64,000 bases of DNA, from contig NZ_CP107796.1 of NCBI RefSeq assembly GCF_036345995.1, positions 8,122,001 through 8,186,000 on the forward strand, read 5' to 3'. Numbering within the stretch: position 1 is the stretch's first letter; each line of letters opens with the position of its first letter. The translations under genes and the position numbers were made by a program. Below are positions 1-64,000 of this stretch, one piece after another. The stretch comes from Streptomyces sp. NBC_00557 (lineage in GTDB: Bacteria > Actinomycetota > Actinomycetes > Streptomycetales > Streptomycetaceae). The notes beneath the pieces are model-generated. The model searched no databases. It was not told where the DNA came from and worked only from the letters and a program-made list of their open reading frames with translations.

Positions 1-34
1 CGGCGAACGGATGCTGCCTGGACCTGGGGTGGGG

Positions 35-492
35 TCAGTGCTGCGGGTTGCCCCCACCTCCGGTCCACTTGCGCTTGTCGCTGGAGATGACTTCCAGTGG
101 GTCGCCGACGGGGCGGTCGGGCAGGGCGCGGGCGACGTCGGCCAGGGCCATGCTGCCGACCAGGCGGTGGCCGTCGATGACGGGCAGGCGGCGCACCTTG
201 GAGGAGGCCATGGTGCGCAGGATCTCCTCGGTGTCGTCGTCCGCGCCGACGGTGACGGCCTCGCCCTGAGCGAGGTCTCCCGCCTTGACCTGAGCCGGGT
301 CCTTACCGGTGCCGAGGACCTTGACGACGATGCCCCGGTCGGTGAGCACGCCCGCTGAGGCCGTCGTCGGTGCCGCAGATGGGCAGCGCGCCGACGTCGA
401 GTTCGGTCATCTTCCGGGCCGCGTCCAGGACGGTGTCCTGTGGCGACCACGCACTCCGCGCCCTCGGTCATGATCCCCCGGGCCGTGGTCAT
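35..492 (-). pseudogene. Frameshifted CBS-domain protein
   Basis: A two-CBS-domain protein of the stand-alone actinobacterial type, about 140 residues when intact, read leftwards from an ATG at 490-492. Reading all three frames gives a continuous CBS sequence: the first part begins MTTARGIMTEGAE, the middle DTVLDAARKMTELDVGALPI, and the last part, from GVLTDRGIVVKVLG, is open down to 35. The pieces lie in different frames, with one shift near 435 and another near 352. CBS pairs usually bind adenosyl nucleotides, and in this family they are thought to be stress or dormancy proteins. The next gene upstream on this strand is a similarly broken TrkA-C protein. The gene is dead unless both shifts are sequencing errors. 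Confidence 0.75.
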
Positions 493-576
493 GAACGCCC
501 CTGAGATGCGTTGGTTGTTGCGATGCGTCGGATAACCCGAGGCCGAGACGGCGAAACCCGCCGGAGGCGATCGTGC

Positions 577-1160
577 TTATTGCGGTGAGTCACGACACGC
601 TTGCTCTTCGAGCGTGCGGCTGAAGCGGGCGCGGGCCTGGGCCCGGGACGCTTCCCCGGCACCGCCACCGCGGCGGTCGTCGACGTCGTCGAGAACATCA
701 CGTGGCCCGTACAGCACGGCGGTGTCCCCGGGGCGCAGGCACGTGGCCGGCCCGGGGGCGCCGATCCAGTGGCCGGTGCGGCGGTGGATGCCGAGGACGA
801 GGACGCCTTCGCCGGGCAGGTCCATCTCGCGCAGGGCCCGGTCGGCGATCCAGTCGCCTTCACGAATGTGGATCTCGCCGACCATCCAGTGGTCGGACAG
901 GTGCAGCAGGCCGGCGTAGTCGCGGGCTTCGAGGCCGGTGACGCGGGTCAGCAGGCGCTGCAGCACACAGGAGAGCCACCGGTCGGCGACCGGGGTGCTC
1001 AGTATTGCGAGCAGCACGGCCATGCCGCCGGCGACGACGGCGACGCGCTCCGGTTCGGCGCCACGGCTGCGCAGGCCGCTGAAGGACAGCAGCGGGGGGT
1101 GACGACGGAGGCGGTGCCGGCGCTGCCGAGCAGCATGAGGATCACGGCACGCACCTGCAC
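577..1160 (-). pseudogene. TrkA-C (RCK-C) domain membrane protein, one frameshift
   Basis: The C-terminal 148 residues are open from 1023 to 577. They contain a TrkA-C/RCK-C fold segment (core motif GLEARDYAGLLHLSD, then a GDTAVLYG hairpin). The N-terminal hydrophobic helix (VQVRAVILMLLGSAGTASVV) lies in another frame, starting around a GTG at 1160. The frame change falls on a G-run at about 1091-1097, where one base fewer or two more would restore a protein of about 190 residues. Family members are small membrane proteins with two N-terminal helices and a ligand-binding RCK-C domain; their function is largely unknown. A homopolymer sequencing error is possible, so the gene may be alive. Confidence 0.65.
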
Positions 1161-1235
1161 CCCGGATAGGCCACGTGAGCCGATCACACCGACCGGGGTC
1201 GGGTCTGCCGTTCTATCTCCAACCTGTGTTGTTCC

Positions 1236-1248
1236 TAGAATGGCCGGG
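1236..1248 (+). promoter_or_regulatory. Candidate -10 element for a leaderless transcript
   Basis: TAGAAT at 1236-1241 lies six bases before the GTG start at 1248 and no Shine-Dalgarno sequence is visible, so transcription probably starts at or next to the start codon. No good -35 is visible. Inference from spacing only. Confidence 0.35.
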
Positions 1249-1928
1249 TGGAGGACATTGACGCGATCGCGGCGTTGCAGGATCCGGTGCGACGTCGCCT
1301 GTACGAGTACGTGGCGGCGCAGGGCCGCGAGGTCGGGCGCAACGAGGCCGCAGAGGCGGCCGGGGTTACGCGCACGCTCGCTGCGCACCATCTGGACAGG
1401 CTGGCCGAGGTCGGGCTGCTGGAGAGCGGCAGCCGCCGTCTGTCGGGCCGCTCGGGGCCGGGGGCGGGCCGCCCTGCCAAGGTGTACACGCGGGCTCGGG
1501 CGGAGCGGTCGGTGTCGCTGCCCGCCCGCGACTACCGCACTGCCGCCGAGCTGCTCGCCGAGGCGGCCGAGCAGGCCGGGCTGGATGCCGGGCTGTGTGC
1601 GGCGGCGCGCCGCCGGGGTGAGGTCCTGCGTGGGTCGGCGGCGCCCTGCGGCGGTCTTGAAGAGGCCATGGAGATGCTGGCCGCCCGCGGCTACGAACCA
1701 CGCCTGGAAGCCGCCGAAGGGGTGCCGGGGGCGGCCGCGAGTGTCGTGCGTATGCGGAACTGCCCCTTCCATGCCGTCGCGGAGCGCTTCCCGCCGTTGG
1801 TCTGCGGCATGAATCTCGCGCTGCTGGAGGGGCTGTTCGGCACGGACGGTCCCGTCCGCGCCCGCATGGACCCCCGGCCGGGGCAGTGCTGCGTGGTGGT
1901 CGAGAGTTCTAAAAACAACATTGATTGA
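1248..1928 (+). CDS. SufR-like winged-helix transcriptional regulator
   Basis: A 226-residue ArsR/MarR-fold DNA-binding protein. The first 80 residues form a winged helix (ALQDPVRRRLYEYVAAQG, then EAAGVTRTLAAHHLDRLAE as recognition helix, then a wing rich in Gly and Arg). The C-terminal half carries cysteines in the pattern of SufR-type iron-sulfur regulators: C in SSAAPC, NCPFHAVAERFPPLVCGM near residue 185, and QCC near residue 216. In SufR such cysteines hold an Fe-S cluster that sets repressor activity. No suf genes are present here; the downstream partner is a DUF3291 gene 32 bases away, so regulation of that gene or of itself is likely. The GTG start was chosen because the HTH begins at once after it. 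The tail SSKNNID is unusually AT-rich. Confidence 0.75.
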   Translation: MEDIDAIAALQDPVRRRLYEYVAAQGREVGRNEAAEAAGVTRTLAAHHLDRLAEVGLLESGSRRLSGRSGPGAGRPAKVYTRARAERSVSLPARDYRTAAELLAEAAEQAGLDAGLCAAARRRGEVLRGSAAPCGGLEEAMEMLAARGYEPRLEAAEGVPGAAASVVRMRNCPFHAVAERFPPLVCGMNLALLEGLFGTDGPVRARMDPRPGQCCVVVESSKNNID

Positions 1929-1960
1929 CATAGAAATGGGGGCCATGCTGGGATGAGGCC

Positions 1961-2473
1961 ATGACCACATCCGTGCATGCCGCCCACCTCGCCCACCTCA
2001 ACGTCGCCACGCTCCGATACCCCCTTGACGACCCGCGCATGGCGCCGTTCGTCGAGATGCTCGACCCGGTCAACGCCTCCGCCGACGCCGCGCCCGGTTT
2101 CGTGTGGCGGCTCGTGGAGGAGGGGGCGGCCGATGCCACCGGCCTGCGCCCGGCGGGCGACGACGTCATCGTGACCCTGTCGGTGTGGGAGACCCAGGAA
2201 GCCCTGTGGGACTTCACCTACCGCAGCGGGCACCTGGAGGCCATGCAGCGGCGCCGCGAATGGTTCGAACGGCACGTCGAGGCGCACCTGGTGCTCTGGT
2301 GGGTCCCCGTCGGCCACATCCCGACCATCGAGGAGGCCCTGGAGCGGCTGGCGTACCTGCGGGCGCACGGGCCGTCCCCCCGCGCGTTCACCTTCACCTC
2401 CTCCTACACCGCAGCCGAGGCCGTCCAGCACCTTCAGGCCGCGCCGCCGACGCAGGCTGAAGCAATCAACTGA
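1961..2473 (+). CDS. DUF3291 family protein
   Basis: A 170-residue cytosolic protein matching the DUF3291 family, an alpha-beta fold related to dimeric monooxygenase-like barrels. Diagnostic stretches are LAHLNVATLRYPLDDPRMA at the start, DVIVTLSVWETQEALWDFTYRS in the middle, and the HLVLWWVPVGHIPTIEEALE segment. Its biochemical role is unknown. The ATG at 1961 has a purine-rich GGGATGAG upstream. It follows the SufR-like regulator in the same direction and ends 22 bases before a strong terminator hairpin, so the two genes probably form a two-gene unit. Confidence 0.8.
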   Translation: MTTSVHAAHLAHLNVATLRYPLDDPRMAPFVEMLDPVNASADAAPGFVWRLVEEGAADATGLRPAGDDVIVTLSVWETQEALWDFTYRSGHLEAMQRRREWFERHVEAHLVLWWVPVGHIPTIEEALERLAYLRAHGPSPRAFTFTSSYTAAEAVQHLQAAPPTQAEAIN

Positions 2474-2495
2474 TCCACAGGCCTTGACGATTGCT

Positions 2496-2525
2496 CACTC
2501 AGAGGCCCCGCGAGGCCTCTGAGTG
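2496..2525. terminator. Perfect 12-bp hairpin terminator
   Basis: CACTCAGAGGCC and its exact complement GGCCTCTGAGTG flank a six-base loop. The hairpin lies 22 bases after the DUF3291 stop. No U-tract follows, as is usual in high-GC actinomycetes. Confidence 0.75.
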
Positions 2526-2666
2526 ACAACCAGTCGGGGCGGCGTGAGTATGAGCGTCAGGAGCAGCACCAGGTCGTGCCCGGACGGAAGGCCGGCAGCT
2601 GTTCCTCGCTCTTTGCCCGGCTGAGGCGAAGGCCCGGTTGTCAGTGGTGGCTGTCAGGCTGAACGG

Positions 2667-2939
2667 ATGGACCGTGAAGAGGAGCAGCTGTTGCGCGGCC
2701 GGGTCTACGGCGCCGACCACGACGCCCCGGGCCCGCGGCCCGGCCGGCGCTACACCGAACTGGTCGGCGGCCCGCTGGACGGCCTGTTGCTCGACATCAC
2801 CGGCCTCACTCGGGAGGAGGCCGGCACTGGTGTCGTGCTGGCCACCGAGCTGGGGCAGTTCGGTGCCGGCGGGAAGGCCATATATAACCCGCGCACCGGT
2901 GATGCGGACCATTTCGACTGGACCGGCGACACGCCCTGA
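2667..2939 (+). CDS. Small conserved-type hypothetical protein
   Basis: A 90-residue acidic, soluble protein starting at an ATG. The readable features are a charged N-terminus (MDREEEQLLRGRVYGADHD), a GGPLDGLLLDITGLTREEA segment and a C-terminal YNPRTGDADHFDWTGDTP strand-turn motif. I recognise no domain. Codon use is normal for the region. It stands alone after the terminator at 2525, and convergent relics follow. Confidence 0.5.
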   Translation: MDREEEQLLRGRVYGADHDAPGPRPGRRYTELVGGPLDGLLLDITGLTREEAGTGVVLATELGQFGAGGKAIYNPRTGDADHFDWTGDTP

Positions 2940-3022
2940 CCGGCTGCGCGCATGACGTCGGACACCGGCTGGCAGCTGGGCGCCGAACAGGGGGCAGCCG
3001 GGCCAGGCCGGGCGAGGTGCTG

Positions 3023-3427
3023 TCAGCTCTCCTCGCGCTTGTGCAGGGCGGTGGTCCAGTCGGTGGCGATTGCCTTCTGTGCTGCGGCGAGTGTGAGCTT
3101 GCCCGTGCAGACCGCGGTGTGCAGTTGTGCTTCGACGGGGTCTTTCTTGTTGTTGACGCCGCCGTGGGTCCGATGGCCGGGGTCGGGTTCGTCCACCCAG
3201 AGGGTGCCGGAATCGTTGGGGTCGCCGCCCGACTCCAGGCTGACGAGGTGGTCGTGCTCGGCACCGCCGAGCCGGCCGGTGTGGCCCTACGCTGCGGCGT
3301 TCAGTCGCTTCTCCCGGTGCGTGATGGAGGCCACCGGCCGGATCTTCATGTGGATGTCGTGGTAGTGCCGGTCGAATGCCGCGGGGACGGCGGGTGTCTC
3401 GTACCGGAGGACGAAACGGGCGGTCAT
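3023..3427 (-). pseudogene. Chimera: EthD-family N-terminus joined to an HNH-nuclease-like tail, with internal stop
   Basis: Reading leftwards from the ATG at 3427, the first 25 or so residues (MTARFVLRYETPAVPAAFDR, then HYHDIH) are the start of an EthD-type ferredoxin-fold protein. From about 3350 the same frame continues as a different family: RPVASITHREKRLNAAA, a TAG at 3287-3289, then GGAEHDHLVSLESGGDPND and a tail ending near TLAAAQKAIATDWTTAL. That tail matches small streptomycete HNH-nuclease-like secreted proteins with the EHDHL histidine motif. The TAG sits where a Tyr is expected. The start overlaps the stop of the dihydrofolate-reductase-family gene by four bases. This is a recombination scar that later acquired a nonsense mutation. 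Confidence 0.65.
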
Positions 3428-3990
3428 CGGGCGGCCCTCCGCCGGTAACGGGTGAGGACGGCGGCACCGCTCTGCTCGGCGGCCAGGCACTCCAGCTCGG
3501 CGTGGGGGCCGGCGTCCGGGAAGAGCCGCCGGCCGGTGCCGAGGATGGTGGGGAAGGTCAGCAGCCGGTACTCGTCGACCAGGTCCGCGGCCATCAGCCG
3601 GTCCACGACGCTCAGGCTCCCGGTGACGACCACGTCCCGCCGCTCGCGCTTGACGGCGTCGACCGGATCGCCCTCAAGCAACTGGGAGTTGGCCCACACC
3701 GACATCTCGGCGAGGGTCAGGGTGCGGGAGGCCACCAGCTTCGGGACGGCGTTCATCCGCGCGGCGAACGAATCGTCGCGGCCCGGCCAGAGCCGCGAGA
3801 ACAGCTGCCAGGTGGCACGTCCGAGCAGCAGCACGCCCTCGTCCAGGGTGCGGCCGAGCCGGAACTTGTCCCCGGCGACCGCCTGCGGGCCGTGCCGGAA
3901 TGCCCAGCCGCCCCACGGCGTGCCGGCGGATCCGTCCGGGTCGGACACGATCCCGTCCAGGGTGACGAACTCGATGACGATGACGCTCAT
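3424..3990 (-). CDS. Dihydrofolate reductase family protein (RibD C-terminal fold)
   Basis: A 188-residue cytosolic protein with the DHFR/RibD-C fold: MSVIVIEFVTLDGIVSDPDG at the start, GRATWQLFSRLWPG (pyrophosphate-loop region), SRTLTLAEMSVWANSQLL, and DEYRLLTFPTILGTGRRLF (the conserved P-x-x-L-G-x-G-x-x-L-F end motif). Such proteins bind NADPH, but the substrate is usually unknown. The ATG at 3990 was chosen because it follows AGGGAATCCC; the open frame runs 15 codons further without a better site. It lies 54 bases after the ECF sigma gene and overlaps the following EthD start as ATGA, so the three form an operon. Confidence 0.85.
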   Translation of the reverse strand: MSVIVIEFVTLDGIVSDPDGSAGTPWGGWAFRHGPQAVAGDKFRLGRTLDEGVLLLGRATWQLFSRLWPGRDDSFAARMNAVPKLVASRTLTLAEMSVWANSQLLEGDPVDAVKRERRDVVVTGSLSVVDRLMAADLVDEYRLLTFPTILGTGRRLFPDAGPHAELECLAAEQSGAAVLTRYRRRAAR

Positions 3991-4044
3991 GGGATTCCCT
4001 TCGGTTCGGTGCTCACCGGTACCTACCGGCCGCACCGCCCCGAC

Positions 4045-4983
4045 TCATCGCTCCCGGCGGAACTCGTCCGCGGGAATTTCGCCCGGCAGCTCGAAGGCGT
4101 CGAAGACGCGCGGGTCGGCGAACACCACGTTGTGCGTGATGCGGCCGTCGATGACGGTGAACACCTGCAGGGTGTGCAGTCGGCAGCCGCCGCCGGGCTC
4201 CGGCGCGTACGCGGCAAGCGCGGGCTGACCGCCCGCGGTGAGCTCCCGCATGCTCCAGCCCGCGCCTCGCATCCGGAACACCCGCTGCAGGAACCGGCCG
4301 TAGTCCCGGCTGCCTCGGTACCACAGCGGCACCGGGGGCATCTCCAGCACCGCGTCTTCGGCCAGCAGCCGCACCAGCGCGGGTACATCCGCTGCCTCGA
4401 ACGCCTGCATGTACCGCTGGACGACCGTCCGTACCTCGGGATCGTCCGGTTCGCTGACCGCACCGGCATCGCCCACGCCGGCGAGGGCGGAACGGGCGCG
4501 CTGCAACGCGCTGTTGACTGCCGCGACCGTGGTCCCCAACTGCTCGGCGACCTCGGCGGCGGTGAACGCCAGCACCTCGCGCAGCACCAGCACCGCCCGC
4601 TGCCGCGCCGGCAGGACCTGCACCGCCGCCACCCACGCGAGCCGCAGATCGGCCCTGACGTCCACATCGAAGCGTGCGTCGGGGAACGGCTCCAGCCAGG
4701 GCACATCGAGCGCCGGCACCAGCGGCGCCTCGGGATCGTCGCTCGCCACCCCCAGCCCGGACGGCAGCGGGCGCCGCCCGCGCCCCTCCAGCGCGGTCAG
4801 GCACACATTGGTGGCGATCCGGTACAGCCAGGTCCGCACCGACGCGCGCGCCGGGTCGTACCGGTCACGGGCCTTCCAGGCACGCAGCAGCGTCTCCTGG
4901 ACCAGATCGTCGGCCTCGTGCACCGAACCCAGCATCCGGTAGCAGAACGCGACCAACTCACCCCGGTACGGTTCGAAGTCCAC
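4045..4983 (-). CDS. ECF RNA polymerase sigma factor, SigG type with SnoaL-like C-terminus
   Basis: An extracytoplasmic-function sigma factor of about 312 residues. Region 2 is FEPYRGELVAFCYRMLGSVH followed by DLVQETLLRAWKARDRYD; region 4 is LPARQRAVLVLREVLAFTA and QLGTTVAAVNSALQRARSAL. The linker carries WLEPFPDARFD, typical of the SigG/ECF56 group, and the last 110 residues are a SnoaL-like domain (TVVQRYMQAFEAADVPALVR to the VIDGRITHNVVF strand). In such groups the extra domain is thought to replace a separate anti-sigma factor. No anti-sigma gene is adjacent. The GTG at 4983 fits family starts; a GTG six codons upstream is possible. It heads the operon with the DHFR-family gene. Confidence 0.85.
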   Translation of the reverse strand: MDFEPYRGELVAFCYRMLGSVHEADDLVQETLLRAWKARDRYDPARASVRTWLYRIATNVCLTALEGRGRRPLPSGLGVASDDPEAPLVPALDVPWLEPFPDARFDVDVRADLRLAWVAAVQVLPARQRAVLVLREVLAFTAAEVAEQLGTTVAAVNSALQRARSALAGVGDAGAVSEPDDPEVRTVVQRYMQAFEAADVPALVRLLAEDAVLEMPPVPLWYRGSRDYGRFLQRVFRMRGAGWSMRELTAGGQPALAAYAPEPGGGCRLHTLQVFTVIDGRITHNVVFADPRVFDAFELPGEIPADEFRRER

Positions 4984-5327
4984 GCGGTCATCATGCTGCA
5001 CCGGACTTTTCGCCCCCCGGAGCGGGGCGGGCGTTCGCCTCTTCGTGGCCGCCTCGGGCCGCACCTGGCGACAGTTGCCGCCGGTCTTCGGTCCTGCCCG
5101 GCCCGCCGACTACCGGCGCTTCGCCCAGTGGAGCCGGCACTGAATCCGACCGGCCGAGGCAAGAGTGGATAGCTCAGAATTCGAACGGCAGGGTTTGAGC
5201 GGTGAGAACGGAGGGTCGGCGGCTGACGGCCGGCCTCGCTCTTGCGGATTGCCCGATGGAGCCGTGGTGGTGGTGCGACATGAAGCCGGTTAAAGGTGCC
5301 CGTGACCTCTTGGTGGTATGGGACCGG

Positions 5328-6053
5328 TCACTCCGTCACAGGCAAGCACTCGGCGAGCAGGGCGACAATGTCGCGCCAGGCCCGCTGTGCGTGCCGTGGG
5401 TGGTGACCGACGCCGGGCAGCACGATGTGGTCGACTGGTGGGTGGTGGAAGGCGTGCAGGGCTCCGCCGTAGACCACGAGGCGCCAGTCGACGCCCGCGG
5501 CCTGCATCTCGGCGGTGAACGCGTCGCGTTGCGCGGGCGGCATGATCGGGTCTTCCGACCCGACCCCGGCCCACACCGGGCAGCGAATGCGCGCCGCCTC
5601 GCCCGGTCGGCCTGTGGTCAGTGCGTTGACTGTCCCGATCGCGCGTAGGCTGACGCCGTGGCGCCCGAGTTCCAGCACGATTGCGCCGCCGGTGCCGTAG
5701 CCGACGCCGGCGATCCGGTCGGGGTCGGCCCGCGGTTCGGCGCGCAACACGTCGAGCGCCGCATGGCCGATGCCGCGCATCCGGTCGGGGTCGGCGAGCA
5801 GTGGCATGCAACGGGCCAGCATCTCCTCGGGGTCGCCCAGATAGCGCCCGCCGTGGAGGTCGAAGGCCAGCGCCACGTATCCCAGCTCGGCGAGCGCATC
5901 GGCCCGGCGGCGCTCGACATCGCTGAGCCCCGTCCCCTCGGGCCCGATCAGGACCGCGGGCCGGCGGTCGACACCGGCGGGGAGCGCGAGGTGCCCGATC
6001 ATCGTGAGGCCGTCGGCCGGGTACTCGACCGTACGCGTGGTAATCGTCACCAT
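5328..6053 (-). CDS. Dienelactone-hydrolase-family protein lacking the nucleophile cysteine
   Basis: A 241-residue alpha/beta hydrolase of the dienelactone hydrolase family. Family landmarks are YPADGLTMIGHLALPAGVD, the ALAFDLHGGRYLGDPEEM strand, and the acid and base of the triad, seen as GSEDPIMPPAQ (Asp) and YGGALHAFHHP (His). The nucleophile elbow, normally G-Y-C-F-G-G, reads GVGYGTGG here, so the catalytic Cys is Gly. The codon is clearly GGC, so this is not a frame artefact. The protein could be a non-enzymatic binder, a recently inactivated enzyme, or use another residue. The ATG at 6053 starts directly at the first strand. Stands alone; a transposase tail lies upstream. Confidence 0.8.
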   Translation of the reverse strand: MVTITTRTVEYPADGLTMIGHLALPAGVDRRPAVLIGPEGTGLSDVERRRADALAELGYVALAFDLHGGRYLGDPEEMLARCMPLLADPDRMRGIGHAALDVLRAEPRADPDRIAGVGYGTGGAIVLELGRHGVSLRAIGTVNALTTGRPGEAARIRCPVWAGVGSEDPIMPPAQRDAFTAEMQAAGVDWRLVVYGGALHAFHHPPVDHIVLPGVGHHPRHAQRAWRDIVALLAECLPVTE

Positions 6054-6311
6054 GAGAGTGGACTGTAGTGACCGTCGAGTCCGGCCGGGCGGGCGTTCTG
6101 CCGCTGGCAGAACAGCCCGGGTGCACTTCTGAAATGCGGCGATGGTTCACGAATCCGTGTCCGTGCTGCCGGCCAGCGGCTACTGACCTTCGCGGCAGGT
6201 TCCTGGAGTATTCCGGTGCCACCCCCTTGGCGGGACTGCTGACCGTCAGTGCCGAGACGATCAGTAGCGTTGAGCCTCGCGAGGTGCCGGCTGTCCGCGT
6301 CTGCGGGAGCT

Positions 6312-6540
6312 TCAGCGAGTGATGCGCCTGGTCACAAGGGTGATCGCGGCCCAGGTGATGAGCGCTTGCGAGTGCTGGATGAGCCGTTTGTAGTCGCGCG
6401 CGCCGGCGGGCGTGCATGACCCAGGCGTGTGAGCGTTCGACGACCCAGCGCCGGGGCAGAACGACGAACCCGACGGCATCCTTCGGGCGGCTGACGGTCT
6501 TGATCGTCAGGTTGAAGCCGCTCGTGCGCGGGACCCCTCC
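6312..6540 (-). pseudogene. 3' tail of an IS5-family transposase
   Basis: Only the last 75 or so codons remain. The first part, reading TIKTVSRPKDAVGFVVLPRR then WVVERSHAWVM, contains the final catalytic Glu of the DDE triad. A frameshift near 6410 moves the rest (RDYKRLIQHSQALITWAAIT) to another frame, ending at the TGA at 6312-6314. No matching 5' part or inverted repeat is nearby. Dead remnant. Confidence 0.75.
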
Positions 6541-6626
6541 CATCCGTTCCCGCTGAGGGGCCGCGGCGCCCACGGCCAGCCAAGCTTCATGCCGGGCGGG
6601 GCGGCGGGCAGAGAACCCGAGGCGTG

Positions 6627-7799
6627 TCAGCGGCTGGTCGCCGTCTCCTGTTCCGGCCACCGCTTTCCGCCCTCTTCCCACTGCCTCAGGTCGGAGCCCG
6701 ACAAAGGCACCGGTTCCAGCTGGGCGTGCTGCTGATCGGCGAAGTACCCCGTCAGCTCACGTGGCCGGTAGCTGCTGTCGGTGTCGTAACGCGTCTTGGC
6801 CGGTATCGCCACGCGCTCGTTTGCGCCACGCCCCGCGCATCCGATGGGCCGGTGCAGCGGTTTGGCCAGTCGCCACAGGGCGGTGCGCGAGTCGTGCAGC
6901 GTGCCCAGGGCGTTCGGCCGCACACGGAAGTCGATGCACTCGTCCGGCTTCATCTCACGCGGCCCGGACTCGCTGAGCACCTCCATGTCGAACTCCAGAC
7001 CGCATCTGCCGGCCTGCTCCACTATCCACAGCAGGGCGAGGTCCGACAGCCCCGTCTGCTTGTAGCCGCCGCCGACGTCGCAATGCACCCCGGAGAACCA
7101 CACCTGCTTCAGCTCCTGGCTCCGCTCGTCGACGCCCGGCTGCCGGTGCCACAGCGTCGGTGTGAACGCCGAGCGCTGTTCGTCGATGGCCAGCGCCTGG
7201 AAGGCTGCCTTGACCCAGCTGCTCAGCTCGGTGTCATGGAACCCCCACCGGCGGTTGAACCGGTTCACGACCGGCTGCAGCCAGCGTGCGTCCGGAACCG
7301 GGACACCCAGGGCACCTACCGTGTCCCACACCCCGATGAAGCGGATTTCCGTCTCGTGCGCATACGAGCGGCGGAACAGCGTGGAGGCCACACCGCTCGG
7401 CTTCTCGAGCCGGTCGCGGTAGAGGGTCCACGCCTCCTGGAGCCGGTCGGTGTGTTCCCGGCGCACGATGCCGCAGTTGCGCACCAGACCCGCCAGGCTG
7501 CGCGCGGTGAACGCCCCCCGGCTGAAGCCGAACAGGAAAAGCTCGTCGTCGGGTTCGTACGTCTCGACGAGGAAGCGGTAGGCGTCAAGCACGTTCCTGG
7601 AAAGGCCCACACCGAACGCGCCGCCGCGCAGGCGCTCCCACCGGGAGGTGCCGACGCCGCTGTGGTAGTAGACGCGCTGGTCCTTCCCGGCAATGGGACC
7701 CGGGTGTACGGACAAGGCCACTTTGGTGACGTTGGTCTTGCACGGCTGGTCGGCGAAATTCCATGTTCCGTCGCAGCAGACGACCAGACGCTTGGTCAT
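6627..7799 (-). CDS. DUF2235 alpha/beta hydrolase (Tle1-like fold)
   Basis: A 390-residue cytosolic-type protein of the DUF2235 family, which includes the Tle1 phospholipase effectors. The start KRLVVCCDGTWNFADQPCKT is the family signature, and the nucleophile elbow GFSRGAF (residues 91-97) carries the catalytic Ser. The downstream IGVWDTVGALGVPVPD and HCDVGGGYK motifs hold likely Asp and His partners. The ATG at 7799 follows AGGAGGG at the right distance; an in-frame ATG two codons upstream overlaps that ribosome site. It overlaps the stop of the TPR gene by four bases (ATGA), so translation is coupled. No signal peptide or secretion genes are nearby, so an effector role is not supported; a lipid or ester hydrolase is the safe reading. 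Confidence 0.85.
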   Translation of the reverse strand: MTKRLVVCCDGTWNFADQPCKTNVTKVALSVHPGPIAGKDQRVYYHSGVGTSRWERLRGGAFGVGLSRNVLDAYRFLVETYEPDDELFLFGFSRGAFTARSLAGLVRNCGIVRREHTDRLQEAWTLYRDRLEKPSGVASTLFRRSYAHETEIRFIGVWDTVGALGVPVPDARWLQPVVNRFNRRWGFHDTELSSWVKAAFQALAIDEQRSAFTPTLWHRQPGVDERSQELKQVWFSGVHCDVGGGYKQTGLSDLALLWIVEQAGRCGLEFDMEVLSESGPREMKPDECIDFRVRPNALGTLHDSRTALWRLAKPLHRPIGCAGRGANERVAIPAKTRYDTDSSYRPRELTGYFADQQHAQLEPVPLSGSDLRQWEEGGKRWPEQETATSR

Positions 7800-8245
7800 G
7801 ACCATCCCTCCTGGCATGTGAGGTCCGCGTTGTTGTCTCTCGCCCAGGGGCCGCCCTGGGTGACACCCCGGGGTGCGCCGGCCGGCAGCCACTGATCGAG
7901 CGGACGCGCGATGAGGGTGTACCGGCGACGGCGCGACAGACCGTGGCAGGCCAGCGGCCCTGGCGGGTGGGGGTGCTTGGGCAGCAGGTCCATGTGGTGC
8001 CTGGCTTGTGCGGCAGCGGGACTGCGGGGGAAGCGGTCGAGGACTTGCTGCCAGACGTCGCGGGCGCGGTCGATGTCGTTGCGCCGGCGCCAGAAGTGAC
8101 GGGATCGGGCTTCCAGTGCGCAGGCGAGATGCGCCCCTTCCCGAGCGTGACCGCCAGAGTGCTCGACCGCTCTCTCCAGCAGCTCTACGGCTTCGCGGAT
8201 GCGGCCCTCGCGGTAGGCGACCCACCCGTGGGATTCTTCGCACAC
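7796..8245 (-). CDS. Short TPR-like protein, possibly 5'-truncated
   Basis: 149 codons from a GTG. The first 85 residues form paired helices of tetratricopeptide type: GRIREAVELLERAVEHSGG, then GAHLACALEARSRHFW, then DIDRARDVWQQVLDRFPRSP. The rest is proline- and arginine-rich without recognisable structure. TPR proteins normally have more repeats; the abrupt start, just after a truncated 16-codon ORF, suggests the front is missing. It ends inside the start of the DUF2235 gene, so it may now serve mainly to couple that gene's translation. Confidence 0.5.
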   Translation of the reverse strand: MCEESHGWVAYREGRIREAVELLERAVEHSGGHAREGAHLACALEARSRHFWRRRNDIDRARDVWQQVLDRFPRSPAAAQARHHMDLLPKHPHPPGPLACHGLSRRRRYTLIARPLDQWLPAGAPRGVTQGGPWARDNNADLTCQEGWS

Positions 8246-8254
8246 CGCACCCCG

Positions 8255-8305
8255 TCAGGGCTCCCCGACGATCTTGTACACGCCTTTGATCAGCAGCATC
8301 GGCAT
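8255..8305 (-). pseudogene. Truncated 5' end of a gene (16 codons)
   Basis: An ATG with a good ribosome site (AGAGGAAAAG) opens a 16-residue peptide, MPMLLIKGVYKIVGEP, then stops ten bases before the GTG of the TPR gene. The sequence looks like the first strand of a conserved streptomycete protein whose remaining body is absent here. I infer a deletion that joined this start to the TPR tail, leaving the original promoter to drive the DUF2235 gene. The alternative is a short leader ORF. Confidence 0.45.
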
Positions 8306-8339
8306 GACGGCTTTTCCTCTCGGCCGCATGGTGTGGCAA

Positions 8340-8757
8340 GGCGTTAACAGAAGGGAACAGAAAATGCGGACCGCTTGTTACTGGCTGGTCGTAAATGCTT
8401 CCAAGAAAATCACCGAGAGGCTGGCCCGTCTCGGTCGCCTAGTGCAATCCTCTCTCCGGTGCGTCGGGGTGTCCACTTATAGCCAGGTTGATCCGTCAAA
8501 CAACAGGGCAGGATTGACCAAGCCCAACTGGATTTGGCCTTCCTCGTGCTGACCGTAGGTCAGGCTGAGTTTCGCGTATTTGAGGACCTCTAAAAGTTGA
8601 ATGGGAAGCTTCGCCATGGTGCGGGCGAGGGCGTGCCGGCCGCGAGGACCGGAAGCTCTGCGGCCGTCGGACATGCGTCGCTTTTCCGGCCTCCCCGGCA
8701 GGCTTGGCGATCGGAAAGGACGTCCCCTGAAGGGGGAGTGGGGTGGCCGCCGCAGGA
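8340..8757. other. Gene-free stretch, lower GC, with an unassigned ORF tail
   Basis: No supported gene. On the minus strand about 8477-8640 encodes an unassigned tail (TMAKLPIQLLEVLKYAKLSL, ending LLFDGSTWL). It looks protein-like but has no recognisable start or family. The 8340-8520 part is clearly less GC-rich than its surroundings and probably contains the promoter for the leftward 8305-to-6627 unit. Confidence 0.3.
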
Positions 8758-11661
8758 TCAGTGCGCGTGTGTGTGGTCTTCGCTGTCCAGGGTCAGGCCG
8801 TGGAGGACAGCGCTCACACGCTCGGTGAGTCCGAGGATGTCCTTCATGCTCTTGATGTAGAGGTCCTGCTTGCCTTCGTCGATGGCTTGCCGGCAGGTCA
8901 CGCCGATGGATCGAGCCTGAGCCAGCAGGTGCGGCCATTGCCGCTGCAGCGCAGGGTCGGGCAACGGGAAGTACGCGCTCAGCTGCTGCGCGGTGGTGTC
9001 GAGACGGAGGCAGTGCGGGCGTATGGCGTGGGCCGCGTAGCCGCGGTCGGTGAAGGCCCTGTCGTCGTCAAGGGCGTTGAGGATGGCCAGGAGTTCGCCG
9101 CTCATGCCGGCCAGGTGTGTCCGTCCGCCGAGCCGGAGCCAGGCATCCGTTTCGAGTGCCAGTACCTGCGCGGACGGGGTGGTGTGCGGTGCGGGGGCGA
9201 GGTCCTGGCGGGTCAGGGAGCTGCGGACGCCGGAGCCTGCGTCGGCGCCGAGGGGGAGGCTGGCTGCGGTGGTCAGCGTGAGGGCGGTCAGGCAGGTGAG
9301 CGCCACGGCGGCGGTGCGGCAGAGCCGATGGAACCGGCCTGAGGACCGGGCCGGACGCAGGGGCGACCGCCGGGCCTGGCCGGCGCTGTCGCCTCGCAGC
9401 GCTCGCAGCAGGTGCCGGACCGCCATGCCGGCCACCGCCGTGAAGGCGGAGACGAACACGGCCAGACCCAGCACGAGCGGCAGCACCACCTCGATCAGCG
9501 GCCAGGCGCCCCCGGGTGTCCAGGCACAGCTGCTGCGCAGCGTGGCCAGGCTGCTGAGGCAGCCGTCGGCCGACAGCAGCAGGAAGGCGACGGTGAGGCC
9601 GGCTGCCCCCGTCGTCCCGGCGGCCACGGCCGCGGCCGGAACCGGGAACCGGGATGCGGCCGTGCCGGTCGCCGCGGCCGTGGCCACGACCACCGCGACG
9701 AGTACCACGACGAGCCATGTCGTGAGGAGCAGAACCTGCTGGCCCAGCATCGCGCCGGCCGGCGGCCGCACGCTGTGCAGCCGGGCCAGCACCACGACGA
9801 CGGCCGCGCAGGCCACGCCGCCCCCCAGGACCGCGGCCAGGGCGAGCCGCCGGAACGACGGCAGCCGCCCGGCCTGCCACGCGGCGCTGTGCGCGGGCGG
9901 CAGCGCACGGACCACCCACGCCGGTGCGCTGCCCCTCACCCCGGCCGCCCACGTCAGCAACGGCAGCACCCACAGGGCTGTCACCGCCCACACCAGCGGC
10001 ATGTCCGCCACCCACGGCAGCACCACCGACATCACCACGGCAATGGCGGTGAGCGTGCTGTGGCCGAGGGCGGGACCCGGCAGGTCCTGCTCGACCGCCC
10101 TGCGGATCGCGGACTCGGAGTACGGCCAGCCCGCCGCGAAGAGCCTGCCGCTGGTCTGCCACCACTCGTACGACAGGGCGAAGACGACCAGAGTGGCCAG
10201 CAGGCCCACGGCGAACACCGGGCGCAGGCTGTTTCCTCGCCAGCAGCGCAGGGCGAGGACGGCGAACTGCGAGGTCCAGCAGGTGACCACCACGCTGATG
10301 ACGACCAGCAGTGCGAACACTTCCGGATGCCGGGGCAGCACACGCCACCCGGAGACGCTGCCGGTCAACACCTCGCCGAGCATGAGCCCCACACCCAGCC
10401 ACCACCCGGCGCGCAGCCCCGAGGGAGCTGGGTCGCCCCTGAGCACGGCCCACGCTGCCGCGCGCCACAGACTGACGCCGACGGTCGTCGCGACCAGTGC
10501 GGCGACCATGTCCGCTGCCAGACGGACGAGCCACCCGGACCCGAACGTGTACAGCTGCGCGGCGCAGGTAGACGCCGTCGCACCCGTGAGAAACAGGGTG
10601 AGTGCCCACGGCCGGAACAACTCCTCGGCATCCGCCAGCGCCTCGCGGCGCTGCTGCCAGCCGGGGTGGCTGCGCCACACGCCGAAGAAGGCACGGCGCA
10701 GCGTCGCGAGCCTGCCGCGGTCCCGGTTCACCTCGTCGGTGGCGCCGGGCCAGACGGCGGGGTCGGCGCCCCACCTCAGGGCGCCGGCGTCGGCGTACAG
10801 CTCGCGGGTGCGCAGGATGTCGGCGCGCACCAGGAAGACGAGGGCGATCATCACCGCCATGGACGTCAGGTCGCGCGTGGTGGCCACGACAGAGGGAGCG
10901 GCGAACACCGGCGACGACAGCGACGCGTGCAATGCCAGCACCGCCGAGACCACGTAGCCGGGAAGGACGGTGACCAGGAAGACACGCCACAGGGCCACCG
11001 TCGCATAGGTGATGTCGACGTCGCGGTTGCGGATGTGCGCCAGCTCGTGCAGCACCACGGCGCTGAACGTGCGTGGATCGCGCTGCCGGACGGCCACGAG
11101 CCCCCCGTGCAGACAGACGACGTGGCGGCGCCACCGCCCGAAGACCACGGCACTCGCGGTGCGTGCGGCGGGGGCCACGACGAAGAGAGGCCGCCGGGTG
11201 AGCCCGGCGACTCCGGCGAGCTCCTCGAGGACGGCCGGCAACTCCCCGTGCCGGTCGATCGCTTCGACCGGCACCAGCCTGCGGCGGCGTTGCTTCCACA
11301 GCGGAAGCGTCCAGTACAGGACACCGGCCGTCACCACCAGGAGCGCCACCGCGGACGGCACCAGCCAACCGGAGGCGTGCGGGACGAAACGGTCGAGACA
11401 GGCCCGGAACGCGCTGTCGGCCCGGATCGTGGCCACCCCCACGCTCAGAAAGTCGCCCTGCGGGTCGGCCCCGGCGGCCAGGGCGCAGCCCCCGGACATG
11501 TTGTGGGGATCGGTGAGCGAGTGAGTGATGGTCGATGCCACCGTGGCGCTGCTGGTGACGAAGAGCACCATGAGCAGGATGAACCGTGGACCGGTGCCGG
11601 GCCACAGCAGGCGTTCGTCGATACGGCCGAAACGGTGTAACGGCGCGGCGTCCGCACTCAC
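8758..11661 (-). CDS. Large membrane M48-family metallopeptidase
   Basis: A 967-residue polytopic membrane protein. After one N-terminal helix (FILLMVLFVTSSATVAS) and a second near residue 100, a cytosolic or extracytoplasmic loop carries the zinc motif HELAH at about residues 203-207, inside VVLHELAHIRNRDVD. RTRELYADAGALRWG supplies the third ligand Glu. This is the HtpX/Ste24 (M48) arrangement. More than ten further hydrophobic helices follow up to about residue 800, then a soluble alpha-helical tail of about 160 residues ending in a His-rich TLDSEDHTHAH. Ordinary HtpX is under 300 residues, so most of this protein is extra. The GTG at 11661 overlaps the preceding gene's TGA (GTGA), so translation is coupled. 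Confidence 0.85.
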   Translation of the reverse strand: MSADAAPLHRFGRIDERLLWPGTGPRFILLMVLFVTSSATVASTITHSLTDPHNMSGGCALAAGADPQGDFLSVGVATIRADSAFRACLDRFVPHASGWLVPSAVALLVVTAGVLYWTLPLWKQRRRRLVPVEAIDRHGELPAVLEELAGVAGLTRRPLFVVAPAARTASAVVFGRWRRHVVCLHGGLVAVRQRDPRTFSAVVLHELAHIRNRDVDITYATVALWRVFLVTVLPGYVVSAVLALHASLSSPVFAAPSVVATTRDLTSMAVMIALVFLVRADILRTRELYADAGALRWGADPAVWPGATDEVNRDRGRLATLRRAFFGVWRSHPGWQQRREALADAEELFRPWALTLFLTGATASTCAAQLYTFGSGWLVRLAADMVAALVATTVGVSLWRAAAWAVLRGDPAPSGLRAGWWLGVGLMLGEVLTGSVSGWRVLPRHPEVFALLVVISVVVTCWTSQFAVLALRCWRGNSLRPVFAVGLLATLVVFALSYEWWQTSGRLFAAGWPYSESAIRRAVEQDLPGPALGHSTLTAIAVVMSVVLPWVADMPLVWAVTALWVLPLLTWAAGVRGSAPAWVVRALPPAHSAAWQAGRLPSFRRLALAAVLGGGVACAAVVVVLARLHSVRPPAGAMLGQQVLLLTTWLVVVLVAVVVATAAATGTAASRFPVPAAAVAAGTTGAAGLTVAFLLLSADGCLSSLATLRSSCAWTPGGAWPLIEVVLPLVLGLAVFVSAFTAVAGMAVRHLLRALRGDSAGQARRSPLRPARSSGRFHRLCRTAAVALTCLTALTLTTAASLPLGADAGSGVRSSLTRQDLAPAPHTTPSAQVLALETDAWLRLGGRTHLAGMSGELLAILNALDDDRAFTDRGYAAHAIRPHCLRLDTTAQQLSAYFPLPDPALQRQWPHLLAQARSIGVTCRQAIDEGKQDLYIKSMKDILGLTERVSAVLHGLTLDSEDHTHAH

Positions 11662-12221
11662 CGCCGGTCCTCCTCCTGCGGTCCGTCGCTGCCCTGGGGG
11701 TGGGTGTCCGCCAGGGCGGCGCCGTCCGGGCCCGCGTCGCCGTCCTGGTGCTGCTCCGCGGACAGCACGAGCCGGGCCACGACACGCTCGGCGAGCACTT
11801 CGGCCGCTCCTGCGTCCAGTCCGCTCTCCACGGCCAGCTGCGCCACCCGCAGACGTACGGCTTCGAGCTGCTCGGGCGCCAGCGGGGGCAGGACACGCGG
11901 CGCCGCCGGCCGGCGCCCGATCCTGCGCAGCCACTCCCGTGAACGCCGGCCGGCCGCGGCCACGGTGGCGGAGACGACCTGACGGGCCGCCTCGTCCAGC
12001 GCCATCCACACCACCGGGGTCACCAGGGCCGTGGCCTCGCCCACCCCGAATCCCAGCGGCTCGCGCTCTCCTCGGCTCGACAGCCGCCGCAGCGCGGTGT
12101 CGTCATCCACGACCAAGAGCCCGTCGAGCACAAGGAGCTCATGCGGGGCCAGCTCGCTGACGATCTCTCGGACGACATCGCGGACCAGTAACCCGGCAGC
12201 CGTCTTCGGCTCCCCGTTCAT
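11658..12221 (-). CDS. Unknown protein coupled to the M48 peptidase
   Basis: A 187-residue soluble, mostly helical protein of no family I recognise. It begins MNGEPKTAAGLLVRDVVREI, then a strand-rich core (PHELLVLDGLLVVDDDTAL), a helical stretch VWMALDEAARQVVSATVAAA with basic RRSREWLRRIGRR after it, and an acidic C-terminus. It has no membrane segment. The ATG at 12221 has GGGGGTG upstream; the open frame extends 20 codons further without a ribosome site. Its stop overlaps the GTG of the M48 peptidase, so the two products are probably made in fixed ratio and may interact as regulator, adaptor or substrate. Confidence 0.6.
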   Translation of the reverse strand: MNGEPKTAAGLLVRDVVREIVSELAPHELLVLDGLLVVDDDTALRRLSSRGEREPLGFGVGEATALVTPVVWMALDEAARQVVSATVAAAGRRSREWLRRIGRRPAAPRVLPPLAPEQLEAVRLRVAQLAVESGLDAGAAEVLAERVVARLVLSAEQHQDGDAGPDGAALADTHPQGSDGPQEEDRR

Positions 12222-12492
12222 GGCACCCCCTGTAGCCGCGTCGCTGCACCAAGCCGTTTCAAGGTACTGCGGAGGGATCATCCGTCACACGGAATTCCCC
12301 GGGTTGTGTCCCTCACCTTCACGAAAACCCGACCGCGAAACCGCGAGCGGCCCACCGTAGCCGCCAAACCCGTAAGTCCCCGGCTCCCCACCCGCACGCC
12401 GGTCGTCACCGCGCGCCCCTGGCCGCCGACTGTGTCCCTGTGCCATCGGGTGGGCTTGGGCACCGCACGGCGGCGGCACCTCCTGCCGCGGC

Positions 12493-12790
12493 GTGGTGGT
12501 TGGCCAGGCCTCCGCCCTGCAGGCCACGCCGCTGCGCGCCGCTCAGGACGAGACCGGTGTCCCGGCCGGGTTATGGACGGGCGGGGGCCTGGCCGCGGTC
12601 GGCCTGGTCGCCGGGGACGTAGTGACCGGGAGACAGGCCGAACTGCTCCTGGGGGGCCGGCACCCGGACGCCGACCGGATCGAACGCGAACGCCTTCGGA
12701 CAGGCGGCGATCCGGAGACGCGCGGCGGGCGACCGTGCTGGGCAGGCCTGTTGAACAGAACCAGTCGGAGACGACGGAGAAGGCCGACGT
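12493..12790 (+). pseudogene. Relic of a TrwC/TraI-type conjugative relaxase
   Basis: The frame from 12493 reads ALQATPLRAAQDETGVPAGL, WTGGGLAAVGLVAGDVVTGR, QAELLLGGRHPDADRIERER. This matches the region after the N-terminus of actinobacterial TrwC relaxases (PAGxWTGxGLAALGL, then GRHPDADRIE). A frameshift near 12715 carries the continuation ARRATVLGRPVEQNQS into another frame, after which similarity ends. The catalytic Tyr and His motifs and the helicase half are absent. It is evidence that an integrative or plasmid-borne conjugative element once lay here. Confidence 0.65.
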
Positions 12791-12976
12791 GTACGCCACC
12801 GCCGATGGCTGGGAAGTCCACGCACGTGTGGTCCGCGTTCAGGCGTCCGCCCCGGAAGCGCGGGCGGATCACCTGACGCGCGGGCGGATGGCCTGACACG
12901 CGGGCGTCCCCGCATCAGCACCACGACTGTCCCGGGGCCGGCCTCGCCCGTGCCGGGGCCCTCTGGCGAGTGAGCA

Positions 12977-13552
12977 TCAACTTGGCCGGGTGCGGAGGTA
13001 GTAGAGCATCCCTTCGTGGTCCGGTTCGCGGTCGGGGAGGATGAAGCCCGCGGATTCGGCGCAGGTGCGACTGGCGTGGTTGTCGGCGTCGATACCGCAG
13101 AAGAAGGTCTGGACATCGCCGACATCGGTGTGGGTGAGGACGGCTTGGAGGGCGGAGCGGCCGTATCCGAGCCGCCACCGGTCGGGGTCGACCAGGTAGG
13201 CCAGGCCCATGGCGAGTCGGGGGTCGGCGTCGGACAGGATGGGGCCCTCGGGACCTTCGCCGTGGTAGCGGACCCAGCGGTCGTAGACGTCGCCGCAGAC
13301 GAACGCGACCGGCGTTCCGCCCTGGTCCACGCCTATCCACCCGTGGGAGCGCAGCACCGTCGCGCCGCGGAAGGCGGTGCAGGGCTGTTGGCTGATCAGC
13401 CGCAGTTGACGGCGGATCCAGGACCGGCCGCCCAGGCGCCTTTGGACTTCGGGGTGATCGAACCAGTGCTCGATCTGGTGTGCCCCGGTCTCGGTCAAGC
13501 GGTGCAGCCGCATCTCCGGGCCGTCCGGCTGTGTCGGCGAGGGCCGGCTCAT
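12977..13552 (-). CDS. GNAT-family N-acetyltransferase
   Basis: A 191-residue acetyltransferase of the GNAT fold. The acetyl-CoA binding region is visible as LAMGLAYLVDPDRWRLGYGR followed by SALQAVLTHTDVGDVQTFFC, where RLGYGR replaces the usual R/Q-x-x-G-x-G/A loop. The last helix-strand pair is ADNHASRTCAESAGFILPDR, the family's N-x-x-S-x-x-x-x-x-x-G-F element. The substrate is unknown. The ATG at 13552 is preceded by AAGGTAGGC; the open frame extends far upstream without support. Monocistronic, convergent with the relaxase relic. Confidence 0.85.
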   Translation of the reverse strand: MSRPSPTQPDGPEMRLHRLTETGAHQIEHWFDHPEVQRRLGGRSWIRRQLRLISQQPCTAFRGATVLRSHGWIGVDQGGTPVAFVCGDVYDRWVRYHGEGPEGPILSDADPRLAMGLAYLVDPDRWRLGYGRSALQAVLTHTDVGDVQTFFCGIDADNHASRTCAESAGFILPDREPDHEGMLYYLRTRPS

Positions 13553-13807
13553 GCTGCCTACCTTCCTCCGCTGGGCCTGCTGCCCTGCCGGATCTCCACT
13601 CACGCGTTGGCATGCAGGTCTGAGGGGCCCCATCGACACATCCGGCACATTCCATCTTGGCATCGCTGTACGCCCCTGTATGGGGGCTTGCGTCGGTCCC
13701 GGCGATGCGGGGCCTGATCCTGCGCTCGAGCGCATCCGGTCGGAGGGGGCCGGGTTCCGGTGCGGCTGAAGTAGCCTTCGGTTGATCATGACAACTTGGA
13801 GGGGTTC

Positions 13808-13915
13808 GTGTTCGGAAGTATGAGCGCTGGCGTGATCGTGTCAGCGGTGATCGCCGTGATCTTTGCGGCCGGCGCCGTCTGGGGAGCGGTGCGCTTTTCC
13901 CGCCGGGGCCACTGA
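13808..13915 (+). CDS. Single-helix 35-residue membrane peptide
   Basis: A GTG with a strong ribosome site (TTGGAGGGG five bases away) opens a 35-codon ORF. Product: short MFGSMSAG head, one hydrophobic helix (VIVSAVIAVIFAAGAVWGAV), then a positively charged RFSRRGH tail, i.e. N-out/C-in by the positive-inside rule. No family is recognised. An in-frame ATG four codons later is an alternative start. A hairpin follows 38 bases after the stop, supporting a real transcription unit. Confidence 0.5.
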   Translation: MFGSMSAGVIVSAVIAVIFAAGAVWGAVRFSRRGH

Positions 13916-13952
13916 GCCGTCGTAGGACTGGCAACGCCGAAGGCCTCTCGTG

Positions 13953-13976
13953 CCCGGGTCCGGGTCTGGACCCGGG
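13953..13976. terminator. Hairpin after the small membrane ORF
   Basis: CCCGGGTCC and GGACCCGGG form a nine-base perfect stem with a six-base loop. It is placed to end the small rightward ORF and could also act on the leftward TPR relic. Confidence 0.5.
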
Positions 13977-14230
13977 AGGCGTTGTCGTGGGTCAGCTCGG
14001 CCTGCGGCCGGGCTGCCTTGGCGGGCTGGTGCGCGTGCTCCAGCGGGCGGACGTGTGCCTGGCGGGTGAGGAGGACGTCCGGGTGGGCGGCACCCAGCAC
14101 CGGGCTTTGGTCGCGGGGCGGCTCGGTCAGCAGGCGGGTGGCCTTGGCGTGTTCACCGGCCTCTCCCAGCTCACGGGGTTGCAGGCTGCGGCTCAGGACT
14201 GTGTCTGCGGCTGGGCGGGGCCGACGCCGG
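13977..14230 (-). pseudogene. Degenerate kinesin-light-chain-type TPR fragment
   Basis: The minus strand reads LGEAGEHAKATRLLTE, then VLGAAHPDVLLTRQAHV, then EHAHQPAKAARPQAELTHDN. This is the repeat signature (LGxxHPDxLxTR) of TPR proteins common in streptomycete signalling and NTPase effectors. No start codon, no NTPase part and no further repeats remain. The frame runs on into unrelated sequence past the hairpin at 13953. Confidence 0.55.
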
Positions 14231-14234
14231 CGCC

Positions 14235-14763
14235 CGGCCGGAGGCCGCGCGCGACAGGCGAGGGGGCGGAGCTGACGGCGGGGAAGCGGGAGACGAACCC
14301 GGCGGGGTAGACGAACACCCTGCGCGGCGATGTGCTGTGCCTGCTCGTGGTGTTGAAGTCAGTGACCGTCGACGAGATCCAGCGGAGCGCAGCCTCGCAC
14401 CTGGCCTACCGGCACACCGACAAGACGACGCCCTCCAAGCAGAAGCAGGCCGCCGCCCGATCCGGCCAGCAGCGGCCGATCCCTCCCAACTTCCCGGCGG
14501 ACCGGGCCCCACAAACCTCCGTGAGCCGTGCTGCCCTCCTGACCGGAGAAGCCGACCGCACTGACCGATGAGTCAGTGCGAGAAGCCAAGATTGGCTGGA
14601 AATGATCCGACGTCTCCGGTCCGGACCATTGACCGTCGAACCTTCGACCGCAACTCTGGATCGCGCCAGCGAACGAGCGCCTGAACTCCATCCATGAATG
14701 TGAACAGTTGGGTCGATATTCCTCCGATGTTTCCGGGCTTCTGTCCTATCGAGAGGGAGGAAC
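14235..14763. other. Intergenic region upstream of the polysaccharide cluster
   Basis: No supported gene; short open frames here show no family resemblance. The final 150 bases before the GH105 start are less GC-rich and should contain the promoter and any operator of the five-gene cluster. I could not identify a convincing -35/-10 pair or palindrome by eye. GAGGGAGGA at 14754-14762 is the ribosome site of the first gene. Confidence 0.4.
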
Positions 14764-15954
14764 ATGAGACGCCGTCGCCTTCGAACGGCACTGACCGGGC
14801 TGGTCCTCACCAGCGCAGCCCTCACCACCCTGCCCGCGGCCGCACCCGCGCCGCCGGCCTCCATCGGCCCCGCGGCGGCCCGTCCGGCCGCAGCCACCGA
14901 CTGGTCCACGGCCGTCGTCGACTCCACCATGGCCCGCTACACGCCGAGCACCATCGGCGGCTGGTCCTACCCCGTCGGCCTCTACCTCTACGGCCAGTAC
15001 CTCACCTACCGACGCACCCACGACGCCCGCTACCTCACCTACATCAAGAGCTATGTCGACCGGTTCGTGAAGAGCGACGGCTCCATCGACCAGTCCTTCA
15101 ACAGCCTGGACAGCATGCAAGCCGGCCGGCTGCTGGTGATCCTGCACCACGAGACCGGCCAGGACCGCTACCGCAAGGCCGCCAAAAAGATCCGCGACCG
15201 CCTGGACACCTACCCGCGCACTTCCGACGGAGGCTTCTGGCACGCGGACACCTCCAGCCGCGCACACCAACTCTGGGCGGACGGCGTCTACATGGTCAAC
15301 CCATTCCTCGTCGAGTACGGAAAGGAGTTCGGCGACAGCGCGTACACGGACAACGAGGCGGCCAGGCAGCTGTACGTCTACGGCAGTCATCTGCAGGTCG
15401 CGAACGGCCTGCTCAGGCACGCCTACGACGAGTCCAGGACCGCGAGTTGGGCCGATCCGCAGACCGGGCTCGCCCCCGAGCACTGGTGCCGGGCCGTCGG
15501 CTGGTACTCCATGGCGATCGTCAACGTCCTGGACGCCATTCCGGCGAACCAGTCCAGACGTCCCCAACTGCTGGCCAGCTTACGGAAGTTGGCCGCCGCT
15601 CTGGAGAAGTACCAGGACCCGGCGACCGGCCGCTGGCTCCAGGTGATGGACAAGGGGGACCGGTCCGACAACTGGACCGAGACCTCCTGTTCCAGCATGT
15701 TCACCTACGCCCTCTCCCGGGGGGCCCAGCAGGGCTACCTCGACCCGCACTACGCCGCTGTGGCGCACCGCGGCTACCACGGCGTGCTGGCGAAGCTCTC
15801 GGTCGGCCCGGACGGCCGCACCAACCTCGCCGGCATCTCCATCGGCACCAACGTCGGCGACTACGCGTACTACATCGCACGGGACCGGGCCACCAACGAC
15901 TTCCACGGTCTGGGCGCTTTCCTGATCATGAACGAACAACTGCGAGGTGATTAG
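14764..15954 (+). CDS. Exported GH105/GH88-type unsaturated glucuronyl or rhamnogalacturonyl hydrolase
   Basis: A 396-residue exported enzyme with a Sec-type signal (MRRRRLRTALTGLVLTSAAL, Ala-rich cleavage area near residue 45). The (alpha/alpha)6 barrel is recognisable by YPVGLYLYGQYLTYRR, SLDSMQAGRLLVILHH and the catalytic segment HQLWADGVYMVNPFL, whose Asp corresponds to the general acid of YteR-like enzymes. EHWCRAVGWYSMAI is a second family landmark. These enzymes hydrate the 4,5-unsaturated uronic acid left at chain ends by polysaccharide lyases, releasing it. An in-frame TTA codon at 15580-15582 could make it bldA-dependent. First gene of the cluster; the next ATG lies five bases after its stop. 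Confidence 0.88.
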   Translation: MRRRRLRTALTGLVLTSAALTTLPAAAPAPPASIGPAAARPAAATDWSTAVVDSTMARYTPSTIGGWSYPVGLYLYGQYLTYRRTHDARYLTYIKSYVDRFVKSDGSIDQSFNSLDSMQAGRLLVILHHETGQDRYRKAAKKIRDRLDTYPRTSDGGFWHADTSSRAHQLWADGVYMVNPFLVEYGKEFGDSAYTDNEAARQLYVYGSHLQVANGLLRHAYDESRTASWADPQTGLAPEHWCRAVGWYSMAIVNVLDAIPANQSRRPQLLASLRKLAAALEKYQDPATGRWLQVMDKGDRSDNWTETSCSSMFTYALSRGAQQGYLDPHYAAVAHRGYHGVLAKLSVGPDGRTNLAGISIGTNVGDYAYYIARDRATNDFHGLGAFLIMNEQLRGD

Positions 15955-15958
15955 TGTC

Positions 15959-16741
15959 ATGAGCACGTCCAGAAGGGCGCTGCTGGGTGCGGCGGTCGCG
16001 GGCGCGGCCGGGGCGACACTGGGCCTGCCCGCCACCGCCCACGCCGCCTCCTGGCAGCAGAAGTGGGCACCCTCCGCGAGCAGCGACGGCCTCGGCGCCT
16101 TCGAGACGATCGAGGACGACCGAGCCGACTCGCACCCCGCGGGGCATCCGCACATCTTCGCCACCGGCGACAACTGGCGCTTCAACATGCACATGGTGGA
16201 CCGGGACACCTCGACCGACCGTCAGCGCCAGGAGGTCACGGGTCTGCGCACGAGCTCCAGCAGCTACCTCAAGTGGAACGAGGGGCAGACCTGGCGGGTC
16301 ACCTACTCGATGTACATCCCGAGCTCGCTGAAGGCCACCACGACCTTCACCCACATCATGCAGATGAAGCAGCCCGGTGCCGGTTCCTCCCCGATCGTCA
16401 CGCAGTCGCTGCGCCGGGTGAGCGGCAAGCAGACCATCGAGCTCACCCTGCCCATCTCCGGCACCCTCGTCGGCCGCACCGACCTCGACCCGCTGCACGA
16501 CAAATGGACCGACGTCGACTTCCAGATCAAGGTCGGCAACGGCTCGGCGGGCTCCGTCCGCTGGATCCTCAAGTCCGGCGGCTCGACGGTCATCGACAAG
16601 TCGAAGACCGGCGTCGACACCTTCCTGGCCGACCGGGTGCGCCCGAAGTGGGGCATCTACCGCTCCCTCGGCGACACCTCCGGGTCCCTGCAGGACACCT
16701 ACCTTCTGCTCACCAACCTCCGTGGCTACCAACTCGTGTGA
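15959..16741 (+). CDS. Tat-exported polysaccharide lyase-like protein (jelly-roll type)
   Basis: 260 residues with a twin-arginine signal (MSTSRRALLGAAVAGAAGAT, cleavage after AHA near residue 32). The mature part looks like the beta-jelly-roll 'Polysacc_lyase' group related to heparin lyase I and PL20. RFNMHMVDRDTSTDRQRQEV carries the D-R-Q-R-x-E motif common in that fold, and VRPKWGIYRSLGD is the closing strand. Such enzymes cleave uronic-acid chains by beta-elimination and yield the unsaturated ends that the upstream GH105 would remove, which supports joint action. The exact substrate cannot be read. The ATG at 15959 was preferred over a GTG four codons earlier. Twelve bases separate it from the next gene. 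Confidence 0.75.
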   Translation: MSTSRRALLGAAVAGAAGATLGLPATAHAASWQQKWAPSASSDGLGAFETIEDDRADSHPAGHPHIFATGDNWRFNMHMVDRDTSTDRQRQEVTGLRTSSSSYLKWNEGQTWRVTYSMYIPSSLKATTTFTHIMQMKQPGAGSSPIVTQSLRRVSGKQTIELTLPISGTLVGRTDLDPLHDKWTDVDFQIKVGNGSAGSVRWILKSGGSTVIDKSKTGVDTFLADRVRPKWGIYRSLGDTSGSLQDTYLLLTNLRGYQLV

Positions 16742-16752
16742 GGAACGGTCAC

Positions 16753-19700
16753 ATGAAACCCCCCACCGATCCACGCCGCCGAGCGGCGGCCGTCATCCTC
16801 TTCGTGGTCGCCGTCGTCCTCGGCCTCAGCCACCCCGCGGCCCTCGCGGCCCTCGCGGCCCCGCGGCCCGCCCAGCACACCGCCGCCCGCGCCGCCGCCG
16901 AGTACAACGTGCGCGACTACGGCGCCAAGGGCGACGGCTCCACCAACGACAGCCCTGCCATCGACAAGGCGATCACCGCGGCCAACGCGGCGGGCGGCGG
17001 CACGGTCCGCTTCCCCGCCGGCAACTACAAGTCGAAGAACACCATCCACATGAAGAGCCATGTGACGCTCCAGGTCGACAAGGGCGCCACCATCCAGGGC
17101 TCCAGCGCGGACACCTACGACAAGGCCGAGTCCAACCCGAACGACGACTACCAGGACTACGGTCACAGCCACTTCCACGACGCGATGATCTACGGCGACA
17201 AGCTGACCGACATCGGCTTCGTCGGCCAGGGCGTCATCGACGGCGCAGGCAACCTGATCACCGGCAACCCGAAGTCCGGCGAGGCCGACAAGATCATCTC
17301 GTTGACCCGCTGCGACGGGCTCAGGATCGGCGACGGTCTCACCCTGCGCCGGGGCGGTCACTTCGCGGCCCTCATCAACGGCTGCACCAACGTGACCTCC
17401 GACCACCTGACGATCGACACCGCGAGCGACCGTGACGGCTGGAACGTCATCTCCACGACCAACGTCACCATCACCAACGCGACCATTCACGCCAACGACG
17501 ACGCCCTGGTCTTCAAGAGCGACTACGCCCTCGGCGCCAAGCTGTCCAACGGCCATGTCCGGGTGAGCGATTCGACCCTCGGCGCCAAGTGCTGCAACGC
17601 CCTGATGTTCGGCTCGGAGACCTGCGGCGACTTCTCGGACTACCAGTTCGAGAACATCCGGATCGACGGAGCGGACAAGTCCGGCCTCGGCATGGTCTCG
17701 ATGGACGGCTCGAAGATCTCCGACGTCCACTACCGCGACATCACGATGACCGACGTCCACTCGCCGATCATGCAGAAGATCGGCACACGGAAGCGGTGCG
17801 GCAACAGTCCCGGCGTCGGGTCGATCAGCAACGTCACGTACGACAACATCACGGCGACCGGCAACAGCCCGTCCTTCAGCCCGACCCTGTGGGGCGAGTC
17901 CGGCCACCGCATCAACGGCGTGACCTTCACCAACGTCAACATCACGGTCCCCGGCGGCAACGGCACCATGTCGACGGGCGTACCGAGCAACGACTCGACC
18001 GACTACAACCCCAAGAGCATCGGCACCCGGCCCGCCTACGGCTGGTACCTGCACAACGCCGACAACGTCCAGTTCACCGACAGCTCGGTCAAGTTCGCCT
18101 CGAACGACGGCCGGCCCGCGTTCATCGCCAACGCGGCCGGCGGCATCCGTCTGACCCGGTTCACCGCGCAGAAGGGCAGCAACTCCCCGTTCGACGCGGG
18201 CCTCCAGGACGTCAGCGGCTACTGCCTGACGGACAGCCACAACACCTCCGGTGGTGCCCTGCGGGTGTCGGCGAGCGGTTCCAGCCAGAACTGCACGAGC
18301 ACGGCGGTCAAGCCGCTCGACCTGGAGAACCCCCGCCAGGACTTCCTCCGCAACTCCGTCGGCGGTCTCTTCCTGCACTGGGGCCTGCGCACCGCGCCCG
18401 CCCACACCAGCTGCACCGCCTGGGAGAACGACGTGACGAACGGCGGCTGGACGCCCGACTACTGGGTCAACGAGGCGCAGAAGCTGCACACCCAGTACCT
18501 GGTCCTCGCCACCTTCCACAGCCGACTCGGCTACGCCCGCCCCTGGCCGTCCAAGATCCCCGGATCCTGCTCCACCAAGCGGGACTTCCTCGGCGAGCTG
18601 ATCACGGCCGCCAAGGCCAAGGGCATGAAGGTCATCCTCTACATGACGAACGACCCCCAGTGGCACGACGAGGGCGGCCACGAGTGGCTGGACTCGGCCG
18701 CGTACTCCGCCTACAAGGGCAAGAACGTCGACCTGACCACCAACGACGGCTTCGGCCAGTTCAGTTACGACAACTTCTTCGAGGTCATGGACCGCTATCC
18801 CGACCTCGGCGGCTTCTGGATCGACAACGACAACCCGTACTGGGAGAGCCACAACCTCTACCAGCAGATCTACGACAAGCGCCCGAACTACACGCTCAGC
18901 AACAACAACGAAGACACGCCGATCATGGACATGATCAGCAATGAGCAGAAGACGGGCATGACCCCGGCCTACGACTACCCCCAGGCCGTCTACACCGCCC
19001 AACCCCGCCTGACCGAAGCCGACTTCAAGCTGCCCTCGACCGGAGCCTGGTGGTACGACGGCTCCAACCCCTCCGTCGACCGGATGCTCACCCTCGGCCG
19101 CCTCATCACCAACGCCGGCTCGTCGGTCAAGGCGCTGATGGCCGAGACGGCCCAGGTCAACGGCAAGTTCCCGTCGAACCAGGCGTCCTTCAACACCTTC
19201 GCGAACACCTACCTCGACCCCATCTGGGAGTCCCTGCACGGCACCGAGGGCGGCGGCTACATGTACGGCGGCCTCAAGCCCGGCGCCTGGAACGACGGCG
19301 CGTACGGGGTGACGACCATCGCCAAGGGCGACCCGAACCGGCAGTACATCCACGTCCTGACCCCGCCCAGCACCAGCACCCTGCGTGTCCGGGACAACGG
19401 CTACCGCATCGCCTCCGTCACCAACCTCCGCACGGGCAAGGCGGTTTCGTGGTCGCAGTCGGGTGGTGTCCTGACCCTGACGGGGCTCGGCGACTGGGAC
19501 CCGTACGACACCGTCGTCAAGGTGACCACGGCCGGCCGCCAGGGCATCCTCACCGGCGTCAAGGTCAGTGCGAGCACCTCCGCGAGCGGCCACGGCGCGT
19601 CGGCGGCCGGTGACGGCGACTACCTCACCTACTGGGACAACAACAAGACCCTGCCCGTGAACCTCACCTTCGACCTCGGCTCGGCCAAGAAGGTGCAGTA

Positions 19701-20019
19701 CATCGGGCTCAACCAGCGCGAGGACTCCGTGGCCTACGCCCGTTCGAGCACCGAGCAGTCAGCGCGGATCAAGGACTACAAGGTGTTCCTGAGCAACGAC
19801 GGCTCGACCTGGGGGAGCGCGGTCAAGTCCGGCCAGCTGCCGAGCCGCCGCGGAATCCAGGGCATCGACCTGACCGCCGCCAACGCCCGCTACGTCCGCC
19901 TCGAGGTCGACACCACCTGGGCCGCCTCCAGTGACACCACCCGCTACAGGCGCCTGCGGGTCGACGAGGCGTGGATCGGCACCTCGTACGCCACACCCGC
20001 GAACGGGGGACAGTCATGA
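16753..20019 (+). CDS. Multidomain exported glycosidase: GH28-type beta-helix + GH29-like domain + CBM32
   Basis: 1088 residues. An N-terminal hydrophobic signal (AAAVILFVVAVVLGLSHPAA) is followed by a pectin-lyase-like right-handed beta-helix, residues about 50-510: YNVRDYGAKGDGSTNDSPAI, then the GH28 acid pair in ANDDALVFKSD; the usual GHG is replaced by CNALMFGSE. From about residue 531 (SVGGLFLHWGLRTAP) the sequence resembles an alpha-L-fucosidase (GH29) barrel; GGFWIDNDNPYW near residue 690 sits where the nucleophile Asp is expected. Residues about 930-1085 form an F5/8 type C (CBM32) module (LPVNLTFDLGSAKKVQYIGL). GH28 enzymes hydrolyse polygalacturonan or rhamnogalacturonan; GH29 enzymes remove alpha-L-fucose. 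Its stop overlaps the next start (ATGA). Confidence 0.8.
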   Translation: MKPPTDPRRRAAAVILFVVAVVLGLSHPAALAALAAPRPAQHTAARAAAEYNVRDYGAKGDGSTNDSPAIDKAITAANAAGGGTVRFPAGNYKSKNTIHMKSHVTLQVDKGATIQGSSADTYDKAESNPNDDYQDYGHSHFHDAMIYGDKLTDIGFVGQGVIDGAGNLITGNPKSGEADKIISLTRCDGLRIGDGLTLRRGGHFAALINGCTNVTSDHLTIDTASDRDGWNVISTTNVTITNATIHANDDALVFKSDYALGAKLSNGHVRVSDSTLGAKCCNALMFGSETCGDFSDYQFENIRIDGADKSGLGMVSMDGSKISDVHYRDITMTDVHSPIMQKIGTRKRCGNSPGVGSISNVTYDNITATGNSPSFSPTLWGESGHRINGVTFTNVNITVPGGNGTMSTGVPSNDSTDYNPKSIGTRPAYGWYLHNADNVQFTDSSVKFASNDGRPAFIANAAGGIRLTRFTAQKGSNSPFDAGLQDVSGYCLTDSHNTSGGALRVSASGSSQNCTSTAVKPLDLENPRQDFLRNSVGGLFLHWGLRTAPAHTSCTAWENDVTNGGWTPDYWVNEAQKLHTQYLVLATFHSRLGYARPWPSKIPGSCSTKRDFLGELITAAKAKGMKVILYMTNDPQWHDEGGHEWLDSAAYSAYKGKNVDLTTNDGFGQFSYDNFFEVMDRYPDLGGFWIDNDNPYWESHNLYQQIYDKRPNYTLSNNNEDTPIMDMISNEQKTGMTPAYDYPQAVYTAQPRLTEADFKLPSTGAWWYDGSNPSVDRMLTLGRLITNAGSSVKALMAETAQVNGKFPSNQASFNTFANTYLDPIWESLHGTEGGGYMYGGLKPGAWNDGAYGVTTIAKGDPNRQYIHVLTPPSTSTLRVRDNGYRIASVTNLRTGKAVSWSQSGGVLTLTGLGDWDPYDTVVKVTTAGRQGILTGVKVSASTSASGHGASAAGDGDYLTYWDNNKTLPVNLTFDLGSAKKVQYIGLNQREDSVAYARSSTEQSARIKDYKVFLSNDGSTWGSAVKSGQLPSRRGIQGIDLTAANARYVRLEVDTTWAASSDTTRYRRLRVDEAWIGTSYATPANGGQS

Positions 20020-22265
20020 TCCGTGCCAGATCGCTCACTGCCGCGGCGGCGGGCCTGCTTCTCGCCGCGGCGGTGCCGCTCGTGGGCACCGCCCACCCGG
20101 CCGCCGCCTCCGACAACGGCCAGTCCGTCCGGCCCGCCATGGGCTGGTCCAGCTGGAGCTTCGTGCGCCGCTGGCCGACCGAGGCGAAGATCAAGGCGCA
20201 GGCCGACGCGCTGGTCTCCAGCGGTCTGAAGGACCACGGCTTCGTCTACGTCAACCTCGACGACTTCTGGCAGAAGTGTGACAGCAACGGCTTCACCGTC
20301 GACAGCTACGGCCGCTGGGCCGTCGACACCGCCAAGTTCCCGGACGGCATCAAGGGGCTCGCCGACTACGTCCACTCCAAGGGCCTGAAGTTCGGCTTCT
20401 ACGTCACCCCGGGCATCGCGAAGAACGCCGTCACCAGGAACACGCCGATCGAGGGGACCTCGTACCACGCGAAGGACATCGCGGACACGTCCAGGACCGA
20501 GAAGAACTACAACTGCAAGAACATGTACTACATCGACTACTCCAAGCCGGGCGCGCAGGAGTTCGTCAACTTCTGGGCCAAGCAGTTCGCGTCCTGGGGT
20601 GTCGACTACCTGAAGATCGACGGGGTCGGCAGCGCCGACATCCCCGACGTCCAGGCCTGGGACAAGGCGCTGCGGTCCAGCGGACGGCCCATCAACTTCG
20701 CCCTGTCCAACAACCTGCCGATCGCGGATGCCTCCACCTGGCGGAAACTGGCGAACAGCTGGCGCACCCAGGGCGACGTCGAGTGCTACTGCGGGCCGGG
20801 CAGCAACGGCAGCGGCTATCCGCTGACCGACTGGTCCCACGTCTCCAAGCGGTTCGACTCGGCCGCCTCCTGGCAGCCGTACGCCGGACCCGGCGGCTGG
20901 AACGACCTGGACTCGCTGGAGATCGGGAACGGCGACCGGGTGGGCCTGACGGCGGACCAGCGCCGCTCGCACTTCACGCTGTGGTCGATGGCGGCGGCCC
21001 CGCTGCTGCTCGGAACCGATCTCACGCAACTGGACTCCGTCGACAAGGCGATGCTGACCAACGACCGGCTGATCGGCGTCGACCAGGACGGGGTCGCGGC
21101 CAAGCGGATCGTGAGCAGCGGTGCCAAACAGGTCTGGAGCAAGAAGGAGAGCGACGGCCAGTACGTCGTGGCCCTGTTCAACACCGGGACCTCGGGCAAC
21201 GCCACGGTCAGCGTGAACTGGTCGCAGGTCGGCTTCAGCGGCTCGGGAGACGTGACCGACCTCTGGTCCGGATCCCACAAGGGCGTGATCGCCGACTCCT
21301 ACAGCGCCACCCTGCGTCCCGGCGAGACCAGGCTCATCCGGGTCAAGCCCGTCAACTCCCTCAAAGCGGCGGCCGCTTCGCCCGGATTCGCCGTGGCCCC
21401 CTACGAGTACCTCGGCTGGGGCAGCCCCCAGAACCCGACCTCCGTGATGTCCGCGACCGGCGTCAAGTGGTTCACCCTCGCCTTCATCCTCTCCGACGGC
21501 ACCTGCAACCCGAAGTGGGACGGCTCCCGCCCGCTGACCGGAGGCAGCGACCAGTCCACGATCAACAAGATCAGAGCGGCGGGCGGTGACGTCGTCGTCT
21601 CCGTCGGCGGCTGGAGCGGGAACAAGCTCGGCGAGAAGTGCTCCAGCGCCTCCGCGCTCGCCGGCGCCTACCAGAAGGTGATCAACGCCTACAAGCTGAA
21701 GGCGCTCGACATCGACATCGAGAACACCGAGTGGTCCAATGCCACCGTGCGGCAGCGGGTCGTCGACGCGCTGAAGACGGTCAAGGCGAACAACCCGGGT
21801 CTGAAGACCGTCATCACCTTCGGCACCACCGCCGGCGGCCCCGACTCCACCGGCGTCGACATGATCAAGCGGGCCGCGAACTCCGATCTGGCGAACGACG
21901 TCTGGTGCATCATGCCGTTCGACTTCGGCGGCGGCACCACCAACATGGGCAGCCTCACCGCCAAGGCCATGGAAGGTCTCAAGGCCCAGGTGAAGTCGGC
22001 GTACGGCTACAGCGACGCCACCGCCTACGCGCGCATCGGGCTGTCGTCGATGAACGGCAAGACCGACGACTCCGGTGAGCGCGTCCGCGTCGCCGACTTC
22101 AAGACCATGCTCGCCTACGCCCAGCAGCACCACATCGGACGGCTCACCTACTGGGCGGTCAACCGCGACCGGGCCTGCGGTTCGGGCACCGACGGCGATG
22201 CCTGCAGCGGCGTGTCGCAGCAGCCGTACGACTACCTCAAGGTCTTCACCCAGTACACGGGCTGA
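20016..22265 (+). CDS. Exported GH27 alpha-galactosidase fused to a GH18-like domain
   Basis: 749 residues with a Sec signal (LTAAAAGLLLAAAVPLVG, cleavage near AAA-S). Residues 40-450 are a GH27 barrel plus beta-sandwich: PAMGWSSWSF, YVNLDDFWQ, the nucleophile segment VDYLKIDGVG, and GGWNDLDSLEIGNG with the second carboxylate. Residues about 460-749 are a different barrel, close to GH18: KWFTLAFILSDGTC, DVVVSVGGWSGNK, and ALDIDIENTEW, which holds the D-x-D-x-E catalytic signature. GH27 removes terminal alpha-galactose (or beta-arabinopyranose); GH18 cleaves chitin-type or related chains. Finding both in one polypeptide is unusual. Start coupled to the preceding stop; the next gene begins 12 bases after. 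Confidence 0.82.
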   Translation: MIRARSLTAAAAGLLLAAAVPLVGTAHPAAASDNGQSVRPAMGWSSWSFVRRWPTEAKIKAQADALVSSGLKDHGFVYVNLDDFWQKCDSNGFTVDSYGRWAVDTAKFPDGIKGLADYVHSKGLKFGFYVTPGIAKNAVTRNTPIEGTSYHAKDIADTSRTEKNYNCKNMYYIDYSKPGAQEFVNFWAKQFASWGVDYLKIDGVGSADIPDVQAWDKALRSSGRPINFALSNNLPIADASTWRKLANSWRTQGDVECYCGPGSNGSGYPLTDWSHVSKRFDSAASWQPYAGPGGWNDLDSLEIGNGDRVGLTADQRRSHFTLWSMAAAPLLLGTDLTQLDSVDKAMLTNDRLIGVDQDGVAAKRIVSSGAKQVWSKKESDGQYVVALFNTGTSGNATVSVNWSQVGFSGSGDVTDLWSGSHKGVIADSYSATLRPGETRLIRVKPVNSLKAAAASPGFAVAPYEYLGWGSPQNPTSVMSATGVKWFTLAFILSDGTCNPKWDGSRPLTGGSDQSTINKIRAAGGDVVVSVGGWSGNKLGEKCSSASALAGAYQKVINAYKLKALDIDIENTEWSNATVRQRVVDALKTVKANNPGLKTVITFGTTAGGPDSTGVDMIKRAANSDLANDVWCIMPFDFGGGTTNMGSLTAKAMEGLKAQVKSAYGYSDATAYARIGLSSMNGKTDDSGERVRVADFKTMLAYAQQHHIGRLTYWAVNRDRACGSGTDGDACSGVSQQPYDYLKVFTQYTG

Positions 22266-22276
22266 GGGGAACATCC

Positions 22277-24307
22277 GTGAACATCGCAAGAGTTCTGCCG
22301 TACGGCGTCGCGGCGGCCCTGGCGCTGCCGCTCGCCGGTCTCGGCCAGGGCACCGCACTGGCCGCCACCGACTACCAGGCCGAGGACGCCCTGATCTCGC
22401 AGGGCACCGTCGCCACCAACCACACCGGGTACACCGGCACCGGCTTCGTCGACTACACCAACGTCAAGGGCTCCTCCGTGGAGTTCACGGTGAGCGCGGC
22501 CTCCGTCGGCACCTCCGCCCTCACCCTGCGGTACGCCAACGGGACCTCCACCGACCGGCCGATGGACATCTCCGTGAACGGCACGGTCGTCGCCTCCGGC
22601 GTGTCCTTCCCGGCCACCGCCGACTGGAACACCTGGGCCACCAAGACCGTGAACGTCCCGCTGACCGCGGGCACCGACAAGATCCGGGCCACCGCCACCA
22701 CGGCCAACGGCGGTCCCAACCTCGACCGCGTCAGCCTCGACGCGGCCGCCGACACCCAGGCCCCGACCCGTCCCGGACAGCCCAGCTGCTCGGACATCGG
22801 TGAGAACGGACTCACCCTGGCCTGGGGCGCGTCCACGGACAACGTGGGCGTGAGCGCGTACGACATCTACGAGCACGGCAACAAGATCAGCGAGGCGCCA
22901 GGGAGTTCGACCTCCAAGGCGCTGACCGGGCTCACACCGAACACCGACTACAACCTCACGGTGATCGCCCGCGACGCGGCCGGCAACACCTCACCCGCCA
23001 GCCCGGTCGTCGACTGCACCACCAAGCCCAGCTCCGACACCACCCCGCCGAGCAAGCCGGGCACGCTGTCCGCGAGCAACGTCACCGCCAACAGCGCCGA
23101 CCTGAAGTGGGGCGCCTCGAGTGACGACAAGGCGGTGGTCGCCTACGACGTGCGCAGCGACACCACTGTCTACGACACGGTCACCAGCGGCACGTCCACC
23201 ACGCTCACCGGGCTCGCCTGCAACAGCCCCTACAGCCTGAACGTCGTCGCCCGGGACGCGGCCGGCAACGTCTCCGAGGCCAGCAACACGGTCTCCTTCA
23301 CCACGAAGGCGTGCGCGACCGACGGCGGAGTGCCGTCCTCGATCGCGACGCTCTCCACCGGCTGGACCATCCCCTGGGGCACCTACTGGATGCCCGACGG
23401 CAAGAGCGCGCTGGTCACCGAGCGGGACGACTTCCGGGTCTGGAAGGTCACCAAGGACGGCACGAAGACCCAGGTCGGCACCGTCCCGAACGCCGTCACC
23501 ACCAACGGCGAGGGCGGACTGCTCGGCGTCGCCGTCGACCCCAAGTGGGACACCAACCACTACGTCTACTTCATGCACACCGCGTCCGAGGGCAACCGGG
23601 TGGTGCGCATGACGTATGACGGCACCAAGCTCAGCGACTACAAGATCCTGCTCCAGGGCATCAAGAAGAACCGCTACCACAACGGCGGACGGCTCCTCTT
23701 CGGTCCCGACGGCTACCTCTACGTCTCCACCGGCGAGGCCCAGACGCCCGACCTGGCGCAGGACAAGAACTCCCTCAACGGCAAGCTCCTGCGCATGACG
23801 ACCGACGGCAAGCCCGCCCCCGGCAACCCGTTCGGCAACTACGTCTACAGCCTCGGCCACCGCAACCCGCAGGGCCTCGCCTTCGACCGCAACGGCCGGT
23901 TGTGGGAAGCGGAGTTCGGCAACAGCTCCAAGGACGAGCTGAACCTGATCAAGCCGGGCGCCAACTACGGCTGGCCGACCTGCGAGGGCACGTGCAGCGT
24001 GTCCGGGATGACCAACCCCAAGGCCACCTGGAACGTCTCGGAGGCCTCCCCGAGCGGTATCGCCATCGTCCGCAACGTCGTCTACATGGCGTCCCTGCGT
24101 GGCGAACGGCTGTGGCGGATCCCGATCAACGGCGACAACGAGAGCGTGGGCACGCCGACCGCCTACTACGTGGGCACCTACGGCCGACTGCGGACCGTCA
24201 CCAAGGTCCCCGGAGCCGATCAGCTCTGGCTGTCGACCACCAACTGCGACAACAACGGCAACCAGCCCGACGGATCGGACAAGATCTTCCGCGTGAGCAT
24301 CAGCTGA
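22277..24307 (+). CDS. Exported CBM35-FN3-FN3-PQQ-type sugar dehydrogenase
   Basis: 676 residues with a Sec signal (VAAALALPLAGLGQGTALAA). Modules in order: a CBM35-like sugar-binding sandwich, residues 30-160 (DYQAEDALISQG to PNLDRVSLDAA); two fibronectin III repeats, about 165-255 and 258-345 (each with an ARDAAGNxS strand); and a six-bladed soluble glucose/sorbosone dehydrogenase propeller, about 350-676, with GEGGLLGVAVDPKW, RYHNGGRLLFGPDGYLYV and SLGHRNPQGLAFD. Relatives oxidise free or chain-end sugars using PQQ. The CBM suggests it works on or near a polymer. GTG start with GAGGGGAAC upstream. Last gene of the cluster, followed by a hairpin. Confidence 0.82.
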   Translation: MNIARVLPYGVAAALALPLAGLGQGTALAATDYQAEDALISQGTVATNHTGYTGTGFVDYTNVKGSSVEFTVSAASVGTSALTLRYANGTSTDRPMDISVNGTVVASGVSFPATADWNTWATKTVNVPLTAGTDKIRATATTANGGPNLDRVSLDAAADTQAPTRPGQPSCSDIGENGLTLAWGASTDNVGVSAYDIYEHGNKISEAPGSSTSKALTGLTPNTDYNLTVIARDAAGNTSPASPVVDCTTKPSSDTTPPSKPGTLSASNVTANSADLKWGASSDDKAVVAYDVRSDTTVYDTVTSGTSTTLTGLACNSPYSLNVVARDAAGNVSEASNTVSFTTKACATDGGVPSSIATLSTGWTIPWGTYWMPDGKSALVTERDDFRVWKVTKDGTKTQVGTVPNAVTTNGEGGLLGVAVDPKWDTNHYVYFMHTASEGNRVVRMTYDGTKLSDYKILLQGIKKNRYHNGGRLLFGPDGYLYVSTGEAQTPDLAQDKNSLNGKLLRMTTDGKPAPGNPFGNYVYSLGHRNPQGLAFDRNGRLWEAEFGNSSKDELNLIKPGANYGWPTCEGTCSVSGMTNPKATWNVSEASPSGIAIVRNVVYMASLRGERLWRIPINGDNESVGTPTAYYVGTYGRLRTVTKVPGADQLWLSTTNCDNNGNQPDGSDKIFRVSIS

Positions 24308-24312
24308 TCGGC

Positions 24313-24340
24313 CGTCAGGCCCGACCCGTGGGCCTCGACG
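24313..24340. terminator. Hairpin ending the polysaccharide cluster
   Basis: CGTCAGGCCC pairs with GGGCCTcGACG (one bulged C) around a seven-base loop, starting six bases after the last stop codon of the cluster. Confidence 0.55.
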
Positions 24341-24344
24341 TCGT

Positions 24345-24545
24345 TGGCGTGGGCGTTCTCGATTGGCCTTGCCCTTCGGCTCCAGGGACGGGGTCAGCCC
24401 ACCGCGTTCCTCGACGAATAGCTGGGCCAGGATACGGAAACGTGCGGATCGACTCGGCCTGCGAGATCAGGGTGTTGGCGGCCTCCACCGCCCGACGCAC
24501 CTCAATCTGCAGGTCCGGGTCGCGCACCCGCTCCTCCAGCACCCC
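24345..24545 (-). pseudogene. C-terminal relic of an AMP-dependent acyl-CoA synthetase/ligase
   Basis: On the minus strand VRDPDLQIEVRRAVEAANTL and ISQAESIRTF match the last helix-strand of long-chain acyl-CoA synthetases. After a one-base shift near 24440 the next frame continues FRILAQLFVEERGGLTPSLE, the family's lid segment. The body of the enzyme, including the AMP-binding motif, is absent. No surviving catalytic function. Confidence 0.6.
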
Positions 24546-24803
24546 GGGGGAGACGCGCTTGCCGCCGGAGCCGGCCGCGTTCGCCGGATACGGCAGCAGC
24601 GAGGCCCGCTGGGACCACCAGGAGCAGATCCGCACCTGCTGCTTGCGGGGCGGCTTGCCGGCTGTCGTGCCACGGTGGCTGTGCGATGCCGACCGGTACG
24701 CGGTCGTGCAGCCGTACACGCAGTTCGACCCGGCGCTGCTCACCGAGGGCCCGGCGACCTGCACCGCGCCTGGCCGCCCGGTGACGCTCCGCTGGACGCG
24801 TCC

Positions 24804-25448
24804 TCAGTAGATGGTGACGGACACCCCGCACAGGCCGCGTGCGTCCGCCGCGGCCTGCCGCCACATCCGCAGCGGACCGTCCAGGACGCTCTCCTCTGCG
24901 TCGCCGTAGCCCAGCCAGTCCTGGTCCGTGGCCTTCGCACGTTCTTCCGCCGTGAAGCCCAGTGCCCGCTCGACAGCAGGAAGCGTCTGGCGCACCTCGG
25001 CGGAGGTGAGGAGGAAGTTGCCGCACCAGCCAGGCAGGAGGGCGGCCCGGGCGGGGCCGATGGCGTGGAGAAAAGATCTCAGCGCGTACTCCTTGCTCTG
25101 GACCGAAACGAAGATGTCCTCCGCGTCGGTGACCAGGTCCCATACGTGGGTGAGCAGTGAGAAGTCGTCGTCGGGTGACAGGCCGTCGTACATCTTCTGC
25201 ACGTGCTTCCCGGAAGCGGTCAGGTCCAGGAAGGAGTCCAGTGCGTCCGCCTCTCTTCCGGGGAACTGACCGAAGGGGTTCCGCCAGGTTCGGAAGTCCG
25301 GCAGAGGCTCCCGACGCCAGCGTTCCCAGCGTTCTCGAGCGAACGGCTCGTCCCGCTCCGCAGCGATCAGTGGGAGCAGCCGAGGGGCCAAAGCGGTGAT
25401 GAAGTCATCGTCGTGGGCGCTGATGCACCAGGCCGAGGTGATACCCAT
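24804..25448 (-). CDS. Hypothetical cytosolic protein
   Basis: 214 residues from an ATG at 25448. The sequence is protein-like throughout: MGITSAWCISAHDDDFITAL, a charged ERDEPFARERWERWRREPLP helix, DFSLLTHVWDLVTDAEDIFV, and a final FTAEERAKATDQDWLGYGDA helix. No signal or membrane segment is present. I recognise no domain; the general style (short acidic strands, Trp-rich) is that of streptomycete single-copy hypotheticals. The frame stays open well upstream of 25448, but that part has biased low-complexity composition. An unassigned open stretch on the other strand (about 24560-24800) lies downstream. Confidence 0.6.
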   Translation of the reverse strand: MGITSAWCISAHDDDFITALAPRLLPLIAAERDEPFARERWERWRREPLPDFRTWRNPFGQFPGREADALDSFLDLTASGKHVQKMYDGLSPDDDFSLLTHVWDLVTDAEDIFVSVQSKEYALRSFLHAIGPARAALLPGWCGNFLLTSAEVRQTLPAVERALGFTAEERAKATDQDWLGYGDAEESVLDGPLRMWRQAAADARGLCGVSVTIY

Positions 25449-26268
25449 GGGAGGACCGTACGAGGCGCCACTGACAAGTGTGAGAGGAGAAGTGACCGGG
25501 CGGGGTCCCAGGACACCGCCGTTGCGGCCGGTCCCCGTGTCGTTCCCCGACGCCCCGCCTCGGCGTGGTGCGCGTGTCGGCGGGTGCGGACGGGCAGGAT
25601 GAAGTCGGCACGTGAGCCTGGGAGTTGGCAGAGTCCGAGTGGTGCCGTGCCGGTGGCATGGGGGAGGGGACAGCGTGGGGCTGGATACACGCACTACACC
25701 GGGCGGCGACATGGTCGGTGCGCGGGGACGGTGGGCTCCGGTGGGCGGCCGGTGTCGGGGATGCTGTGTTCCACGGGACGGAGTTCGTCGCTGGTTACGC
25801 GGGGCTGCGCTGGGACGTCCCGCCGGCGCCTGTGCGCCGACCCTGCGGTCGCCCGCCGCAACATCGTCCGGCTCAAGCAACCCGACGACCGCCTGGAGAG
25901 CACCAGGTGCTGATCGATGCCACCCACCCGGACGCCTGGCCGTCGAGTTGTGAAGGCCTGCCGGGAAGGCGGAGACCGGTGGAACGAGTGAGCGGACCCG
26001 TCCTCGCGGGGTGGCCCTCGATGGGGTGCCGGGTCGGGGGCGAGGGGTGCCGGTGCGTCAACGGCCTGGGTCTAGCCGCCGGCACGAACCGCCCAGACGG
26101 TCAGGGGGAATCGCCCTCCTCGATGACCACCCTCCGACCATCTGCTCTCCACGGCGAAGCTGCCAGCCCCCTCGCTCACACGACAACCACCTCGCCACGG
26201 ACCCGGGGTCCCAAGCCTTCCACGCGGGCCTGGCTCAGGGGACAGCACCCTGACCCTCAGAGACCACC
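25449..26268. other. Gene-poor stretch
   Basis: About 820 bases with overlapping open frames on both strands but no ribosome site plus family resemblance for any of them. The + strand frame across 25625-26347 has arginine- and proline-rich composition typical of an out-of-frame reading. I see no RNA gene or clear repeat. Confidence 0.4.
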
Positions 26269-26299
26269 AGGGCCCGGCGACCTCCGGTCACCGGGCCCT
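26269..26299. terminator. Strong hairpin downstream of the SRPBCC gene
   Basis: AGGGCCCGG then GACC, a TCC loop, GGTC, then CCGGGCCCT: a 13-bp stem interrupted by one C/A mismatch. It lies about 80 bases past the stop of the leftward SRPBCC gene. Confidence 0.65.
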
Positions 26300-26379
26300 C
26301 AACACGCCATTGTTCACTCACCGGAGTCCCCCTGTATCACGGAGTGAACGACCTGCGGGGACCGGTGAATCCTGGACCA

Positions 26380-26853
26380 TCAGACGGTGTCGCTGTTCCC
26401 TGGCGTGATCCGTCCGCGCCATGATCCGGACTCTCCGCCGCGCTTCTCGATGTACTGCTTGAAACGCTTCATGTCTCCGTGGACGCGCCGGTCCAGCGTT
26501 CCGAGTATGTCGGCGGCCTTCTCCGCTGCTCCGCTGGGCTCGACCTCCATGGCGAGTTCCACCCGGGTGTGCATGTCGTCGATGCGCTCGAAGCGGACTG
26601 TGCCCTTCTGACTCGTGTCGCCGCTGGTGGTACGCCACGTGATGCGGTCGTCGGGCATCTGGTCGACGATTTCGGTGTCGAACTCTCGCCGGACCCCACC
26701 GATCTTGGTGGTCCAGTGGTTGTGGCGGTCATCCAGCTGCCTGACTTCCTCGACGCCTTCCATGAAGTCCGGGAATTTCTCGAACTGGGTCCACTGGTTG
26801 TAGGCGGTGTGAACAGGCACGTCGACTTCCACCGCTGTCTTGATCATGCTCAT
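26380..26853 (-). CDS. SRPBCC (polyketide cyclase/START-like) family protein
   Basis: 157 residues with the helix-grip fold of SRPBCC proteins: MSMIKTAVEVDVPVHTAYNQ, WTQFEKFPDFMEGVEEVRQL, WRTTSGDTSQKGTVRFERID, and a long C-terminal helix ILGTLDRRVHGDMKRFKQYI. Close relatives in actinomycetes are often annotated as cyclase/dehydrase and co-occur with general stress genes; a bound hydrophobic ligand is likely but unknown. ATG start at 26853. A LapA-like gene lies 208 bases upstream on the same strand. Terminated by the hairpin at 26269-26299. Confidence 0.85.
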   Translation of the reverse strand: MSMIKTAVEVDVPVHTAYNQWTQFEKFPDFMEGVEEVRQLDDRHNHWTTKIGGVRREFDTEIVDQMPDDRITWRTTSGDTSQKGTVRFERIDDMHTRVELAMEVEPSGAAEKAADILGTLDRRVHGDMKRFKQYIEKRGGESGSWRGRITPGNSDTV

Positions 26854-27061
26854 CAGTGTGCCTCCGTGTATGGGATCCAGTGCACGTAGCGAGTACCCGG
26901 TGTGTCACCACCCACCCACCCGGGCTCCTCACCTTGTCAGCGTGGAGCCTGCCGGACTTGCGTCGGCGAGGGCCCCGGCGCGGGCGGGGCGACCGGGCAG
27001 GTCAGACGGAAGTGGAAGGATGCGGGTCACATCGTCAGGCGCTGCAGATCGGAAAACCACT

Positions 27062-27313
27062 TCAGCGCCGCAGCTGCTTGTACTGGCGTCGGTTCACCAG
27101 CCAGCCGATGACCGCGCCGAGGATCAGGGCGATCGCCAGGACGAGCCACAGGGGTGCCACGACGGTGGAGACCCACAGGCGAATGTGCACCTTGGCGGTG
27201 TTGACGGCGATGAACCAGACAGCGATCACCGCGAGCAGGGCCGCGGTCACTGTGCGCGCTGTGACGGGGAAGCCCTTCCGCGGATGCGGAGAGGAAGCGT
27301 GTTTGTCGGCCAT
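27062..27313 (-). CDS. LapA-domain (DUF1049) small membrane protein
   Basis: 83 residues with two membrane helices: TARTVTAALLAVIAVWFIAV and VVAPLWLVLAIALILGAVIG, separated by the NTAKVHIRLWV loop typical of the lipopolysaccharide-assembly-protein-A domain. The tail WLVNRRQYKQLRR is basic, predicting a cytoplasmic C-terminus. Actinomycetes lack LPS, and the role of this domain there is unknown. The ATG at 27313 (MADKHASS) was chosen because the upstream open sequence belongs to an IS481 relic in shifted frames. That relic abuts its 5' side, so the native promoter may have been lost. Confidence 0.8.
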   Translation of the reverse strand: MADKHASSPHPRKGFPVTARTVTAALLAVIAVWFIAVNTAKVHIRLWVSTVVAPLWLVLAIALILGAVIGWLVNRRQYKQLRR

Positions 27314-27439
27314 GAAGTCATCGTGCTTCGGGATGCCGTACCGCGCTCGGTGACGTTCGCGATCGACCGACGGGAAGTGATCGGCGGCGGTCCTCTTGCT
27401 GTTCGTGTCCCGGCCCGGTGCGGCCGGCGGAGCCTCCCT

Positions 27440-27700
27440 GGCCGGACGGGAGGCCCGGGGGCCAGCGAGCGGGTGAAGATCGCGGACGTGGCAGTTGGCG
27501 TGGTTGTCGGTGCCGACGATCCGGTGCCCGTGGATGCCGTGGCGGCGAAGTCGGCGCGGGCGCGGCGGTGGAACGCCAGGGCGGTCTTGTCGGGGAGGGG
27601 CTCGGCAGCGGCCAGGAGCGAGAACTCGCCGACGGCCGAGTGCAGGCGGAGGTATCCGCCCGCGGCGCCGCCGTCTTCGCACCCTGGTGGCCACGGCCGT
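27440..27700 (-). pseudogene. IS481-family transposase relic
   Basis: The minus strand reads GGYLRLHSAVGEFSLLAAAE, PLPDKTALAFHRRARADFAA, matching the YLHxAxDxFSRLAYxEPLPDE core of IS481 transposases. After a frameshift near 27545 the segment with the second catalytic Asp appears in the next frame as HGIHGHRIVGTDN. Neither ends nor inverted repeats are visible. Confidence 0.6.
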
Positions 27701-27942
27701 TGCAGATCACCGGGACCCGGCGACTTTCCGTTGCCAGGCCTGGACACATCGCCGTTCGATCCCTGCAGTCCCCCGTCAGCCGGAAGCCGGCGTCGGCCAC
27801 GCCGGCCGCTTGTCAGCGCGCGGCGGCAACTCCCCGGCCCGGCACGGTTGTGGGGTGACGAGCAGCTCGCAGGCTGCGCGGCGCCGTCCTCGACGAACTC
27901 GCTTTCGCAGACGATGAGATCGGCCACGGCGGTATTTCCGGG

Positions 27943-27969
27943 TCCAGTCGCTCCAGTCGCTCCAGTCGC
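27943..27969. repeat. Three tandem 9-bp repeats
   Basis: TCCAGTCGC is repeated exactly three times in direct tandem inside the degenerate stretch between the IS481 relic and 28.0 kb. Probably slippage-generated. Confidence 0.7.
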
Positions 27970-27974
27970 TGCAC

Positions 27975-28856
27975 GCCGCATCTCCGGCGCGTCACGGCGC
28001 GCTCACAGTCGCGGTGGTCGCTGTGGAGTTCCGCCATGGCGGCGCGCATGAGCCGACACCACATGCGGGCGGCGGCGGAGTAACCGCCGTACGCGATGGC
28101 CGCCTCGGCGCCCGTTCAGGTATCCGATCTCGCCGCACCGAAACGCCGACGCTACAAGGCCTGGCCACCACAGCCGGAGGCGCGCTGGGCGAAGTCGCGG
28201 CCCCAGGGCTGGTCGTCACACTGTCCGGCGCGGCCTCGGCCATCGCCACCCTGATGTCCTCGCGAACACTGTCGCCCACCCGGCGACCCTGACGCTGGCA
28301 GGTCACGCCCGGGCTCATTGCCGTCAGGTGGGCGGGATGACGCCCCCGGTTCCCTGAACGCACACCTGCATCAGGAAGGAGGAGAGCATCAGCCAGGGCA
28401 CGGTGGTGGACAGCACGAAGAAGGGCACGGTCACCAGATCACCGGCTGCGGCTGCGGCTGCCATGAGCGTACGACGGCACCGCAGCTTCTCGGGAGAGCG
28501 CGCCGAGCAAGGCGCCTGCGATCATGGCTCTGTCAGTATCGTGGCGTCGACCCCGGACATGGTGAGATCACCCGCCAGCAGAAGCCTGGTCGGTCCCGGC
28601 ACCGCCCAGGAGGACATCCGCTGCTGGTGTCCCGTATGCGTTGCCAGAACCACCAGCAGAAGCGTCCTTCAGGCTCGCACGTGCCAGTATCGGCCTTGCC
28701 TGAAGCTTTCGCTCGACGTCAGGCCGCCGTTTCCGCAGGTGGTAGGCATGGAAGTGCCGGGGGCAGGAGGTCGGTGTACGGTCGCCGTAGGCCATGGATA
28801 CGTGGATCCGTGCCTGGCGGACGGGCCGATGGTGCACACGTACCCCAGGAGCGCCC
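27975..28856. other. Gene-poor stretch before the SnoaL-like gene
   Basis: About 880 bases without a gene I can support. A + strand frame across 28014-28292 contains a plausible hydrophobic helix (PGLVVTLSGAASAIATLMSS) but lacks a convincing start or family. The last 60 bases hold the ribosome site (CCCAGGAGCGCCC) of the next gene. Confidence 0.35.
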
Positions 28857-29273
28857 ATGTCTCAGCAGACGAACATCGCCGCCCGGACCGCCTTCGCCCA
28901 GGCCGTGTCCGACGGCCGTCTCGACGCGTTCGAGCAGATCGTGGCGCGCGGTTCGTTCGACCACGACCCAGGTCCCGGACAGATGCCAGGGCCCGACAGG
29001 TACGACGCCCTGTTCGGCGCGTTGCGAGCAGCCTTCCCCGACCTGCACGTGGCGGTGGATCACCTCATGGCCGCCGGCGACGAGTTGGCCTTCGCCTGCA
29101 CCATCATCGGGACACATAGGGGACAGCTGATGGGACAGCCGCCGACCGGCAAGACGGTCAGCTACCGGGATGTGCAAACCAACCGCTTTGACAGCAACGG
29201 CAAGCTCATCGAGCGCTGGGGCCGCAGCGACGGAGGCGGCATGCTCCGCCGACTCGGCCTCGCTGAGATGTGA
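28857..29273 (+). CDS. SnoaL-like ester cyclase family protein
   Basis: 138 residues of the SnoaL/ester-cyclase (NTF2-like) fold. Landmarks: ARTAFAQAVSDGRLDAFEQI, the FDHDPGPGQMPGPDRYDALF segment, FPDLHVAVDHLMAAGDELAF and RFDSNGKLIERWGRSDG. The Asp and His positions resemble those of SnoaL cyclases, but most stand-alone members have no assigned reaction. The ATG at 28857 has CAGGAG seven bases upstream. It lies 145 bases before the GH3 lipoprotein gene in the same direction. Confidence 0.82.
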   Translation: MSQQTNIAARTAFAQAVSDGRLDAFEQIVARGSFDHDPGPGQMPGPDRYDALFGALRAAFPDLHVAVDHLMAAGDELAFACTIIGTHRGQLMGQPPTGKTVSYRDVQTNRFDSNGKLIERWGRSDGGGMLRRLGLAEM

Positions 29274-29417
29274 CCTGGCGGGCGTGCGTATCCCGACCGT
29301 GGACAGACAAGCGAACAAATGTGGGCCGGCGCGCATGTCACGTCGTAGTGCCCCTCTCATGCTCTACGGCCCTCAGCGCGACGGGTACCGTCGCGACATC
29401 CCGAAGGAGACCTGGCG

Positions 29418-30695
29418 ATGAATCTCCCTTCGTACCGAGACTCCAGAAGCGCGACAGCACCGACGCGGGTCTCCGGCCGGGCCAGGAACGCAGCAAGGCT
29501 GAGCACGGCCGCAGCCGTCGCGGCGATGCTCCTGGCGGGCTGTGGCGCGGGCACCCCCAAGGCGACCTCGCACTCCACGAGTGGCCCCGGTCTGACGCCC
29601 GTCCCGCCCACTGCGCCCACCCGCTCCCACTCGTCCTTCGTTCCGGACCTCACCACCGCCGCCACCGCGTGCACCAACAGTACGAAGCTGGCCGGGTGGT
29701 CGAACCGCCGGCTGGCCATGCTGACCATCGCGGTCCCGGTGTCGGAAACCTCGGTGTCCGACGTCACCTCCGAGGTGAGCGCCGGCGCGGGTGGTGTGCT
29801 GCTCTTCGGCAGCAAGGCGCCGTCCGACCTCGGCTCACGGCTGAACACACTCAAATCCCATGTGCCGGGTCACCTGGGCCTGTTGGTCATGACCGACGAG
29901 GAGGGCGGCGGAATCCAGCGGATGTCGAACCTCGTCGGGTCCCTGCCCTGGGCCTCCTACATGGGCGCGCACTGGACCCCGGCCCAGATTCAGCAGAACG
30001 TCACGAAGGTCGCCACCAAGATGGCGGCTGCCCAGGTCAACATGGACCTCGCGCCAGTGGTCGACGTCGACGGCCGGAACGTGGCCCCCAGCAAGACGAA
30101 CCCCGACGGATGGCGGTCCTTCAGCGGCAGCACCTCTGTGGTGTCCAAGGACGGTGTCGCGTACCTGAACGGGTTGCGTGCCGGGCACGTGATACCTGTC
30201 GTCAAGCACTTTCCAGGCCTTGGCGGCTCCAGCTACAACTCCGACTTCGGCCCCGCCCGCACCTTGCCCTGGTCTACCCTGCAGAAGGTAGCCGTCCCGC
30301 CGTTCACCGCGGCCATCAAAGCCGGTGCCCCGGCCATCATGGTCGCCAACAACACCGTGCCGGGCCTGGCCACCAAACCGGCGAGCCTGTCACCTACCGT
30401 CATCAACTCCGAACTGCGCGGCAAGCTGGGCTTCAAGGGCCTTGTGCTCACGGACTCGCTCAGCGCCAAGGCCATCTCGGCCGCCGGGTTCAGCGTCTCG
30501 ACGGCCGCCGTCCAAGCCCTGCGCTCCGGCGCCGACATGGTCATGTTCGATCTGAAGGGCAACATCAGCTCCCAGACCTCCTCGATCGCCACGGCGATCA
30601 CGGATGCGGTGGCCGGCGGACATCTCTCCCGCAGCCGCCTGATCGACGCGGCGGGGCACGTTCTGGCCGTCCGGCACGTCAATCTCTGCTCCTGA
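29418..30695 (+). CDS. GH3-family lipoprotein (NagZ/LpqI-like)
   Basis: 425 residues. The signal ends in a lipobox (AAMLLAGC, Cys near residue 42), predicting an outer-face membrane lipoprotein. The GH3 barrel spans about 85-425: LVMTDEEGGGIQRMS, MDLAPVVDVDG, VIPVVKHFPGLGG, and LVLTDSLSA, which contains the nucleophile Asp. In NagZ the loop after KHFPG carries a His/Asp dyad; here the H is Leu, as in mycobacterial LpqI, and the following loop (SSYNSDFG) has Asp but no His. Probable role: trimming beta-N-acetylglucosamine or another beta-linked sugar from cell-wall material. GAAGGAGA precedes the ATG. A weak hairpin lies 28 bases past the stop. Confidence 0.83.
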   Translation: MNLPSYRDSRSATAPTRVSGRARNAARLSTAAAVAAMLLAGCGAGTPKATSHSTSGPGLTPVPPTAPTRSHSSFVPDLTTAATACTNSTKLAGWSNRRLAMLTIAVPVSETSVSDVTSEVSAGAGGVLLFGSKAPSDLGSRLNTLKSHVPGHLGLLVMTDEEGGGIQRMSNLVGSLPWASYMGAHWTPAQIQQNVTKVATKMAAAQVNMDLAPVVDVDGRNVAPSKTNPDGWRSFSGSTSVVSKDGVAYLNGLRAGHVIPVVKHFPGLGGSSYNSDFGPARTLPWSTLQKVAVPPFTAAIKAGAPAIMVANNTVPGLATKPASLSPTVINSELRGKLGFKGLVLTDSLSAKAISAAGFSVSTAAVQALRSGADMVMFDLKGNISSQTSSIATAITDAVAGGHLSRSRLIDAAGHVLAVRHVNLCS

Positions 30696-30722
30696 GGGCC
30701 AGCGTGCGAGTGGCGACTGCGA

Positions 30723-30741
30723 GCCCTTCTCCGAGGAGGGC
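30723..30741. terminator. Weak hairpin after the GH3 gene
   Basis: GCCCTTCT and AGGAGGGC form an eight-base stem with one G-U pair around a CCG loop, 28 bases after the stop codon. Confidence 0.35.
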
Positions 30742-30744
30742 GAC

Positions 30745-31181
30745 GTGGCCGATCACTTGCGAACCGGCACCTCACGGCTTGTTCCTCATGGTCGGGCCTG
30801 GTCGCGTTCGGCGATGCTCTCGGGCCGCCTGAGCGGTTCCGCCACCGTCATAGCGGGTGGCGGGGCGGGCTTCCGGCTCACCGGGCCATGCGGCCGGCCG
30901 GGGCCGGGCCGGTGAGGTGCCGCTGCACGAGCCGGGCAGGACAAGCTCGGGCGGAGGCTGCGAACCACAGGCAGACCGGGCAGGCATGAGCCGGCCGGGG
31001 CTCCCCGCCTGCTCCCAGCGCGGCGGAAATCCGCGGCCGACGGCCGAGCGAGACGGAGTTGCGCGTGGGCGGTGGCCAACCAGCCGGGTCCACCGCCGGG
31101 CGGCATCCCGCCCTGCCCCCGCTCCACGCCCCTGCCCCCGCCCTGGTCGTTGTAGTGGGCGGGGACACCATGGCCGGCGGT
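30745..31181. other. Gene-poor stretch between the GH3 gene and the SDR relic
   Basis: No gene, RNA or repeat that I can support. Open frames are present on both strands but have skewed Arg/Pro composition and no ribosome sites. Confidence 0.4.
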
Positions 31182-31795
31182 TCAGGGGAGCACGGAGTCG
31201 ACGCAGCCGCCGTCGACGCGCAGGGCGCTGCCGGTGGTGGCGGAGGCGAGGGGCGAGGCGGAGGTAGACGACCATGTTGGCGATCTCCTCGGGCTCGAGG
31301 AGGCGCTGAATGAGGGACTGGGGGCAGTACTTGACCATGAACGCGCGCTGCGCCTTGTCTCGTCTCAAGGCGGTTTGCCGCCGAGGCGTGCGCGGACGAA
31401 CTCCTCGACTCCACTGGTGTGGCTGGGACCGGCGATGACGGAGTTGACGGTGACGCCGGTGCCGCGGTGTTCTTGGCGAATCCGCGGGAGACGGCGAGCA
31501 GCGAGGTCTTCTTCATGCCGTAGTGCATCACCTCGGCAGGGATGACCACGGCGGAGTCGCTGGCGAGGTTGAGGACCCGCCACCAGCCGCGTTCCTTCAT
31601 GACGGGCAGGTAGGCGCGGATGAGCCGGACGGCGGACAGGACGTTGACCCCGGAGCAGCGGCGCCATTCGGCGTCTTCGATCTCCAACGGGGCGGCGCTG
31701 CCGAAGATGCCGAGGTTGTTGACGAGGATGTGGACCGCGGGCACGGTCCTCAGGGCCTCGGCGGTGTCCTGCCCGGTCGCCAGGTCACCCGCTGC
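31182..31795 (-). pseudogene. 5'-truncated, frameshifted short-chain dehydrogenase/reductase
   Basis: Pieces of a classical SDR occur in order on the minus strand: VHILVNNLGIFG (the NNxG motif), SAVRLIRAYLPVMKERGW, VLNLASDSAVVIPAEVMHYG with the Ser and, in HYGMKK, a Y-x-x-x-K-like site, then, in another frame, VTVNSVIAGPSHTSGVEEFV, and finally LEPEEIANMVVYL and SGSALRVDGG-like ends. At least two frameshifts separate them, and the N-terminal nucleotide-binding TGxxxGIG part is missing. The gene is cut at about 31795, where an IS5-type transposase start begins. Confidence 0.75.
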
Positions 31796-31910
31796 TGGCC
31801 TCGAGCGTGCGGCGGTGGCCGGCCCACCGCCGTCCGCGGACCGGATCGGCTGGCATCAGCGGCTTGATCCGGTCCCACGTCGCATCAGTGATCAAAAACC
31901 GGACAGGCAT
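31796..31910 (-). pseudogene. 5' fragment of an IS5-family transposase
   Basis: From an ATG at 31910: MPVRFLITDATWDRIKPLMP, ADPVRGRRWAGHRRTLEA. This is the N-terminal DUF4096-type domain of IS5 transposases. It ends after about 38 codons at the junction with the SDR relic. The GAGCAGGTCTCTTTAG sequence about 35 bases upstream could be the element's terminal repeat. An IS-mediated deletion probably removed both the rest of the element and the front of the SDR gene. Confidence 0.65.
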
Positions 31911-32078
31911 ACCCGATCAACCGGTGAGCGTAGTGACTAAAGAGACCTGCTCTAGTTAGTTCGTACATGTGTTTGTGTGCGGGCGGTGGGGGCTACTCGC
32001 CCTCGGGAACAGCCTGCGTCGCATAGAAGACAGCGCCGACGGGACCATGCGGAGACAGAGGGCAAGGGGCTGGTCGCA

Positions 32079-32477
32079 ATGACCGTAGCGACACAGCAGG
32101 GCGGTGGGGGCGGTACCAGCGGCCTGTACGACGTTCTGGAACTCATCCTCGACCGCGGGCTGGTGATCGACGCGTTCGTCCGGGTCTCCCTCGTCGGTAT
32201 CGAGATACTCAAGATCGACATACGCGTTGTGGTCGCCAGCGTTGACACCTACCTCCGCTTCGCCGAGGCGTGCAACCGCCTCGACCTGGAAGCGGGACCG
32301 AGCAAGCCGGCCGGGCTCCCGGAGCTCACGGGACAGCTCACGGAGTCCGGCGCCCGCGGCAAGACCAAGGGCGCCCTGTCCGGCGCCGCGGAGACGATCG
32401 CCGATGCCTTCCAGAAGGCACGGGAGGAGGGCCGTGAGCGGCAGGGCGAGCGTGGCACACACAGCAGGGGGGAGTGA
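32079..32477 (+). CDS. Gas-vesicle GvpA/GvpJ-family protein
   Basis: 132 residues. The core YDVLELILDRGLVIDAFVRV, SLVGIEILKIDIRVVVASVD, TYLRFAEACNRLDLE is the GvpA/J/M fold: two amphipathic helices and a beta-hairpin that forms the ribs of gas vesicles. The long hydrophilic C-terminal extension (about 55 residues) fits GvpJ/GvpS-type minor proteins rather than GvpA itself. No other gvp gene is in the window. The ATG at 32079 is preceded by a purine stretch (GGGCAAGGGG). Many streptomycetes carry gvp clusters of unclear function; this appears orphaned. Confidence 0.8.
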   Translation: MTVATQQGGGGGTSGLYDVLELILDRGLVIDAFVRVSLVGIEILKIDIRVVVASVDTYLRFAEACNRLDLEAGPSKPAGLPELTGQLTESGARGKTKGALSGAAETIADAFQKAREEGRERQGERGTHSRGE

Positions 32478-32746
32478 GGGTGAGATGTCACGCCTACACA
32501 ATCATCCGCGCCTCGCACTCGCCCTGACCATCACAGCGCGAGATGTGGCCCGGCGCCACCCGGCTGGCTCGCCACCCGGTGCTGCCGGGCGCACGGCTGG
32601 CGTCGTCCTGGCGGAACAGAGCCTGGAGCTGTGACCGCATGGGCTGACCGCGTGCCCGTCGGTCTGGCCGTGCACCCGGTCGAGCGGCGGATGTGCCGGG
32701 CACGGGGGCGGCGCGCCCGGCGGCCGGGTGCGCCGCCCCACCGGGG

Positions 32747-33607
32747 CTATTCGGCCCAGGCGCGCTCCAGCAGGGTGCGGAAGGCGGCGGGCTCTCGACC
32801 GGTCAGTTCGGCGAGGGTCGGGTCGACGGCGGTGAACTCGCCGTTTCGTGCCGCCGCGAAGATGCTCAGCATCAGGTCGGCGATCGGGGCGGGGGTGCCG
32901 TGCGTCAGGGCCTGCTCGCGGAAGGTGTCGCCGGGGACGACGGTGCGGGTGAAGGGCCGCCCGGTGGCCTGGGCCGCTGTCTCGGCGATGGCGTCGAAGT
33001 CGAGCGCCGCCGGGCCGGTGAGCGGCGGGGTGGGCCCCTCGAAGCGGCCCTCGTCGGTGAGGATCGCTGCGGTGGCCTCGGCGAGATCGTCGTGGCCGGT
33101 CCAGGCGACGGGGCCGTCGGCGGGCAGGGCGATGTCGCCGGTGTGGCGGGCGGGCTCCAGGAACTGCAGGGCGCTGGCGGCGTAGAAGCCGTTGCGCAGC
33201 GCGGTCCAGGGCAGACCGGTGGCGCGCAGGAGGTCCTCGGTCTGGGCGTGGTCGCGGCATGCCTGGAAGCGGGAGTCGTGGGCGGCACCCATCTGGCTGG
33301 TGTACAGGATGCGGCCGACTCCGGCCTCGACGGCGGCGTCGATCGCGGCGCGGTGTCCGGTGACGCACGCCTCGCCCGTGCGGTCGAGGGAGACGAGCAG
33401 CAGCTGCTCGGCGCCTTCGAAGGCGTGGAGGAGCGAGGCGGGGTCGTCGAAGCTGCCCCGCCGGACGCGGACGCCGCGGTCGGCGAGGTCCCGGGCCTTG
33501 CGGGGGTCGCGGACGCTGACGCCGACGTGGTTTGCGGGAAGGCGCTCCAGGAGGCGCTCCACGATGCGGCGGCCGAGGTTTCCGGTGGCTCCGGTCACGA
33601 TGATCAC
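32747..33607 (-). CDS. NmrA/QorB-type NAD(P)-binding oxidoreductase
   Basis: 286 residues of the atypical SDR group. It begins with the dinucleotide motif VTGATGNLGRRIVERLLERL, followed by VSVRDPRKARDLADRGV, LLLVSLDRTGEACVTGHRAA, and WTALRNGFYAASALQFL in the substrate region. QorB-like members reduce quinones with NADPH; NmrA-like ones only sense NAD(P). The GTG at 33607 has GGAGAG four bases away; a TTG four codons upstream is the alternative. It is divergent from a TetR gene 90 bases away, with a palindrome between, so it is probably the TetR target. Confidence 0.83.
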   Translation of the reverse strand: MIIVTGATGNLGRRIVERLLERLPANHVGVSVRDPRKARDLADRGVRVRRGSFDDPASLLHAFEGAEQLLLVSLDRTGEACVTGHRAAIDAAVEAGVGRILYTSQMGAAHDSRFQACRDHAQTEDLLRATGLPWTALRNGFYAASALQFLEPARHTGDIALPADGPVAWTGHDDLAEATAAILTDEGRFEGPTPPLTGPAALDFDAIAETAAQATGRPFTRTVVPGDTFREQALTHGTPAPIADLMLSIFAAARNGEFTAVDPTLAELTGREPAAFRTLLERAWAE

Positions 33608-33626
33608 AGGGCTCTCCAATTGATGT

Positions 33627-33637
33627 TTCCAATGGAA
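33627..33637. promoter_or_regulatory. Candidate TetR operator
   Basis: TTCCAATGGAA is a perfect palindrome about the central A, lying in the 90-base AT-rich gap between the divergent oxidoreductase and TetR genes. A related half-site (GTTGGAA) lies at about 33666. Inference from position and symmetry. Confidence 0.45.
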
Positions 33638-33696
33638 TCACTTTGACGATAACACTGAAACTAACGTTGGAAGCAAGCCTGCGATATCATCGATAC

Positions 33697-34419
33697 ATGC
33701 CTGTCCGTCACACCACCGAAGACCCCCGTCGGCGCATCGTCGAGGCGGCCGTCGAACTGCTGGAGAGCGGTGGTCCCGACGCGGTGAGCACCCGCGCGGT
33801 CGCCGCCGCGGCCGGGATGCAGCCGCCGGCCATCTACCGCTACTTCGGCGACAAGGACGGGCTGCTGGAGGCGGTCGCCGAACACGGCTATGCGCAGTTC
33901 CTGCAGACCAAGCGCGCGCAGCTCGACCCGGCCCCCAAGGACCCGGTGGAAGAACTGCGCCGCGCCTGGGACATGGTGGTGGAGTTCGGCGTCTCGCGCC
34001 CGGAACTGTTCGCCTTGATGAACAGGGCCACCGGCTCGGGGTCGGACGCGGCGCACCGCGCGGGCCTGGACATCCTCCGCGGCCGGGTGCGTCGGCTCGC
34101 GGCCGCGGGATGGCTGCGGGTCGACGAGGAACTGGCCGCCCAGATCATCCAGGCGACCGGCCAGGGCGCGGTCACCACCTGGCACTCCACCCCCGCGGAA
34201 CGCCGCAATCCCGCGCTGCTGACCGTCCTTCGCGAGTCCATGATCGCTGCCGTCACCCGTGCCGAACCGCTGGTCCCCAGAGAGGAGTCCGGCCCCGCCG
34301 CGGCGGCCCGCGCGCTGCACGCCGCCCTCTGCGACGACGTCGAGGTCCTCAGCGCTGCCGAGCAGTGCCTGCTGCGCGAATGGCTCGCCCGCCTGGCGGC
34401 GGACACGCCGCAGGCGTGA
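33697..34419 (+). CDS. TetR-family transcriptional regulator
   Basis: 240 residues. The N-terminal HTH is clear: RRRIVEAAVELLESGGPDAV, STRAVAAAAGMQPPAIYRYF, GDKDGLLEAVAEHGYAQFL. The ligand-binding half resembles the TetR_C group with a FALMNRATGSGSDA loop. It presumably represses the divergent NmrA-type oxidoreductase and itself through the palindrome at 33627-33637; the effector is unknown, perhaps a quinone or other electrophile. The ATG at 33697 fits the family start; the open frame extends 18 codons upstream into the operator region. Confidence 0.88.
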   Translation: MPVRHTTEDPRRRIVEAAVELLESGGPDAVSTRAVAAAAGMQPPAIYRYFGDKDGLLEAVAEHGYAQFLQTKRAQLDPAPKDPVEELRRAWDMVVEFGVSRPELFALMNRATGSGSDAAHRAGLDILRGRVRRLAAAGWLRVDEELAAQIIQATGQGAVTTWHSTPAERRNPALLTVLRESMIAAVTRAEPLVPREESGPAAAARALHAALCDDVEVLSAAEQCLLREWLARLAADTPQA

Positions 34420-34539
34420 TCCGTCCTCAGCCGCCCCGGACAGGCCGAGGGCCGCGGGCGACGAGGACCACGGCCAGCGACAGCGACTTCGTCGTCAGCG
34501 ACGAACAACTGAGACTGATCAGCGAGCATGGCGGCCAGA

Positions 34540-35050
34540 GGCGCGGTCTCGGCCGGCTGGCACCGTTACTGTCACCGGGGCGGCCGTCACCGTCGCGGCC
34601 GCGGTCGCAGGGCGGGCTGTCGATGCCGGCAGTGTCTGGTACAGATCCCTGTGCAAGCCCGTCCGGCAGCCACTGCCTGGGCGTTCGGGTGCCGCCTGGA
34701 CACCGTTGTACGCCACGATCGCCTACGCCGGCGGCCGAGCGCTGGGCGGCTCCTGCGAGCGGCGCGAGCGAGTGCACCTGGCCGCGAGCCTGGCAGCCCA
34801 CCTCACCTTGAATGCCGGACGGAGCCGGCTGTTTTTCCGCCTGCGCAGTCCCAGGGCCGGTCTTGTCAGCACACTACTGCTCGGCCTGGGCGATGGGGGA
34901 GCTGATGCGTCGAACCGCGCGAACCGACTGCAGGGCAGCCAAGATCCTGCTGCCCTGCACGCATGGTGCCTATTCGCCACGGCACTGAGCGCGGCCCTCG
35001 CCCGGCACCACCATGGGGCCATGACGGTGTCGAGGTGCGGCAGGGCCTGA
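34540..35050 (+). pseudogene. TspO/MBR-family membrane protein, frameshifted
   Basis: One frame reads VWYRSLCKPVRQPLPGRSGA, AWTPLYATIAYAGGRALG, HLTLNAGRSRLFFRLRSPRA, then the match moves one frame over (ELMRRTARTDCRAAKILLPC) and returns for HAWCLFATALSAALARHH. Together they make a TspO/peripheral benzodiazepine-receptor-like five-helix protein (WTPLYxxIA, LNAGWxxLFF motifs). Two compensating shifts near 34890 and 34955 leave an open frame but a scrambled 20-residue loop. The conserved Trp of LNAGW is Arg. Likely non-functional, or functional only if the loop is tolerated. Confidence 0.65.
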
Positions 35051-35145
35051 GCGAAAGCTCACCGGCAGGCCTCGCGCCGGTACATGTTCGCGTTGCCGTT
35101 TGCTGGGCAGACGGGATGAGCAGGTGCTCGGGCTGGAGGAGAGAC

Positions 35146-35568
35146 GTGGCGCAGGATCCATCACTGAGGGCAGTCGGATGGGCGCGATCGCTGCCTTTGA
35201 GCAGCGGTGTGAAGGCCGCCCGGGACTGGACCCGCGCGCATCTGGCCGATCTCGGCTGGGAGCGGAGGGCACCGGATCTGGTGGACTCCGTGGTGCTGGC
35301 CGTGTCCGAGCTGGTCACCAACGCCCATCTTCATGCCGGCAGCACCGCGCAGCTCATCCTCACCTGGGACGAGGAATGCCTGCACGTCACTGTGCATGAC
35401 CCCTCCAGCCGGCTGCCTGAACGGCGCGGGGCGAGTGACAGCGCCGTGGGCGGGCGCGGGCTGTTCCTGGTCGATGCCCTTGCCGATCGCTGGCAGGCCC
35501 GCCGTTGCCCCCACGGCAAAGACGTCACCGCCTGTTTCCGACCGCCCAAGCCCGCCCGGCCGTCCTGA
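35146..35568 (+). CDS. RsbW-like ATP-binding protein (HATPase_c_2)
   Basis: 140 residues of the anti-sigma-factor kinase-like family. The N-box is LAVSELVTNAHLHAGS and the G-box GGRGLFLVDALADRW; the mid region HVTVHDPSSRLPERR supplies the D-x-x/P loop. Streptomycetes carry dozens of these proteins, some acting as switch-protein kinases, many orphan. No cognate sigma factor or anti-anti-sigma gene is nearby; the ECF gene at 4.9 kb is of a type that does not use RsbW. The GTG at 35146 is set by an excellent GGAGGAGAG ribosome site; upstream in-frame starts lack one. Confidence 0.82.
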   Translation: MAQDPSLRAVGWARSLPLSSGVKAARDWTRAHLADLGWERRAPDLVDSVVLAVSELVTNAHLHAGSTAQLILTWDEECLHVTVHDPSSRLPERRGASDSAVGGRGLFLVDALADRWQARRCPHGKDVTACFRPPKPARPS

Positions 35569-35778
35569 GCCGCTCCGGCGAAGCACCCCCTGGCCGGGGA
35601 CCCGGCCTTCTCGCCCGGCACCGCAGTCACGGGCCGCCCCGGGCCGGCCCTTGGCGCCTCTGTGCCCACGCCCGGAAAGCAAGTGCAGGATGACCAGCCG
35701 ACCGACACCGGCGGCCAAGCAGAGTTTCCGCCAGGTGGCGGCCGGTGAGGTGCCGGCTCCAGCGTGGCTGCCCGACGG

Positions 35779-36200
35779 CTACGAGCCCGGCGGATACGGC
35801 GCCGTCGCGGTCCGTGGCGCCGAGGAGACGGTAGTGTCGCCTGTCCTGGCCATGACGGTGCTCGTGCGGACGAAGCCCCCGTGCCGGGCCTGCCTCCACA
35901 TGGTGAGGCGTCCTCCGCCGTTGCAGTCGCCGCGCGAGCACGTCAGCGAACGCGAGCCCCCGTGGACGGAGCGCTCCTGTACGCAGAACCTGGTGCAGGT
36001 GGAGTTGTCGTCCTCGCCATGACCGGTGAGGCGGATCGGCTTGCCTACGTCTACGGTGCGCGGGGCCCGCCGCGCAGCAGATGTCGGCCTTCGCCCAGGC
36101 CGAGGGGCCGGCCAGGACGATCGCGGAGATGCCGACGCCGGCGACGACAGCGGCCCGTACGAGCGGTGACGAGGGCTGGACGTCCGTTTCCCTTCGCTGA
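35779..36200 (-). pseudogene. Frameshifted small secreted protein
   Basis: A signal-like segment (VRAAVVAGVGISAIVLAGPS, AWAKADI) in one minus-strand frame is followed, after a shift near 36065, by a mature region in another: TVDVGKPIRLTGHGEDDN, FCVQERSVHGGSRSLTCSRG, GGGRLTMWRQARHGGFVRTS. The C-x(n)-C pattern and beta-rich composition suggest a small extracellular beta-sandwich. I do not recognise the family. A single base change would rejoin signal and mature parts, so this may be a recent mutation or a sequencing error. Confidence 0.5.
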
Positions 36201-36692
36201 AAGAGACGGTCGGATGGACTGGGCAGCGGCCCGAGCAGCTGTCCCCGCTGGCCAAGGCCAGTACCGCGCGTGTGCTCAGTCCGTCTGGCGATGAAGAGGG
36301 CGGACCAGAGCCTTCGTCGCGCCTGCCACCGCGCAGCCTGCCGTCGGCCTTGTCACCGTTGCGCAACAGGCCCGGTCAGTGGCGTAGTTCGCTGCCTGCG
36401 CCTGCGCCTGCGTCTTCGCTGGTTCTGAACTGCCCGCGGGGACAACGGTGGCACCGGCGGTCTGGTGGCGGTGCTGCCGAAGGGCGCCGGGAGCCAGACG
36501 AAGAGCACGGCGCTGATGGAGACGGCGGCGTGGGCGTTCCCTGGTAAGTGAACGGTGAGAAGCGATAGGTGATCCGGATTTCGGCACCAAGTGATCTAGG
36601 CTTCAAGGGACTTGACGATGAGCAGGCCGGGCGATGACGCTTCCTTTACCATTTTGTTGGTGTGCGTCGGGTACGGCCACGGAAGGAGCGCA
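36201..36692. other. Gene-poor stretch
   Basis: No supported gene. The last 40 bases hold GGAAGGAGCGCA, the ribosome site of the next gene. A short triple repeat of CTGCGC near 36394-36412 is the only visible pattern. Confidence 0.35.
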
Positions 36693-37877
36693 GTGCCTCC
36701 CGTACGCCCGGATCGCCGTTCTTTCATAGTCGGAGGCCTCGCAGCCGCCGCAGCCGCCGTTCCCCTGTCGGTGCCCACGTCCGCGGTGGCGGCCGGTCTC
36801 ATCCCCATCCGGCTGGCCGGGCCGTCCGGTCCCGCCCCGGTGGGCGGCGTAGAGCTGCATCTGGTCGACCCGTCGCGGACCGACCCCTGGTCGGGGCAGC
36901 CTCGCGAGGTGATGGTGACCGTGACGTACCCGGCCGCCGACGTACGTGACCGTGCGGTGCTGCCCTGGCTGCCGGCGGGTGCCGAGCGGGCCCTGAAAGC
37001 CCGCTTCGGGGGAGCGGTGGACGGTTACGCGCTTCCGGAGACCCACAGCGCGGACCGAGCGCCGGTGCGGCCGGGTCGCCGGCCGGTACTGCTCCACTCT
37101 CCGGGATACGCCTCGGACCGCACGTTCAACACACTGGTCATCGAGGAACTGGCGTCCTGGGGCTATGTGGTGGTCGCGGTCGACCATCCCTACGACTCTG
37201 GCGAGGTGGAGTTCCCGGACGGCCGCGTGGTCGTCAACCGCCCCGACGACGCGAGCGACGAGGCCCGCACGGCAGCGGTCGCCGTGCGCGCCGCCGATCT
37301 GCGATTCGTCCTCGACCAGCTGACCGTGCTCGAGCAGGGCGGCAACCCCGACGCCGAGGGGCGTCCACTCCCGCGCGGGCTGCGCGGGACGCTCGACCTC
37401 ACACGGGTGGGCGCCTTCGGGCACTCGCGGGGCGGCGCCGCGTCGGCGGCGATGATGCATCTGGACCAGCGGGTGCGGGCCGGCGTCGATCTGGACGGCG
37501 CGCTGTACGGGCCGGTGGTCGAGGACGGCCTCGCCCGGCCGTTCCTGCTGATGGACACAGCGGTCCACGACGGGCTGAACGAGGACGGGTCCTGGCCACC
37601 GTTCTGGGCGCACCTGAGCGACTGGCACCGCTGCCTGCGCCTCGCGGACGCCGACCACAACTGCTTCACCGACATTGTGGCCATCGCCCCGCAACTGCCC
37701 GAGGCGGTGCGTAAGACGCTGCAGATCGGAGCGATTCCCGCCGATCGCGCGGTGGCTGCCGTACGGGCGACCATGCGAGCCTTCTTCGACCTCCACCTGC
37801 GCGGCCGCCCGGACACCGGGCATCTGCTGTGGGGTGCTTCGCCGCGCTACCCCGAGATCGATTACATCGCCGGCTAG
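36693..37877 (+). CDS. Tat-exported alpha/beta hydrolase (PAF-acetylhydrolase-like)
   Basis: 394 residues. A twin-arginine signal (RPDRRSFIVGGLAAAAAAVP) predicts folded export. The hydrolase is of the platelet-activating-factor acetylhydrolase type: EVMVTVTYPAADVRDRA, RRPVLLHSPGYASDRTF, SWGYVVVAVDHPYDSGEVEF, nucleophile elbow VGAFGHSRGGAA, then PFLLMDTAVHD and a His in ADADHNCFTDIV. Such enzymes hydrolyse short acyl esters of lipids or polyesters. The GTG at 36693 is set by AGGAG five bases upstream and places the signal at the N-terminus; a farther ATG would precede it by 27 residues. Monocistronic. Confidence 0.85.
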   Translation: MPPVRPDRRSFIVGGLAAAAAAVPLSVPTSAVAAGLIPIRLAGPSGPAPVGGVELHLVDPSRTDPWSGQPREVMVTVTYPAADVRDRAVLPWLPAGAERALKARFGGAVDGYALPETHSADRAPVRPGRRPVLLHSPGYASDRTFNTLVIEELASWGYVVVAVDHPYDSGEVEFPDGRVVVNRPDDASDEARTAAVAVRAADLRFVLDQLTVLEQGGNPDAEGRPLPRGLRGTLDLTRVGAFGHSRGGAASAAMMHLDQRVRAGVDLDGALYGPVVEDGLARPFLLMDTAVHDGLNEDGSWPPFWAHLSDWHRCLRLADADHNCFTDIVAIAPQLPEAVRKTLQIGAIPADRAVAAVRATMRAFFDLHLRGRPDTGHLLWGASPRYPEIDYIAG

Positions 37878-37995
37878 TGCCGCGACCGGGATGGTTCGCC
37901 GGGTTGACGTCCGCGTCAACCCAGGCCATCCGTCTTGACAGGGAGTGCGATCACATAAGTTGTGGCTCCTCGAAGAGGCAGGTGAAGGAGTGACA

Positions 37996-38589
37996 GTGGG
38001 CGAAAATTCCCAGGTGACAGCGCTCGCGAAAGTTTTACCAACGACGCACGGCGTGGATGAGCGGATCGACTGGAGTGCGGTCGAGGAGATCTGGGGGAGC
38101 GGGTTTCCGGCGGACTATGTCGCCTTCATGGAGGCGTACGGGGCAGGCAGCGTCAGCAGGGAAGTTGGAATACTGTTGCCCGTTCCGCGATCCGACGCTT
38201 ATTCGGACGGGTCCGGCCTGCGGCAGGAGACAGCCAACGCCCGCGGCACATGGGAAATGCTCGGTGGTAGAGCGGCCCTGGACGTGGACCCCGATTCCAT
38301 CGTGGCGTGGGGTGTCACGAGCGGCGCAGACATCTACTGCTGGCTGACCACTGCCGACGATCCCGACCGATGGCCCGTGCTCGTATGCGGTCGGCACACG
38401 AATCCCACCTTCCAGGTCCATCCTTTCGGGATGGCGGAGTTCCTGCGCAGACTGCTCACCGATGATGAATTCCAGGAGGAGACGATCAGTGTCGTCCTTC
38501 CAAAGGAGCACACTTTCGTCAACTGGCGTGAGCAGAAGCGTCGCTTGGAGGCGGACCTGGACCCCACCACGGGCGAACGCTGGTATTAG
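37996..38589 (+). CDS. SMI1/KNR4 (SUKH-1) family protein
   Basis: 197 residues. Landmarks of SUKH-1: DWSAVEEIWGSGFPADYVAF, MEAYGAGSVSREVGILLPV, and ALDVDPDSIVAWGVTSGADI, where the WGxT...D pattern is diagnostic. Bacterial SUKH proteins commonly serve as immunity proteins for polymorphic toxins. No toxin gene is adjacent, so this is an orphan; it may protect against toxins of neighbours. The GTG at 37996 follows GAAGGAG. Codon 14 is TTA (38035-38037), rare in Streptomyces, so translation may depend on the bldA tRNA. Codon use is less GC-biased than the neighbours', which hints at transfer. Confidence 0.82.
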   Translation: MGENSQVTALAKVLPTTHGVDERIDWSAVEEIWGSGFPADYVAFMEAYGAGSVSREVGILLPVPRSDAYSDGSGLRQETANARGTWEMLGGRAALDVDPDSIVAWGVTSGADIYCWLTTADDPDRWPVLVCGRHTNPTFQVHPFGMAEFLRRLLTDDEFQEETISVVLPKEHTFVNWREQKRRLEADLDPTTGERWY

Positions 38590-38658
38590 CAGCTTCAGGG
38601 GCCTGACAGGGCGGCGGGCGGCGGCCAATCGCTCTCACCAGCAATGATCACTGGGCAG

Positions 38659-39040
38659 TCAGGCTGCGAGGGGGCGTCCGCCCCAGCGGATGCCCTTCTC
38701 GCTGCGGATGCGGGCGCGTTCCTTGCGCTGGGCGGCGAGCACGTCGGGGCGGCGGCCGTTGGCGTTCCGCCAGCGCAGGTAGCGGTGCAGGACCCGGATC
38801 TGCGCGGGATGACTGCGATGGTTCCAGTTGGCCAGGTGCAGGGGGCGGACTGGCCGCCGAGGGCCTGGTGGTAGCGCCGGGTCACCCTCCTGCGCCCGCT
38901 CTCGCTCCAGTAGTCCGGGTACGAAGCCGGTGCGGCCCGGCTCCTCCGGGGCCTCCGCGATCCACGCCTCGCGGCTCCCGGGCGGGAAGCTGCCGGAGCG
39001 CCCGCGGGCTCCGGCAACGACGACGGCCAGGTCTGGGCCA
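38659..39040 (-). pseudogene. IS630-family transposase tail
   Basis: The minus-strand end reads LANWNHRSHPAQIRVLHRYL, RWRNANGRRPDVLAAQRKER, ARIRSEKGIRWGGRPL, which is the C-terminus I associate with streptomycete IS630-type transposases. Upstream sequence is scrambled over all frames, and no catalytic DDE segment can be assembled. It is followed rightwards by unassignable sequence to 39.3 kb. Confidence 0.5.
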
Positions 39041-39304
39041 CCGTGCGCTGGATCGTCAGGGACGGCTCGGTGCCCACGAGGCTTGCGAAGATCTTTCCGG
39101 GCGGCCCCTGCGGACAGCAGGTTCACCGTCTGGACGGACCGCACCGGGCGGATCGTCTCTTCGCCGCCCAGTGGCGCAGGGGCGACGCTCCCCGTGGCTT
39201 TGACCGGTGCTCTCGTGGCACCGCTCGCCGGTGTGGCGGTCTGGGCCGCGCCGGAGGCCGGCTGATCCTGAACGGTTCCTGCGGCGCCGCCTGGCCGAAT
39301 GGGA

Positions 39305-39790
39305 TCAGGAATGGAAGCGGATCGGCCCGAGTGGCGGAATCCGAACGGGGGCAAGGGGTGGCGTCGACGGCTGTCGCTGACTGCGAATGCCACCGAGCGT
39401 TCGTTCATAAACTGCCGGCGGCGGGTCATGCCGTGTCGCGGCGGTGAGACGGCAGTCCACACCCACGACGCCTTCCACGCCCCGGACCAGGCGCATGGCA
39501 ACGTCGACCCGAGCGGATTCCCCGACACGCCCGGTCAGGGTCGCGACGCCCTCGGTGACCGTCACGTGTATGGGCTCGATCGGCGCAGGGAAGAGGACGT
39601 CGACGATGTCACGACGGATCTCGTCAGCGAGTTCGTCGTCCGGACGAAGGAAGACCTTCGCAGGTCCCCGCGGCTGACCACGCCTTCAGGGACGCCCCCG
39701 GAGCTCACCACGGGTAGCCGTTTGACGTGCCGCAGGGCCATAGACGGGCTTTGCCGGGCACTGCGGTTTCATCCGACCAACTGACGCGGG
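39305..39790 (-). pseudogene. CBS-BON domain protein relic
   Basis: Pieces in order on the minus strand: ALRHVKRLPVVSSGGVPEGV (end of a CBS domain), then after a shift KVFLRPDDELADEIRRDIVD, and VTVTEGVATLTGRVGESARV with DVAMRLVRGVEGVVGVDCRL, a BON domain. The first CBS half is absent and the tail after the BON domain is anomalous. Intact relatives are two-CBS-plus-BON proteins found beside other stress proteins, like the CBS relic at 35-492. Confidence 0.65.
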
Positions 39791-39799
39791 CACCATCGG

Positions 39800-40100
39800 G
39801 TCGAAGCCGGGGTCGGCTCGGGCGGTCGCCAGGGCGGCCTGGCGGTCTGGCTCACCCATGAACAGGCTGACCGGAAGATCGGCTGGGCCGACGATCACGG
39901 CGTGTGGTCTGCAGGAGTCACGGTCCTGCATCGCCCAGTGACGGATCAATTCCAGGTTAGAAGGAATCCAGATCGCGAACCAGGGCGCGAGCCGGCTACC
40001 GACACGCCAGGCGTCAGCCGGGCGGATCGGCCGGCCCGCAGGGCCTGGCGGGCAGCGATCCTCGACCTGGCCCGCAGGGACACTCTTCGGAAACCGCGTG
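39800..40100. other. Gene-poor stretch before the P-type ATPase group
   Basis: An open minus-strand frame across about 39690-39949 encodes HAVIVGPADLPVSLFMGEPD but has no ribosome site or recognised family; it is probably the decayed front of the CBS-BON region or another stress gene. Nothing else is visible. Confidence 0.3.
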
Positions 40101-40101
40101 G

Positions 40102-40641
40102 TCAGGTGTGGTGCTCGGAGGCTTTCGCGACCTGCTTGAGCGCGGATGCCGTGACGGGGTCACCGACCTTCGCGGGTTGTTCGTGAGTGTGGCGTCCGGG
40201 ATGATCATGGTGAAAATGGGACGGTGCCAGTCGGTCGCCGGGACCATAGCGCTCCGTGCCGGTGGCTTCCGAGGGGGCGGTGCCGCGGTCCGCCATCGCG
40301 GGCCGCGCCCCGGTTTCCGCCATGTCGCCCTGCGGGCTTGGGATCGCGTCGTCCTCTGCTGTGTCGACGCGTGCGTCTCCTGGGGGACGCGGTTGGGTGA
40401 GCCATGCGACAGCCGCACCGGTGGCTGCCAGGGGCCATTCCACCACCCCGGCGACGCCGAGCACCCCGGCCCCGGTGTAGACCGCCATCCGGCGGCCGCG
40501 CGGAGAGATGGCTCCGATCCAGTCCAGTGCGCTGTCGGCGGCCTTGCTCACCTGCTTCACTCCGGGCAAGCGGCTGAGCATCGAGCCGACGGCCTGCCAT
40601 GGCTGACGAAGATCCGATGAACCCGCTTGGACCTGGCTCAT
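40102..40641 (-). CDS. Small membrane-anchored protein downstream of the P-type ATPase
   Basis: 179 residues. An amphipathic N-terminus (WQAVGSMLSRLPGVKQVSKA) precedes a hydrophobic helix pair, MAVYTGAGVLGVAGVVEWPL and AATGAAVAWL, followed by a long hydrophilic, acidic, His-containing tail (DHPGRHTHEQP). The motif Y-x-G-x-G-x-L-x-x-A-G-V-x-E-W-P recurs in the gene on the other side of the ATPase (46232-46624), so the two are homologous. The function is unknown; an accessory or regulatory subunit for the ATPase is plausible. ATG with GGAGGGAG upstream. Confidence 0.65.
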   Translation of the reverse strand: MSQVQAGSSDLRQPWQAVGSMLSRLPGVKQVSKAADSALDWIGAISPRGRRMAVYTGAGVLGVAGVVEWPLAATGAAVAWLTQPRPPGDARVDTAEDDAIPSPQGDMAETGARPAMADRGTAPSEATGTERYGPGDRLAPSHFHHDHPGRHTHEQPAKVGDPVTASALKQVAKASEHHT

Positions 40642-40805
40642 ATCGAACTCCCTCCGCGCGTCTAGCAGAGTTGCCAGTTTCGGAGTTCCCCGATGTCACG
40701 CCGTCAAGCCGTGTGGGGGTAGTGGCCGGGTGTCCCGAGTGCCCTGTTTCGCATCGCTCACCTTTCGCGGCCAGCGGTCGCGCTGCGGTGACGGAGATGT
40801 TCGCC

Positions 40806-41096
40806 CTACGCGGCTGTATGCGTCCGAATCCGGCTGTGTGCGTTCCCGACGGGCTGAGGAGAAGCCGCCGCGGCGACCGACGGGGCAGGTTCGGTTTGTC
40901 CGCTGTTCAGGTTCCCTTGCTGCTGGGCGGTGTGCAGCGCGGCGTGCAGGAGTAGGCGGGCGGGGAGTCCCAGGCCGCTGGCGTCGATTGCCATGCCGAG
41001 GAGAGGTCCGGCAAGGGGGGTGAGGGTACGGACAAGCGACTGCATCTGTGGAACCAGTGTGGTGCGGGGCAATCTGATGACGAGGGTGAGGGGCAC
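40806..41096 (-). CDS. Small hypothetical protein next to the P-type ATPase
   Basis: 96 residues from a GTG at 41096, 245 bases downstream of the ATPase stop. The sequence MPLTLVIRLPRTTLVPQMQS, LVRTLTPLAGPLLGMAIDAS, GLGLPARLLLHAALHTAQQQ suggests one amphipathic beta-strand start and one or two membrane-embedded helices, then a polar tail. No family is recognised. It is on the same strand as the ATPase and the 40102-40641 gene, probably in one transcription unit. Confidence 0.5.
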   Translation of the reverse strand: MPLTLVIRLPRTTLVPQMQSLVRTLTPLAGPLLGMAIDASGLGLPARLLLHAALHTAQQQGNLNSGQTEPAPSVAAAASPQPVGNAHSRIRTHTAA

Positions 41097-41341
41097 GGCG
41101 GTGTCCTTGAGCCGGTCAAAGCCATGAGGTTGGCTTGTTTTGCCAGTTTTGCTCAGGACAGTCCCTTCTTGAGGCGCGTCAATGGCTCCTACCCCTCACC
41201 TTGGACAACAGATGGTGAACGGAAGGTGGCCTGAGTTGCCCGGACGGCGACAGCCGGCTCGGGCAGCGGTCTGCCCTGGAGTGAAACGCGCTGGTAGGGC
41301 CCCGATGGCCGGCGGCCAGGGCCCTGGTGGTGCCGCGTGCG

Positions 41342-44300
41342 TCATGCGGCGGGAGTGGGCGATGGTGGGTCGGTGGTGAACAGCCGGGGGGCGAGGGCGG
41401 CGCCGAAGGTGGCGGTGGTCGCGCTGGCGGCGACGGTGGCCCAGGCAATGGGCCCCAGAGGTGTGCAGCCGAAGAACTGGCTCAGCCCAGGGGTCTGCAC
41501 GGCAGTGAGGAGGGCTGTCGTCGAGATGCCGGTGGTGGCCAGGACGAGGGGGCTGCGCCAGTCGGTGATGAGGGTCTGGCCCAGCTGCGCGGTGATCAGG
41601 GCTGCCAGTCCCATGGTGTCGGCTCGGCGGGCACGGCCGGTGAACCGGCCGGTCTGCCATGCGAGGGCCGCGGCCAGGGCCGTGGCGGTGCCCCGAATGG
41701 CCAGCAGACGCGCGAGGGCAGGCCCCATGGGCGCGGGGGCGGGCCGGTCCATGGCGGTGTGCGTGGCTCTGGTGCGGTGGGCGAGGGCGACGGCCAGGGC
41801 CGGGAGCATGTCGGTGAGCAGATTGACCAGCAGGAGTTGGCGGGTGCCGAGGGGGGCCCGGCCGGCGAGTGCGGTGCCGAGGATGGTGAAGGCGACTTCG
41901 CCGGCATTGCCGCCGACGAGGATGGCGACGGCGTCGCGGATGCTGGCCCACAGGGCGCGGCCTTCGTGCAGGGCGTCGAGGATGCGCGTGAGGTCCGGCT
42001 CGGTCAGGACGAGGTCGGCGGCGGCGCGCGCGGCAGTCGAGCCGTGCGTGCCGATGCCGATGCCGATGTCTGCGAGACGGATGGCGGCCGCGTCGTTGAC
42101 GCCGTCGCCGGTCATGGCAACGACATGTCCGGCCTGCTGCAGTGCTCGGACGATACGGACCTTGTGCTCGGGTGAGACGCGGGCGAAGAGGCCGGCTCCC
42201 TCGATGGCTGTCGTGCAGTCGGACGTCGTGAGGGAGTCGATGTCGGCACCGGTGACGATGGTCCGGGTGCGGGGGATGCCCAGGTCGCCGGCGATGGCGG
42301 CGGCGGTGGCGGGATGGTCCCCGGTGATCATGACGATGCGTACACCCGCGTCGGTGAGTCGCTTCACCGCGTCGGCAGCCGTGCGGCGAGGGGCGTCGGC
42401 GATGGCCAGGAATCCCAGCAGCGTCAGATCGTGGACCAGATGGTCCAGCATGTCGGCTCGCAGGGTGTTGCCCGCCTGTGCAGCGGCCTGCCCCGGATCG
42501 TCGGTGGACGGCCCCACCGGGGGTACGGCGGCCTGAGCGACTGCAAGGACACGCAGGCCTTGGTCGGCGAGCTGTCGCATCATGCGGTGAGCGGCCGCCA
42601 GCCGTCGATCATCGAGTGGAACCAGACGATGGCCACTGCCGGCTTCGTCGTCCGGGTCCTCCCCGGAGCCGGTGACAGACTCGAGGGCGGTGGTGCACCG
42701 CTGGAGGACGACCTCGGGTGCTCCCTTGACGGCGAGGGCCGGGCGGCCGGCGTCGGTTCCCACGGAGGCCGAGTATCCGCGGCTGGCCTCGAAAGGCAGT
42801 TCCGCCACCCGCGCCCAGTCGGGGTCTCGGACCTCGTGTTTCTCGGCGGCTTCCAGTACGGCACGGTCGGTGGCGTGGGCCACGGGCGCGTCGGCGGCCG
42901 GGCAGGCGCGGGCTGCGGTGCGCAGCAGGCGGCGTGCCTCCTCCGCGTCGGGGGGAAGGATCTCCTCGGCGGAGGCAAGACGGGTCAGGGTCAGGCGGCC
43001 TTCGGTGAGGGTGCCGGTCTTGTCGAAGCAGATGACGTCGACGCGTCCCAGAGCTTCCAGCGTGCGTGCGGAGCGGGGCAGGATGCCGTAGCGGGACAAC
43101 CGTCGTGCGGCCGCCGACTGAGCGACGGTGGCAACCAGTGGAAGGCCTTCGGGGACGGCAGCCACCGCGACGGCGACACCGGAAGCCAGGGCCTGGCGTA
43201 CGGGCAGGCCCCGCAGGAGCCCCAGGGTGGTGACCGCTGCGCCTCCGATGCCGACCACGGGCAGGGCTGCCCGGGTCAGCGCGGCGAGCTGTCCCTCGAT
43301 GCCGGATGCACTGATGGCGTTGCCGGCCAGGTCGCCGGCGCGGCCTGCCTCGGTCTGTCCGCCGGTCGCGACGACGATGGCCATGCCGGTGCCCGCGAGC
43401 ACGGTGCATCCCTGGTAGACCATGCAGGACCGTTCTGCCAGGTCCGCCCCCGGGATGGCCCTGGGGTGCTTCGCCACGGGAACGGGCTCCCCGGTAAGTG
43501 CCGCCTCGTCGACTTCGAGACCGTCGCAGGCCAGCAGTCGGGCGTCCGCGGGCACCACCTCCGAGGGGTGGAGCGCGATGACGTCGCCCACCTGAAGGTC
43601 ACTGGCGTCGACGGGATCGAAGTCGGCCGTCTCCAGCAGCACGTGGAAGTCCTGGCCGGGGCTGTCCAGCGCCCGGCGCAGGCGGTGGGCGGTGATGCTC
43701 TCGTGCGTCAGCAGGGCCTTCAGCGCCTGTTCGGCTCGCATCCGCTGGGTGCCGCTGATCACGGCGTTGCCGGCCATCACCCCGCCCACCAGCAGCGAGT
43801 CGATGTTCGATCCGACGGCCGCGGACGCCGCTGCACCGAGAGCCAGCACCGGGGTCAGCGGGTCACGCAGTTCCTCGCACACCGCGCCGAACAGCTCACC
43901 GGCATGCTGGGCCTGCGCGGTCAGACCCAAGGACTTCACCACCGAAGTGGTGGCTCTGCCCAGTTGGCGCCGCGTCCGGCCGAGTGTTGTCGGCGCAGCC
44001 CCATCAGACGTTGCGAGCGCCGTGTCGGCGCGATGGCGAAGCGGGCGCAGCAACTGGAAGGCGTCGTCCGCGTCCATGGCGTGCCAGGCGCCCCGGACAT
44101 GACCGGAAGGGCAGGGTCGCCGGGCCAGGCGCCTGGCCGCCCGGACGCCGCCGACTTGAGCCAGGAACATGGCGCAGTGAACGGGCGACATCGTCAAACC
44201 CCACATACGGCGCCGGGCACCGGCCGCTGCGATCAACGCCCCGAGCGCGGACCCACCCATGGACAGACGCGCCGAGGCCACGCTGACCTGGTGCGCTGCA

Positions 44301-46084
44301 TCCACGGCGGACAGCACGCGCCACACGTGCTCCAGTCCGGGGCCGCACACGAGATCCGCCGACCACAGCGCCGCAGGAGCCGGCCCTGGGAACGCCGCCG
44401 GAAGCAGAAGAGCCACTCCCACATCAGCGGCCGCGAGCGCTTCGCCGTCGTGGCAGGTGATCAGCGCGACCACGTGGCCGTCCTGCTGAAGGGCCCGTAC
44501 CCGATCGGCCAGCGTCGTGGACGGGGGCACAGCGTAATCGGCCCACCGCAGCAACTCCGCCACGCTGGAGTGCCGGGTCATCTCCAGGCGGCGGTCACCG
44601 GCGCGCGCTGCGGCGATCACGGCGTCGGCCAGCGGATCGAGATCACATCCCACCACGATCCGCCCCAGCCCCCGACCATCCATGTCATGCACCTCGAGAT
44701 GCAGACCGGACTCAGCGTCAGGACGCTGGTCCAGGGAGTCCGGCCCACGCGTCAGCCGCCAGCCGCCCGCTGCCCATGGCCCCGGATCGGCCATGTCCTT
44801 CAGCGTCAGACCGGTCAGCACCTTCTGCGCCGCCTGCCACAACTCTGCCTCGTCCTGCTTCCTGCCGGCTGCCACCGACAGCAACCGCACACGGGGAACG
44901 CACAAGGCCGGGGAATCGATGACGACCGCGGATACCCGGTCCAGCCGGCGCAGCGCCGCCGGATTCATCGGCACCACCCCCGTCTGCGCGAGGTCACGAC
45001 CCAGCACCGAGCAGAACGCCTCACGCCCCGCCCCGGCGGCCTTGGGCACCGTCGCCAGAAGTGCCCGACCTGCCTGTTCCGCATTCCGGGTCCAGGCGGC
45101 CACCCCGGCCGCACCCAGCAGGGCGGCGAGCGACGTCTGCTCCGCGCACTTCTCCACAGGCCCCGCCGGCATCGCCCCCGGCCGAGGCAGGGGCTCGGCC
45201 GTCTGCGGCGGAAGACCGGTGCCGTCGGCCACGAACTCGTCCTCTCGGCGTTCCCACACCGCCTGTCTGCTGCGCGCCTCACCGAGCTTGAACCACTGCT
45301 GGAGCGCGTCCAGCACCAGCGGCGTCATCCCACCGGTGATGGAGTACACCAGCGCCCCGGCGGCGGCCAAGAACGCGTCCGCATGGGCATGGCCCACCCG
45401 TCGGACGAGCCACCGACGCACCTGCGGCTGGGTGTCGGCCACGATGAGCGGCACCCGTACAGCCCCTGGCAACCAAGCGATCGAGGCCGTCCAGCCCATC
45501 AAGGTGCCGACCAGTCCCACGCAGTCGGAGACCAGAGCCACCTTGGCCAACATCTCCGGGACGTCATCAAATGCCGCATTCGGCCGATCCCGCGTGAACG
45601 GCTGCTTCGCGACACCGTGTGCCTGCTCCACCGCACACACCACATCGAGCAGTCCTGGGAGATCGAACCCGTCCTCGGTCGCGTCGACCACCACATGGCC
45701 CAGCGCCGCGTTCACCCGCGCCCAGCGCACCCCCGAGAGCTCGGCCAGCGCCGACTCCAGCCCTCGAGCCAGCCGCTCCCGCTGTTTCGTCCCACCCAGC
45801 AGGCCCCGCACCTCGATGTGCGCCCTGCCCGGCCGCGACCACACCGTCCTGCGGAGTCTGGCCGGACCCGCATCCCGCAGCACTTCCGCTGCCCTGACCA
45901 CCTCGCCCAGGACGGCGTTGCCCACCCACGCGGCTGTCTGCCGCCCTCGCTCTCGTACCCGCGACACCCCGACCGGCGCACAGCCGGCATACGAGGTGAG
46001 CACCCCGGCAGACGCAGTCACCGCCGCAGGCGCCTCCGCCACGAACCAACGGCCCAGCGACATCACCCCACGGCTTCGGAACAC
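41342..46084 (-). CDS. Large CtpI-like HAD-superfamily P-type ATPase
   Basis: 1580 residues, about twice a normal P-type pump and close in size and layout to mycobacterial CtpI. The first 750 residues hold two heavy-metal-associated-like ferredoxin folds (e.g. RAHIEVRGLLGGTKQRERLA) and several weak helices. The canonical pump follows: actuator loop DEAALTGEPVPVAK (about 865), membrane motif VAAVPEGLPLVATVAQS (about 978), phosphorylation site CFDKTGTLTEG (about 1020), and hinge MTGDGVNDAAAIRLAD (about 1325). PEGLP is characteristic of P2-type (Ca/Mg-like) pumps, not of the CPx heavy-metal type, so the ion is uncertain. ATG start at 46084. The divergent homologue-bearing gene starts 148 bases away. 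Confidence 0.88.
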   Translation of the reverse strand: MFRSRGVMSLGRWFVAEAPAAVTASAGVLTSYAGCAPVGVSRVRERGRQTAAWVGNAVLGEVVRAAEVLRDAGPARLRRTVWSRPGRAHIEVRGLLGGTKQRERLARGLESALAELSGVRWARVNAALGHVVVDATEDGFDLPGLLDVVCAVEQAHGVAKQPFTRDRPNAAFDDVPEMLAKVALVSDCVGLVGTLMGWTASIAWLPGAVRVPLIVADTQPQVRRWLVRRVGHAHADAFLAAAGALVYSITGGMTPLVLDALQQWFKLGEARSRQAVWERREDEFVADGTGLPPQTAEPLPRPGAMPAGPVEKCAEQTSLAALLGAAGVAAWTRNAEQAGRALLATVPKAAGAGREAFCSVLGRDLAQTGVVPMNPAALRRLDRVSAVVIDSPALCVPRVRLLSVAAGRKQDEAELWQAAQKVLTGLTLKDMADPGPWAAGGWRLTRGPDSLDQRPDAESGLHLEVHDMDGRGLGRIVVGCDLDPLADAVIAAARAGDRRLEMTRHSSVAELLRWADYAVPPSTTLADRVRALQQDGHVVALITCHDGEALAAADVGVALLLPAAFPGPAPAALWSADLVCGPGLEHVWRVLSAVDAAHQVSVASARLSMGGSALGALIAAAGARRRMWGLTMSPVHCAMFLAQVGGVRAARRLARRPCPSGHVRGAWHAMDADDAFQLLRPLRHRADTALATSDGAAPTTLGRTRRQLGRATTSVVKSLGLTAQAQHAGELFGAVCEELRDPLTPVLALGAAASAAVGSNIDSLLVGGVMAGNAVISGTQRMRAEQALKALLTHESITAHRLRRALDSPGQDFHVLLETADFDPVDASDLQVGDVIALHPSEVVPADARLLACDGLEVDEAALTGEPVPVAKHPRAIPGADLAERSCMVYQGCTVLAGTGMAIVVATGGQTEAGRAGDLAGNAISASGIEGQLAALTRAALPVVGIGGAAVTTLGLLRGLPVRQALASGVAVAVAAVPEGLPLVATVAQSAAARRLSRYGILPRSARTLEALGRVDVICFDKTGTLTEGRLTLTRLASAEEILPPDAEEARRLLRTAARACPAADAPVAHATDRAVLEAAEKHEVRDPDWARVAELPFEASRGYSASVGTDAGRPALAVKGAPEVVLQRCTTALESVTGSGEDPDDEAGSGHRLVPLDDRRLAAAHRMMRQLADQGLRVLAVAQAAVPPVGPSTDDPGQAAAQAGNTLRADMLDHLVHDLTLLGFLAIADAPRRTAADAVKRLTDAGVRIVMITGDHPATAAAIAGDLGIPRTRTIVTGADIDSLTTSDCTTAIEGAGLFARVSPEHKVRIVRALQQAGHVVAMTGDGVNDAAAIRLADIGIGIGTHGSTAARAAADLVLTEPDLTRILDALHEGRALWASIRDAVAILVGGNAGEVAFTILGTALAGRAPLGTRQLLLVNLLTDMLPALAVALAHRTRATHTAMDRPAPAPMGPALARLLAIRGTATALAAALAWQTGRFTGRARRADTMGLAALITAQLGQTLITDWRSPLVLATTGISTTALLTAVQTPGLSQFFGCTPLGPIAWATVAASATTATFGAALAPRLFTTDPPSPTPAA

Positions 46085-46231
46085 CGGCGTGACTCCCTCA
46101 CTCAGCCGGCGCCCCGGAGTGCGCTGTCCCCAGCCACCGTGGCCGCCGATCCCAGCAGGCGAACGTTGACCTGAAATCTATAGGAATCCGGCATAACGTA
46201 GGAAAATCAACGAGAGCATCGGAGTGATGAC

Positions 46232-46624
46232 ATGGGCCAAGCGACGACTCAGAGCCCCGCCGCAGGGAACACCGCTGCTACAGGCGGAACACCCCAGCAG
46301 GAGGCGCGCGAACACGAAGGGCACACCATCACCATCCCGCTCGACAGCGTCGCCCACGCCGCACGGAAGGCAGTCGCTCTTCCTGTCGCCGCCGCCCAGC
46401 GCATCCTGCCCGCCAAAGGCGGACTCCCTCTGTACGCCGGCCTCGGCGCCCTCGCCCTTGCGGGCGTGCTCGAGTGGCCTGTTGCTGCCGGAATCGGCAT
46501 CGGTTACGCCGTACTTCGCCAAGGGGGAGCCCTTCCGCCCCCGTCAGCGCAGCAGGCGCCCGCGCACACCGTCAGGCTCGACGAACCCGCAGCCTCCAAA
46601 TCCGAAGCCGCCACGAGCCGCTGA
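46232..46624 (+). CDS. Small membrane protein divergent from the P-type ATPase
   Basis: 130 residues. A hydrophilic N-terminal third (QEAREHEGHTITIPLDSVAH), an amphipathic helix (AARKAVALPVAAAQRILP), then LYAGLGALALAGVLEWPVAA and GIGIGYAVL as a helical hairpin, and a short polar tail. The hairpin aligns with that of the 40102-40641 protein (L-Y-A-G-L-G...A-G-V-L-E-W-P), so homologous partners flank the ATPase. Divergent start; the intergenic 148 bases are AT-rich for this genome. Its distal end is followed at once by an IS fragment. Confidence 0.65.
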   Translation: MGQATTQSPAAGNTAATGGTPQQEAREHEGHTITIPLDSVAHAARKAVALPVAAAQRILPAKGGLPLYAGLGALALAGVLEWPVAAGIGIGYAVLRQGGALPPPSAQQAPAHTVRLDEPAASKSEAATSR

Positions 46625-46695
46625 AGCGAACGCCAACGGCTCCCGCCGGCCTCTCGGGACGATCCTCGGCATCGTGGTGATGGCGGGGGCTGTAA

Positions 46696-46809
46696 GTGAG
46701 CGTCTGGTTCTCGATTGTCTGTTTCATTTGGCTTAGCTGGCACGCCAGTTGAGGGTGGCTTCGTGGGTGAGGCGGCGGGTCATGAGGCTGATGGCGGCTA
46801 GGGCGTGTG
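46696..46809. mobile_element. Truncated end of an IS-C-type IS5-family element
   Basis: Begins with GTGAGCGTCTGGTTCTC, one mismatch from the terminal repeat of the intact element at 49005-50122, preceded by TAA at 46693-46695. It encodes, leftwards, only the last 25 or so transposase residues (AAISLMTRRLTHEATLNWRA). It is cut at 46809 by the next element. Confidence 0.8.
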
Positions 46810-47787
46810 CCGAGTTCAGATCTTTAGACGGGCTGGAGGCTGCGGAGCCAGATGACGGCTCCGCGTAAGTGGAGTCCGGCCAGGTAGCCGGCCGGGGTCT
46901 TGTCGTGGCGGGTGGCGAGCCCGCGCCATTCCTTGATCTTGTTGATGCAGCGTTCGGCCCTGTTGCGCTCCTTGTACGAGGCCGCATCGTGGCTGACGGG
47001 GCGTCCGCCACGTGAGCCGCGTTTCTTGCGGTTGGCGGCCTGGTCGGTCTTCTCCGGGATCACTGCCCGGATCTTGCGTCGGCGCAGGTAGGCGCGGTTG
47101 GCGCGAGACGAGTACGTCTTGTCCGCGGCGACCGCGTCGGGGCGGGTGCGGGAGCGGCCCACCGGCCCGCGCACCTTGATGCGTTCCAGAACGGCGGTGA
47201 AACGGGGACTGTCGGCAGCCTGGCCGGGCGTGAGAACGAAGGACGGCGGACGGCAGCGGCGGTCCGCCGACAGGTGCACCTTGCTGGTCAACCCGCCACG
47301 GGAACGGCCCAGTTTGGCAGGGCGGAGACGGAGAAGCCCCTTTCCCTCGGCGACGGCCTTCTCCAGCGTCTCCAGCAGTTCCGGGTCCAGCATCATCCCG
47401 GCGGCGCGGTGGTGGGCCCGGGCAGACGTGGAGTCCACGCTCACCAGCCCGAGCTCCGCCTGCCCCCGGGCGGCGGCCTCAACGATCGCCGCTTCCATCA
47501 GCGCCTGGAAGACCCCCGCACCCGCCCACAGGTGGAACCGCCCGTAGTCGGTGGACCAGGACCCGTACGGGGGCATGTCCCGGCACGGACTGCCCGTACG
47601 GAACCGCCACATCACGCCGTTCACCAGTCGCCGCAGGCCAGGAATAGGACCGCGCTCGCCCAGCGGCAGCAACGGCTCAATCACCGCCCACTCGTCGTCC
47701 GTGAGATCACCCCGAGCCATCCCGCCTGTGTACCGCCCCGGATCCAGCCACGGCAGCAGAACGTCCAGACTCGTGATCCGAACTCGG
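46810..47787. mobile_element. Complete IS5-family element (IS-A), 978 bp
   Basis: Terminal inverted repeats CCGAGTTCAGATC (46810-46822) and, on the other strand, CCGAGTTCGGATC (47787-47775), one mismatch in 13. One transposase gene fills the element. No target duplication is visible: the flanks are an IS-C fragment on the left and an eight-base spacer (TAAACGCC) before IS-B on the right. A deletion at this element probably removed the rest of the older IS-C copy. Confidence 0.75.
46824..47720 (-). CDS. IS5-family transposase of IS-A, intact
   Basis: 298 residues. The N-terminal DUF4096-type domain is MARGDLTDDEWAVIEPLLPL. The DDE triad is readable: Asp in LVSVDSTSARAHH, Asp in AVAADKTYSSRANRAYLRRR, and Glu in RNRAERCINKIKEWRGLATR. 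It is full-length with an uninterrupted frame, so probably active. It catalyses cut-and-paste movement of the 978-bp element. Confidence 0.88.
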   Translation of the reverse strand: MARGDLTDDEWAVIEPLLPLGERGPIPGLRRLVNGVMWRFRTGSPCRDMPPYGSWSTDYGRFHLWAGAGVFQALMEAAIVEAAARGQAELGLVSVDSTSARAHHRAAGMMLDPELLETLEKAVAEGKGLLRLRPAKLGRSRGGLTSKVHLSADRRCRPPSFVLTPGQAADSPRFTAVLERIKVRGPVGRSRTRPDAVAADKTYSSRANRAYLRRRKIRAVIPEKTDQAANRKKRGSRGGRPVSHDAASYKERNRAERCINKIKEWRGLATRHDKTPAGYLAGLHLRGAVIWLRSLQPV

Positions 47788-47795
47788 TAAACGCC

Positions 47796-47798
47796 TAA
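47796..47798. repeat. Target-site duplication TAA of IS-B (left copy)
   Basis: TAA directly before the left repeat of IS-B; the right copy is 49002-49004, which is also the left duplication of IS-C. IS-C's right copy is 50123-50125. Confidence 0.7.
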
Positions 47799-47807
47799 GA
47801 AGTCATC

Positions 47808-48613
47808 TCAATTGGTGAGTCTGCGGTAGCAGATGAGGGTGCAGGCGATGCTGGTGAAAGCCAGGAAGTGGCTGGCTTTGCGTTCGTAGCGGCGGTGCAG
47901 TCGGCGGTATCCGGCGAGCCAGGCCATGGTTCGTTCGATCGTCCAGCGGTGACGGCCGAGTCGCTCGGAAGACTCGATGCCTTTACGGGCGATGCGGTGC
48001 CGGATGCCGCGTGTGCGTAACCATCGGCGCAGGTGGTTGTAGTCGTAGCCCTTGTCGGCGTGCAGCTTGGCCGGACGTCGCCGGCGCGGTCCGCGACGGG
48101 AGCGGATGGGCGGGATTCCCCGCACGAGCGGTTCGAGTGCCTGGCTGTCGTGCAGGTTCGCGCCGGAGATCCCCACAGAAAGGGGCAGTCCGGTGCGCTC
48201 GGTGATCAAGTGGATCTTCGAGCCGTACTTGCCGCGGTCGACAGGATTCGGACCCGTCAGTTCCCCCTTTTCAGGGCCCGCATGTTCACGGAGTCGATCG
48301 CGCAGCGCGACCAGTCCAGCTCTCCGCGAGAGCCGAGCTCGTCGAGCACCAGGCGGTGCAGCTTCGCCCATACCCGGGCCTTCGACCACTCGGCGAATCG
48401 CCGGTGAGCCGTCGCTCCCGAGGGCCCGAACGACGCGGACGGCAACTGCTGCCACGTGCAGCCCGACGTGGCCACGAACACGATCGCGGCCAGGACCTCC
48501 CGGTCACCGTGGCGGCGCCGGCCGCCACCCTGCGGCCGCGACGGCGCCTCCGGAACCACCCGCTGGAACAACTTCCACAACTCATTCGGCACCAGCCGCT
48601 CAACGATCCCCAC
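47808..48613 (-). CDS. IS-B transposase, two frames joined by -1 frameshifting
   Basis: OrfA runs from ATG 48613 to 48257 (118 residues: MGIVERLVPNELWKLFQRVV; GCTWQQLPSASFGPSGATAH; CAIDSVNMRALKRGN with the first Asp). OrfB continues in the -1 frame to 47808 (YGSKIHLITERTGLPLSVGI; KLHADKGYDYNHLRRWLRTR with the second Asp; GRHRWTIERTMAWLAGYRRL with the Glu). The slippery AAAAGGGGG run at 48271-48263, where the frames overlap, is the expected site of programmed -1 frameshifting, so the gene need not be considered broken. Confidence 0.85.
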
Positions 48614-48650
48614 GTCGGCAGGCTACCGACCTGGAGGAGAAGGCCCGCAG

Positions 48651-48866
48651 TCAGTGGCCTCTTCGGCGTTGGGCGTCGAACCGACGCAGCACTCGTACCA
48701 GACGCCACACTCCGGCCGCCGCTCCGAGCAGCGCACCCCCCACCAACACACCCTTCTCCGCTGAACCAGAGATGCCAAAGGCTAGTGCGAGAGCCAGAGC
48801 GACGACGAAGACCGCCGCAGCCAGCGCGACGGCAGTCACCAGGGCGAAAACGATCTCTACCGTCAT
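48651..48866 (-). CDS. Passenger ORF in IS-B: two-helix membrane protein
   Basis: 71 residues from an ATG at 48866 with AAGGA five bases upstream. Helix one EIVFALVTAVALAAAVFVVA continues into LALALAFGISGS, helix two is GVLVGGALLGAAAGVWRL, then a strongly basic VRVLRRFDAQRRRGH tail, giving a hairpin with both ends inside. It lies 38 bases ahead of OrfA in the same direction, so it would be co-transcribed with the transposase. No family is recognised. Either a captured host gene or an accessory factor. Confidence 0.6.
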   Translation of the reverse strand: MTVEIVFALVTAVALAAAVFVVALALALAFGISGSAEKGVLVGGALLGAAAGVWRLVRVLRRFDAQRRRGH

Positions 48867-49004
48867 TGCGTCCTTTTCCCAGCGTGACTCACGCCCCATG
48901 TCCATGCTGCAAGTCTCACATCACGGTCAAGCCATGGCGCCTGGGCCGAACAGCACCTGACTCTCACCTGCTGAGGCCCACTTGCCAATTGAGATGACCT
49001 CTAA

Positions 49005-50122
49005 GTGAGCGTTTGGTTCGATTATCGAATGGTTCATGGCGATTCTCGGCGACCACACCGTGCACGCAACCAAGCGATCCGTCGGAAAAGGGGCTTCTGC
49101 CGCAATCAGTAGACCAGTTATACGCCGGTTTCCTTGCGAGAACTCCCGTCTCGTTTAGAAACCCACCGGTTCACACCGGATGGAGAACGCACGCCCCGGT
49201 GCAACCGACACCCCCGCACACGCCCTGCTCAGGCCAGCCACCACCCAATACGCAGGCATCATGCAGCCCTCACGGCCCTACCCCAGCGACCTGTCCGACG
49301 CCCGCTGGGAACTCATCCGCCCCACCCTCGAAGCCTGGCGTCAGGCCCGCAACGGCATCCGCAAGCCCACCCACGACCTGCGCGCCCTAATGAACGCCAT
49401 CCTCTACGTCGACCGCACCGGCATCCCCTGGCGCTACCTGCCCCACGACTTCCCGCCCCACCAGACCGTCTACGGCTACTTCGCCCACTGGGAAGCCGAC
49501 GGCATCTTCGACCAGCTCACCGGCCTGTTACGCGGCAAAGTCCGCCAGGCCGAAGGCCGCACCAGCGAGCCCAGCGCCTGCCTGATCGACAGCCAGAGCA
49601 TCAAAACCTCCGCCACCGTCCACCTGACCAGCCAAGGCATCGACCCGGCCAAGAAAATCATCGGCCGCAAACGGCACATCGTCACCGACACGCTCGGCCT
49701 CCTGCTGGCCGTGGCCGTCACCGCCGCCAGCGTCCACGACTCCGCCGCCGGCACCCAACTCCTGACCCAAGTCCGCGAGCGCCACCCCACCATCACCAAG
49801 GCCTGGGCCGACAACGGCTACAAGACCAAAGCCGTGGAACAAGCCGCCCACCTCGGCATCGATCTCGAAATCGTCCAACGCGACCCCACCACCCGCGGCT
49901 TCCACGTCCAGCCTCGCCGCTGGGTCATCGAACGCACCCTCGGCTGGCTCATGCACCACCGCCGCCTGGCCCGCGACTACGAAACCCACCCTCACCGATC
50001 AGCAGCCATGATCCAACTCGCCGCCATCAACCTCATGACCCGCCGCCTCACCGACGAAGCCACCACCAACTGGCGTGACAGCTAAGCCAAATGAAACAGA
50101 CAACCGAGAACCAAACGCTCAC
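49005..50122. mobile_element. Complete IS5-family element (IS-C), 1118 bp
   Basis: Perfect 14-base terminal repeats GTGAGCGTTTGGTT at 49005 and, inverted, ending at 50122, each next to TAA (49002-49004, 50123-50125). The left TAA is also the right TAA of IS-B. A degenerate inverted copy lies at 50893-51905 and an end fragment at 46696-46809. Confidence 0.85.
49261..50085 (+). CDS. IS5-family transposase of IS-C, intact
   Basis: 274 residues from ATG 49261 (MQPSRPYPSDLSDARWELIR, the family start); an ATG at 49180 would add 27 residues. Catalytic residues: Asp in ACLIDSQSIKTSATV, Asp in KAWADNGYKTKAVEQAAHLG, Glu in RRWVIERTLGWLMHHRRLAR. One TTA codon (LTGLLRGK region) may limit expression to stages with bldA tRNA. 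The frame is intact, so probably active. Confidence 0.88.
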   Translation: MQPSRPYPSDLSDARWELIRPTLEAWRQARNGIRKPTHDLRALMNAILYVDRTGIPWRYLPHDFPPHQTVYGYFAHWEADGIFDQLTGLLRGKVRQAEGRTSEPSACLIDSQSIKTSATVHLTSQGIDPAKKIIGRKRHIVTDTLGLLLAVAVTAASVHDSAAGTQLLTQVRERHPTITKAWADNGYKTKAVEQAAHLGIDLEIVQRDPTTRGFHVQPRRWVIERTLGWLMHHRRLARDYETHPHRSAAMIQLAAINLMTRRLTDEATTNWRDS

Positions 50123-50274
50123 TAAGAGTGCGCGCGGACCCACACCTGCCTATCCTGAATCTGCGTTGTCTTCCTCGCTTCCAGAAGGGGATGCGGCGCA
50201 ATGGGCAGCGGTGTATGGCTGTCCCGAGACCCGAGACACCCGCACAGCCGAGACGCCTACTGTCAGGAGCGGGC

Positions 50275-50817
50275 ATGGCTGATCGCGCAACGATGGAGCG
50301 TATCTGGGAAGCCCACACCGCCGGCGAGTTCGTGGCGCAGGACGTGGAGGCTACGATGGCCACGATGGACGACGACCCCATCGTCGTCCATGTGCCGACC
50401 GCCATGGGCGGTAGTGGGTACGACGGCGTCAAGGACTTCTACGCACGCTGGTTCATTGGACGGAACCCGGACGATTTCACTGTGCGTTCGATATCCCGCA
50501 CGGTGGGAGACGACAGCCTCGTGGACGAAATGATCGTGTCGTTCACCCACGACATCGAGGTGCCCTGGATTCTGCCTGGATCGGCACCCACCGGGCAGCA
50601 GGTCCGTATACCCGTCATCGCCGTCGTGGACTTCCGAGGCCCGCGTGTGCGGAGCGAGCGCATCTACTGGGATCAAACGGCAGTGCTCGCGCAGACGCGG
50701 TTGCTGAACGACGACATCGTCCGGCGCCTGCCCGTGGTCACCACACCGTTGGACGTACTGGACGGCAGGGTCCCCCTCAACCAGCTGACGTCGCCCCGCC
50801 TCGATGTCGAACCGTGA
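50275..50817 (+). CDS. NTF2/SnoaL-like protein
   Basis: 180 residues. The NTF2-like cone is recognisable by MERIWEAHTAGEFVAQDVEA, DPIVVHVPTAMGGSGYDGVK, DFYARWFIGRNPDDFTVRSI and IPVIAVVDFRGPRVRSERIY. Relatives are SnoaL-type cyclases and delta-isomerase-like proteins of unknown reaction. The ATG at 50275 has CAGGAG six bases upstream; the open frame extends 49 codons earlier without support. It sits between IS-C and the inverted IS-C relic and is the only host gene inside the IS pile-up. Confidence 0.75.
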   Translation: MADRATMERIWEAHTAGEFVAQDVEATMATMDDDPIVVHVPTAMGGSGYDGVKDFYARWFIGRNPDDFTVRSISRTVGDDSLVDEMIVSFTHDIEVPWILPGSAPTGQQVRIPVIAVVDFRGPRVRSERIYWDQTAVLAQTRLLNDDIVRRLPVVTTPLDVLDGRVPLNQLTSPRLDVEP

Positions 50818-50892
50818 AGGTCAATCCCCTCGAAGCCGGAAGCCTCCCGGGAGCCGAAGCAACCCACCAGTGATCTGAATTCAGAACAGCTC

Positions 50893-51905
50893 CTAGTTGG
50901 GTCACGGCTGCTGATCGGTGGGGGTGGGTTTCGTAGTCGCGGGCGAGGCGGCGGTGGTGCATGAGCCAGCCGAGGGTGCGTTCGACGACTCAGCGGCGAG
51001 GCTGGACGTGGAAGCCGCGGACGGCGGGGTCGCGTTGGACGATTTCGAGGTCGATGCCGAGGTGGGGGCTTGTTCCACGGCTTTGGTCTTGTAGCCGTTG
51101 TCGGCCCAGGCTTTGGTGATGGTGGGGTGCGCTCGCGGACTTGGGTCAGGAGTTGGGCGCCGGCGGCGGAGTCGTGGACGCTGGCGGCGGTGACGCCACT
51201 GCCAGCAGGAGGCCGAGGGTGTCGGTGACGATGTGCCGTTTGCGGCCGATGATTTTCTTGGCCGGGTCGACGCCTTGGCTGGTCAGGTGGACGGTGGCGG
51301 AGGTTTTGATGCTCTGGCTGTCGATCAGGCAGGCGCTGGGCGCGCTGGTGCGGCCTTCGGCCTGGCGGACTTTGCCGCGTAACAGGCCGGTGAGCTGGTC
51401 GAAGATGCCGTCGGCTTCCCAGTGGGCGAAGTAGCCGTAGACGGTCTGGTGGGGCGGGAAGTCGTGGGGGAGGTAGCGCCAGGGGATGCCGGTGCGGTCA
51501 ACGTAGAGGATGGCGTTCATCAGGGCGCGCAGGTCGTGGGTGGGCTTGCGGATGCCGTTGCGGGCCTGGCGCCAGGCTTCGAGGGTGGGGCGGATGAGTT
51601 CCCAGCGGCGTCGGACAGGTCGCTGGGGTAGGGCCGTGAAGGCCGCATGATGCCTGGGTATTCGGTGGTGGCCGGCCTGAGCAGGGTGTGTGCGGGGGTG
51701 TCGGTTGCAGCGGGGCGTGTGTTCTCGATTCCTTGTGAACCGGTAGATTTCTAAACGAGACGGGAGTTCTCATAAGGAAACCGGCGTATAACTGGGTCTA
51801 CTGATTGCGACAGAAGCCCCTTTTCCGGCGGATCGTTTGGTTGCGCGCTCGGTTTGGACGCCGAAAATCGGCATGGACCATTCGATAAGCTAACCAAACG
51901 CTCAC
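50893..51905 (-). pseudogene. Degenerate inverted copy of IS-C
   Basis: The right terminal repeat (CCAAACGCTCAC ending at 51905, followed by TAA) and the 5' transposase region are present, but the gene is split over three frames (e.g. ILYVDRTGIPWRYLPHDFPP; RKRHIVTDTLGLLLAV; HHRRLARDYETHPHRSAA), with an in-frame stop near 50986, and is cut at 50893 before the left repeat. Together with IS-C it forms an inverted pair around the NTF2-like gene. Confidence 0.8.
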
Positions 51906-51908
51906 TAA

Positions 51909-52037
51909 GAAACTGATCGCGATGGACGGCTACCGCGAGTCATCCGAGGCGTGGGCGGGCCTACTTCGGGACTGCGCACGCAGGGGCATGCGGGCCCCGG
52001 TCCTGGCCGTCGGCGACGGCGCGCTCGGCTTGCGGGC
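51909..52037 (+). pseudogene. Internal fragment of an IS256-family (mutator) transposase
   Basis: The + strand reads KLIAMDGYRESSEAWAGLLR, DCARRGMRAPVLAVGDGALG, the region of IS256 transposases with a catalytic Asp in the GDGALG turn. It begins beside the IS-C relic and ends where the minus-strand LLM gene is cut, so it marks a deletion joint. Confidence 0.75.
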
Positions 52038-52748
52038 CGCGAAGTCGCGTCCCTCGCCGGAGTCACCGGCCTGGAAGATCACGGGGTGCCCCTGGGCGCT
52101 GCGCGGCAGGGTCGGGACGAGGTCGACGTCGAACTGCGGCCCCCGGTGGCGTACGCGATGTACGGCACCGGGCACCGACCATTCCCGTGCACCGGCGGAG
52201 CCGGCGATCGCTCCGTCCTCCCAGCCGTCCCACAACGCGCGGGCCACGGTGAGGAACTCCTCGGCGCGCCGGTAGCGGTCGGCGTGGTCGAGGTAGCCGC
52301 CGCGGCGGAAGTTCGCGCCGGTCCAGGCGTTGTCCGTGGTCACCACGTTCCAGCCGGCGCGGCCCGCGGAGAGCAGGTCGAGGCCGGAGAGGCGGCGGGC
52401 GAGGTCGGCGGGCTCGTTGAAAGTGGAGTTGGAGGTGGAGACCAGGCCGATGTGGCGGGTGAGCGCGGCCAGTGCCGCGAGCTGGGTGATCGCGTCCGGC
52501 CGCCCCGCCACGTCCAGATCGTGGATCCCGCCGTCGACCTCGCGCAGCCGCAGCCCCTCGCCGAGGAAGAACGCGTCGAACAGGCCCCGTTCGGCGGTCT
52601 GGGCGACCCGGCGGAAGGAGGCCGGGTCGATCTGGGAGCCGCTGTCGGGGGCGGACCAGATGGTCCAGTGGTTGACGCCCTGGAAGAACACCCCGAAGTG
52701 CAGCTGGCCGTGCGGCCGGGGGACGTCGAGGGGATCGGTGCGGCTCAT
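52035..52748 (-). pseudogene. 3'-truncated LLM flavin-dependent monooxygenase
   Basis: About 237 of the usual 440 residues of an NtaA/SnaA/DszA-type monooxygenase: LHFGVFFQGVNHWTIWSAPD, FDAFFLGEGLRLREVDGGIH, LSGLDLLSAGRAGWNVVTTD, ADRYRRAEEFLTVARALWDG, and VIFQAGDSGEGRDFAAR, after which it runs into the IS256 fragment in an unrelated frame. Intact enzymes use FMNH2 and O2 to oxidise sulfur or aminocarboxylate substrates. The ATG at 52748 overlaps the stop of the preceding LLM gene (ATGA). The loss of 200 residues of barrel and cap makes it inactive. Confidence 0.85.
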
Positions 52749-53850
52749 CGGGCGTCCTCCTGGGCGGCCACGGCAGCGGCGGCGAAGCGATTGACAGGGC
52801 GCTCCAGACCGAGGGTCGAGCGCAGGGACGTACCGGGCAGCGGGCGGGCGACGAGGCGCCGCTCGGACAGGGCCGGCAGCACGAGTCGGGAGAGGACGGG
52901 CAGGTCCTCGTCCAGTACCAGCGGATGCAGCCGTACGCCGTCGACGTGGCGGCTCAACTCGATCAGTAGCGCGACCAGTTGGTCCGCCGAGCCGACGTGC
53001 CGCAGCAGCCCCCGGTCGGTCCACGACGTGTGCCGTTCCAGGTCGGCGACACGCTCGGCGGCCGTGGCGTCCGGCGTGTTCAGCGCTACGTCGACCTCGG
53101 CGAACACGCGGGGCGTACCGGCGGCAGCCGCGGCCGTGCCGACCGACGCGAGGTCGCGCCCCCGACGAGAGCGACGTCGAGCTGTGCGGCGGGAACCCGG
53201 TCCGGTCGGCCCAGGACGACAAGCTGCCCCTGAGGCGGACGCGGCACGATCGCCGGGCCCTTGACGGCATACGTCTCGCCCGTGAAGTCGATGTAGTGCA
53301 GCCGCTCGCGGTCGAGGTAACGGCTGGTGGCCACGGACCGGATGACCGCGTCGTCCTCCCACGAGTCCCACAGGGCGCGAGCCACCTCCACGCCGTCCCG
53401 GGACTCCCGGGCCCGCGCGGCGGCGTCGGCGACCGGAGGCCGCCCCCAGGCACGGGCCGCCTCGGGACGCTCCTCCTCCGCCACCACCCACCCGGCGCGA
53501 CCGCCGGAGATGTGGTCCAGGGACGCCAACTGGCTGGAGACATGGAACGGTTCGGCGTACGTGACCGGGACGACGGGAGCGATTCCGATGGTGCTCGTGG
53601 ACGCGGCGACGAAGGCCGCACGCTCTACCGCGCCGACACGGCCCACCGGATTCGGTGAAGTTCCGGGCGGCAGCACGCCGTCATCCAGGGTGATCAGCGT
53701 GAACCCGGCGTTCTCGGCGATGGCGGCGACCCGGGCCACGCGGCGCGGGGTGAGCAGCTGATCGGGGGAGTGGGCGGCGCGGCGCCAGGCCGCGGGTGGG
53801 GCACCATCGCCGTCGATCTCGACGGCGAGGTGCAGGGCAGTGCCGGTCAA
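52745..53850 (-). pseudogene. LLM flavin-dependent oxidoreductase with one frameshift
   Basis: The first frame (to about 53165) reads TGTALHLAVEIDGDGAPPAA, TSTIGIAPVVPVTYAEPFHV, LASLDHISGGRAGWVVAEEE, and AARARESRDGVEVARALWDS. After a run of five C (G on the coding strand) at about 53160 the match continues in another frame: ASVGTAAAAAGTPRVFAEVD to LLRHVGSADQLVALLIELSR and a normal C-terminus. One base restores about 365 residues. TTG start at 53850 with AAGGAA upstream. Either a recent homopolymer mutation or a sequencing error. First gene after the leftward leader ORF. Confidence 0.75.
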
Positions 53851-53928
53851 TGGGGTTCCTTCCGGGAAACACGGGGACTCGCGGCCACAGGGCCACGACG
53901 AGACGGCCGGCGGGACGGCCGGCAGGGG

Positions 53929-54045
53929 TCAGGCGTGTACGGAAGGACAGACGGCGGAGGCGGTACGGCAGTAGTCGGCATGCCGCCGGGTGATGAGCCG
54001 CGCACCAGTGCACGCACCGTGCGGTGCCGCGCCCAGCACGTGCAT
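53929..54045 (-). CDS. Cysteine-containing leader peptide (leftward)
   Basis: A 38-codon ORF from ATG 54045 ends 78 bases before the first LLM gene. The core LITRRHADYCRTASAVC matches the pattern of actinobacterial sulfur-operon leader peptides (TRRxHxDLxRxxSAxC). Three Cys codons occur at 54012, 53965 and 53950 (approximate). In such leaders, slow translation through Cys codons under cysteine shortage alters mRNA structure and lets downstream genes be expressed. It overlaps no other supported gene. Confidence 0.7.
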   Translation of the reverse strand: MHVLGAAPHGACTGARLITRRHADYCRTASAVCPSVHA

Positions 54046-54364
54046 CAGAGCCTCCACCCGTCAGAAAATTTCCCATTCAACGTACGTCGCCCGCCCCGGT
54101 GAGTGTCAAGGTCGCACAGGGCGGAGGGGCACCTCAGCGCGGTGCGCCAGCGCTCACCAGACCGAGACCGCACCTTCCGGCTCGGCTCCTCCCTCACCCT
54201 CTCCACCAAGCCGCTGCGCATCGATCCCGACCCGGCCTGGGCGCCGCTGCACAGGTGGCGTGAGCGTCTCCCGAAGAAGTGGACACGTTCTCGGTGTCCG
54301 CAATGCAAGACCCGTCCTGGCAGTTCTTGACCAGTCTGGTGGGCATCTGCTGAACTCCCGAACC
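54046..54364. promoter_or_regulatory. Divergent control region between two sulfur units
   Basis: About 320 bases between the two oppositely oriented leader ORFs, so it must contain both promoters. Around 54060-54085 it is AT-richer (AAAATTTCCCATTCAACG), a likely promoter or regulator site for the leftward unit. No palindrome was identified with confidence. Confidence 0.5.
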
Positions 54365-54442
54365 ATGAACCCGCGCGTGGACCTGACCCGGCGGCGCCAC
54401 ATCGATCTGGCGCACGTCTCCAGCGCGTTTTGTTGTCGCTGA
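54365..54442 (+). CDS. Cysteine-containing leader peptide (rightward)
   Basis: A 25-codon ORF whose middle DLTRRRHIDLAHVSSAF is a textbook actinobacterial leader of sulfur-assimilation operons and ends in Cys-Cys-Arg, with adjacent TGT TGT codons at 54431-54436. Tandem Cys codons just before the stop are the sensing element in ribosome-mediated attenuation. The intact sulfonate operon begins 351 bases downstream. Confidence 0.8.
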   Translation: MNPRVDLTRRRHIDLAHVSSAFCCR

Positions 54443-54793
54443 CCCGGGAAGCGCTCCCCGGCACCGGCCGGTGTGCGCCCATGGTGTGTGCCCGGCAGCG
54501 GCGCTGCGAAGCCGCCGACACTGCGATGCCTCCCCGCGGGATCGTCGTGTCCACCTGCTGAGGGCTCGCCGCCTCCTCTCCTTCTCTATGAGCCGGGAGC
54601 CTGTGCACGCACGCCGACGCGGTCGCTGAGAACGCGGCTGTAGCGGTCCTGCGGCCACGCGCTCTTCTCGCGGTCCGCTCAGGCCAGCGTTCCGGGTGTC
54701 TTCGATCAGTCCTGCGCAGTACCAGCCCAATTGCCCAACGCCCGATTGCCGGCACCCCTTGGCGTGCCGCGTCTGCCCGGGAGGGATCCCCTC
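54443..54793. promoter_or_regulatory. Untranslated leader between leader peptide and dioxygenase gene
   Basis: 350 bases without a supported gene. Several GC-rich inverted segments lie soon after the leader stop (e.g. CACCGGCCGGTG at about 54462-54473, a perfect 12-base palindrome), which could form alternative structures for attenuation. GGGAGGGATC just before 54794 is the ribosome site of the next gene. Confidence 0.5.
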
Positions 54794-55690
54794 ATGTCTC
54801 CATCCATCCGCAAACTCACCGGCCGTATCGGCGCGGTCGTCGAGGGCGTCGACCTCACCGCGCCGCCTGACCCCCTGACGGTCACGGCGCTCCGTGACGC
54901 CCTCAACGAGCACAAGGCGATCGTGTTCAACGACGTGAACCTCGACAATGCCGGTCAGGAGCGTGTGGCCGGGTGGTTCGGCGAGCTCACCACCGCTCAC
55001 CCGAACGTCCCGGCCGCCGAAGGCACGACGAGCGTGCTCGCCGTCGACAGCGAGACGTCCAAGGCCAACGAGTGGCACACGGACGTCTCCTTCGTGGTCA
55101 ACCCGCTGCAGGCCACCACGCTGCGGTCGGTCGTGACCACGCCGTACGGCGGCGAGACGCTCATCGCGAACGCCGCGGCGGCCTACCGCGATCTGCCCGA
55201 ACCGCTGCGCGCCCTCGCGGACTCGCTGCGCGCGGTGCACACCAACCAGTACGACTACGCGCGCCCCGCGTCCACGACGGCCCAGCGGCAGGAGTACGAC
55301 CGCGTCTTCGTCTCGACGCCCTACGAGGCCGAGCACCCGGTCGTGCGGGTGCATCCGCTGACCGGCGAACGCGGACTGTTCATCGGCGGGTTCGTCAAGC
55401 GCATCGTCGGCCTGTCGAGCAACGAGTCGGCCGATCTGCTGCGCATCCTCCAGTCGTACGTGACACGTCCGGAGAACATCCTGCGCTGGACCTGGTCGCC
55501 CAACCAGCTGCTGATCTTCGACAACCGGATCACCCAGCACTACGGGGTGGACAACTACGACGACCACCCGCGCCGCCTCAACCGGGTGACAGTGGCGGGA
55601 GACATTCCCGTCGGCGTCGACGGACGCCACAGCGAGCAACTCGTCGGCGACGCCACGCACTACAGCAGCGTGCTGGAGGCGGCGGCATGA
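54794..55690 (+). CDS. TauD/TfdA-family Fe(II)/2-oxoglutarate dioxygenase
   Basis: 298 residues. The iron-binding triad is visible: His and Asp in EWHTDVSFVVNP (near 95-97) and distal His in RITQHYGVDNYDDHPRRLNR, whose following Arg binds 2-oxoglutarate. The N-terminal LTGRIGAVVEGVDLT is the family opening. TauD-type enzymes hydroxylate alkylsulfonates or sulfate esters next to sulfur, releasing sulfite or sulfate; position ahead of a sulfonate transporter and behind a Cys leader supports that. The substrate is not determined. Its stop overlaps the permease start (ATGA). Confidence 0.88.
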   Translation: MSPSIRKLTGRIGAVVEGVDLTAPPDPLTVTALRDALNEHKAIVFNDVNLDNAGQERVAGWFGELTTAHPNVPAAEGTTSVLAVDSETSKANEWHTDVSFVVNPLQATTLRSVVTTPYGGETLIANAAAAYRDLPEPLRALADSLRAVHTNQYDYARPASTTAQRQEYDRVFVSTPYEAEHPVVRVHPLTGERGLFIGGFVKRIVGLSSNESADLLRILQSYVTRPENILRWTWSPNQLLIFDNRITQHYGVDNYDDHPRRLNRVTVAGDIPVGVDGRHSEQLVGDATHYSSVLEAAA

Positions 55691-56580
55691 CCGAGCTCAG
55701 CCTCACGGCGCCCGCCGGCACCGAGCGCCCGGACACCGCGACGACGAGCGCGCCGGAACGCGAGGTGTTCCTACCGCGCGACGCCCGACGCCGAACGCCG
55801 CTCAGCACACTCCGCGAACGCCTGCGCTGGCCGCTGGGCATCTACACGACTCCCGTCGCGATCCTCGTCGCCTGGGAGGTGCTCGCCCGGGCCGGAGTGC
55901 TGGCGAAGACCTATGCACCGGCACCGACCTCGATCGTGAAGTCCGCCGCCGATCTGTGGCAGCAGGGCGTCCTCGGGCCCGACCTGGCCGTCTCGCTGCA
56001 GCGGGCCGGCATCGGCCTCGCCATCGGTCTGACGGTGGGCATCGTCACCGGAGTGCTCGGCGGGCTGCTGCGCAGCGGGGAATACCTGTTCAACGGCCTC
56101 GTGCAGGTGCTCAACACGATCCCGCTCCTGGCGGTGCTGCCGCTGATGATCGTGTGGTTCGGCATCGACGAACTCACGAAGGTCCTGCTGATCTCCTTCG
56201 GAGCCGGTGTCCCGATGTATCTCAACCTGTTCGCCGCGATCCGGGGCGTCGACCAGCGGCTGATCGAGATGGCGCGCACGACGGGCGCGGGCACCTGGCG
56301 CCTGGTGACGCGCGTGCTGGTGCCCGGAGCCCTGCCGGGGTTCCTGGTCGGCCTGCGGTTCTCCCTCGCCTACAGCGTCCTGGGACTCGTCGCCGCCGAG
56401 ACGGTCAACGCCGACAAGGGACTCGGCTTCCTCATCACTCAGGGGCAGACGTATCTGCAGACCAACCAGGTCTTCGTGGGGCTGGTGATCTACTCGCTCC
56501 TCGGTCTGCTCGCCGACCAGTTCGTCCGGGCTCTCGAGCGGGTGCTGCTGCGGTGGCGACCCAGTTATGAGGCGTCATGA
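55687..56580 (+). CDS. ssuC: Sulfonate-type ABC transporter permease
   Basis: 297 residues with about six membrane helices: LGIYTTPVAILVAWEVLARA, SLQRAGIGLAIGLTVGIVTG, VLNTIPLLAVLPLMIVWFGI, LISFGAGVPMYLNLFAAIRG, LRFSLAYSVLGLVAAETVNA and VGLVIYSLLGLLADQFVRAL. The EAA-type coupling loop is IEMARTTGAGTWRLVTRVLV (normally EAA...G). An SsuC/TauC-type inner-membrane component that forms the channel with the ATPase and binding protein below. Translationally coupled on both sides through ATGA overlaps. The nitrate/sulfonate/taurine family assignment is firm; the exact solute is inferred from neighbours. Confidence 0.88.
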   Translation: MTELSLTAPAGTERPDTATTSAPEREVFLPRDARRRTPLSTLRERLRWPLGIYTTPVAILVAWEVLARAGVLAKTYAPAPTSIVKSAADLWQQGVLGPDLAVSLQRAGIGLAIGLTVGIVTGVLGGLLRSGEYLFNGLVQVLNTIPLLAVLPLMIVWFGIDELTKVLLISFGAGVPMYLNLFAAIRGVDQRLIEMARTTGAGTWRLVTRVLVPGALPGFLVGLRFSLAYSVLGLVAAETVNADKGLGFLITQGQTYLQTNQVFVGLVIYSLLGLLADQFVRALERVLLRWRPSYEAS

Positions 56581-57308
56581 GCAGCGTGATCGCGACGGAG
56601 CCCCGTCGGCAGACCGGGGTGGTCGTCGAGCAGGTGGTCCGCCGGTTCGGTGACCGGGTGGTGCTCGACCACCTCGACCTCACCATCGCCGACGAGGAGT
56701 TGGTGATCCTGCTCGGCCCCTCGGGCTGCGGCAAGAGCACCCTGCTGCGGCTGCTCGCCGGACTCGACCGGCCCGACGGCGGGCGGGTGGAGGTCCCGGC
56801 ACGGCGTGCGATCGTCTTCCAGGCCGATCGGCTGCTGCCGTGGCAGCGGGTGTTGCGCAACGTCACGCTCGGCCTGTACGGAGCCGATGCGGAGGCGCGG
56901 GCCCGCGAGGTGCTTGCCGAGGTCGGACTCTCGGGCCGTGAGAAGGCATGGCCCAAGGAGCTCTCGGGCGGCGAGGCCCAGCGGGTGTCGCTCGCCCGGG
57001 CACTGGTCTCGGAGCCCGAACTCGTGCTGCTCGACGAGCCGTTCGCGGCCCTCGACGCCATCACACGGCTGCGCATGCACGACCTCGTGCGCGCGCTGCG
57101 GGCCAAGCACCACGCTGCCATGCTGCTCGTCACCCACGATGTCGACGAGGCGATCGCCCTGGCGGACCGCATCGTCGTCATGAGCAACGGCCGCATCGGC
57201 ACCTCGCACGAGGTGCACCTCTCCGCCGCGGACCGTGAGGCGAGCGTCGCACGCGAGGAACTCCGGGCCCGGCTCCTGGAAGACCTCGGCCTCGCCGGCC
57301 AGCACTGA
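56577..57308 (+). CDS. ssuB: Sulfonate-type ABC transporter ATPase
   Basis: 243 residues. Walker A LLGPSGCGKSTLLRLLAGLD, Q-loop VFQADRLLPWQRVLRNVTLG, signature LSGGEAQRVSLARALVSEPE, Walker B LVLLDEPFAALDA, and the H-loop LLVTHDVDEAIALADRIVVM are all intact. It powers import through the SsuC-like permease. Coupled to the permease by ATGA; 45 bases separate it from the binding-protein gene. Confidence 0.92.
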   Translation: MSSVIATEPRRQTGVVVEQVVRRFGDRVVLDHLDLTIADEELVILLGPSGCGKSTLLRLLAGLDRPDGGRVEVPARRAIVFQADRLLPWQRVLRNVTLGLYGADAEARAREVLAEVGLSGREKAWPKELSGGEAQRVSLARALVSEPELVLLDEPFAALDAITRLRMHDLVRALRAKHHAAMLLVTHDVDEAIALADRIVVMSNGRIGTSHEVHLSAADREASVAREELRARLLEDLGLAGQH

Positions 57309-57353
57309 CCTTCCCCCAAGACCTCACCCAGCACAGAAAGCAGCCCACATCCC

Positions 57354-58412
57354 ATGCGCAAGACAACCAGCAGACTCGTCGGAGCCGTCGGCTCGCTCAC
57401 CCTCGCGAGCACCCTCGTCGCCTGCGGAGGAGCGTCGTCGGACACGGCCGCGCCGCTGAGCAACGCCGCCGCGGCGAGCGACGCCAAGCACCCCGAGTGG
57501 AGCAAGTACACCTTCACCATCGGCGACAACGGCGGTGACGGCAGCCAGGAACTGGCCAAGATCACCGGCGTGTTCGACAACGCGCCCTACAAGGTGAAGT
57601 TCGCCCGCTTCACCTACGGCCCGCCGCTCGTGCAGGCCGCCGCCTCGGGCGACATCGACCTCGGCAGCGTCGGCGACGTACCGCCGATCACCGGCGCCGC
57701 GAAGGAGTACGGCTTCAAGGTCGTCGCCGTCAACCGCTCACTCACGCCCGACCAGGCGGTCGAGAACATCATCGTGCCGAAGGGCTCGAAGCTGAGTACC
57801 GCTGCCGACCTCAAGGGCAAGAAGATCGCCGTCCCACAGGGCAGTTCGGCTCACGGCCTGGCCCTGAACGCGCTCAAGAGCGTCGGCCTCACCCCCAAGG
57901 ACGCCAAGCTGGTCTTCCTCGACCCGGCGGCCGCCGCGACGGCCTTCAACACCGGGAAGGTGGACGCCTGGTCGATCTGGAACCCGCAGTCGGCCATCGC
58001 GGTCAAGCACGGCGCGCGGATCCTCGTGAAGGGTCTGCCGCCGATCGACCAGACGAGCAGCTACTACGTCGCCAGTGACGCGTCACTGAAGGACAAGACC
58101 AAACGCGCGGCTCTCACGGACGTCCTGAAGAGGCTCTCCCGGGAGTTCGCCTGGGCGGTCAAGAACCCCGACACGTACGCACAGGCGCTCTCGCGAGAGC
58201 AGGGCATTCCCCTGGACGACGCCAAGGCGTCCCTGGCCGCCTACTCCAACCGGGTGACCCCGGTGCAGCAGTCGGACATCGAACTGGAGCAGAAGCTCGC
58301 CGACGCCTTCCTGGAGGCGGGCCAGATCACCAAGAAGGTCGACGTCAAGTCGATCACCGACAACCTCCTCCCGGCCGGCTACGACAGCTCCAAGCTCAAG
58401 GTCACCTCATGA
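57354..58412 (+). CDS. ssuA: Sulfonate-type ABC transporter substrate-binding lipoprotein
   Basis: 352 residues. The signal ends in a lipobox (STLVAC, Cys near residue 23), so the protein is tethered to the outer face of the membrane. The NMT1/SsuA-like fold is shown by YTFTIGDNGGDGSQELAKIT, GPPLVQAAASGDIDLGSVGD, GKKIAVPQGSSAHGLALNAL and KVDAWSIWNPQSAIAVKHGA. It captures the organosulfur solute and hands it to the permease. Its stop overlaps the monooxygenase start (ATGA). Confidence 0.88.
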   Translation: MRKTTSRLVGAVGSLTLASTLVACGGASSDTAAPLSNAAAASDAKHPEWSKYTFTIGDNGGDGSQELAKITGVFDNAPYKVKFARFTYGPPLVQAAASGDIDLGSVGDVPPITGAAKEYGFKVVAVNRSLTPDQAVENIIVPKGSKLSTAADLKGKKIAVPQGSSAHGLALNALKSVGLTPKDAKLVFLDPAAAATAFNTGKVDAWSIWNPQSAIAVKHGARILVKGLPPIDQTSSYYVASDASLKDKTKRAALTDVLKRLSREFAWAVKNPDTYAQALSREQGIPLDDAKASLAAYSNRVTPVQQSDIELEQKLADAFLEAGQITKKVDVKSITDNLLPAGYDSSKLKVTS

Positions 58413-59737
58413 GCGCGACACGGCGACAGCTCCACCTCAATGCCTTCCTCATGGAAGCGGGCCACCACGAGGCAGCCTGGCGGCTTCCGCACAGCAATCC
58501 CCGGGCCGCCTTCGGCCTGCGGCACTGGATCGAGCTGGCGCAGCTGGCCGAGAGCGCCAAGTTCGACTCGCTCTTCCTCGCGGACGGGCCGGCCCTCGTC
58601 GGCACCGGCGAGTTCCGTCCGCCGGGCCAGCTCGAACCATTGACCCTGCTGACCGCGCTGTCCCAGGCGACCAGGAGGATCGGCCTCATCGCGACCGTGT
58701 CGTCGACGTACAACGAGCCGTACAACCTCGCCCGCCGGCTCGCTTCCGTCGATCACGTCAGCGGCGGCCGCGCCGGCTGGAACATCGTCACCTCGGCCGG
58801 CGCCGACGAGGCCGCCAACTTCGGCCTCGACGACCGCCCTGGCCACGCCGAACGCTACGCCCGAGCCGATGAGTTCCTGAGGGTCGCCAAGGCACTGTGG
58901 GACAGCTGGGAGTCCGAGGCCGTCGTCGCGGACAAGTCCACCGGACGCTACGCCGACCCCGAGCGGCTTCACAGGCTGAACCATCGGGGCAGGCACTTCA
59001 AGGTGGCCGGCCCGCTCAACGTGGAGCGTCCACCGCAGGGCTACCCGCTGCTCGTCCAGGCCGGCTCCTCCGAGGACGGCAAGGACTTCGCGGCCCGCCA
59101 CGCCGAGGCGGTCTTCACCGCGCACACGACGTACGAGCGGGCGGCCGCCTTCTACGCCGACATCAAGGCACGGGCCAGGGCCGCGGGGCGCGACCCGGAC
59201 GGTGTCATCGTTCTGCCGGGCATCGTCCCGTACATCGGGTCGACCGAGGAGGAGGCCCGGGCGCTCGCGCGGGAGTTCGATGAGCTGCGCGTCCCGGAGT
59301 ACGGTCTGCGCCAGCTGGCCGCCGTGTTCGAGACAGAGCCGTCGGTCTTCGAACTGGACGAACCACTACCGGACTTCATCCTCTCCAGACCGAAACTGGA
59401 AGGCGCGCAGAGCCGTTCCGACCTGATCACCGATCTCGCGGTGCGCGAGCAGCTGACGGTGCGGCAGATCATCTCCCGGCTCGGCGGCGGGCGCGGTCAC
59501 TTCGAGTTCGTCGGCACGCCGGAGCAGGTCGCGGATACCATCATCGCGTGGTTCGAGGGTGGTGCCGCGGACGGGTTCAACATCATGGCGCCCGCCCTGC
59601 CCTCGGGCCTGGCGGCCTTCGCCGAGCACGTGCTGCCGCTCCTGCGGGGCAAGGGCCTGTTCCGCGAGGAGTACGAGGGAACGACCCTGCGCGAGCACTA
59701 CGGTCTCCCGGTACCGGCGAACCAGTTCCATGGCTGA
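58409..59737 (+). CDS. LLM flavin-dependent monooxygenase (NtaA/SnaA/DszA type), intact
   Basis: 442 residues, full family length. Landmarks: LHLNAFLMEAGHHEAAWRLP, FDSLFLADGPALVGTGEFRP, RRIGLIATVSSTYNEPYNLA, LASVDHVSGGRAGWNIVTSA, PPQGYPLLVQAGSSEDGKDF and FEFVGTPEQVADTIIAWFEG. Such enzymes take FMNH2 from a separate reductase and cleave C-S or C-N bonds (dibenzothiophene sulfone, nitrilotriacetate, long-chain sulfonates). In this operon a desulfurising role is likely. No flavin reductase gene is in the cluster. Start coupled to the binding protein; last gene of the operon. Confidence 0.9.
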   Translation: MSATRRQLHLNAFLMEAGHHEAAWRLPHSNPRAAFGLRHWIELAQLAESAKFDSLFLADGPALVGTGEFRPPGQLEPLTLLTALSQATRRIGLIATVSSTYNEPYNLARRLASVDHVSGGRAGWNIVTSAGADEAANFGLDDRPGHAERYARADEFLRVAKALWDSWESEAVVADKSTGRYADPERLHRLNHRGRHFKVAGPLNVERPPQGYPLLVQAGSSEDGKDFAARHAEAVFTAHTTYERAAAFYADIKARARAAGRDPDGVIVLPGIVPYIGSTEEEARALAREFDELRVPEYGLRQLAAVFETEPSVFELDEPLPDFILSRPKLEGAQSRSDLITDLAVREQLTVRQIISRLGGGRGHFEFVGTPEQVADTIIAWFEGGAADGFNIMAPALPSGLAAFAEHVLPLLRGKGLFREEYEGTTLREHYGLPVPANQFHG

Positions 59738-59832
59738 ACCGCTTTCCCTGGGCGGTCCGCTCGACTCCCGTCCCGAGTTTGAGATGGGAGGTGGTCCTGC
59801 GGCGCGGGCGCCTGGGCGGCGATGAATGCCGC

Positions 59833-60263
59833 TCAGGCCGGCGGGCGCCCGAGCACGCGCGTCAGCACGTGCACGGGCGCCGTGCGCCGGACCGGCGAGT
59901 ACGGCGGCAGGGGCAGCGGGTCGAGCAGCGCCGGGTGCTCGACGGGCTCTGGTATGCCGATGAGGTCGTAAAGCATGCGGCGCAGGAGTGCTCCGTACCC
60001 GCCTGGAGCGGAACGGGTCTGTTCACACAGGTGCCGGTATCCGCCGGGGCGTGCGCGGGGATCGCCTGCTCGATGGGCGCGCGCAGGCTGTGGGCGCGGC
60101 GGATCCTCGGAGCTGTTCGTCCGAGTGCGGCCACCGGCCGATGCGGGTCCAGGTTGTGCTCCGGGAATGTCCCCAGGAGGACCGGAGTGCCGATCGAAGC
60201 GGCGTAGTACGTCACGCTGTCGTGGTCTCCGATGACACATGCCCAGGTCGACGGGCTCTGCAT
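59833..60263 (-). pseudogene. C-terminal relic of a CDP-glycerol-transferase-like protein
   Basis: Minus strand: ACVIGDHDSVTYYAASIGTP, VLLGTFPEHNLDPHRPVAAL, GRTAPRIRRAHSLRAPIEQA, then after a shift near 60000 RRMLYDLIGIPEPVEHPALL, PLPPYSPVRRTAPVHVLTRV. This fits the end of large streptomycete proteins often mislabelled 'translation initiation factor 2', whose fold resembles glycosyl or glycerophosphate transferases. The front several hundred residues are missing, replaced by an unrelated epimerase fragment on the other strand. Confidence 0.55.
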
Positions 60264-60291
60264 GCTCGGCGGGGGAGCGGCTCCATGGACC

Positions 60292-60612
60292 GAGGTACAG
60301 CTCGCTTACCCCCGACCCGGGACTTCGCCTCCGCCACCGACACGATCGCCGGGTTGCTCGCGCTGGCCGCGGGCGACCCGGCGGTGAGCCACAGCGTGAA
60401 CCTCGGCGCCGGGCAGGAGATCTCCATCGGCGACCTGGCCAAGGCGCTGATCGCGGCCTCCGGACGTGACGCCGAGAGCGCCGTCGCGCACGACCGGCTG
60501 CACCCGGCGGGCAGCGAGGTGCAGCGGCTGCTCTCCAGCGCCTCCCGCGCCCGTGACCTGGCCGACTGGGAGCCGTCAGTGCCGCTGGAGGAGGGGCTGA
60601 ACTGGCGATTGA
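60292..60612 (+). pseudogene. C-terminal fragment of an NAD-dependent sugar epimerase/dehydratase
   Basis: The + strand reads PTRDFASATDTIAGLLALAA, SHSVNLGAGQEISIGDLAKA, LIAASGRDAESAVAHDRLHP, VQRLLSSASRARDLADWEPS and VPLEEGLN. This is the substrate-domain end of GDP-mannose-dehydratase-like or UDP-sugar epimerase-like SDRs. The Rossmann half is absent and the end runs into a short IS-end-like sequence near 60640. No start codon or ribosome site. Confidence 0.75.
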
Positions 60613-60825
60613 CGCCGACCGGGAAGGCTTCGGCCACTAGGACTTGTCCGGCGATCATGTCCAGAGCCGGATCCGCCGGCTGCGGCGGTGGCCTTGTTGC
60701 GATCGTCAGAGACCGCCCCCAACCCCATAGGCTGGCATGTACAGTTCCGATCTGGAGTGTGGTGGGTATGCAGGGCACGCCCACCGGATTCCGGAGGCGC
60801 GGAGGTCAAAGGGGGAGGTCGTGTC

Positions 60826-61125
60826 ATGTTTGCGGTGATCTACCGGTGGCGTTTGCACGAAGGCAAGGAGCAGCAGTTCGCAGCTGGTTGGCACCGGGTG
60901 ACACGCGCGATGCACAAGCACTGCGGCAGCTACGGATCACGTCTGCACCAGGCCGATGACGGCACCTGGGTGGCGTACGCACGGTGGCCGGATGCCGCCA
61001 CTCGCGAGGGGTGCCCAGACGTGGACCCCGAAGGGGAAGCCATGATGAGTGAGGCGATCGCTGAGCACCTCCCCACAATTCGATGTCATGTGGTGGACGA
61101 CCTTCTCGCAGAACCCCGTGACTAG
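60826..61125 (+). CDS. Antibiotic-biosynthesis-monooxygenase (ABM)-like protein
   Basis: 99 residues with a dimeric ferredoxin-like fold: MFAVIYRWRLHEGKEQQFAA, GWHRVTRAMHKHCGSYGSRL, HQADDGTWVAYARWPDAATR. ABM-domain proteins act as cofactor-free monooxygenases or haem-degrading enzymes, but many are unassigned; conserved catalytic residues cannot be judged here. ATG with a strong GGGGGAGG seven bases upstream. Flanked by relics on both sides. Confidence 0.8.
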   Translation: MFAVIYRWRLHEGKEQQFAAGWHRVTRAMHKHCGSYGSRLHQADDGTWVAYARWPDAATREGCPDVDPEGEAMMSEAIAEHLPTIRCHVVDDLLAEPRD

Positions 61126-61135
61126 GTCCGGCCGA

Positions 61136-61590
61136 TCATGTACGGAGCCACATGACCAGGGCCGCCGCAGTGGCAGTGCCGAGGAAGACGTAGCCGCGCT
61201 TGTCATAGTGGGTAGCCACGGCCCGGGACTGCTTGAGCCTGTTGATCGCCCGCTCCACGGTGTTCCGTTTCTTGTACCGCTCTTCGTCGAAGCCGGGTGG
61301 CCGTCCGCCGCGTGAGCCTCTGCGCACGCGGGCGGCCTGACTGTCGGCCTTCTCCGGGATGATGTGCCGGATGCCCCGGCGCCGCAGGTAGGTGCGGCAC
61401 GGACTGTTGCTGTATCCCTTGTCGGCCGCGAGACTGTCGGGTTTCGTGCGTGGCCGGCCTCTCGTGGGCGACAACCACACCCTCCGGCAGCGTCTCCTGG
61501 CCCGCACGGGCACCGCCTCCGGTATGAGGAACAGTGCCTCGCTCCACTCGGCATCGTCCTCGATCGCCCTGGCGTAAGGGGCGAGCAGCG
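61136..61590 (-). pseudogene. 5'-truncated IS5-family transposase
   Basis: The last 105 or so residues are intact: LAADKGYSNSPCRTYLRRRG (second Asp), IRHIIPEKADSQAARVRRGS, RYKKRNTVERAINRLKQSRA (Glu), ending ALVMWLRT. Upstream the sequence no longer matches the family (ALLAPYARAIEDDAEWSEAL) and the first Asp is missing. GTCCGGCCGATCATGT just after the stop resembles an IS terminal repeat; a similar GTCCGGCGATCATGT lies near 60644, possibly an outer end left by a deletion. Confidence 0.75.
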
Positions 61591-61624
61591 CCATGCCCGC
61601 GTTGCACCGCTCACCACGCTCGGA

Positions 61625-62074
61625 TCAGAGCGGCGAGCGGCTACGCGGCACACGCGCCAAGGGGCTTACCACCCCGTACAGCTGGTTGAACGCGTCCCGC
61701 AGTACCGGGCGGTCCGGTGGTGCGGCGGTCACCATGGTCTGTTCCAGAAGTTGCCGACGGCGCTGACGTGTCGCCTCGAGCACACACTTTCCCGCGCCGG
61801 TGAGAGAGAACTCGCCGGACGGGAGGCGCCGTACCAGCGCGCGCTGAACCAAATTGTCGAGCAACCGGGCCGCTGACGAGGCGCTGACGCACAGGTCCCC
61901 GGCAATCCGGTGAGGATCCGCCGGCTTGCTGCCCAGGGAGAGGAGGATGCGCATCTGCTCCTCCGAAACCGTAGGGGCGACGTCCTCATGGGCCTGCCGC
62001 CACAACTCGATCATCGCTTCGGCTACGTGTTCCGCAGCAGGGCTCGCTTCGGCACGTTCGGGTTCCACTGACAT
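61625..62074 (-). CDS. MarR-family transcriptional regulator
   Basis: 149 residues. The winged helix is VSEEQMRILLSLGSKPADPH, RIAGDLCVSASSAARLLDNL (recognition helix), VQRALVRRLPSGEFSLTGAG (wing), followed by a long C-terminal dimerisation helix. Target and ligand are unknown. The ATG at 62074 is preceded by AAGGGAAAAA. Upstream, 500 bases away in the opposite direction, lies a small membrane protein gene and the AI-2E-family transporter, the only plausible regulatory neighbours. Confidence 0.83.
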   Translation of the reverse strand: MSVEPERAEASPAAEHVAEAMIELWRQAHEDVAPTVSEEQMRILLSLGSKPADPHRIAGDLCVSASSAARLLDNLVQRALVRRLPSGEFSLTGAGKCVLEATRQRRRQLLEQTMVTAAPPDRPVLRDAFNQLYGVVSPLARVPRSRSPL

Positions 62075-62586
62075 GGTTTTTCCCTTCCTCGATGCCGTCG
62101 AGTACGCGCTTACCCGCCCGACAGGCCGTCAGCCCCGCCCTTGCGTTCGAAAAGGCCGTGAGCTGGGAAGGGAGGTAAATAATATGCAGAATCGCTCGGT
62201 CATCCGGGTGCTACTGCCCTTGGTCTGATGCTGGTATTTCTCTCATTCCTCGAATTGCCGCCGAGGCGTCCTCCAAGGGGTGATGCGGCATCTTCCTCAG
62301 CGTCATGGACTCAAGATGCCGTGCCCGATGGAAGTCACCGGACAGTGGCCGGAATGGACCCTCATGATGGAAGGGGAAACCGGACACCCCACGCCTTGCC
62401 CACCATTTTTCACGGTACTCAGGTCACACCCGTGAAGCATCGGGCTGTCCCGGAAATGGCTCCGGCCAACCGCCTCGGTGTCGATGACACTCGGCGGGTT
62501 TGGTCACCGCCGGTGTGACTTGCCAGGTGCCGGGAATTCGCAGTGCAGTGCACCACGGACGTCACCCGACCTGGAGGCCCAAAGCC
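62075..62586. other. Intergenic region with a mini-ORF
   Basis: About 510 bases, less GC-rich than average, that must contain the MarR promoter. At 62184-62228 an ATG with a very good ribosome site (GGGAGGT) opens a 14-residue peptide MQNRSVIRVLLPLV that ends in TGATG, where a second hydrophobic frame (MLVFLSFLELPPRR) begins. This could be a frameshifted small membrane protein or a leader. Nothing else is recognisable. Confidence 0.4.
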
Positions 62587-62763
62587 ATGCTGGCCATAGT
62601 TTCTGCTGCCCTGTTCTTCATCGCCTTTTTGATCAACGCGGCGGACATCACGACCAACCACACCTTCACCTCGACCAACCTCATGCTCCTCGGTCTCACG
62701 GTTCTGGCCCTGCACCTCGCGGGACTGGGAGGCCGCTGGACCGTCCGGGGCCGCAGACGCTGA
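62587..62763 (+). CDS. 58-residue two-helix membrane protein
   Basis: MLAIVSAALFFIAFLINAAD forms the first helix, then TTNHTFTSTN as a short loop, LMLLGLTVLALHLAGLGG as the second helix, and a basic RWTVRGRRR tail, predicting both ends inside. ATG with GGAGG nine bases upstream. Small proteins of this shape are widespread in streptomycetes without known function. It lies 160 bases before the AI-2E-family transporter in the same direction. Confidence 0.7.
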   Translation: MLAIVSAALFFIAFLINAADITTNHTFTSTNLMLLGLTVLALHLAGLGGRWTVRGRRR

Positions 62764-62922
62764 AGACCTCTCCGGGATCGCCGCTGCCGGCACCTGCCCG
62801 ATCACCCGCTACGGACGTGCGGACAAGACTTGAGACACACACGATCGGGAAGAAGGGAGACGGCGCTGGCACCTGCCGCGGCTCGAAAATGACCGTCTGA
62901 CGCGCGCCGAGGAGGGCTGCTC

Positions 62923-64000
62923 ATGGCACGCATCCACACTCCCCGCGCACGCCGTCGTGGGCGGGCGGTGAAGGGATCGGTGCGGGGAACCCAGAGCACT
63001 GCCGGGGAACCCAGAGGTGGCGGGCAGGAGAGGGGAGGCCCCGAATCCATCCAGTCACGACCCTTCGAACGCAGCCGGTCGTGGCTGCGGGCCGGCTTTG
63101 CACTGGGGCTCGGTGCGACTCTGGCCTGGCTGCTCGTCCGCACCGTTCTGCAGATCGGACAGCTGCTGTCATTGTTCTTGGCGGCCGTCTTCATCGCGAT
63201 CGGCCTGGAACCGCTGGTCGCCCTCCTGACCAGGCACCGCGTACGTCGCGGCTGGGCGGTTCTGATCGTGCTTCTCGCGTTCCTGCTGTGCTTGGCGGGG
63301 TTCGTCGCTCTGATCGCCCAGCCGGTCACGGACGAGGTCAACTCGTTGGTGAAGGCGATTCCGAAATGGCTCACCCAGCTGCACGACCGGCACACTTTCC
63401 TCGGCCATCTGGAAGACCGCTACCACCTGATCACCAAGGTCCGCAGCGCTCTGATGTCCGGCGGCTCGAGTGTGCTCGGCGGGCTGCTGGGGGCGGGCAA
63501 GATAGTGCTGAGTCTGGTCACATCGGCGGTCATCGTCGTGGTCGTGACCATCTACCTGATGGTCGCCCTGCCCGAGATCAAGGAGTTCGGATTCCGCTTC
63601 GTCGCCGCGAGCAGGCGCGCGCGGGTCGAGACGGTGACGGACGAGATCCTGACCCGGACGGGCCGGTTCATGCTGGCCAACCTGGCGACGTCGGGCATCG
63701 CCGGGCTCGCGACCTTCGCCTGGTGCGCGGCCATCGGCGTGCCCTATCCGGCTGCGCTGGGCTTCTTCGTGGCGCTGATGGATCTGATCCCGGTCGTCGG
63801 CTCGACCGTGGCCGGGGTGGCCGTGAGCCTGGTCGCCCTGTCGGTCTCCCTGCCGGTCGCGGGTGCCACAGCCGGCTTCTACGTGGGCTTCCGCCTGGCG
63901 GAGGACTACCTGATCATGCCTCGAGCGATGAAGTACGCCGTCGACGTGCACCCCGTAGTCACGGTCGTGGGTGTCCTCGTCGGCGGCGCGCTGCTGGGCA
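62923..64000 (+). CDS. AI-2E family transporter, 3' end outside the window
   Basis: At least 359 residues, open to the window edge. A 55-residue basic, Gly-rich N-terminus precedes the first helix pair (WLRAGFALGLGATLAWLLVR; QLLSLFLAAVFIAIGLEPLV), then RGWAVLIVLLAFLLCLAGFV, the long periplasmic-type loop (PVTDEVNSLVKAIPKWLTQL), and further helices including VVTIYLMVALPEIKEF, PAALGFFVALMDLIPVVGST and VAGVAVSLVALSVSLPVAGA. The P-x-x-G motif LMDLIPVVGS is diagnostic of the PerM/TqsA (AI-2E transporter) family. Substrates range from signals to ions. ATG with GAGGAGGG upstream. Confidence 0.88.
   Translation, partial: MARIHTPRARRRGRAVKGSVRGTQSTAGEPRGGGQERGGPESIQSRPFERSRSWLRAGFALGLGATLAWLLVRTVLQIGQLLSLFLAAVFIAIGLEPLVALLTRHRVRRGWAVLIVLLAFLLCLAGFVALIAQPVTDEVNSLVKAIPKWLTQLHDRHTFLGHLEDRYHLITKVRSALMSGGSSVLGGLLGAGKIVLSLVTSAVIVVVVTIYLMVALPEIKEFGFRFVAASRRARVETVTDEILTRTGRFMLANLATSGIAGLATFAWCAAIGVPYPAALGFFVALMDLIPVVGSTVAGVAVSLVALSVSLPVAGATAGFYVGFRLAEDYLIMPRAMKYAVDVHPVVTVVGVLVGGALLG

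Follow-up and report, generated by a model that had tools for sequence, protein, structure and literature searches.

Organization of the gene cluster

What would five tightly packed genes for polysaccharide-active proteins do together in a Streptomyces, and on which polymer? The question is raised by positions 14764-24307 of the window, the 64,000-nucleotide stretch of Streptomyces sp. NBC_00557 DNA that we analysed. All five genes are on the + strand and their products are predicted to be secreted: g1 (14764-15954, 396 aa), g2 (15959-16741, 260 aa), g3 (16753-20019, 1088 aa), g4 (20016-22265, 749 aa) and g5 (22277-24307, 676 aa). The intergenic distances are 4 and 11 bases, a 4-base overlap between g3 and g4, and again 11 bases, and we infer that the genes are transcribed together. 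The original prediction had drawn the same map with gaps of 5, 12, -4 and 11, the first two counted one base too high. Its module content holds, but the GH105 gene comes first in the cluster and the lyase-like gene second. It had also read export signals in all five genes, and the N-termini, judged by eye, are indeed basic and then hydrophobic.

When eight loci were compared, the widest limits of similarity defined a block common to relatives (14523..24532, + strand) of about 10 kb that contains g1-g5 alone, and the sequences flanking this block vary from one relative to another. The 8.68 Mb contig ends some 0.5 Mb away from the block, which lies in a region with IS4/5-type transposases. A sigma-70 promoter scan gave 0 sites against 0.5 in shuffled sequences, and a terminator scan gave 7 terminator-like sites against 5.6 (sd 2.7).

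Module content of the five proteins

The g1 product (14764..15954, + strand) is predicted to be a secreted GH105 unsaturated uronyl hydrolase. It belongs to the family with a PF07470 score of 309.8 bits against a cut-off of 26.6 (E = 3e-92), and the conserved WxDG region of GH105 is found in 65 of 65 relatives. It matches YteR of Bacillus subtilis (1nc5, 2.8e-77), itself a GH105 enzyme, along 345 residues. YteR works inside the cell, whereas g1 is apparently exported.

The second gene, g2 (15959..16741, + strand), encodes a polysaccharide-lyase-like protein of PF14099, probably exported by the Tat pathway, and "Tat-signal protein" is the source-given name of many of its relatives. The PF14099 assignment is marginal (1.5e-7, 32.0 bits, gathering cut-off 29.9). 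RxE, QxH/K and KxGxY are strand motifs of jelly-roll polysaccharide lyases; the g2 sequence has R90-x-E92, Q135-x-K137 and K230-x-G232-x-Y234, and among relatives RxE and KxGxY occur in 53/53 and QxKQ in 48/53, the roles of these motifs in g2 being putative. A profile built from 37 relatives recovered no solved lyase from the PDB up to E=10, including 2zzj, and placed g2 in neither PL20 nor PL13. PF14099 includes glucuronan lyase. Glycosaminoglycan breakdown, to which the name "heparin lyase I family" given in source records would point, is a reading that we do not prefer, as g2 matches no solved heparinase. A survey of PF14099 across the phylum (4 of 246 genomes matched) used a cut that missed g2 of the window itself, and its result was set aside.

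Pfam matches divide g3 (16753..20019, + strand) into three modules. The GH28 module (16891..18297, + strand) is a family member by PF00295 (2.3e-20, 73.4 bits, cut-off 22.9), with its catalytic Asp pair at D249/D250 in an N/D-DDA motif kept in 56 of 58 relatives. Its top NCBIfam model is the rhamnogalacturonidase BT4146, and the score on this equivalog (NF049898, 306.7 bits) falls below the curated cut-off of 500. The GHG and RIK motifs typical of polygalacturonases were not seen in this module. The GH29-like module (18313..19527, + strand; PF01120, 7.5e-11, 42.5 bits, cut-off 25.2) carries a GFWID motif whose D691 aligns with the W-F-D of AlfC, and FWID, the nucleophile-Asp motif, is present in 80 of 80 relatives. 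An F5/8-type C, or CBM32, module follows (19528..19977, + strand; PF00754, 2.3e-14).

The g4 product (20016..22265, + strand) is likewise a chimera according to Pfam and solved-structure matches. Its first part (20121..21365, + strand) is a GH27 family member (PF16499, Melibiase_2, 3.1e-41, 142 bits against 23; PF17801, 7.9e-17), in which we take D202 (DYLKID) to be the nucleophile and D254 (SWRTQGD) the acid/base; DYLKxD is kept in 56 of 58 relatives. Plant alpha-galactosidases have the signature CEW where g4 has SNN, and alpha-galactosidase specificity is putative here. The second part (21381..22262, + strand) is chitinase-like. No GH18 Pfam model matched g4 up to E=1; the assignment comes from solved chitinases (9buf, 5.8e-47; 2dsk, 2.9e-25) and from the motif DIDIE (E569), whose pattern DxDxE is kept in 40/40 relatives. 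The catalytic assignments originally made hold across the cluster, more weakly for the lyase and GH18.

Lastly, g5 (22277..24307, + strand) joins a CBM35, two FN3 domains (fn3, 4.1e-20) and a glucose/sorbosone dehydrogenase of PQQ type. The CBM35 module (22361..22747, + strand) passes the CBM_35 cut-off of 28 with 30.2 bits (6.1e-7), and CBM_6 outscores it on the same stretch (5.7e-10, 40.0 bits, cut-off 28.9). Its best solved match is 2vzp (1.4e-46 over 124 residues), which we take to be the CBM35 of CsxA, the exo-beta-D-glucosaminidase of Amycolatopsis, and which reportedly binds GlcA or unsaturated uronate. In g5 the module is paired with a sugar dehydrogenase rather than an exo-glucosaminidase, and uronate binding is putative. 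The dehydrogenase (23327..24304, + strand) belongs to the GSDH family (PF07995, 3e-69, 234.3 bits, cut-off 25) and is nearest to 3das (5.1e-93); PQQ binding is predicted. Its HNGGRLLFGPD follows the pattern HxGG....GPD found in 60/60 relatives, the His presumably being catalytic. The PQQ dehydrogenase subfamily model TIGR03606 scored 140.2 bits, below its curated 434.55. The GSDH family is shared with 3das-type enzymes and with AA12 proteins such as the fungal quinoprotein CcSDH, which carries a cytochrome b and a CBM1, in contrast to the CBM35 and FN3 of bacterial g5 and its link to pqq genes in relatives. CcSDH oxidises L-fucose with PQQ (PMC4133262).

Conservation and gene fusion in relatives

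The composition had been thought unusual, with no described locus like it. We searched with the GH29-bearing gene and compared 75 named actinobacterial loci, which are mutually related best matches and not independent samples. In 59 of them four or more of six partner modules were present, so that the partners are linked and not scattered in relatives, and all ten modules stood in the order of the window in 23. Individually, GH105 was present in 65 loci, CBM35 in 64, the dehydrogenase in 61, GH27 in 57, GH28 in 56, the lyase-like module in 53 and GH18 in 40. Fusions in a single frame recurred, GH28-GH29 39 times, GH27-GH18 24 times and CBM32-GH27 14 times, and Kribbella, Actinomadura, Lentzea and Actinoallomurus have the modules reassembled in a different order. 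Two Kribbella have a frame of 1933-1934 aa, read at 1934 aa as GH29-CBM32-GH28-GH27-CBM35-GH105. Co-occurrence across dozens of species, together with fusion into single polypeptides, makes the cluster more than a chance assembly; identical fusions in dozens of species also rule out a unique chimera or an assembly artefact. The locus is therefore recurrent among actinobacteria, and we found no publication describing it, judging from titles and abstract beginnings in a literature that mostly excluded subscription journals.

The loci also differ in what they add. Three to eleven CBM35s were counted per locus in 12/75, GH95 in three loci, GH8 in 9/75 (nearer the glucanase 5xd0 than chitosanases) and GH5 of endoglucanase type in two. 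There were 20 internal gaps of 0.7-6 kb, and the 15 identified hold GH8, GH95, GH28, pqq, ABC or LacI genes.

Linkage to PQQ biosynthesis genes

The gene pqqC was found in 29 of the 75 loci and pqqE, counted separately, also in 29 of 75; S. coacervatus (L037) is an example of a pqq-bearing relative. In the three loci tested (L084, L079, L035) the pqq assignments score above NCBI cut-offs. At the genome level, pqqB (E<=1e-30) occurred in 26 of 38 genomes with a g3 match and in 52 of 257 others (Fisher, 5.8e-9). Moving out eight genomes with distant copies only (G047, G055, G096, G105, G149, G160, G164 and G179) left 21/30 against 57/265 (1.5e-7). Of these 21 pqqB-bearing cluster genomes, 4 have no pqqC, so that pqqB by itself serves imperfectly as a marker. 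Under half of the 75 loci have pqq genes next to the cluster.

No PQQ genes were found in the genome of the window, and we therefore propose that g5 would depend on PQQ supplied by neighbours and would otherwise be inactive. For the pqq genes as for the additional CBM35s, the difference may reflect either loss in this strain or gain in others.

A conserved upstream element

A 42-bp conserved element (14536..14577, + strand; consensus TTCCTGACCGnnGAATCCGnnnGnACTGACCGnTGAGTCAGT) precedes g1 with 2 mismatches here and contains two CTGACC repeats. It overlaps an inverted repeat, CGCACTGAC-6-GTCAGTGCG (14557..14580), which is a possible operator. When up to 3 mismatches were allowed, 10 of 295 genomes had the element, each of them once and all 10 at this cluster, and the reversed-pattern control gave 0; at this threshold the element is missing from 28 of the 38 cluster genomes. 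Across the loci, it stands before the first gene, pqq included, in 33/75 (best copy with at most 9 mismatches; the reversed control reached 11 at best). No copy within 9 mismatches was found in the other 42, of which 14 have pqqC.

Proposed function and substrate

We consider it rather probable that these secreted enzymes form a portable-looking cassette directed at a single acidic heteropolysaccharide, coupled to oxidation of a released sugar, whichever the substrate. The linkage and fusion of the modules, the association with pqq genes, the upstream element, the CBM35s and the GH95 and GH8 of some loci speak for this reading. The modules are consistent with the earlier proposal of a uronic-acid polymer with galactose and possibly fucose, and with oxidation of a product. 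In the order of action that we infer, beta-elimination by g2 would cleave uronate linkages and create unsaturated uronyl ends for g1 to take off, and the GH28 of g3 would release alpha-linked uronic acid. Fucose (or L-galactose) would be cleaved by GH29 and alpha-galactose by GH27, and the GH18 of g4 would open an associated GlcNAc polymer. The CBM35 could anchor g5 at uronate or unsaturated-uronate ends, and the g5 dehydrogenase would oxidise one of the sugars set free, plausibly L-fucose. The PQQ genes of many relatives would belong to the same unit.

Our preferred substrate, a tentative choice, is a Mucoromycota (Mucor-type) glucuronan of the wall or exopolysaccharide. Mannose is prominent in mucoran, and the absence of a mannosidase among the cluster genes scanned counts against it; we also know of no GH28 acting on glucuronic acid. 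For the wall, PMC7928374 gives fucose as a specific component, which favours this substrate, and galactose as a minor sugar, which does not. In its favour, too, an engineered fusion of the Trichoderma glucuronan lyase TrGL (PL20) with a chitinase targets two Mucorales wall polymers (PMC7601620). A lyase and a chitinase are brought together there, as a lyase-like and a chitinase-like protein are in the cluster, but the partner fused to the chitinase-like module of g4 is GH27. Further observations that count against our reading are the failure of the g2 profile to recover a solved lyase, the glucanase-like nature of GH8, the endoglucanase type of GH5, the occurrence of GH18 in just 40/75 loci, the presence of adjoining pqq genes in under half of the loci and the 42 loci in which no copy of the element came within 9 mismatches.

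Close behind stands rhamnogalacturonan-type pectin, and a cassette for plant rhamnogalacturonan-I or mucilage bearing fucose, galactose and L-galactose side groups is a serious, if uncertain, possibility. The lyase would then open the backbone, GH105 would remove unsaturated GalA and GH28 GalA from rhamnose, and GH29, GH95 and GH27 would clear the side groups. Pectin is indicated by GH28 and GH105, whose best matches are rhamnogalacturonan enzymes (NF049898 and YteR), and the endoglucanase-type GH5 of two loci suits it as well. Nevertheless, the GH28 score lies below the equivalog cut-off, and the RG lyase and rhamnosidase of that route are absent from the cluster genes identified. The 15 identified gaps of the 20, a count that excludes L092, L095, L104 and the first gaps of L090 and L103, contain no rhamnosidase, RG lyase, arabinofuranosidase or beta-galactosidase. 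We do not prefer a plain pectin locus for this reason and because it leaves GH18 and GH8 unexplained, both of which are hard to reconcile with the plant polymers originally suggested for testing. Arabinogalactan proteins or gums, with GlcA, fucose and galactose and with capping uronates as the target of the lyase and GH105, appear unlikely: their side chains suit GH105, GH29 and CBM35 in principle, but the 18 proteins scanned with Pfam include no GH43, GH16, GH30, GH35 or GH154, and GH28 and GH18 find no explanation. It is more improbable still that separate degradative genes without a common substrate gathered in a variable chromosome arm, as the nearby contig end, the transposases and the differing flanks might suggest, given the repeated natural fusions, the order kept in 23/75 loci, the reassembly in four other genera and the single conserved upstream element.

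Returning to the Mucoromycota glucuronan, we put forward as a tentative proposal a dedicated actinobacterial system against acidic fucosylated walls and slime. Its lyase, uronyl hydrolase, fucosidase, galactosidase and chitinase would be exported jointly and marked by uronate-binding CBM35s, with its own PQQ synthesis, a fucose-oxidising extracellular quinoprotein and one upstream element, and pqq-less strains such as this one would live on the PQQ of others. If true, it would offer a bacterial enzyme set for fungal walls of poorly known polymers, useful for analysing or attacking them, and an example at the genome level of extracellular glycan breakdown packaged with the synthesis of a cofactor. 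If pectin is the substrate instead, we are still dealing with a conserved locus, rich in fusions and equipped with a redox arm, of which the literature searched by titles and abstract beginnings yielded no description. Why some soil Streptomyces retain a quinoprotein without PQQ genes is a question raised by these data. To the original prediction these results add the association with PQQ genes, the 42-bp element, the absence of pqq genes from this genome and the variable number of CBM35s.

Polysaccharide utilisation loci of Bacteroidota are co-located sets of enzymes for a single complex glycan, and the cluster resembles them in this co-location. It differs in that the block has no SusC/SusD, in its soluble secreted enzymes, in using fusions rather than many genes and in the PQQ arm of relatives. 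The statement that no transporter or regulator is linked is true of the conserved block but not of other genera, where LacI-like regulators (L090, L093, L094 and L102) and sugar ABC transporter genes (L090, L093, L094 and L103) lie near the GH29 gene.

Gene content and conservation of the cluster

The five + strand genes that the original prediction had described as a cluster are real and placed as it stated. The first encodes a GH105 protein (g1, 14764-15954) and is followed by a PF14099 lyase-like gene (g2, 15959-16741), a GH28-GH29-CBM32 gene (g3, 16753-20019), a GH27-GH18 gene (g4, 20016-22265) and a gene for a CBM35, two FN3 domains and a GSDH-family dehydrogenase (g5, 22277-24307). The predicted modules were recovered by Pfam for all but GH18, for which support came from solved chitinases instead. 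The lyase assignment of g2 is marginal (Pfam PF14099, 32.0 bits vs a cut-off of 29.9), and a profile of 37 sequences matched no solved lyase. At the sequence level the catalytic motifs are intact: among relatives, DxDxE of GH18 is kept in 40/40, DYLKxD of GH27 in 56/58, FWID of GH29 in 80/80, the GH28 Asp pair in 56/58, HxGG....GPD of the dehydrogenase in 60/60, WxDG of GH105 in 65/65 and, for the lyase-like protein, both RxE and KxGxY in 53/53, the functional roles of these residues being presumed.

When named genomes were scanned with g3, we obtained 132 confirmed stretches, the best 80 of which represent 75 distinct loci, a choice by best match that biases the set towards close relatives. 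Partner modules were sought about 10 kb either side of the g3 match; the counts are minima because contig ends cut some loci, and GH29 is present in every locus by construction, g3 being the query. Among these 75 best-matching loci, GH105 was found in at least 65, CBM35 in at least 64, the dehydrogenase in at least 61, GH27 in at least 57, GH28 in at least 56, the lyase-like gene in at least 53 and GH18 in at least 40. Four or more of six partners (GH105, lyase, GH28, GH27, GH18 and dehydrogenase) occur in 59/75 loci, and 23/75 have the full set of ten modules arranged as in the window. Of 295 genomes drawn evenly from the genus, 38 matched g3 at E<=1e-50, 18 of them near full length (the window's own included) and the others through GH28 or GH29 encoded separately, or through distant copies. 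The GH28 module of S. inhibens (L099:10019-11422) contains an in-frame stop, and a GH28 match with one stop was also seen in four genomes of this draw.

Adjacent modules frequently share one open frame in the 75 loci (GH28-GH29 39 times, GH27-GH18 24, CBM32-CBM35 15 and CBM32-GH27 14). Database proteins of about 1500-1830 aa combine the Pfam domains of GH28, GH29, CBM32 and GH27, to which one (P0213) adds GH105, while two Kribbella loci have a single frame (L096:9884-15688, 1934 aa; L100:9893-15694, 1933 aa) ordered GH29-CBM32-GH28-GH27-like-CBM35-GH105, followed by a GH18 gene, the GH27-like part being 35-36% identical to g4. That the same parts are fused differently in different genera is strong evidence that they serve one task.

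The window's cluster has only one CBM35, on g5. One is also the number in 52/75 loci; 11/75 have none and 12/75 have at least three, with a maximum of eleven, carried on GH105, lyase, GH28, GH29, GH27, GH18, GH8 and dehydrogenase proteins. The lone copy may be what is left of a larger set, or the higher numbers may reflect expansion. The best solved match of the g5 CBM35 is that of an exo-beta-D-glucosaminidase (2vzp, 1.4e-46), which we take to be CsxA, whose CBM35 reportedly binds glucuronic acid and unsaturated uronate ends.

Linkage to PQQ biosynthesis

In many relatives, PQQ biosynthesis genes adjoin the cluster. PqqB, PqqC, PqqD and PqqE are all above NCBI cut-offs in one locus (L084), as are PqqC and PqqE in two others (L079 and L035). 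Overall, pqqC and pqqE were each found in 29/75 loci, and pqqB in 7/75 (matches spanning >=40% of the query without a break). In all five loci inspected (L035, L037, L039, L079 and L084), pqqC or pqqB is preceded by a short frame with an ETALEVTxY motif, presumably PqqA-like. Where pqq genes occur, they are nearly always upstream of GH105. The S. varsoviensis (L092) and Actinoallomurus (L095) loci have them at the opposite side of the GH29 gene, so that the linkage outlasts rearrangement.

Across the 295 genomes of the genus, pqqB (E<=1e-30) occurs in 26/38 g3-matching genomes vs 52/257 others (Fisher 5.8e-9, kinship ignored), and in 21/30 vs 57/265 when eight genomes with distant matches only are moved to the other group (1.5e-7, kinship likewise ignored). 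With these eight excluded, pqqC is present in 17/30 cluster genomes, and 11 of the 17 have a copy <=4 kb from the g3 match. Four of the 21 pqqB-bearing cluster genomes (G068, G084, G182 and G274) lack pqqC, so that pqqB alone is an imperfect marker; their PQQ sets may be incomplete, or the match may be to a pqqB-like gene with a different function.

In the window's own genome, the searches that detect pqqB and pqqC elsewhere found neither, and the top PqqE-like match is only 28% identical; g5 would thus seem to be a quinoprotein in a strain that makes no PQQ of its own. Besides g5, this genome has one further GSDH gene, at C1:2524276-2525178 (L141), even though the pqqB and pqqC searches were negative.

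A conserved upstream element

A 42-bp element, TTCCTGACCGnnGAATCCGnnnGnACTGACCGnTGAGTCAGT, lies upstream of g1 at 14536-14577. Using a pattern derived from sites upstream of the cluster, we found it with <=3 mismatches in 10/295 genomes, in single copy and, by g3-match coordinates, always beside the cluster; the reversed pattern used as a control gave 0/295, and no site reaches this threshold in the remaining 28 of the 38 cluster genomes. For the named loci, the closest forward-strand copy has <=9 mismatches in 33/75, the best reversed control having 11. In 15 of these 33 the locus has pqqC, about 450-500 bp after the element; in the other 18 the element precedes GH105 in 16 and, in two loci without a GH105 match (L066 and L068), the lyase-like gene. 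The element marks the start of the unit in these 33 loci, whichever gene comes first, which argues that pqq genes and hydrolases are expressed together. No copy within 9 mismatches was found in 14 pqqC-bearing loci. The inner part is an inverted repeat, and the element, which also contains direct CTGACC repeats, may be an operator, promoter or leader RNA feature.

Each enzyme family in the cluster is already known; among the literature matches listed, we did not find the combination, the fusions, the pqq linkage or the cluster-specific element described. We class the system as a locus for glycan degradation into which a cofactor and a redox arm are bundled.

Possible substrates

We tentatively favour Mucoromycota material as the substrate, at somewhat less than even confidence. 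One study names fucose as a component specific to the walls of Mucoromycotina, in which galactose and mannose are low (PMC7928374), and another describes a glucuronan lyase-chitinase fusion engineered for two Mucorales wall polymers (PMC7601620). Against this, no mannosidase was present among the genes scanned, and GH28 and GH105 resemble rhamnogalacturonan enzymes, which points to RG-I-type pectin, a substrate we rate as only slightly less likely. The 15 of 20 internal gaps (0.7-6 kb) that were identified contained no rhamnosidase, RG lyase or arabinofuranosidase. Accessory genes among the 75 loci are GH8 (9), GH95 (3) and GH5 (2), GH8 being nearest to glucanase 5xd0, with chitosanases next, and GH5 to an endoglucanase. 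Some other polymer is unlikely, and arabinogalactan more improbable still.

For the redox arm, a fungal quinoprotein, CcSDH, uses PQQ to oxidise substrates that include D-glucosone, L-fucose and D-arabinose (PMC4133262). Because GH29 lies beside g5 and GH95 occurs in three loci, L-fucose (or L-galactose) would be a natural candidate for its substrate.

Flanking regions

Similarity to eight relatives begins at 14523-14880 and stops at 24307-24532, except in L033, where it stops at 22463 with a short match near 32 kb; L034 and L049 offer little or no upstream sequence for comparison. This fits either a portable 10-kb unit or rearrangement of the DNA that flanks it. Near the GH29 genes of other genera lie genes for LacI-like regulators (L090, L093, L094 and L102) and for sugar ABC transporters (L090, L093, L094 and L103), all assigned by best NCBIfam match and none above an equivalog cut-off, so that some versions of the system come with import and control.

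On the same chromosome arm, IS4/5-type transposase genes are found at 46824-47720 and 51146-51520 (the second short). A protein with a GH3 N-terminal domain (29418-30692) is encoded about 5 kb downstream, outside the conserved block. Beside the Lentzea cluster, on the opposite strand, is an RHS-repeat protein of about 2158 aa (L098:14345-20824). Finally, genes for a TauD-type dioxygenase, an NMT1-like substrate-binding protein and a luciferase-like monooxygenase are grouped at 54731-59737, presumably as a sulfonate-type utilisation set.
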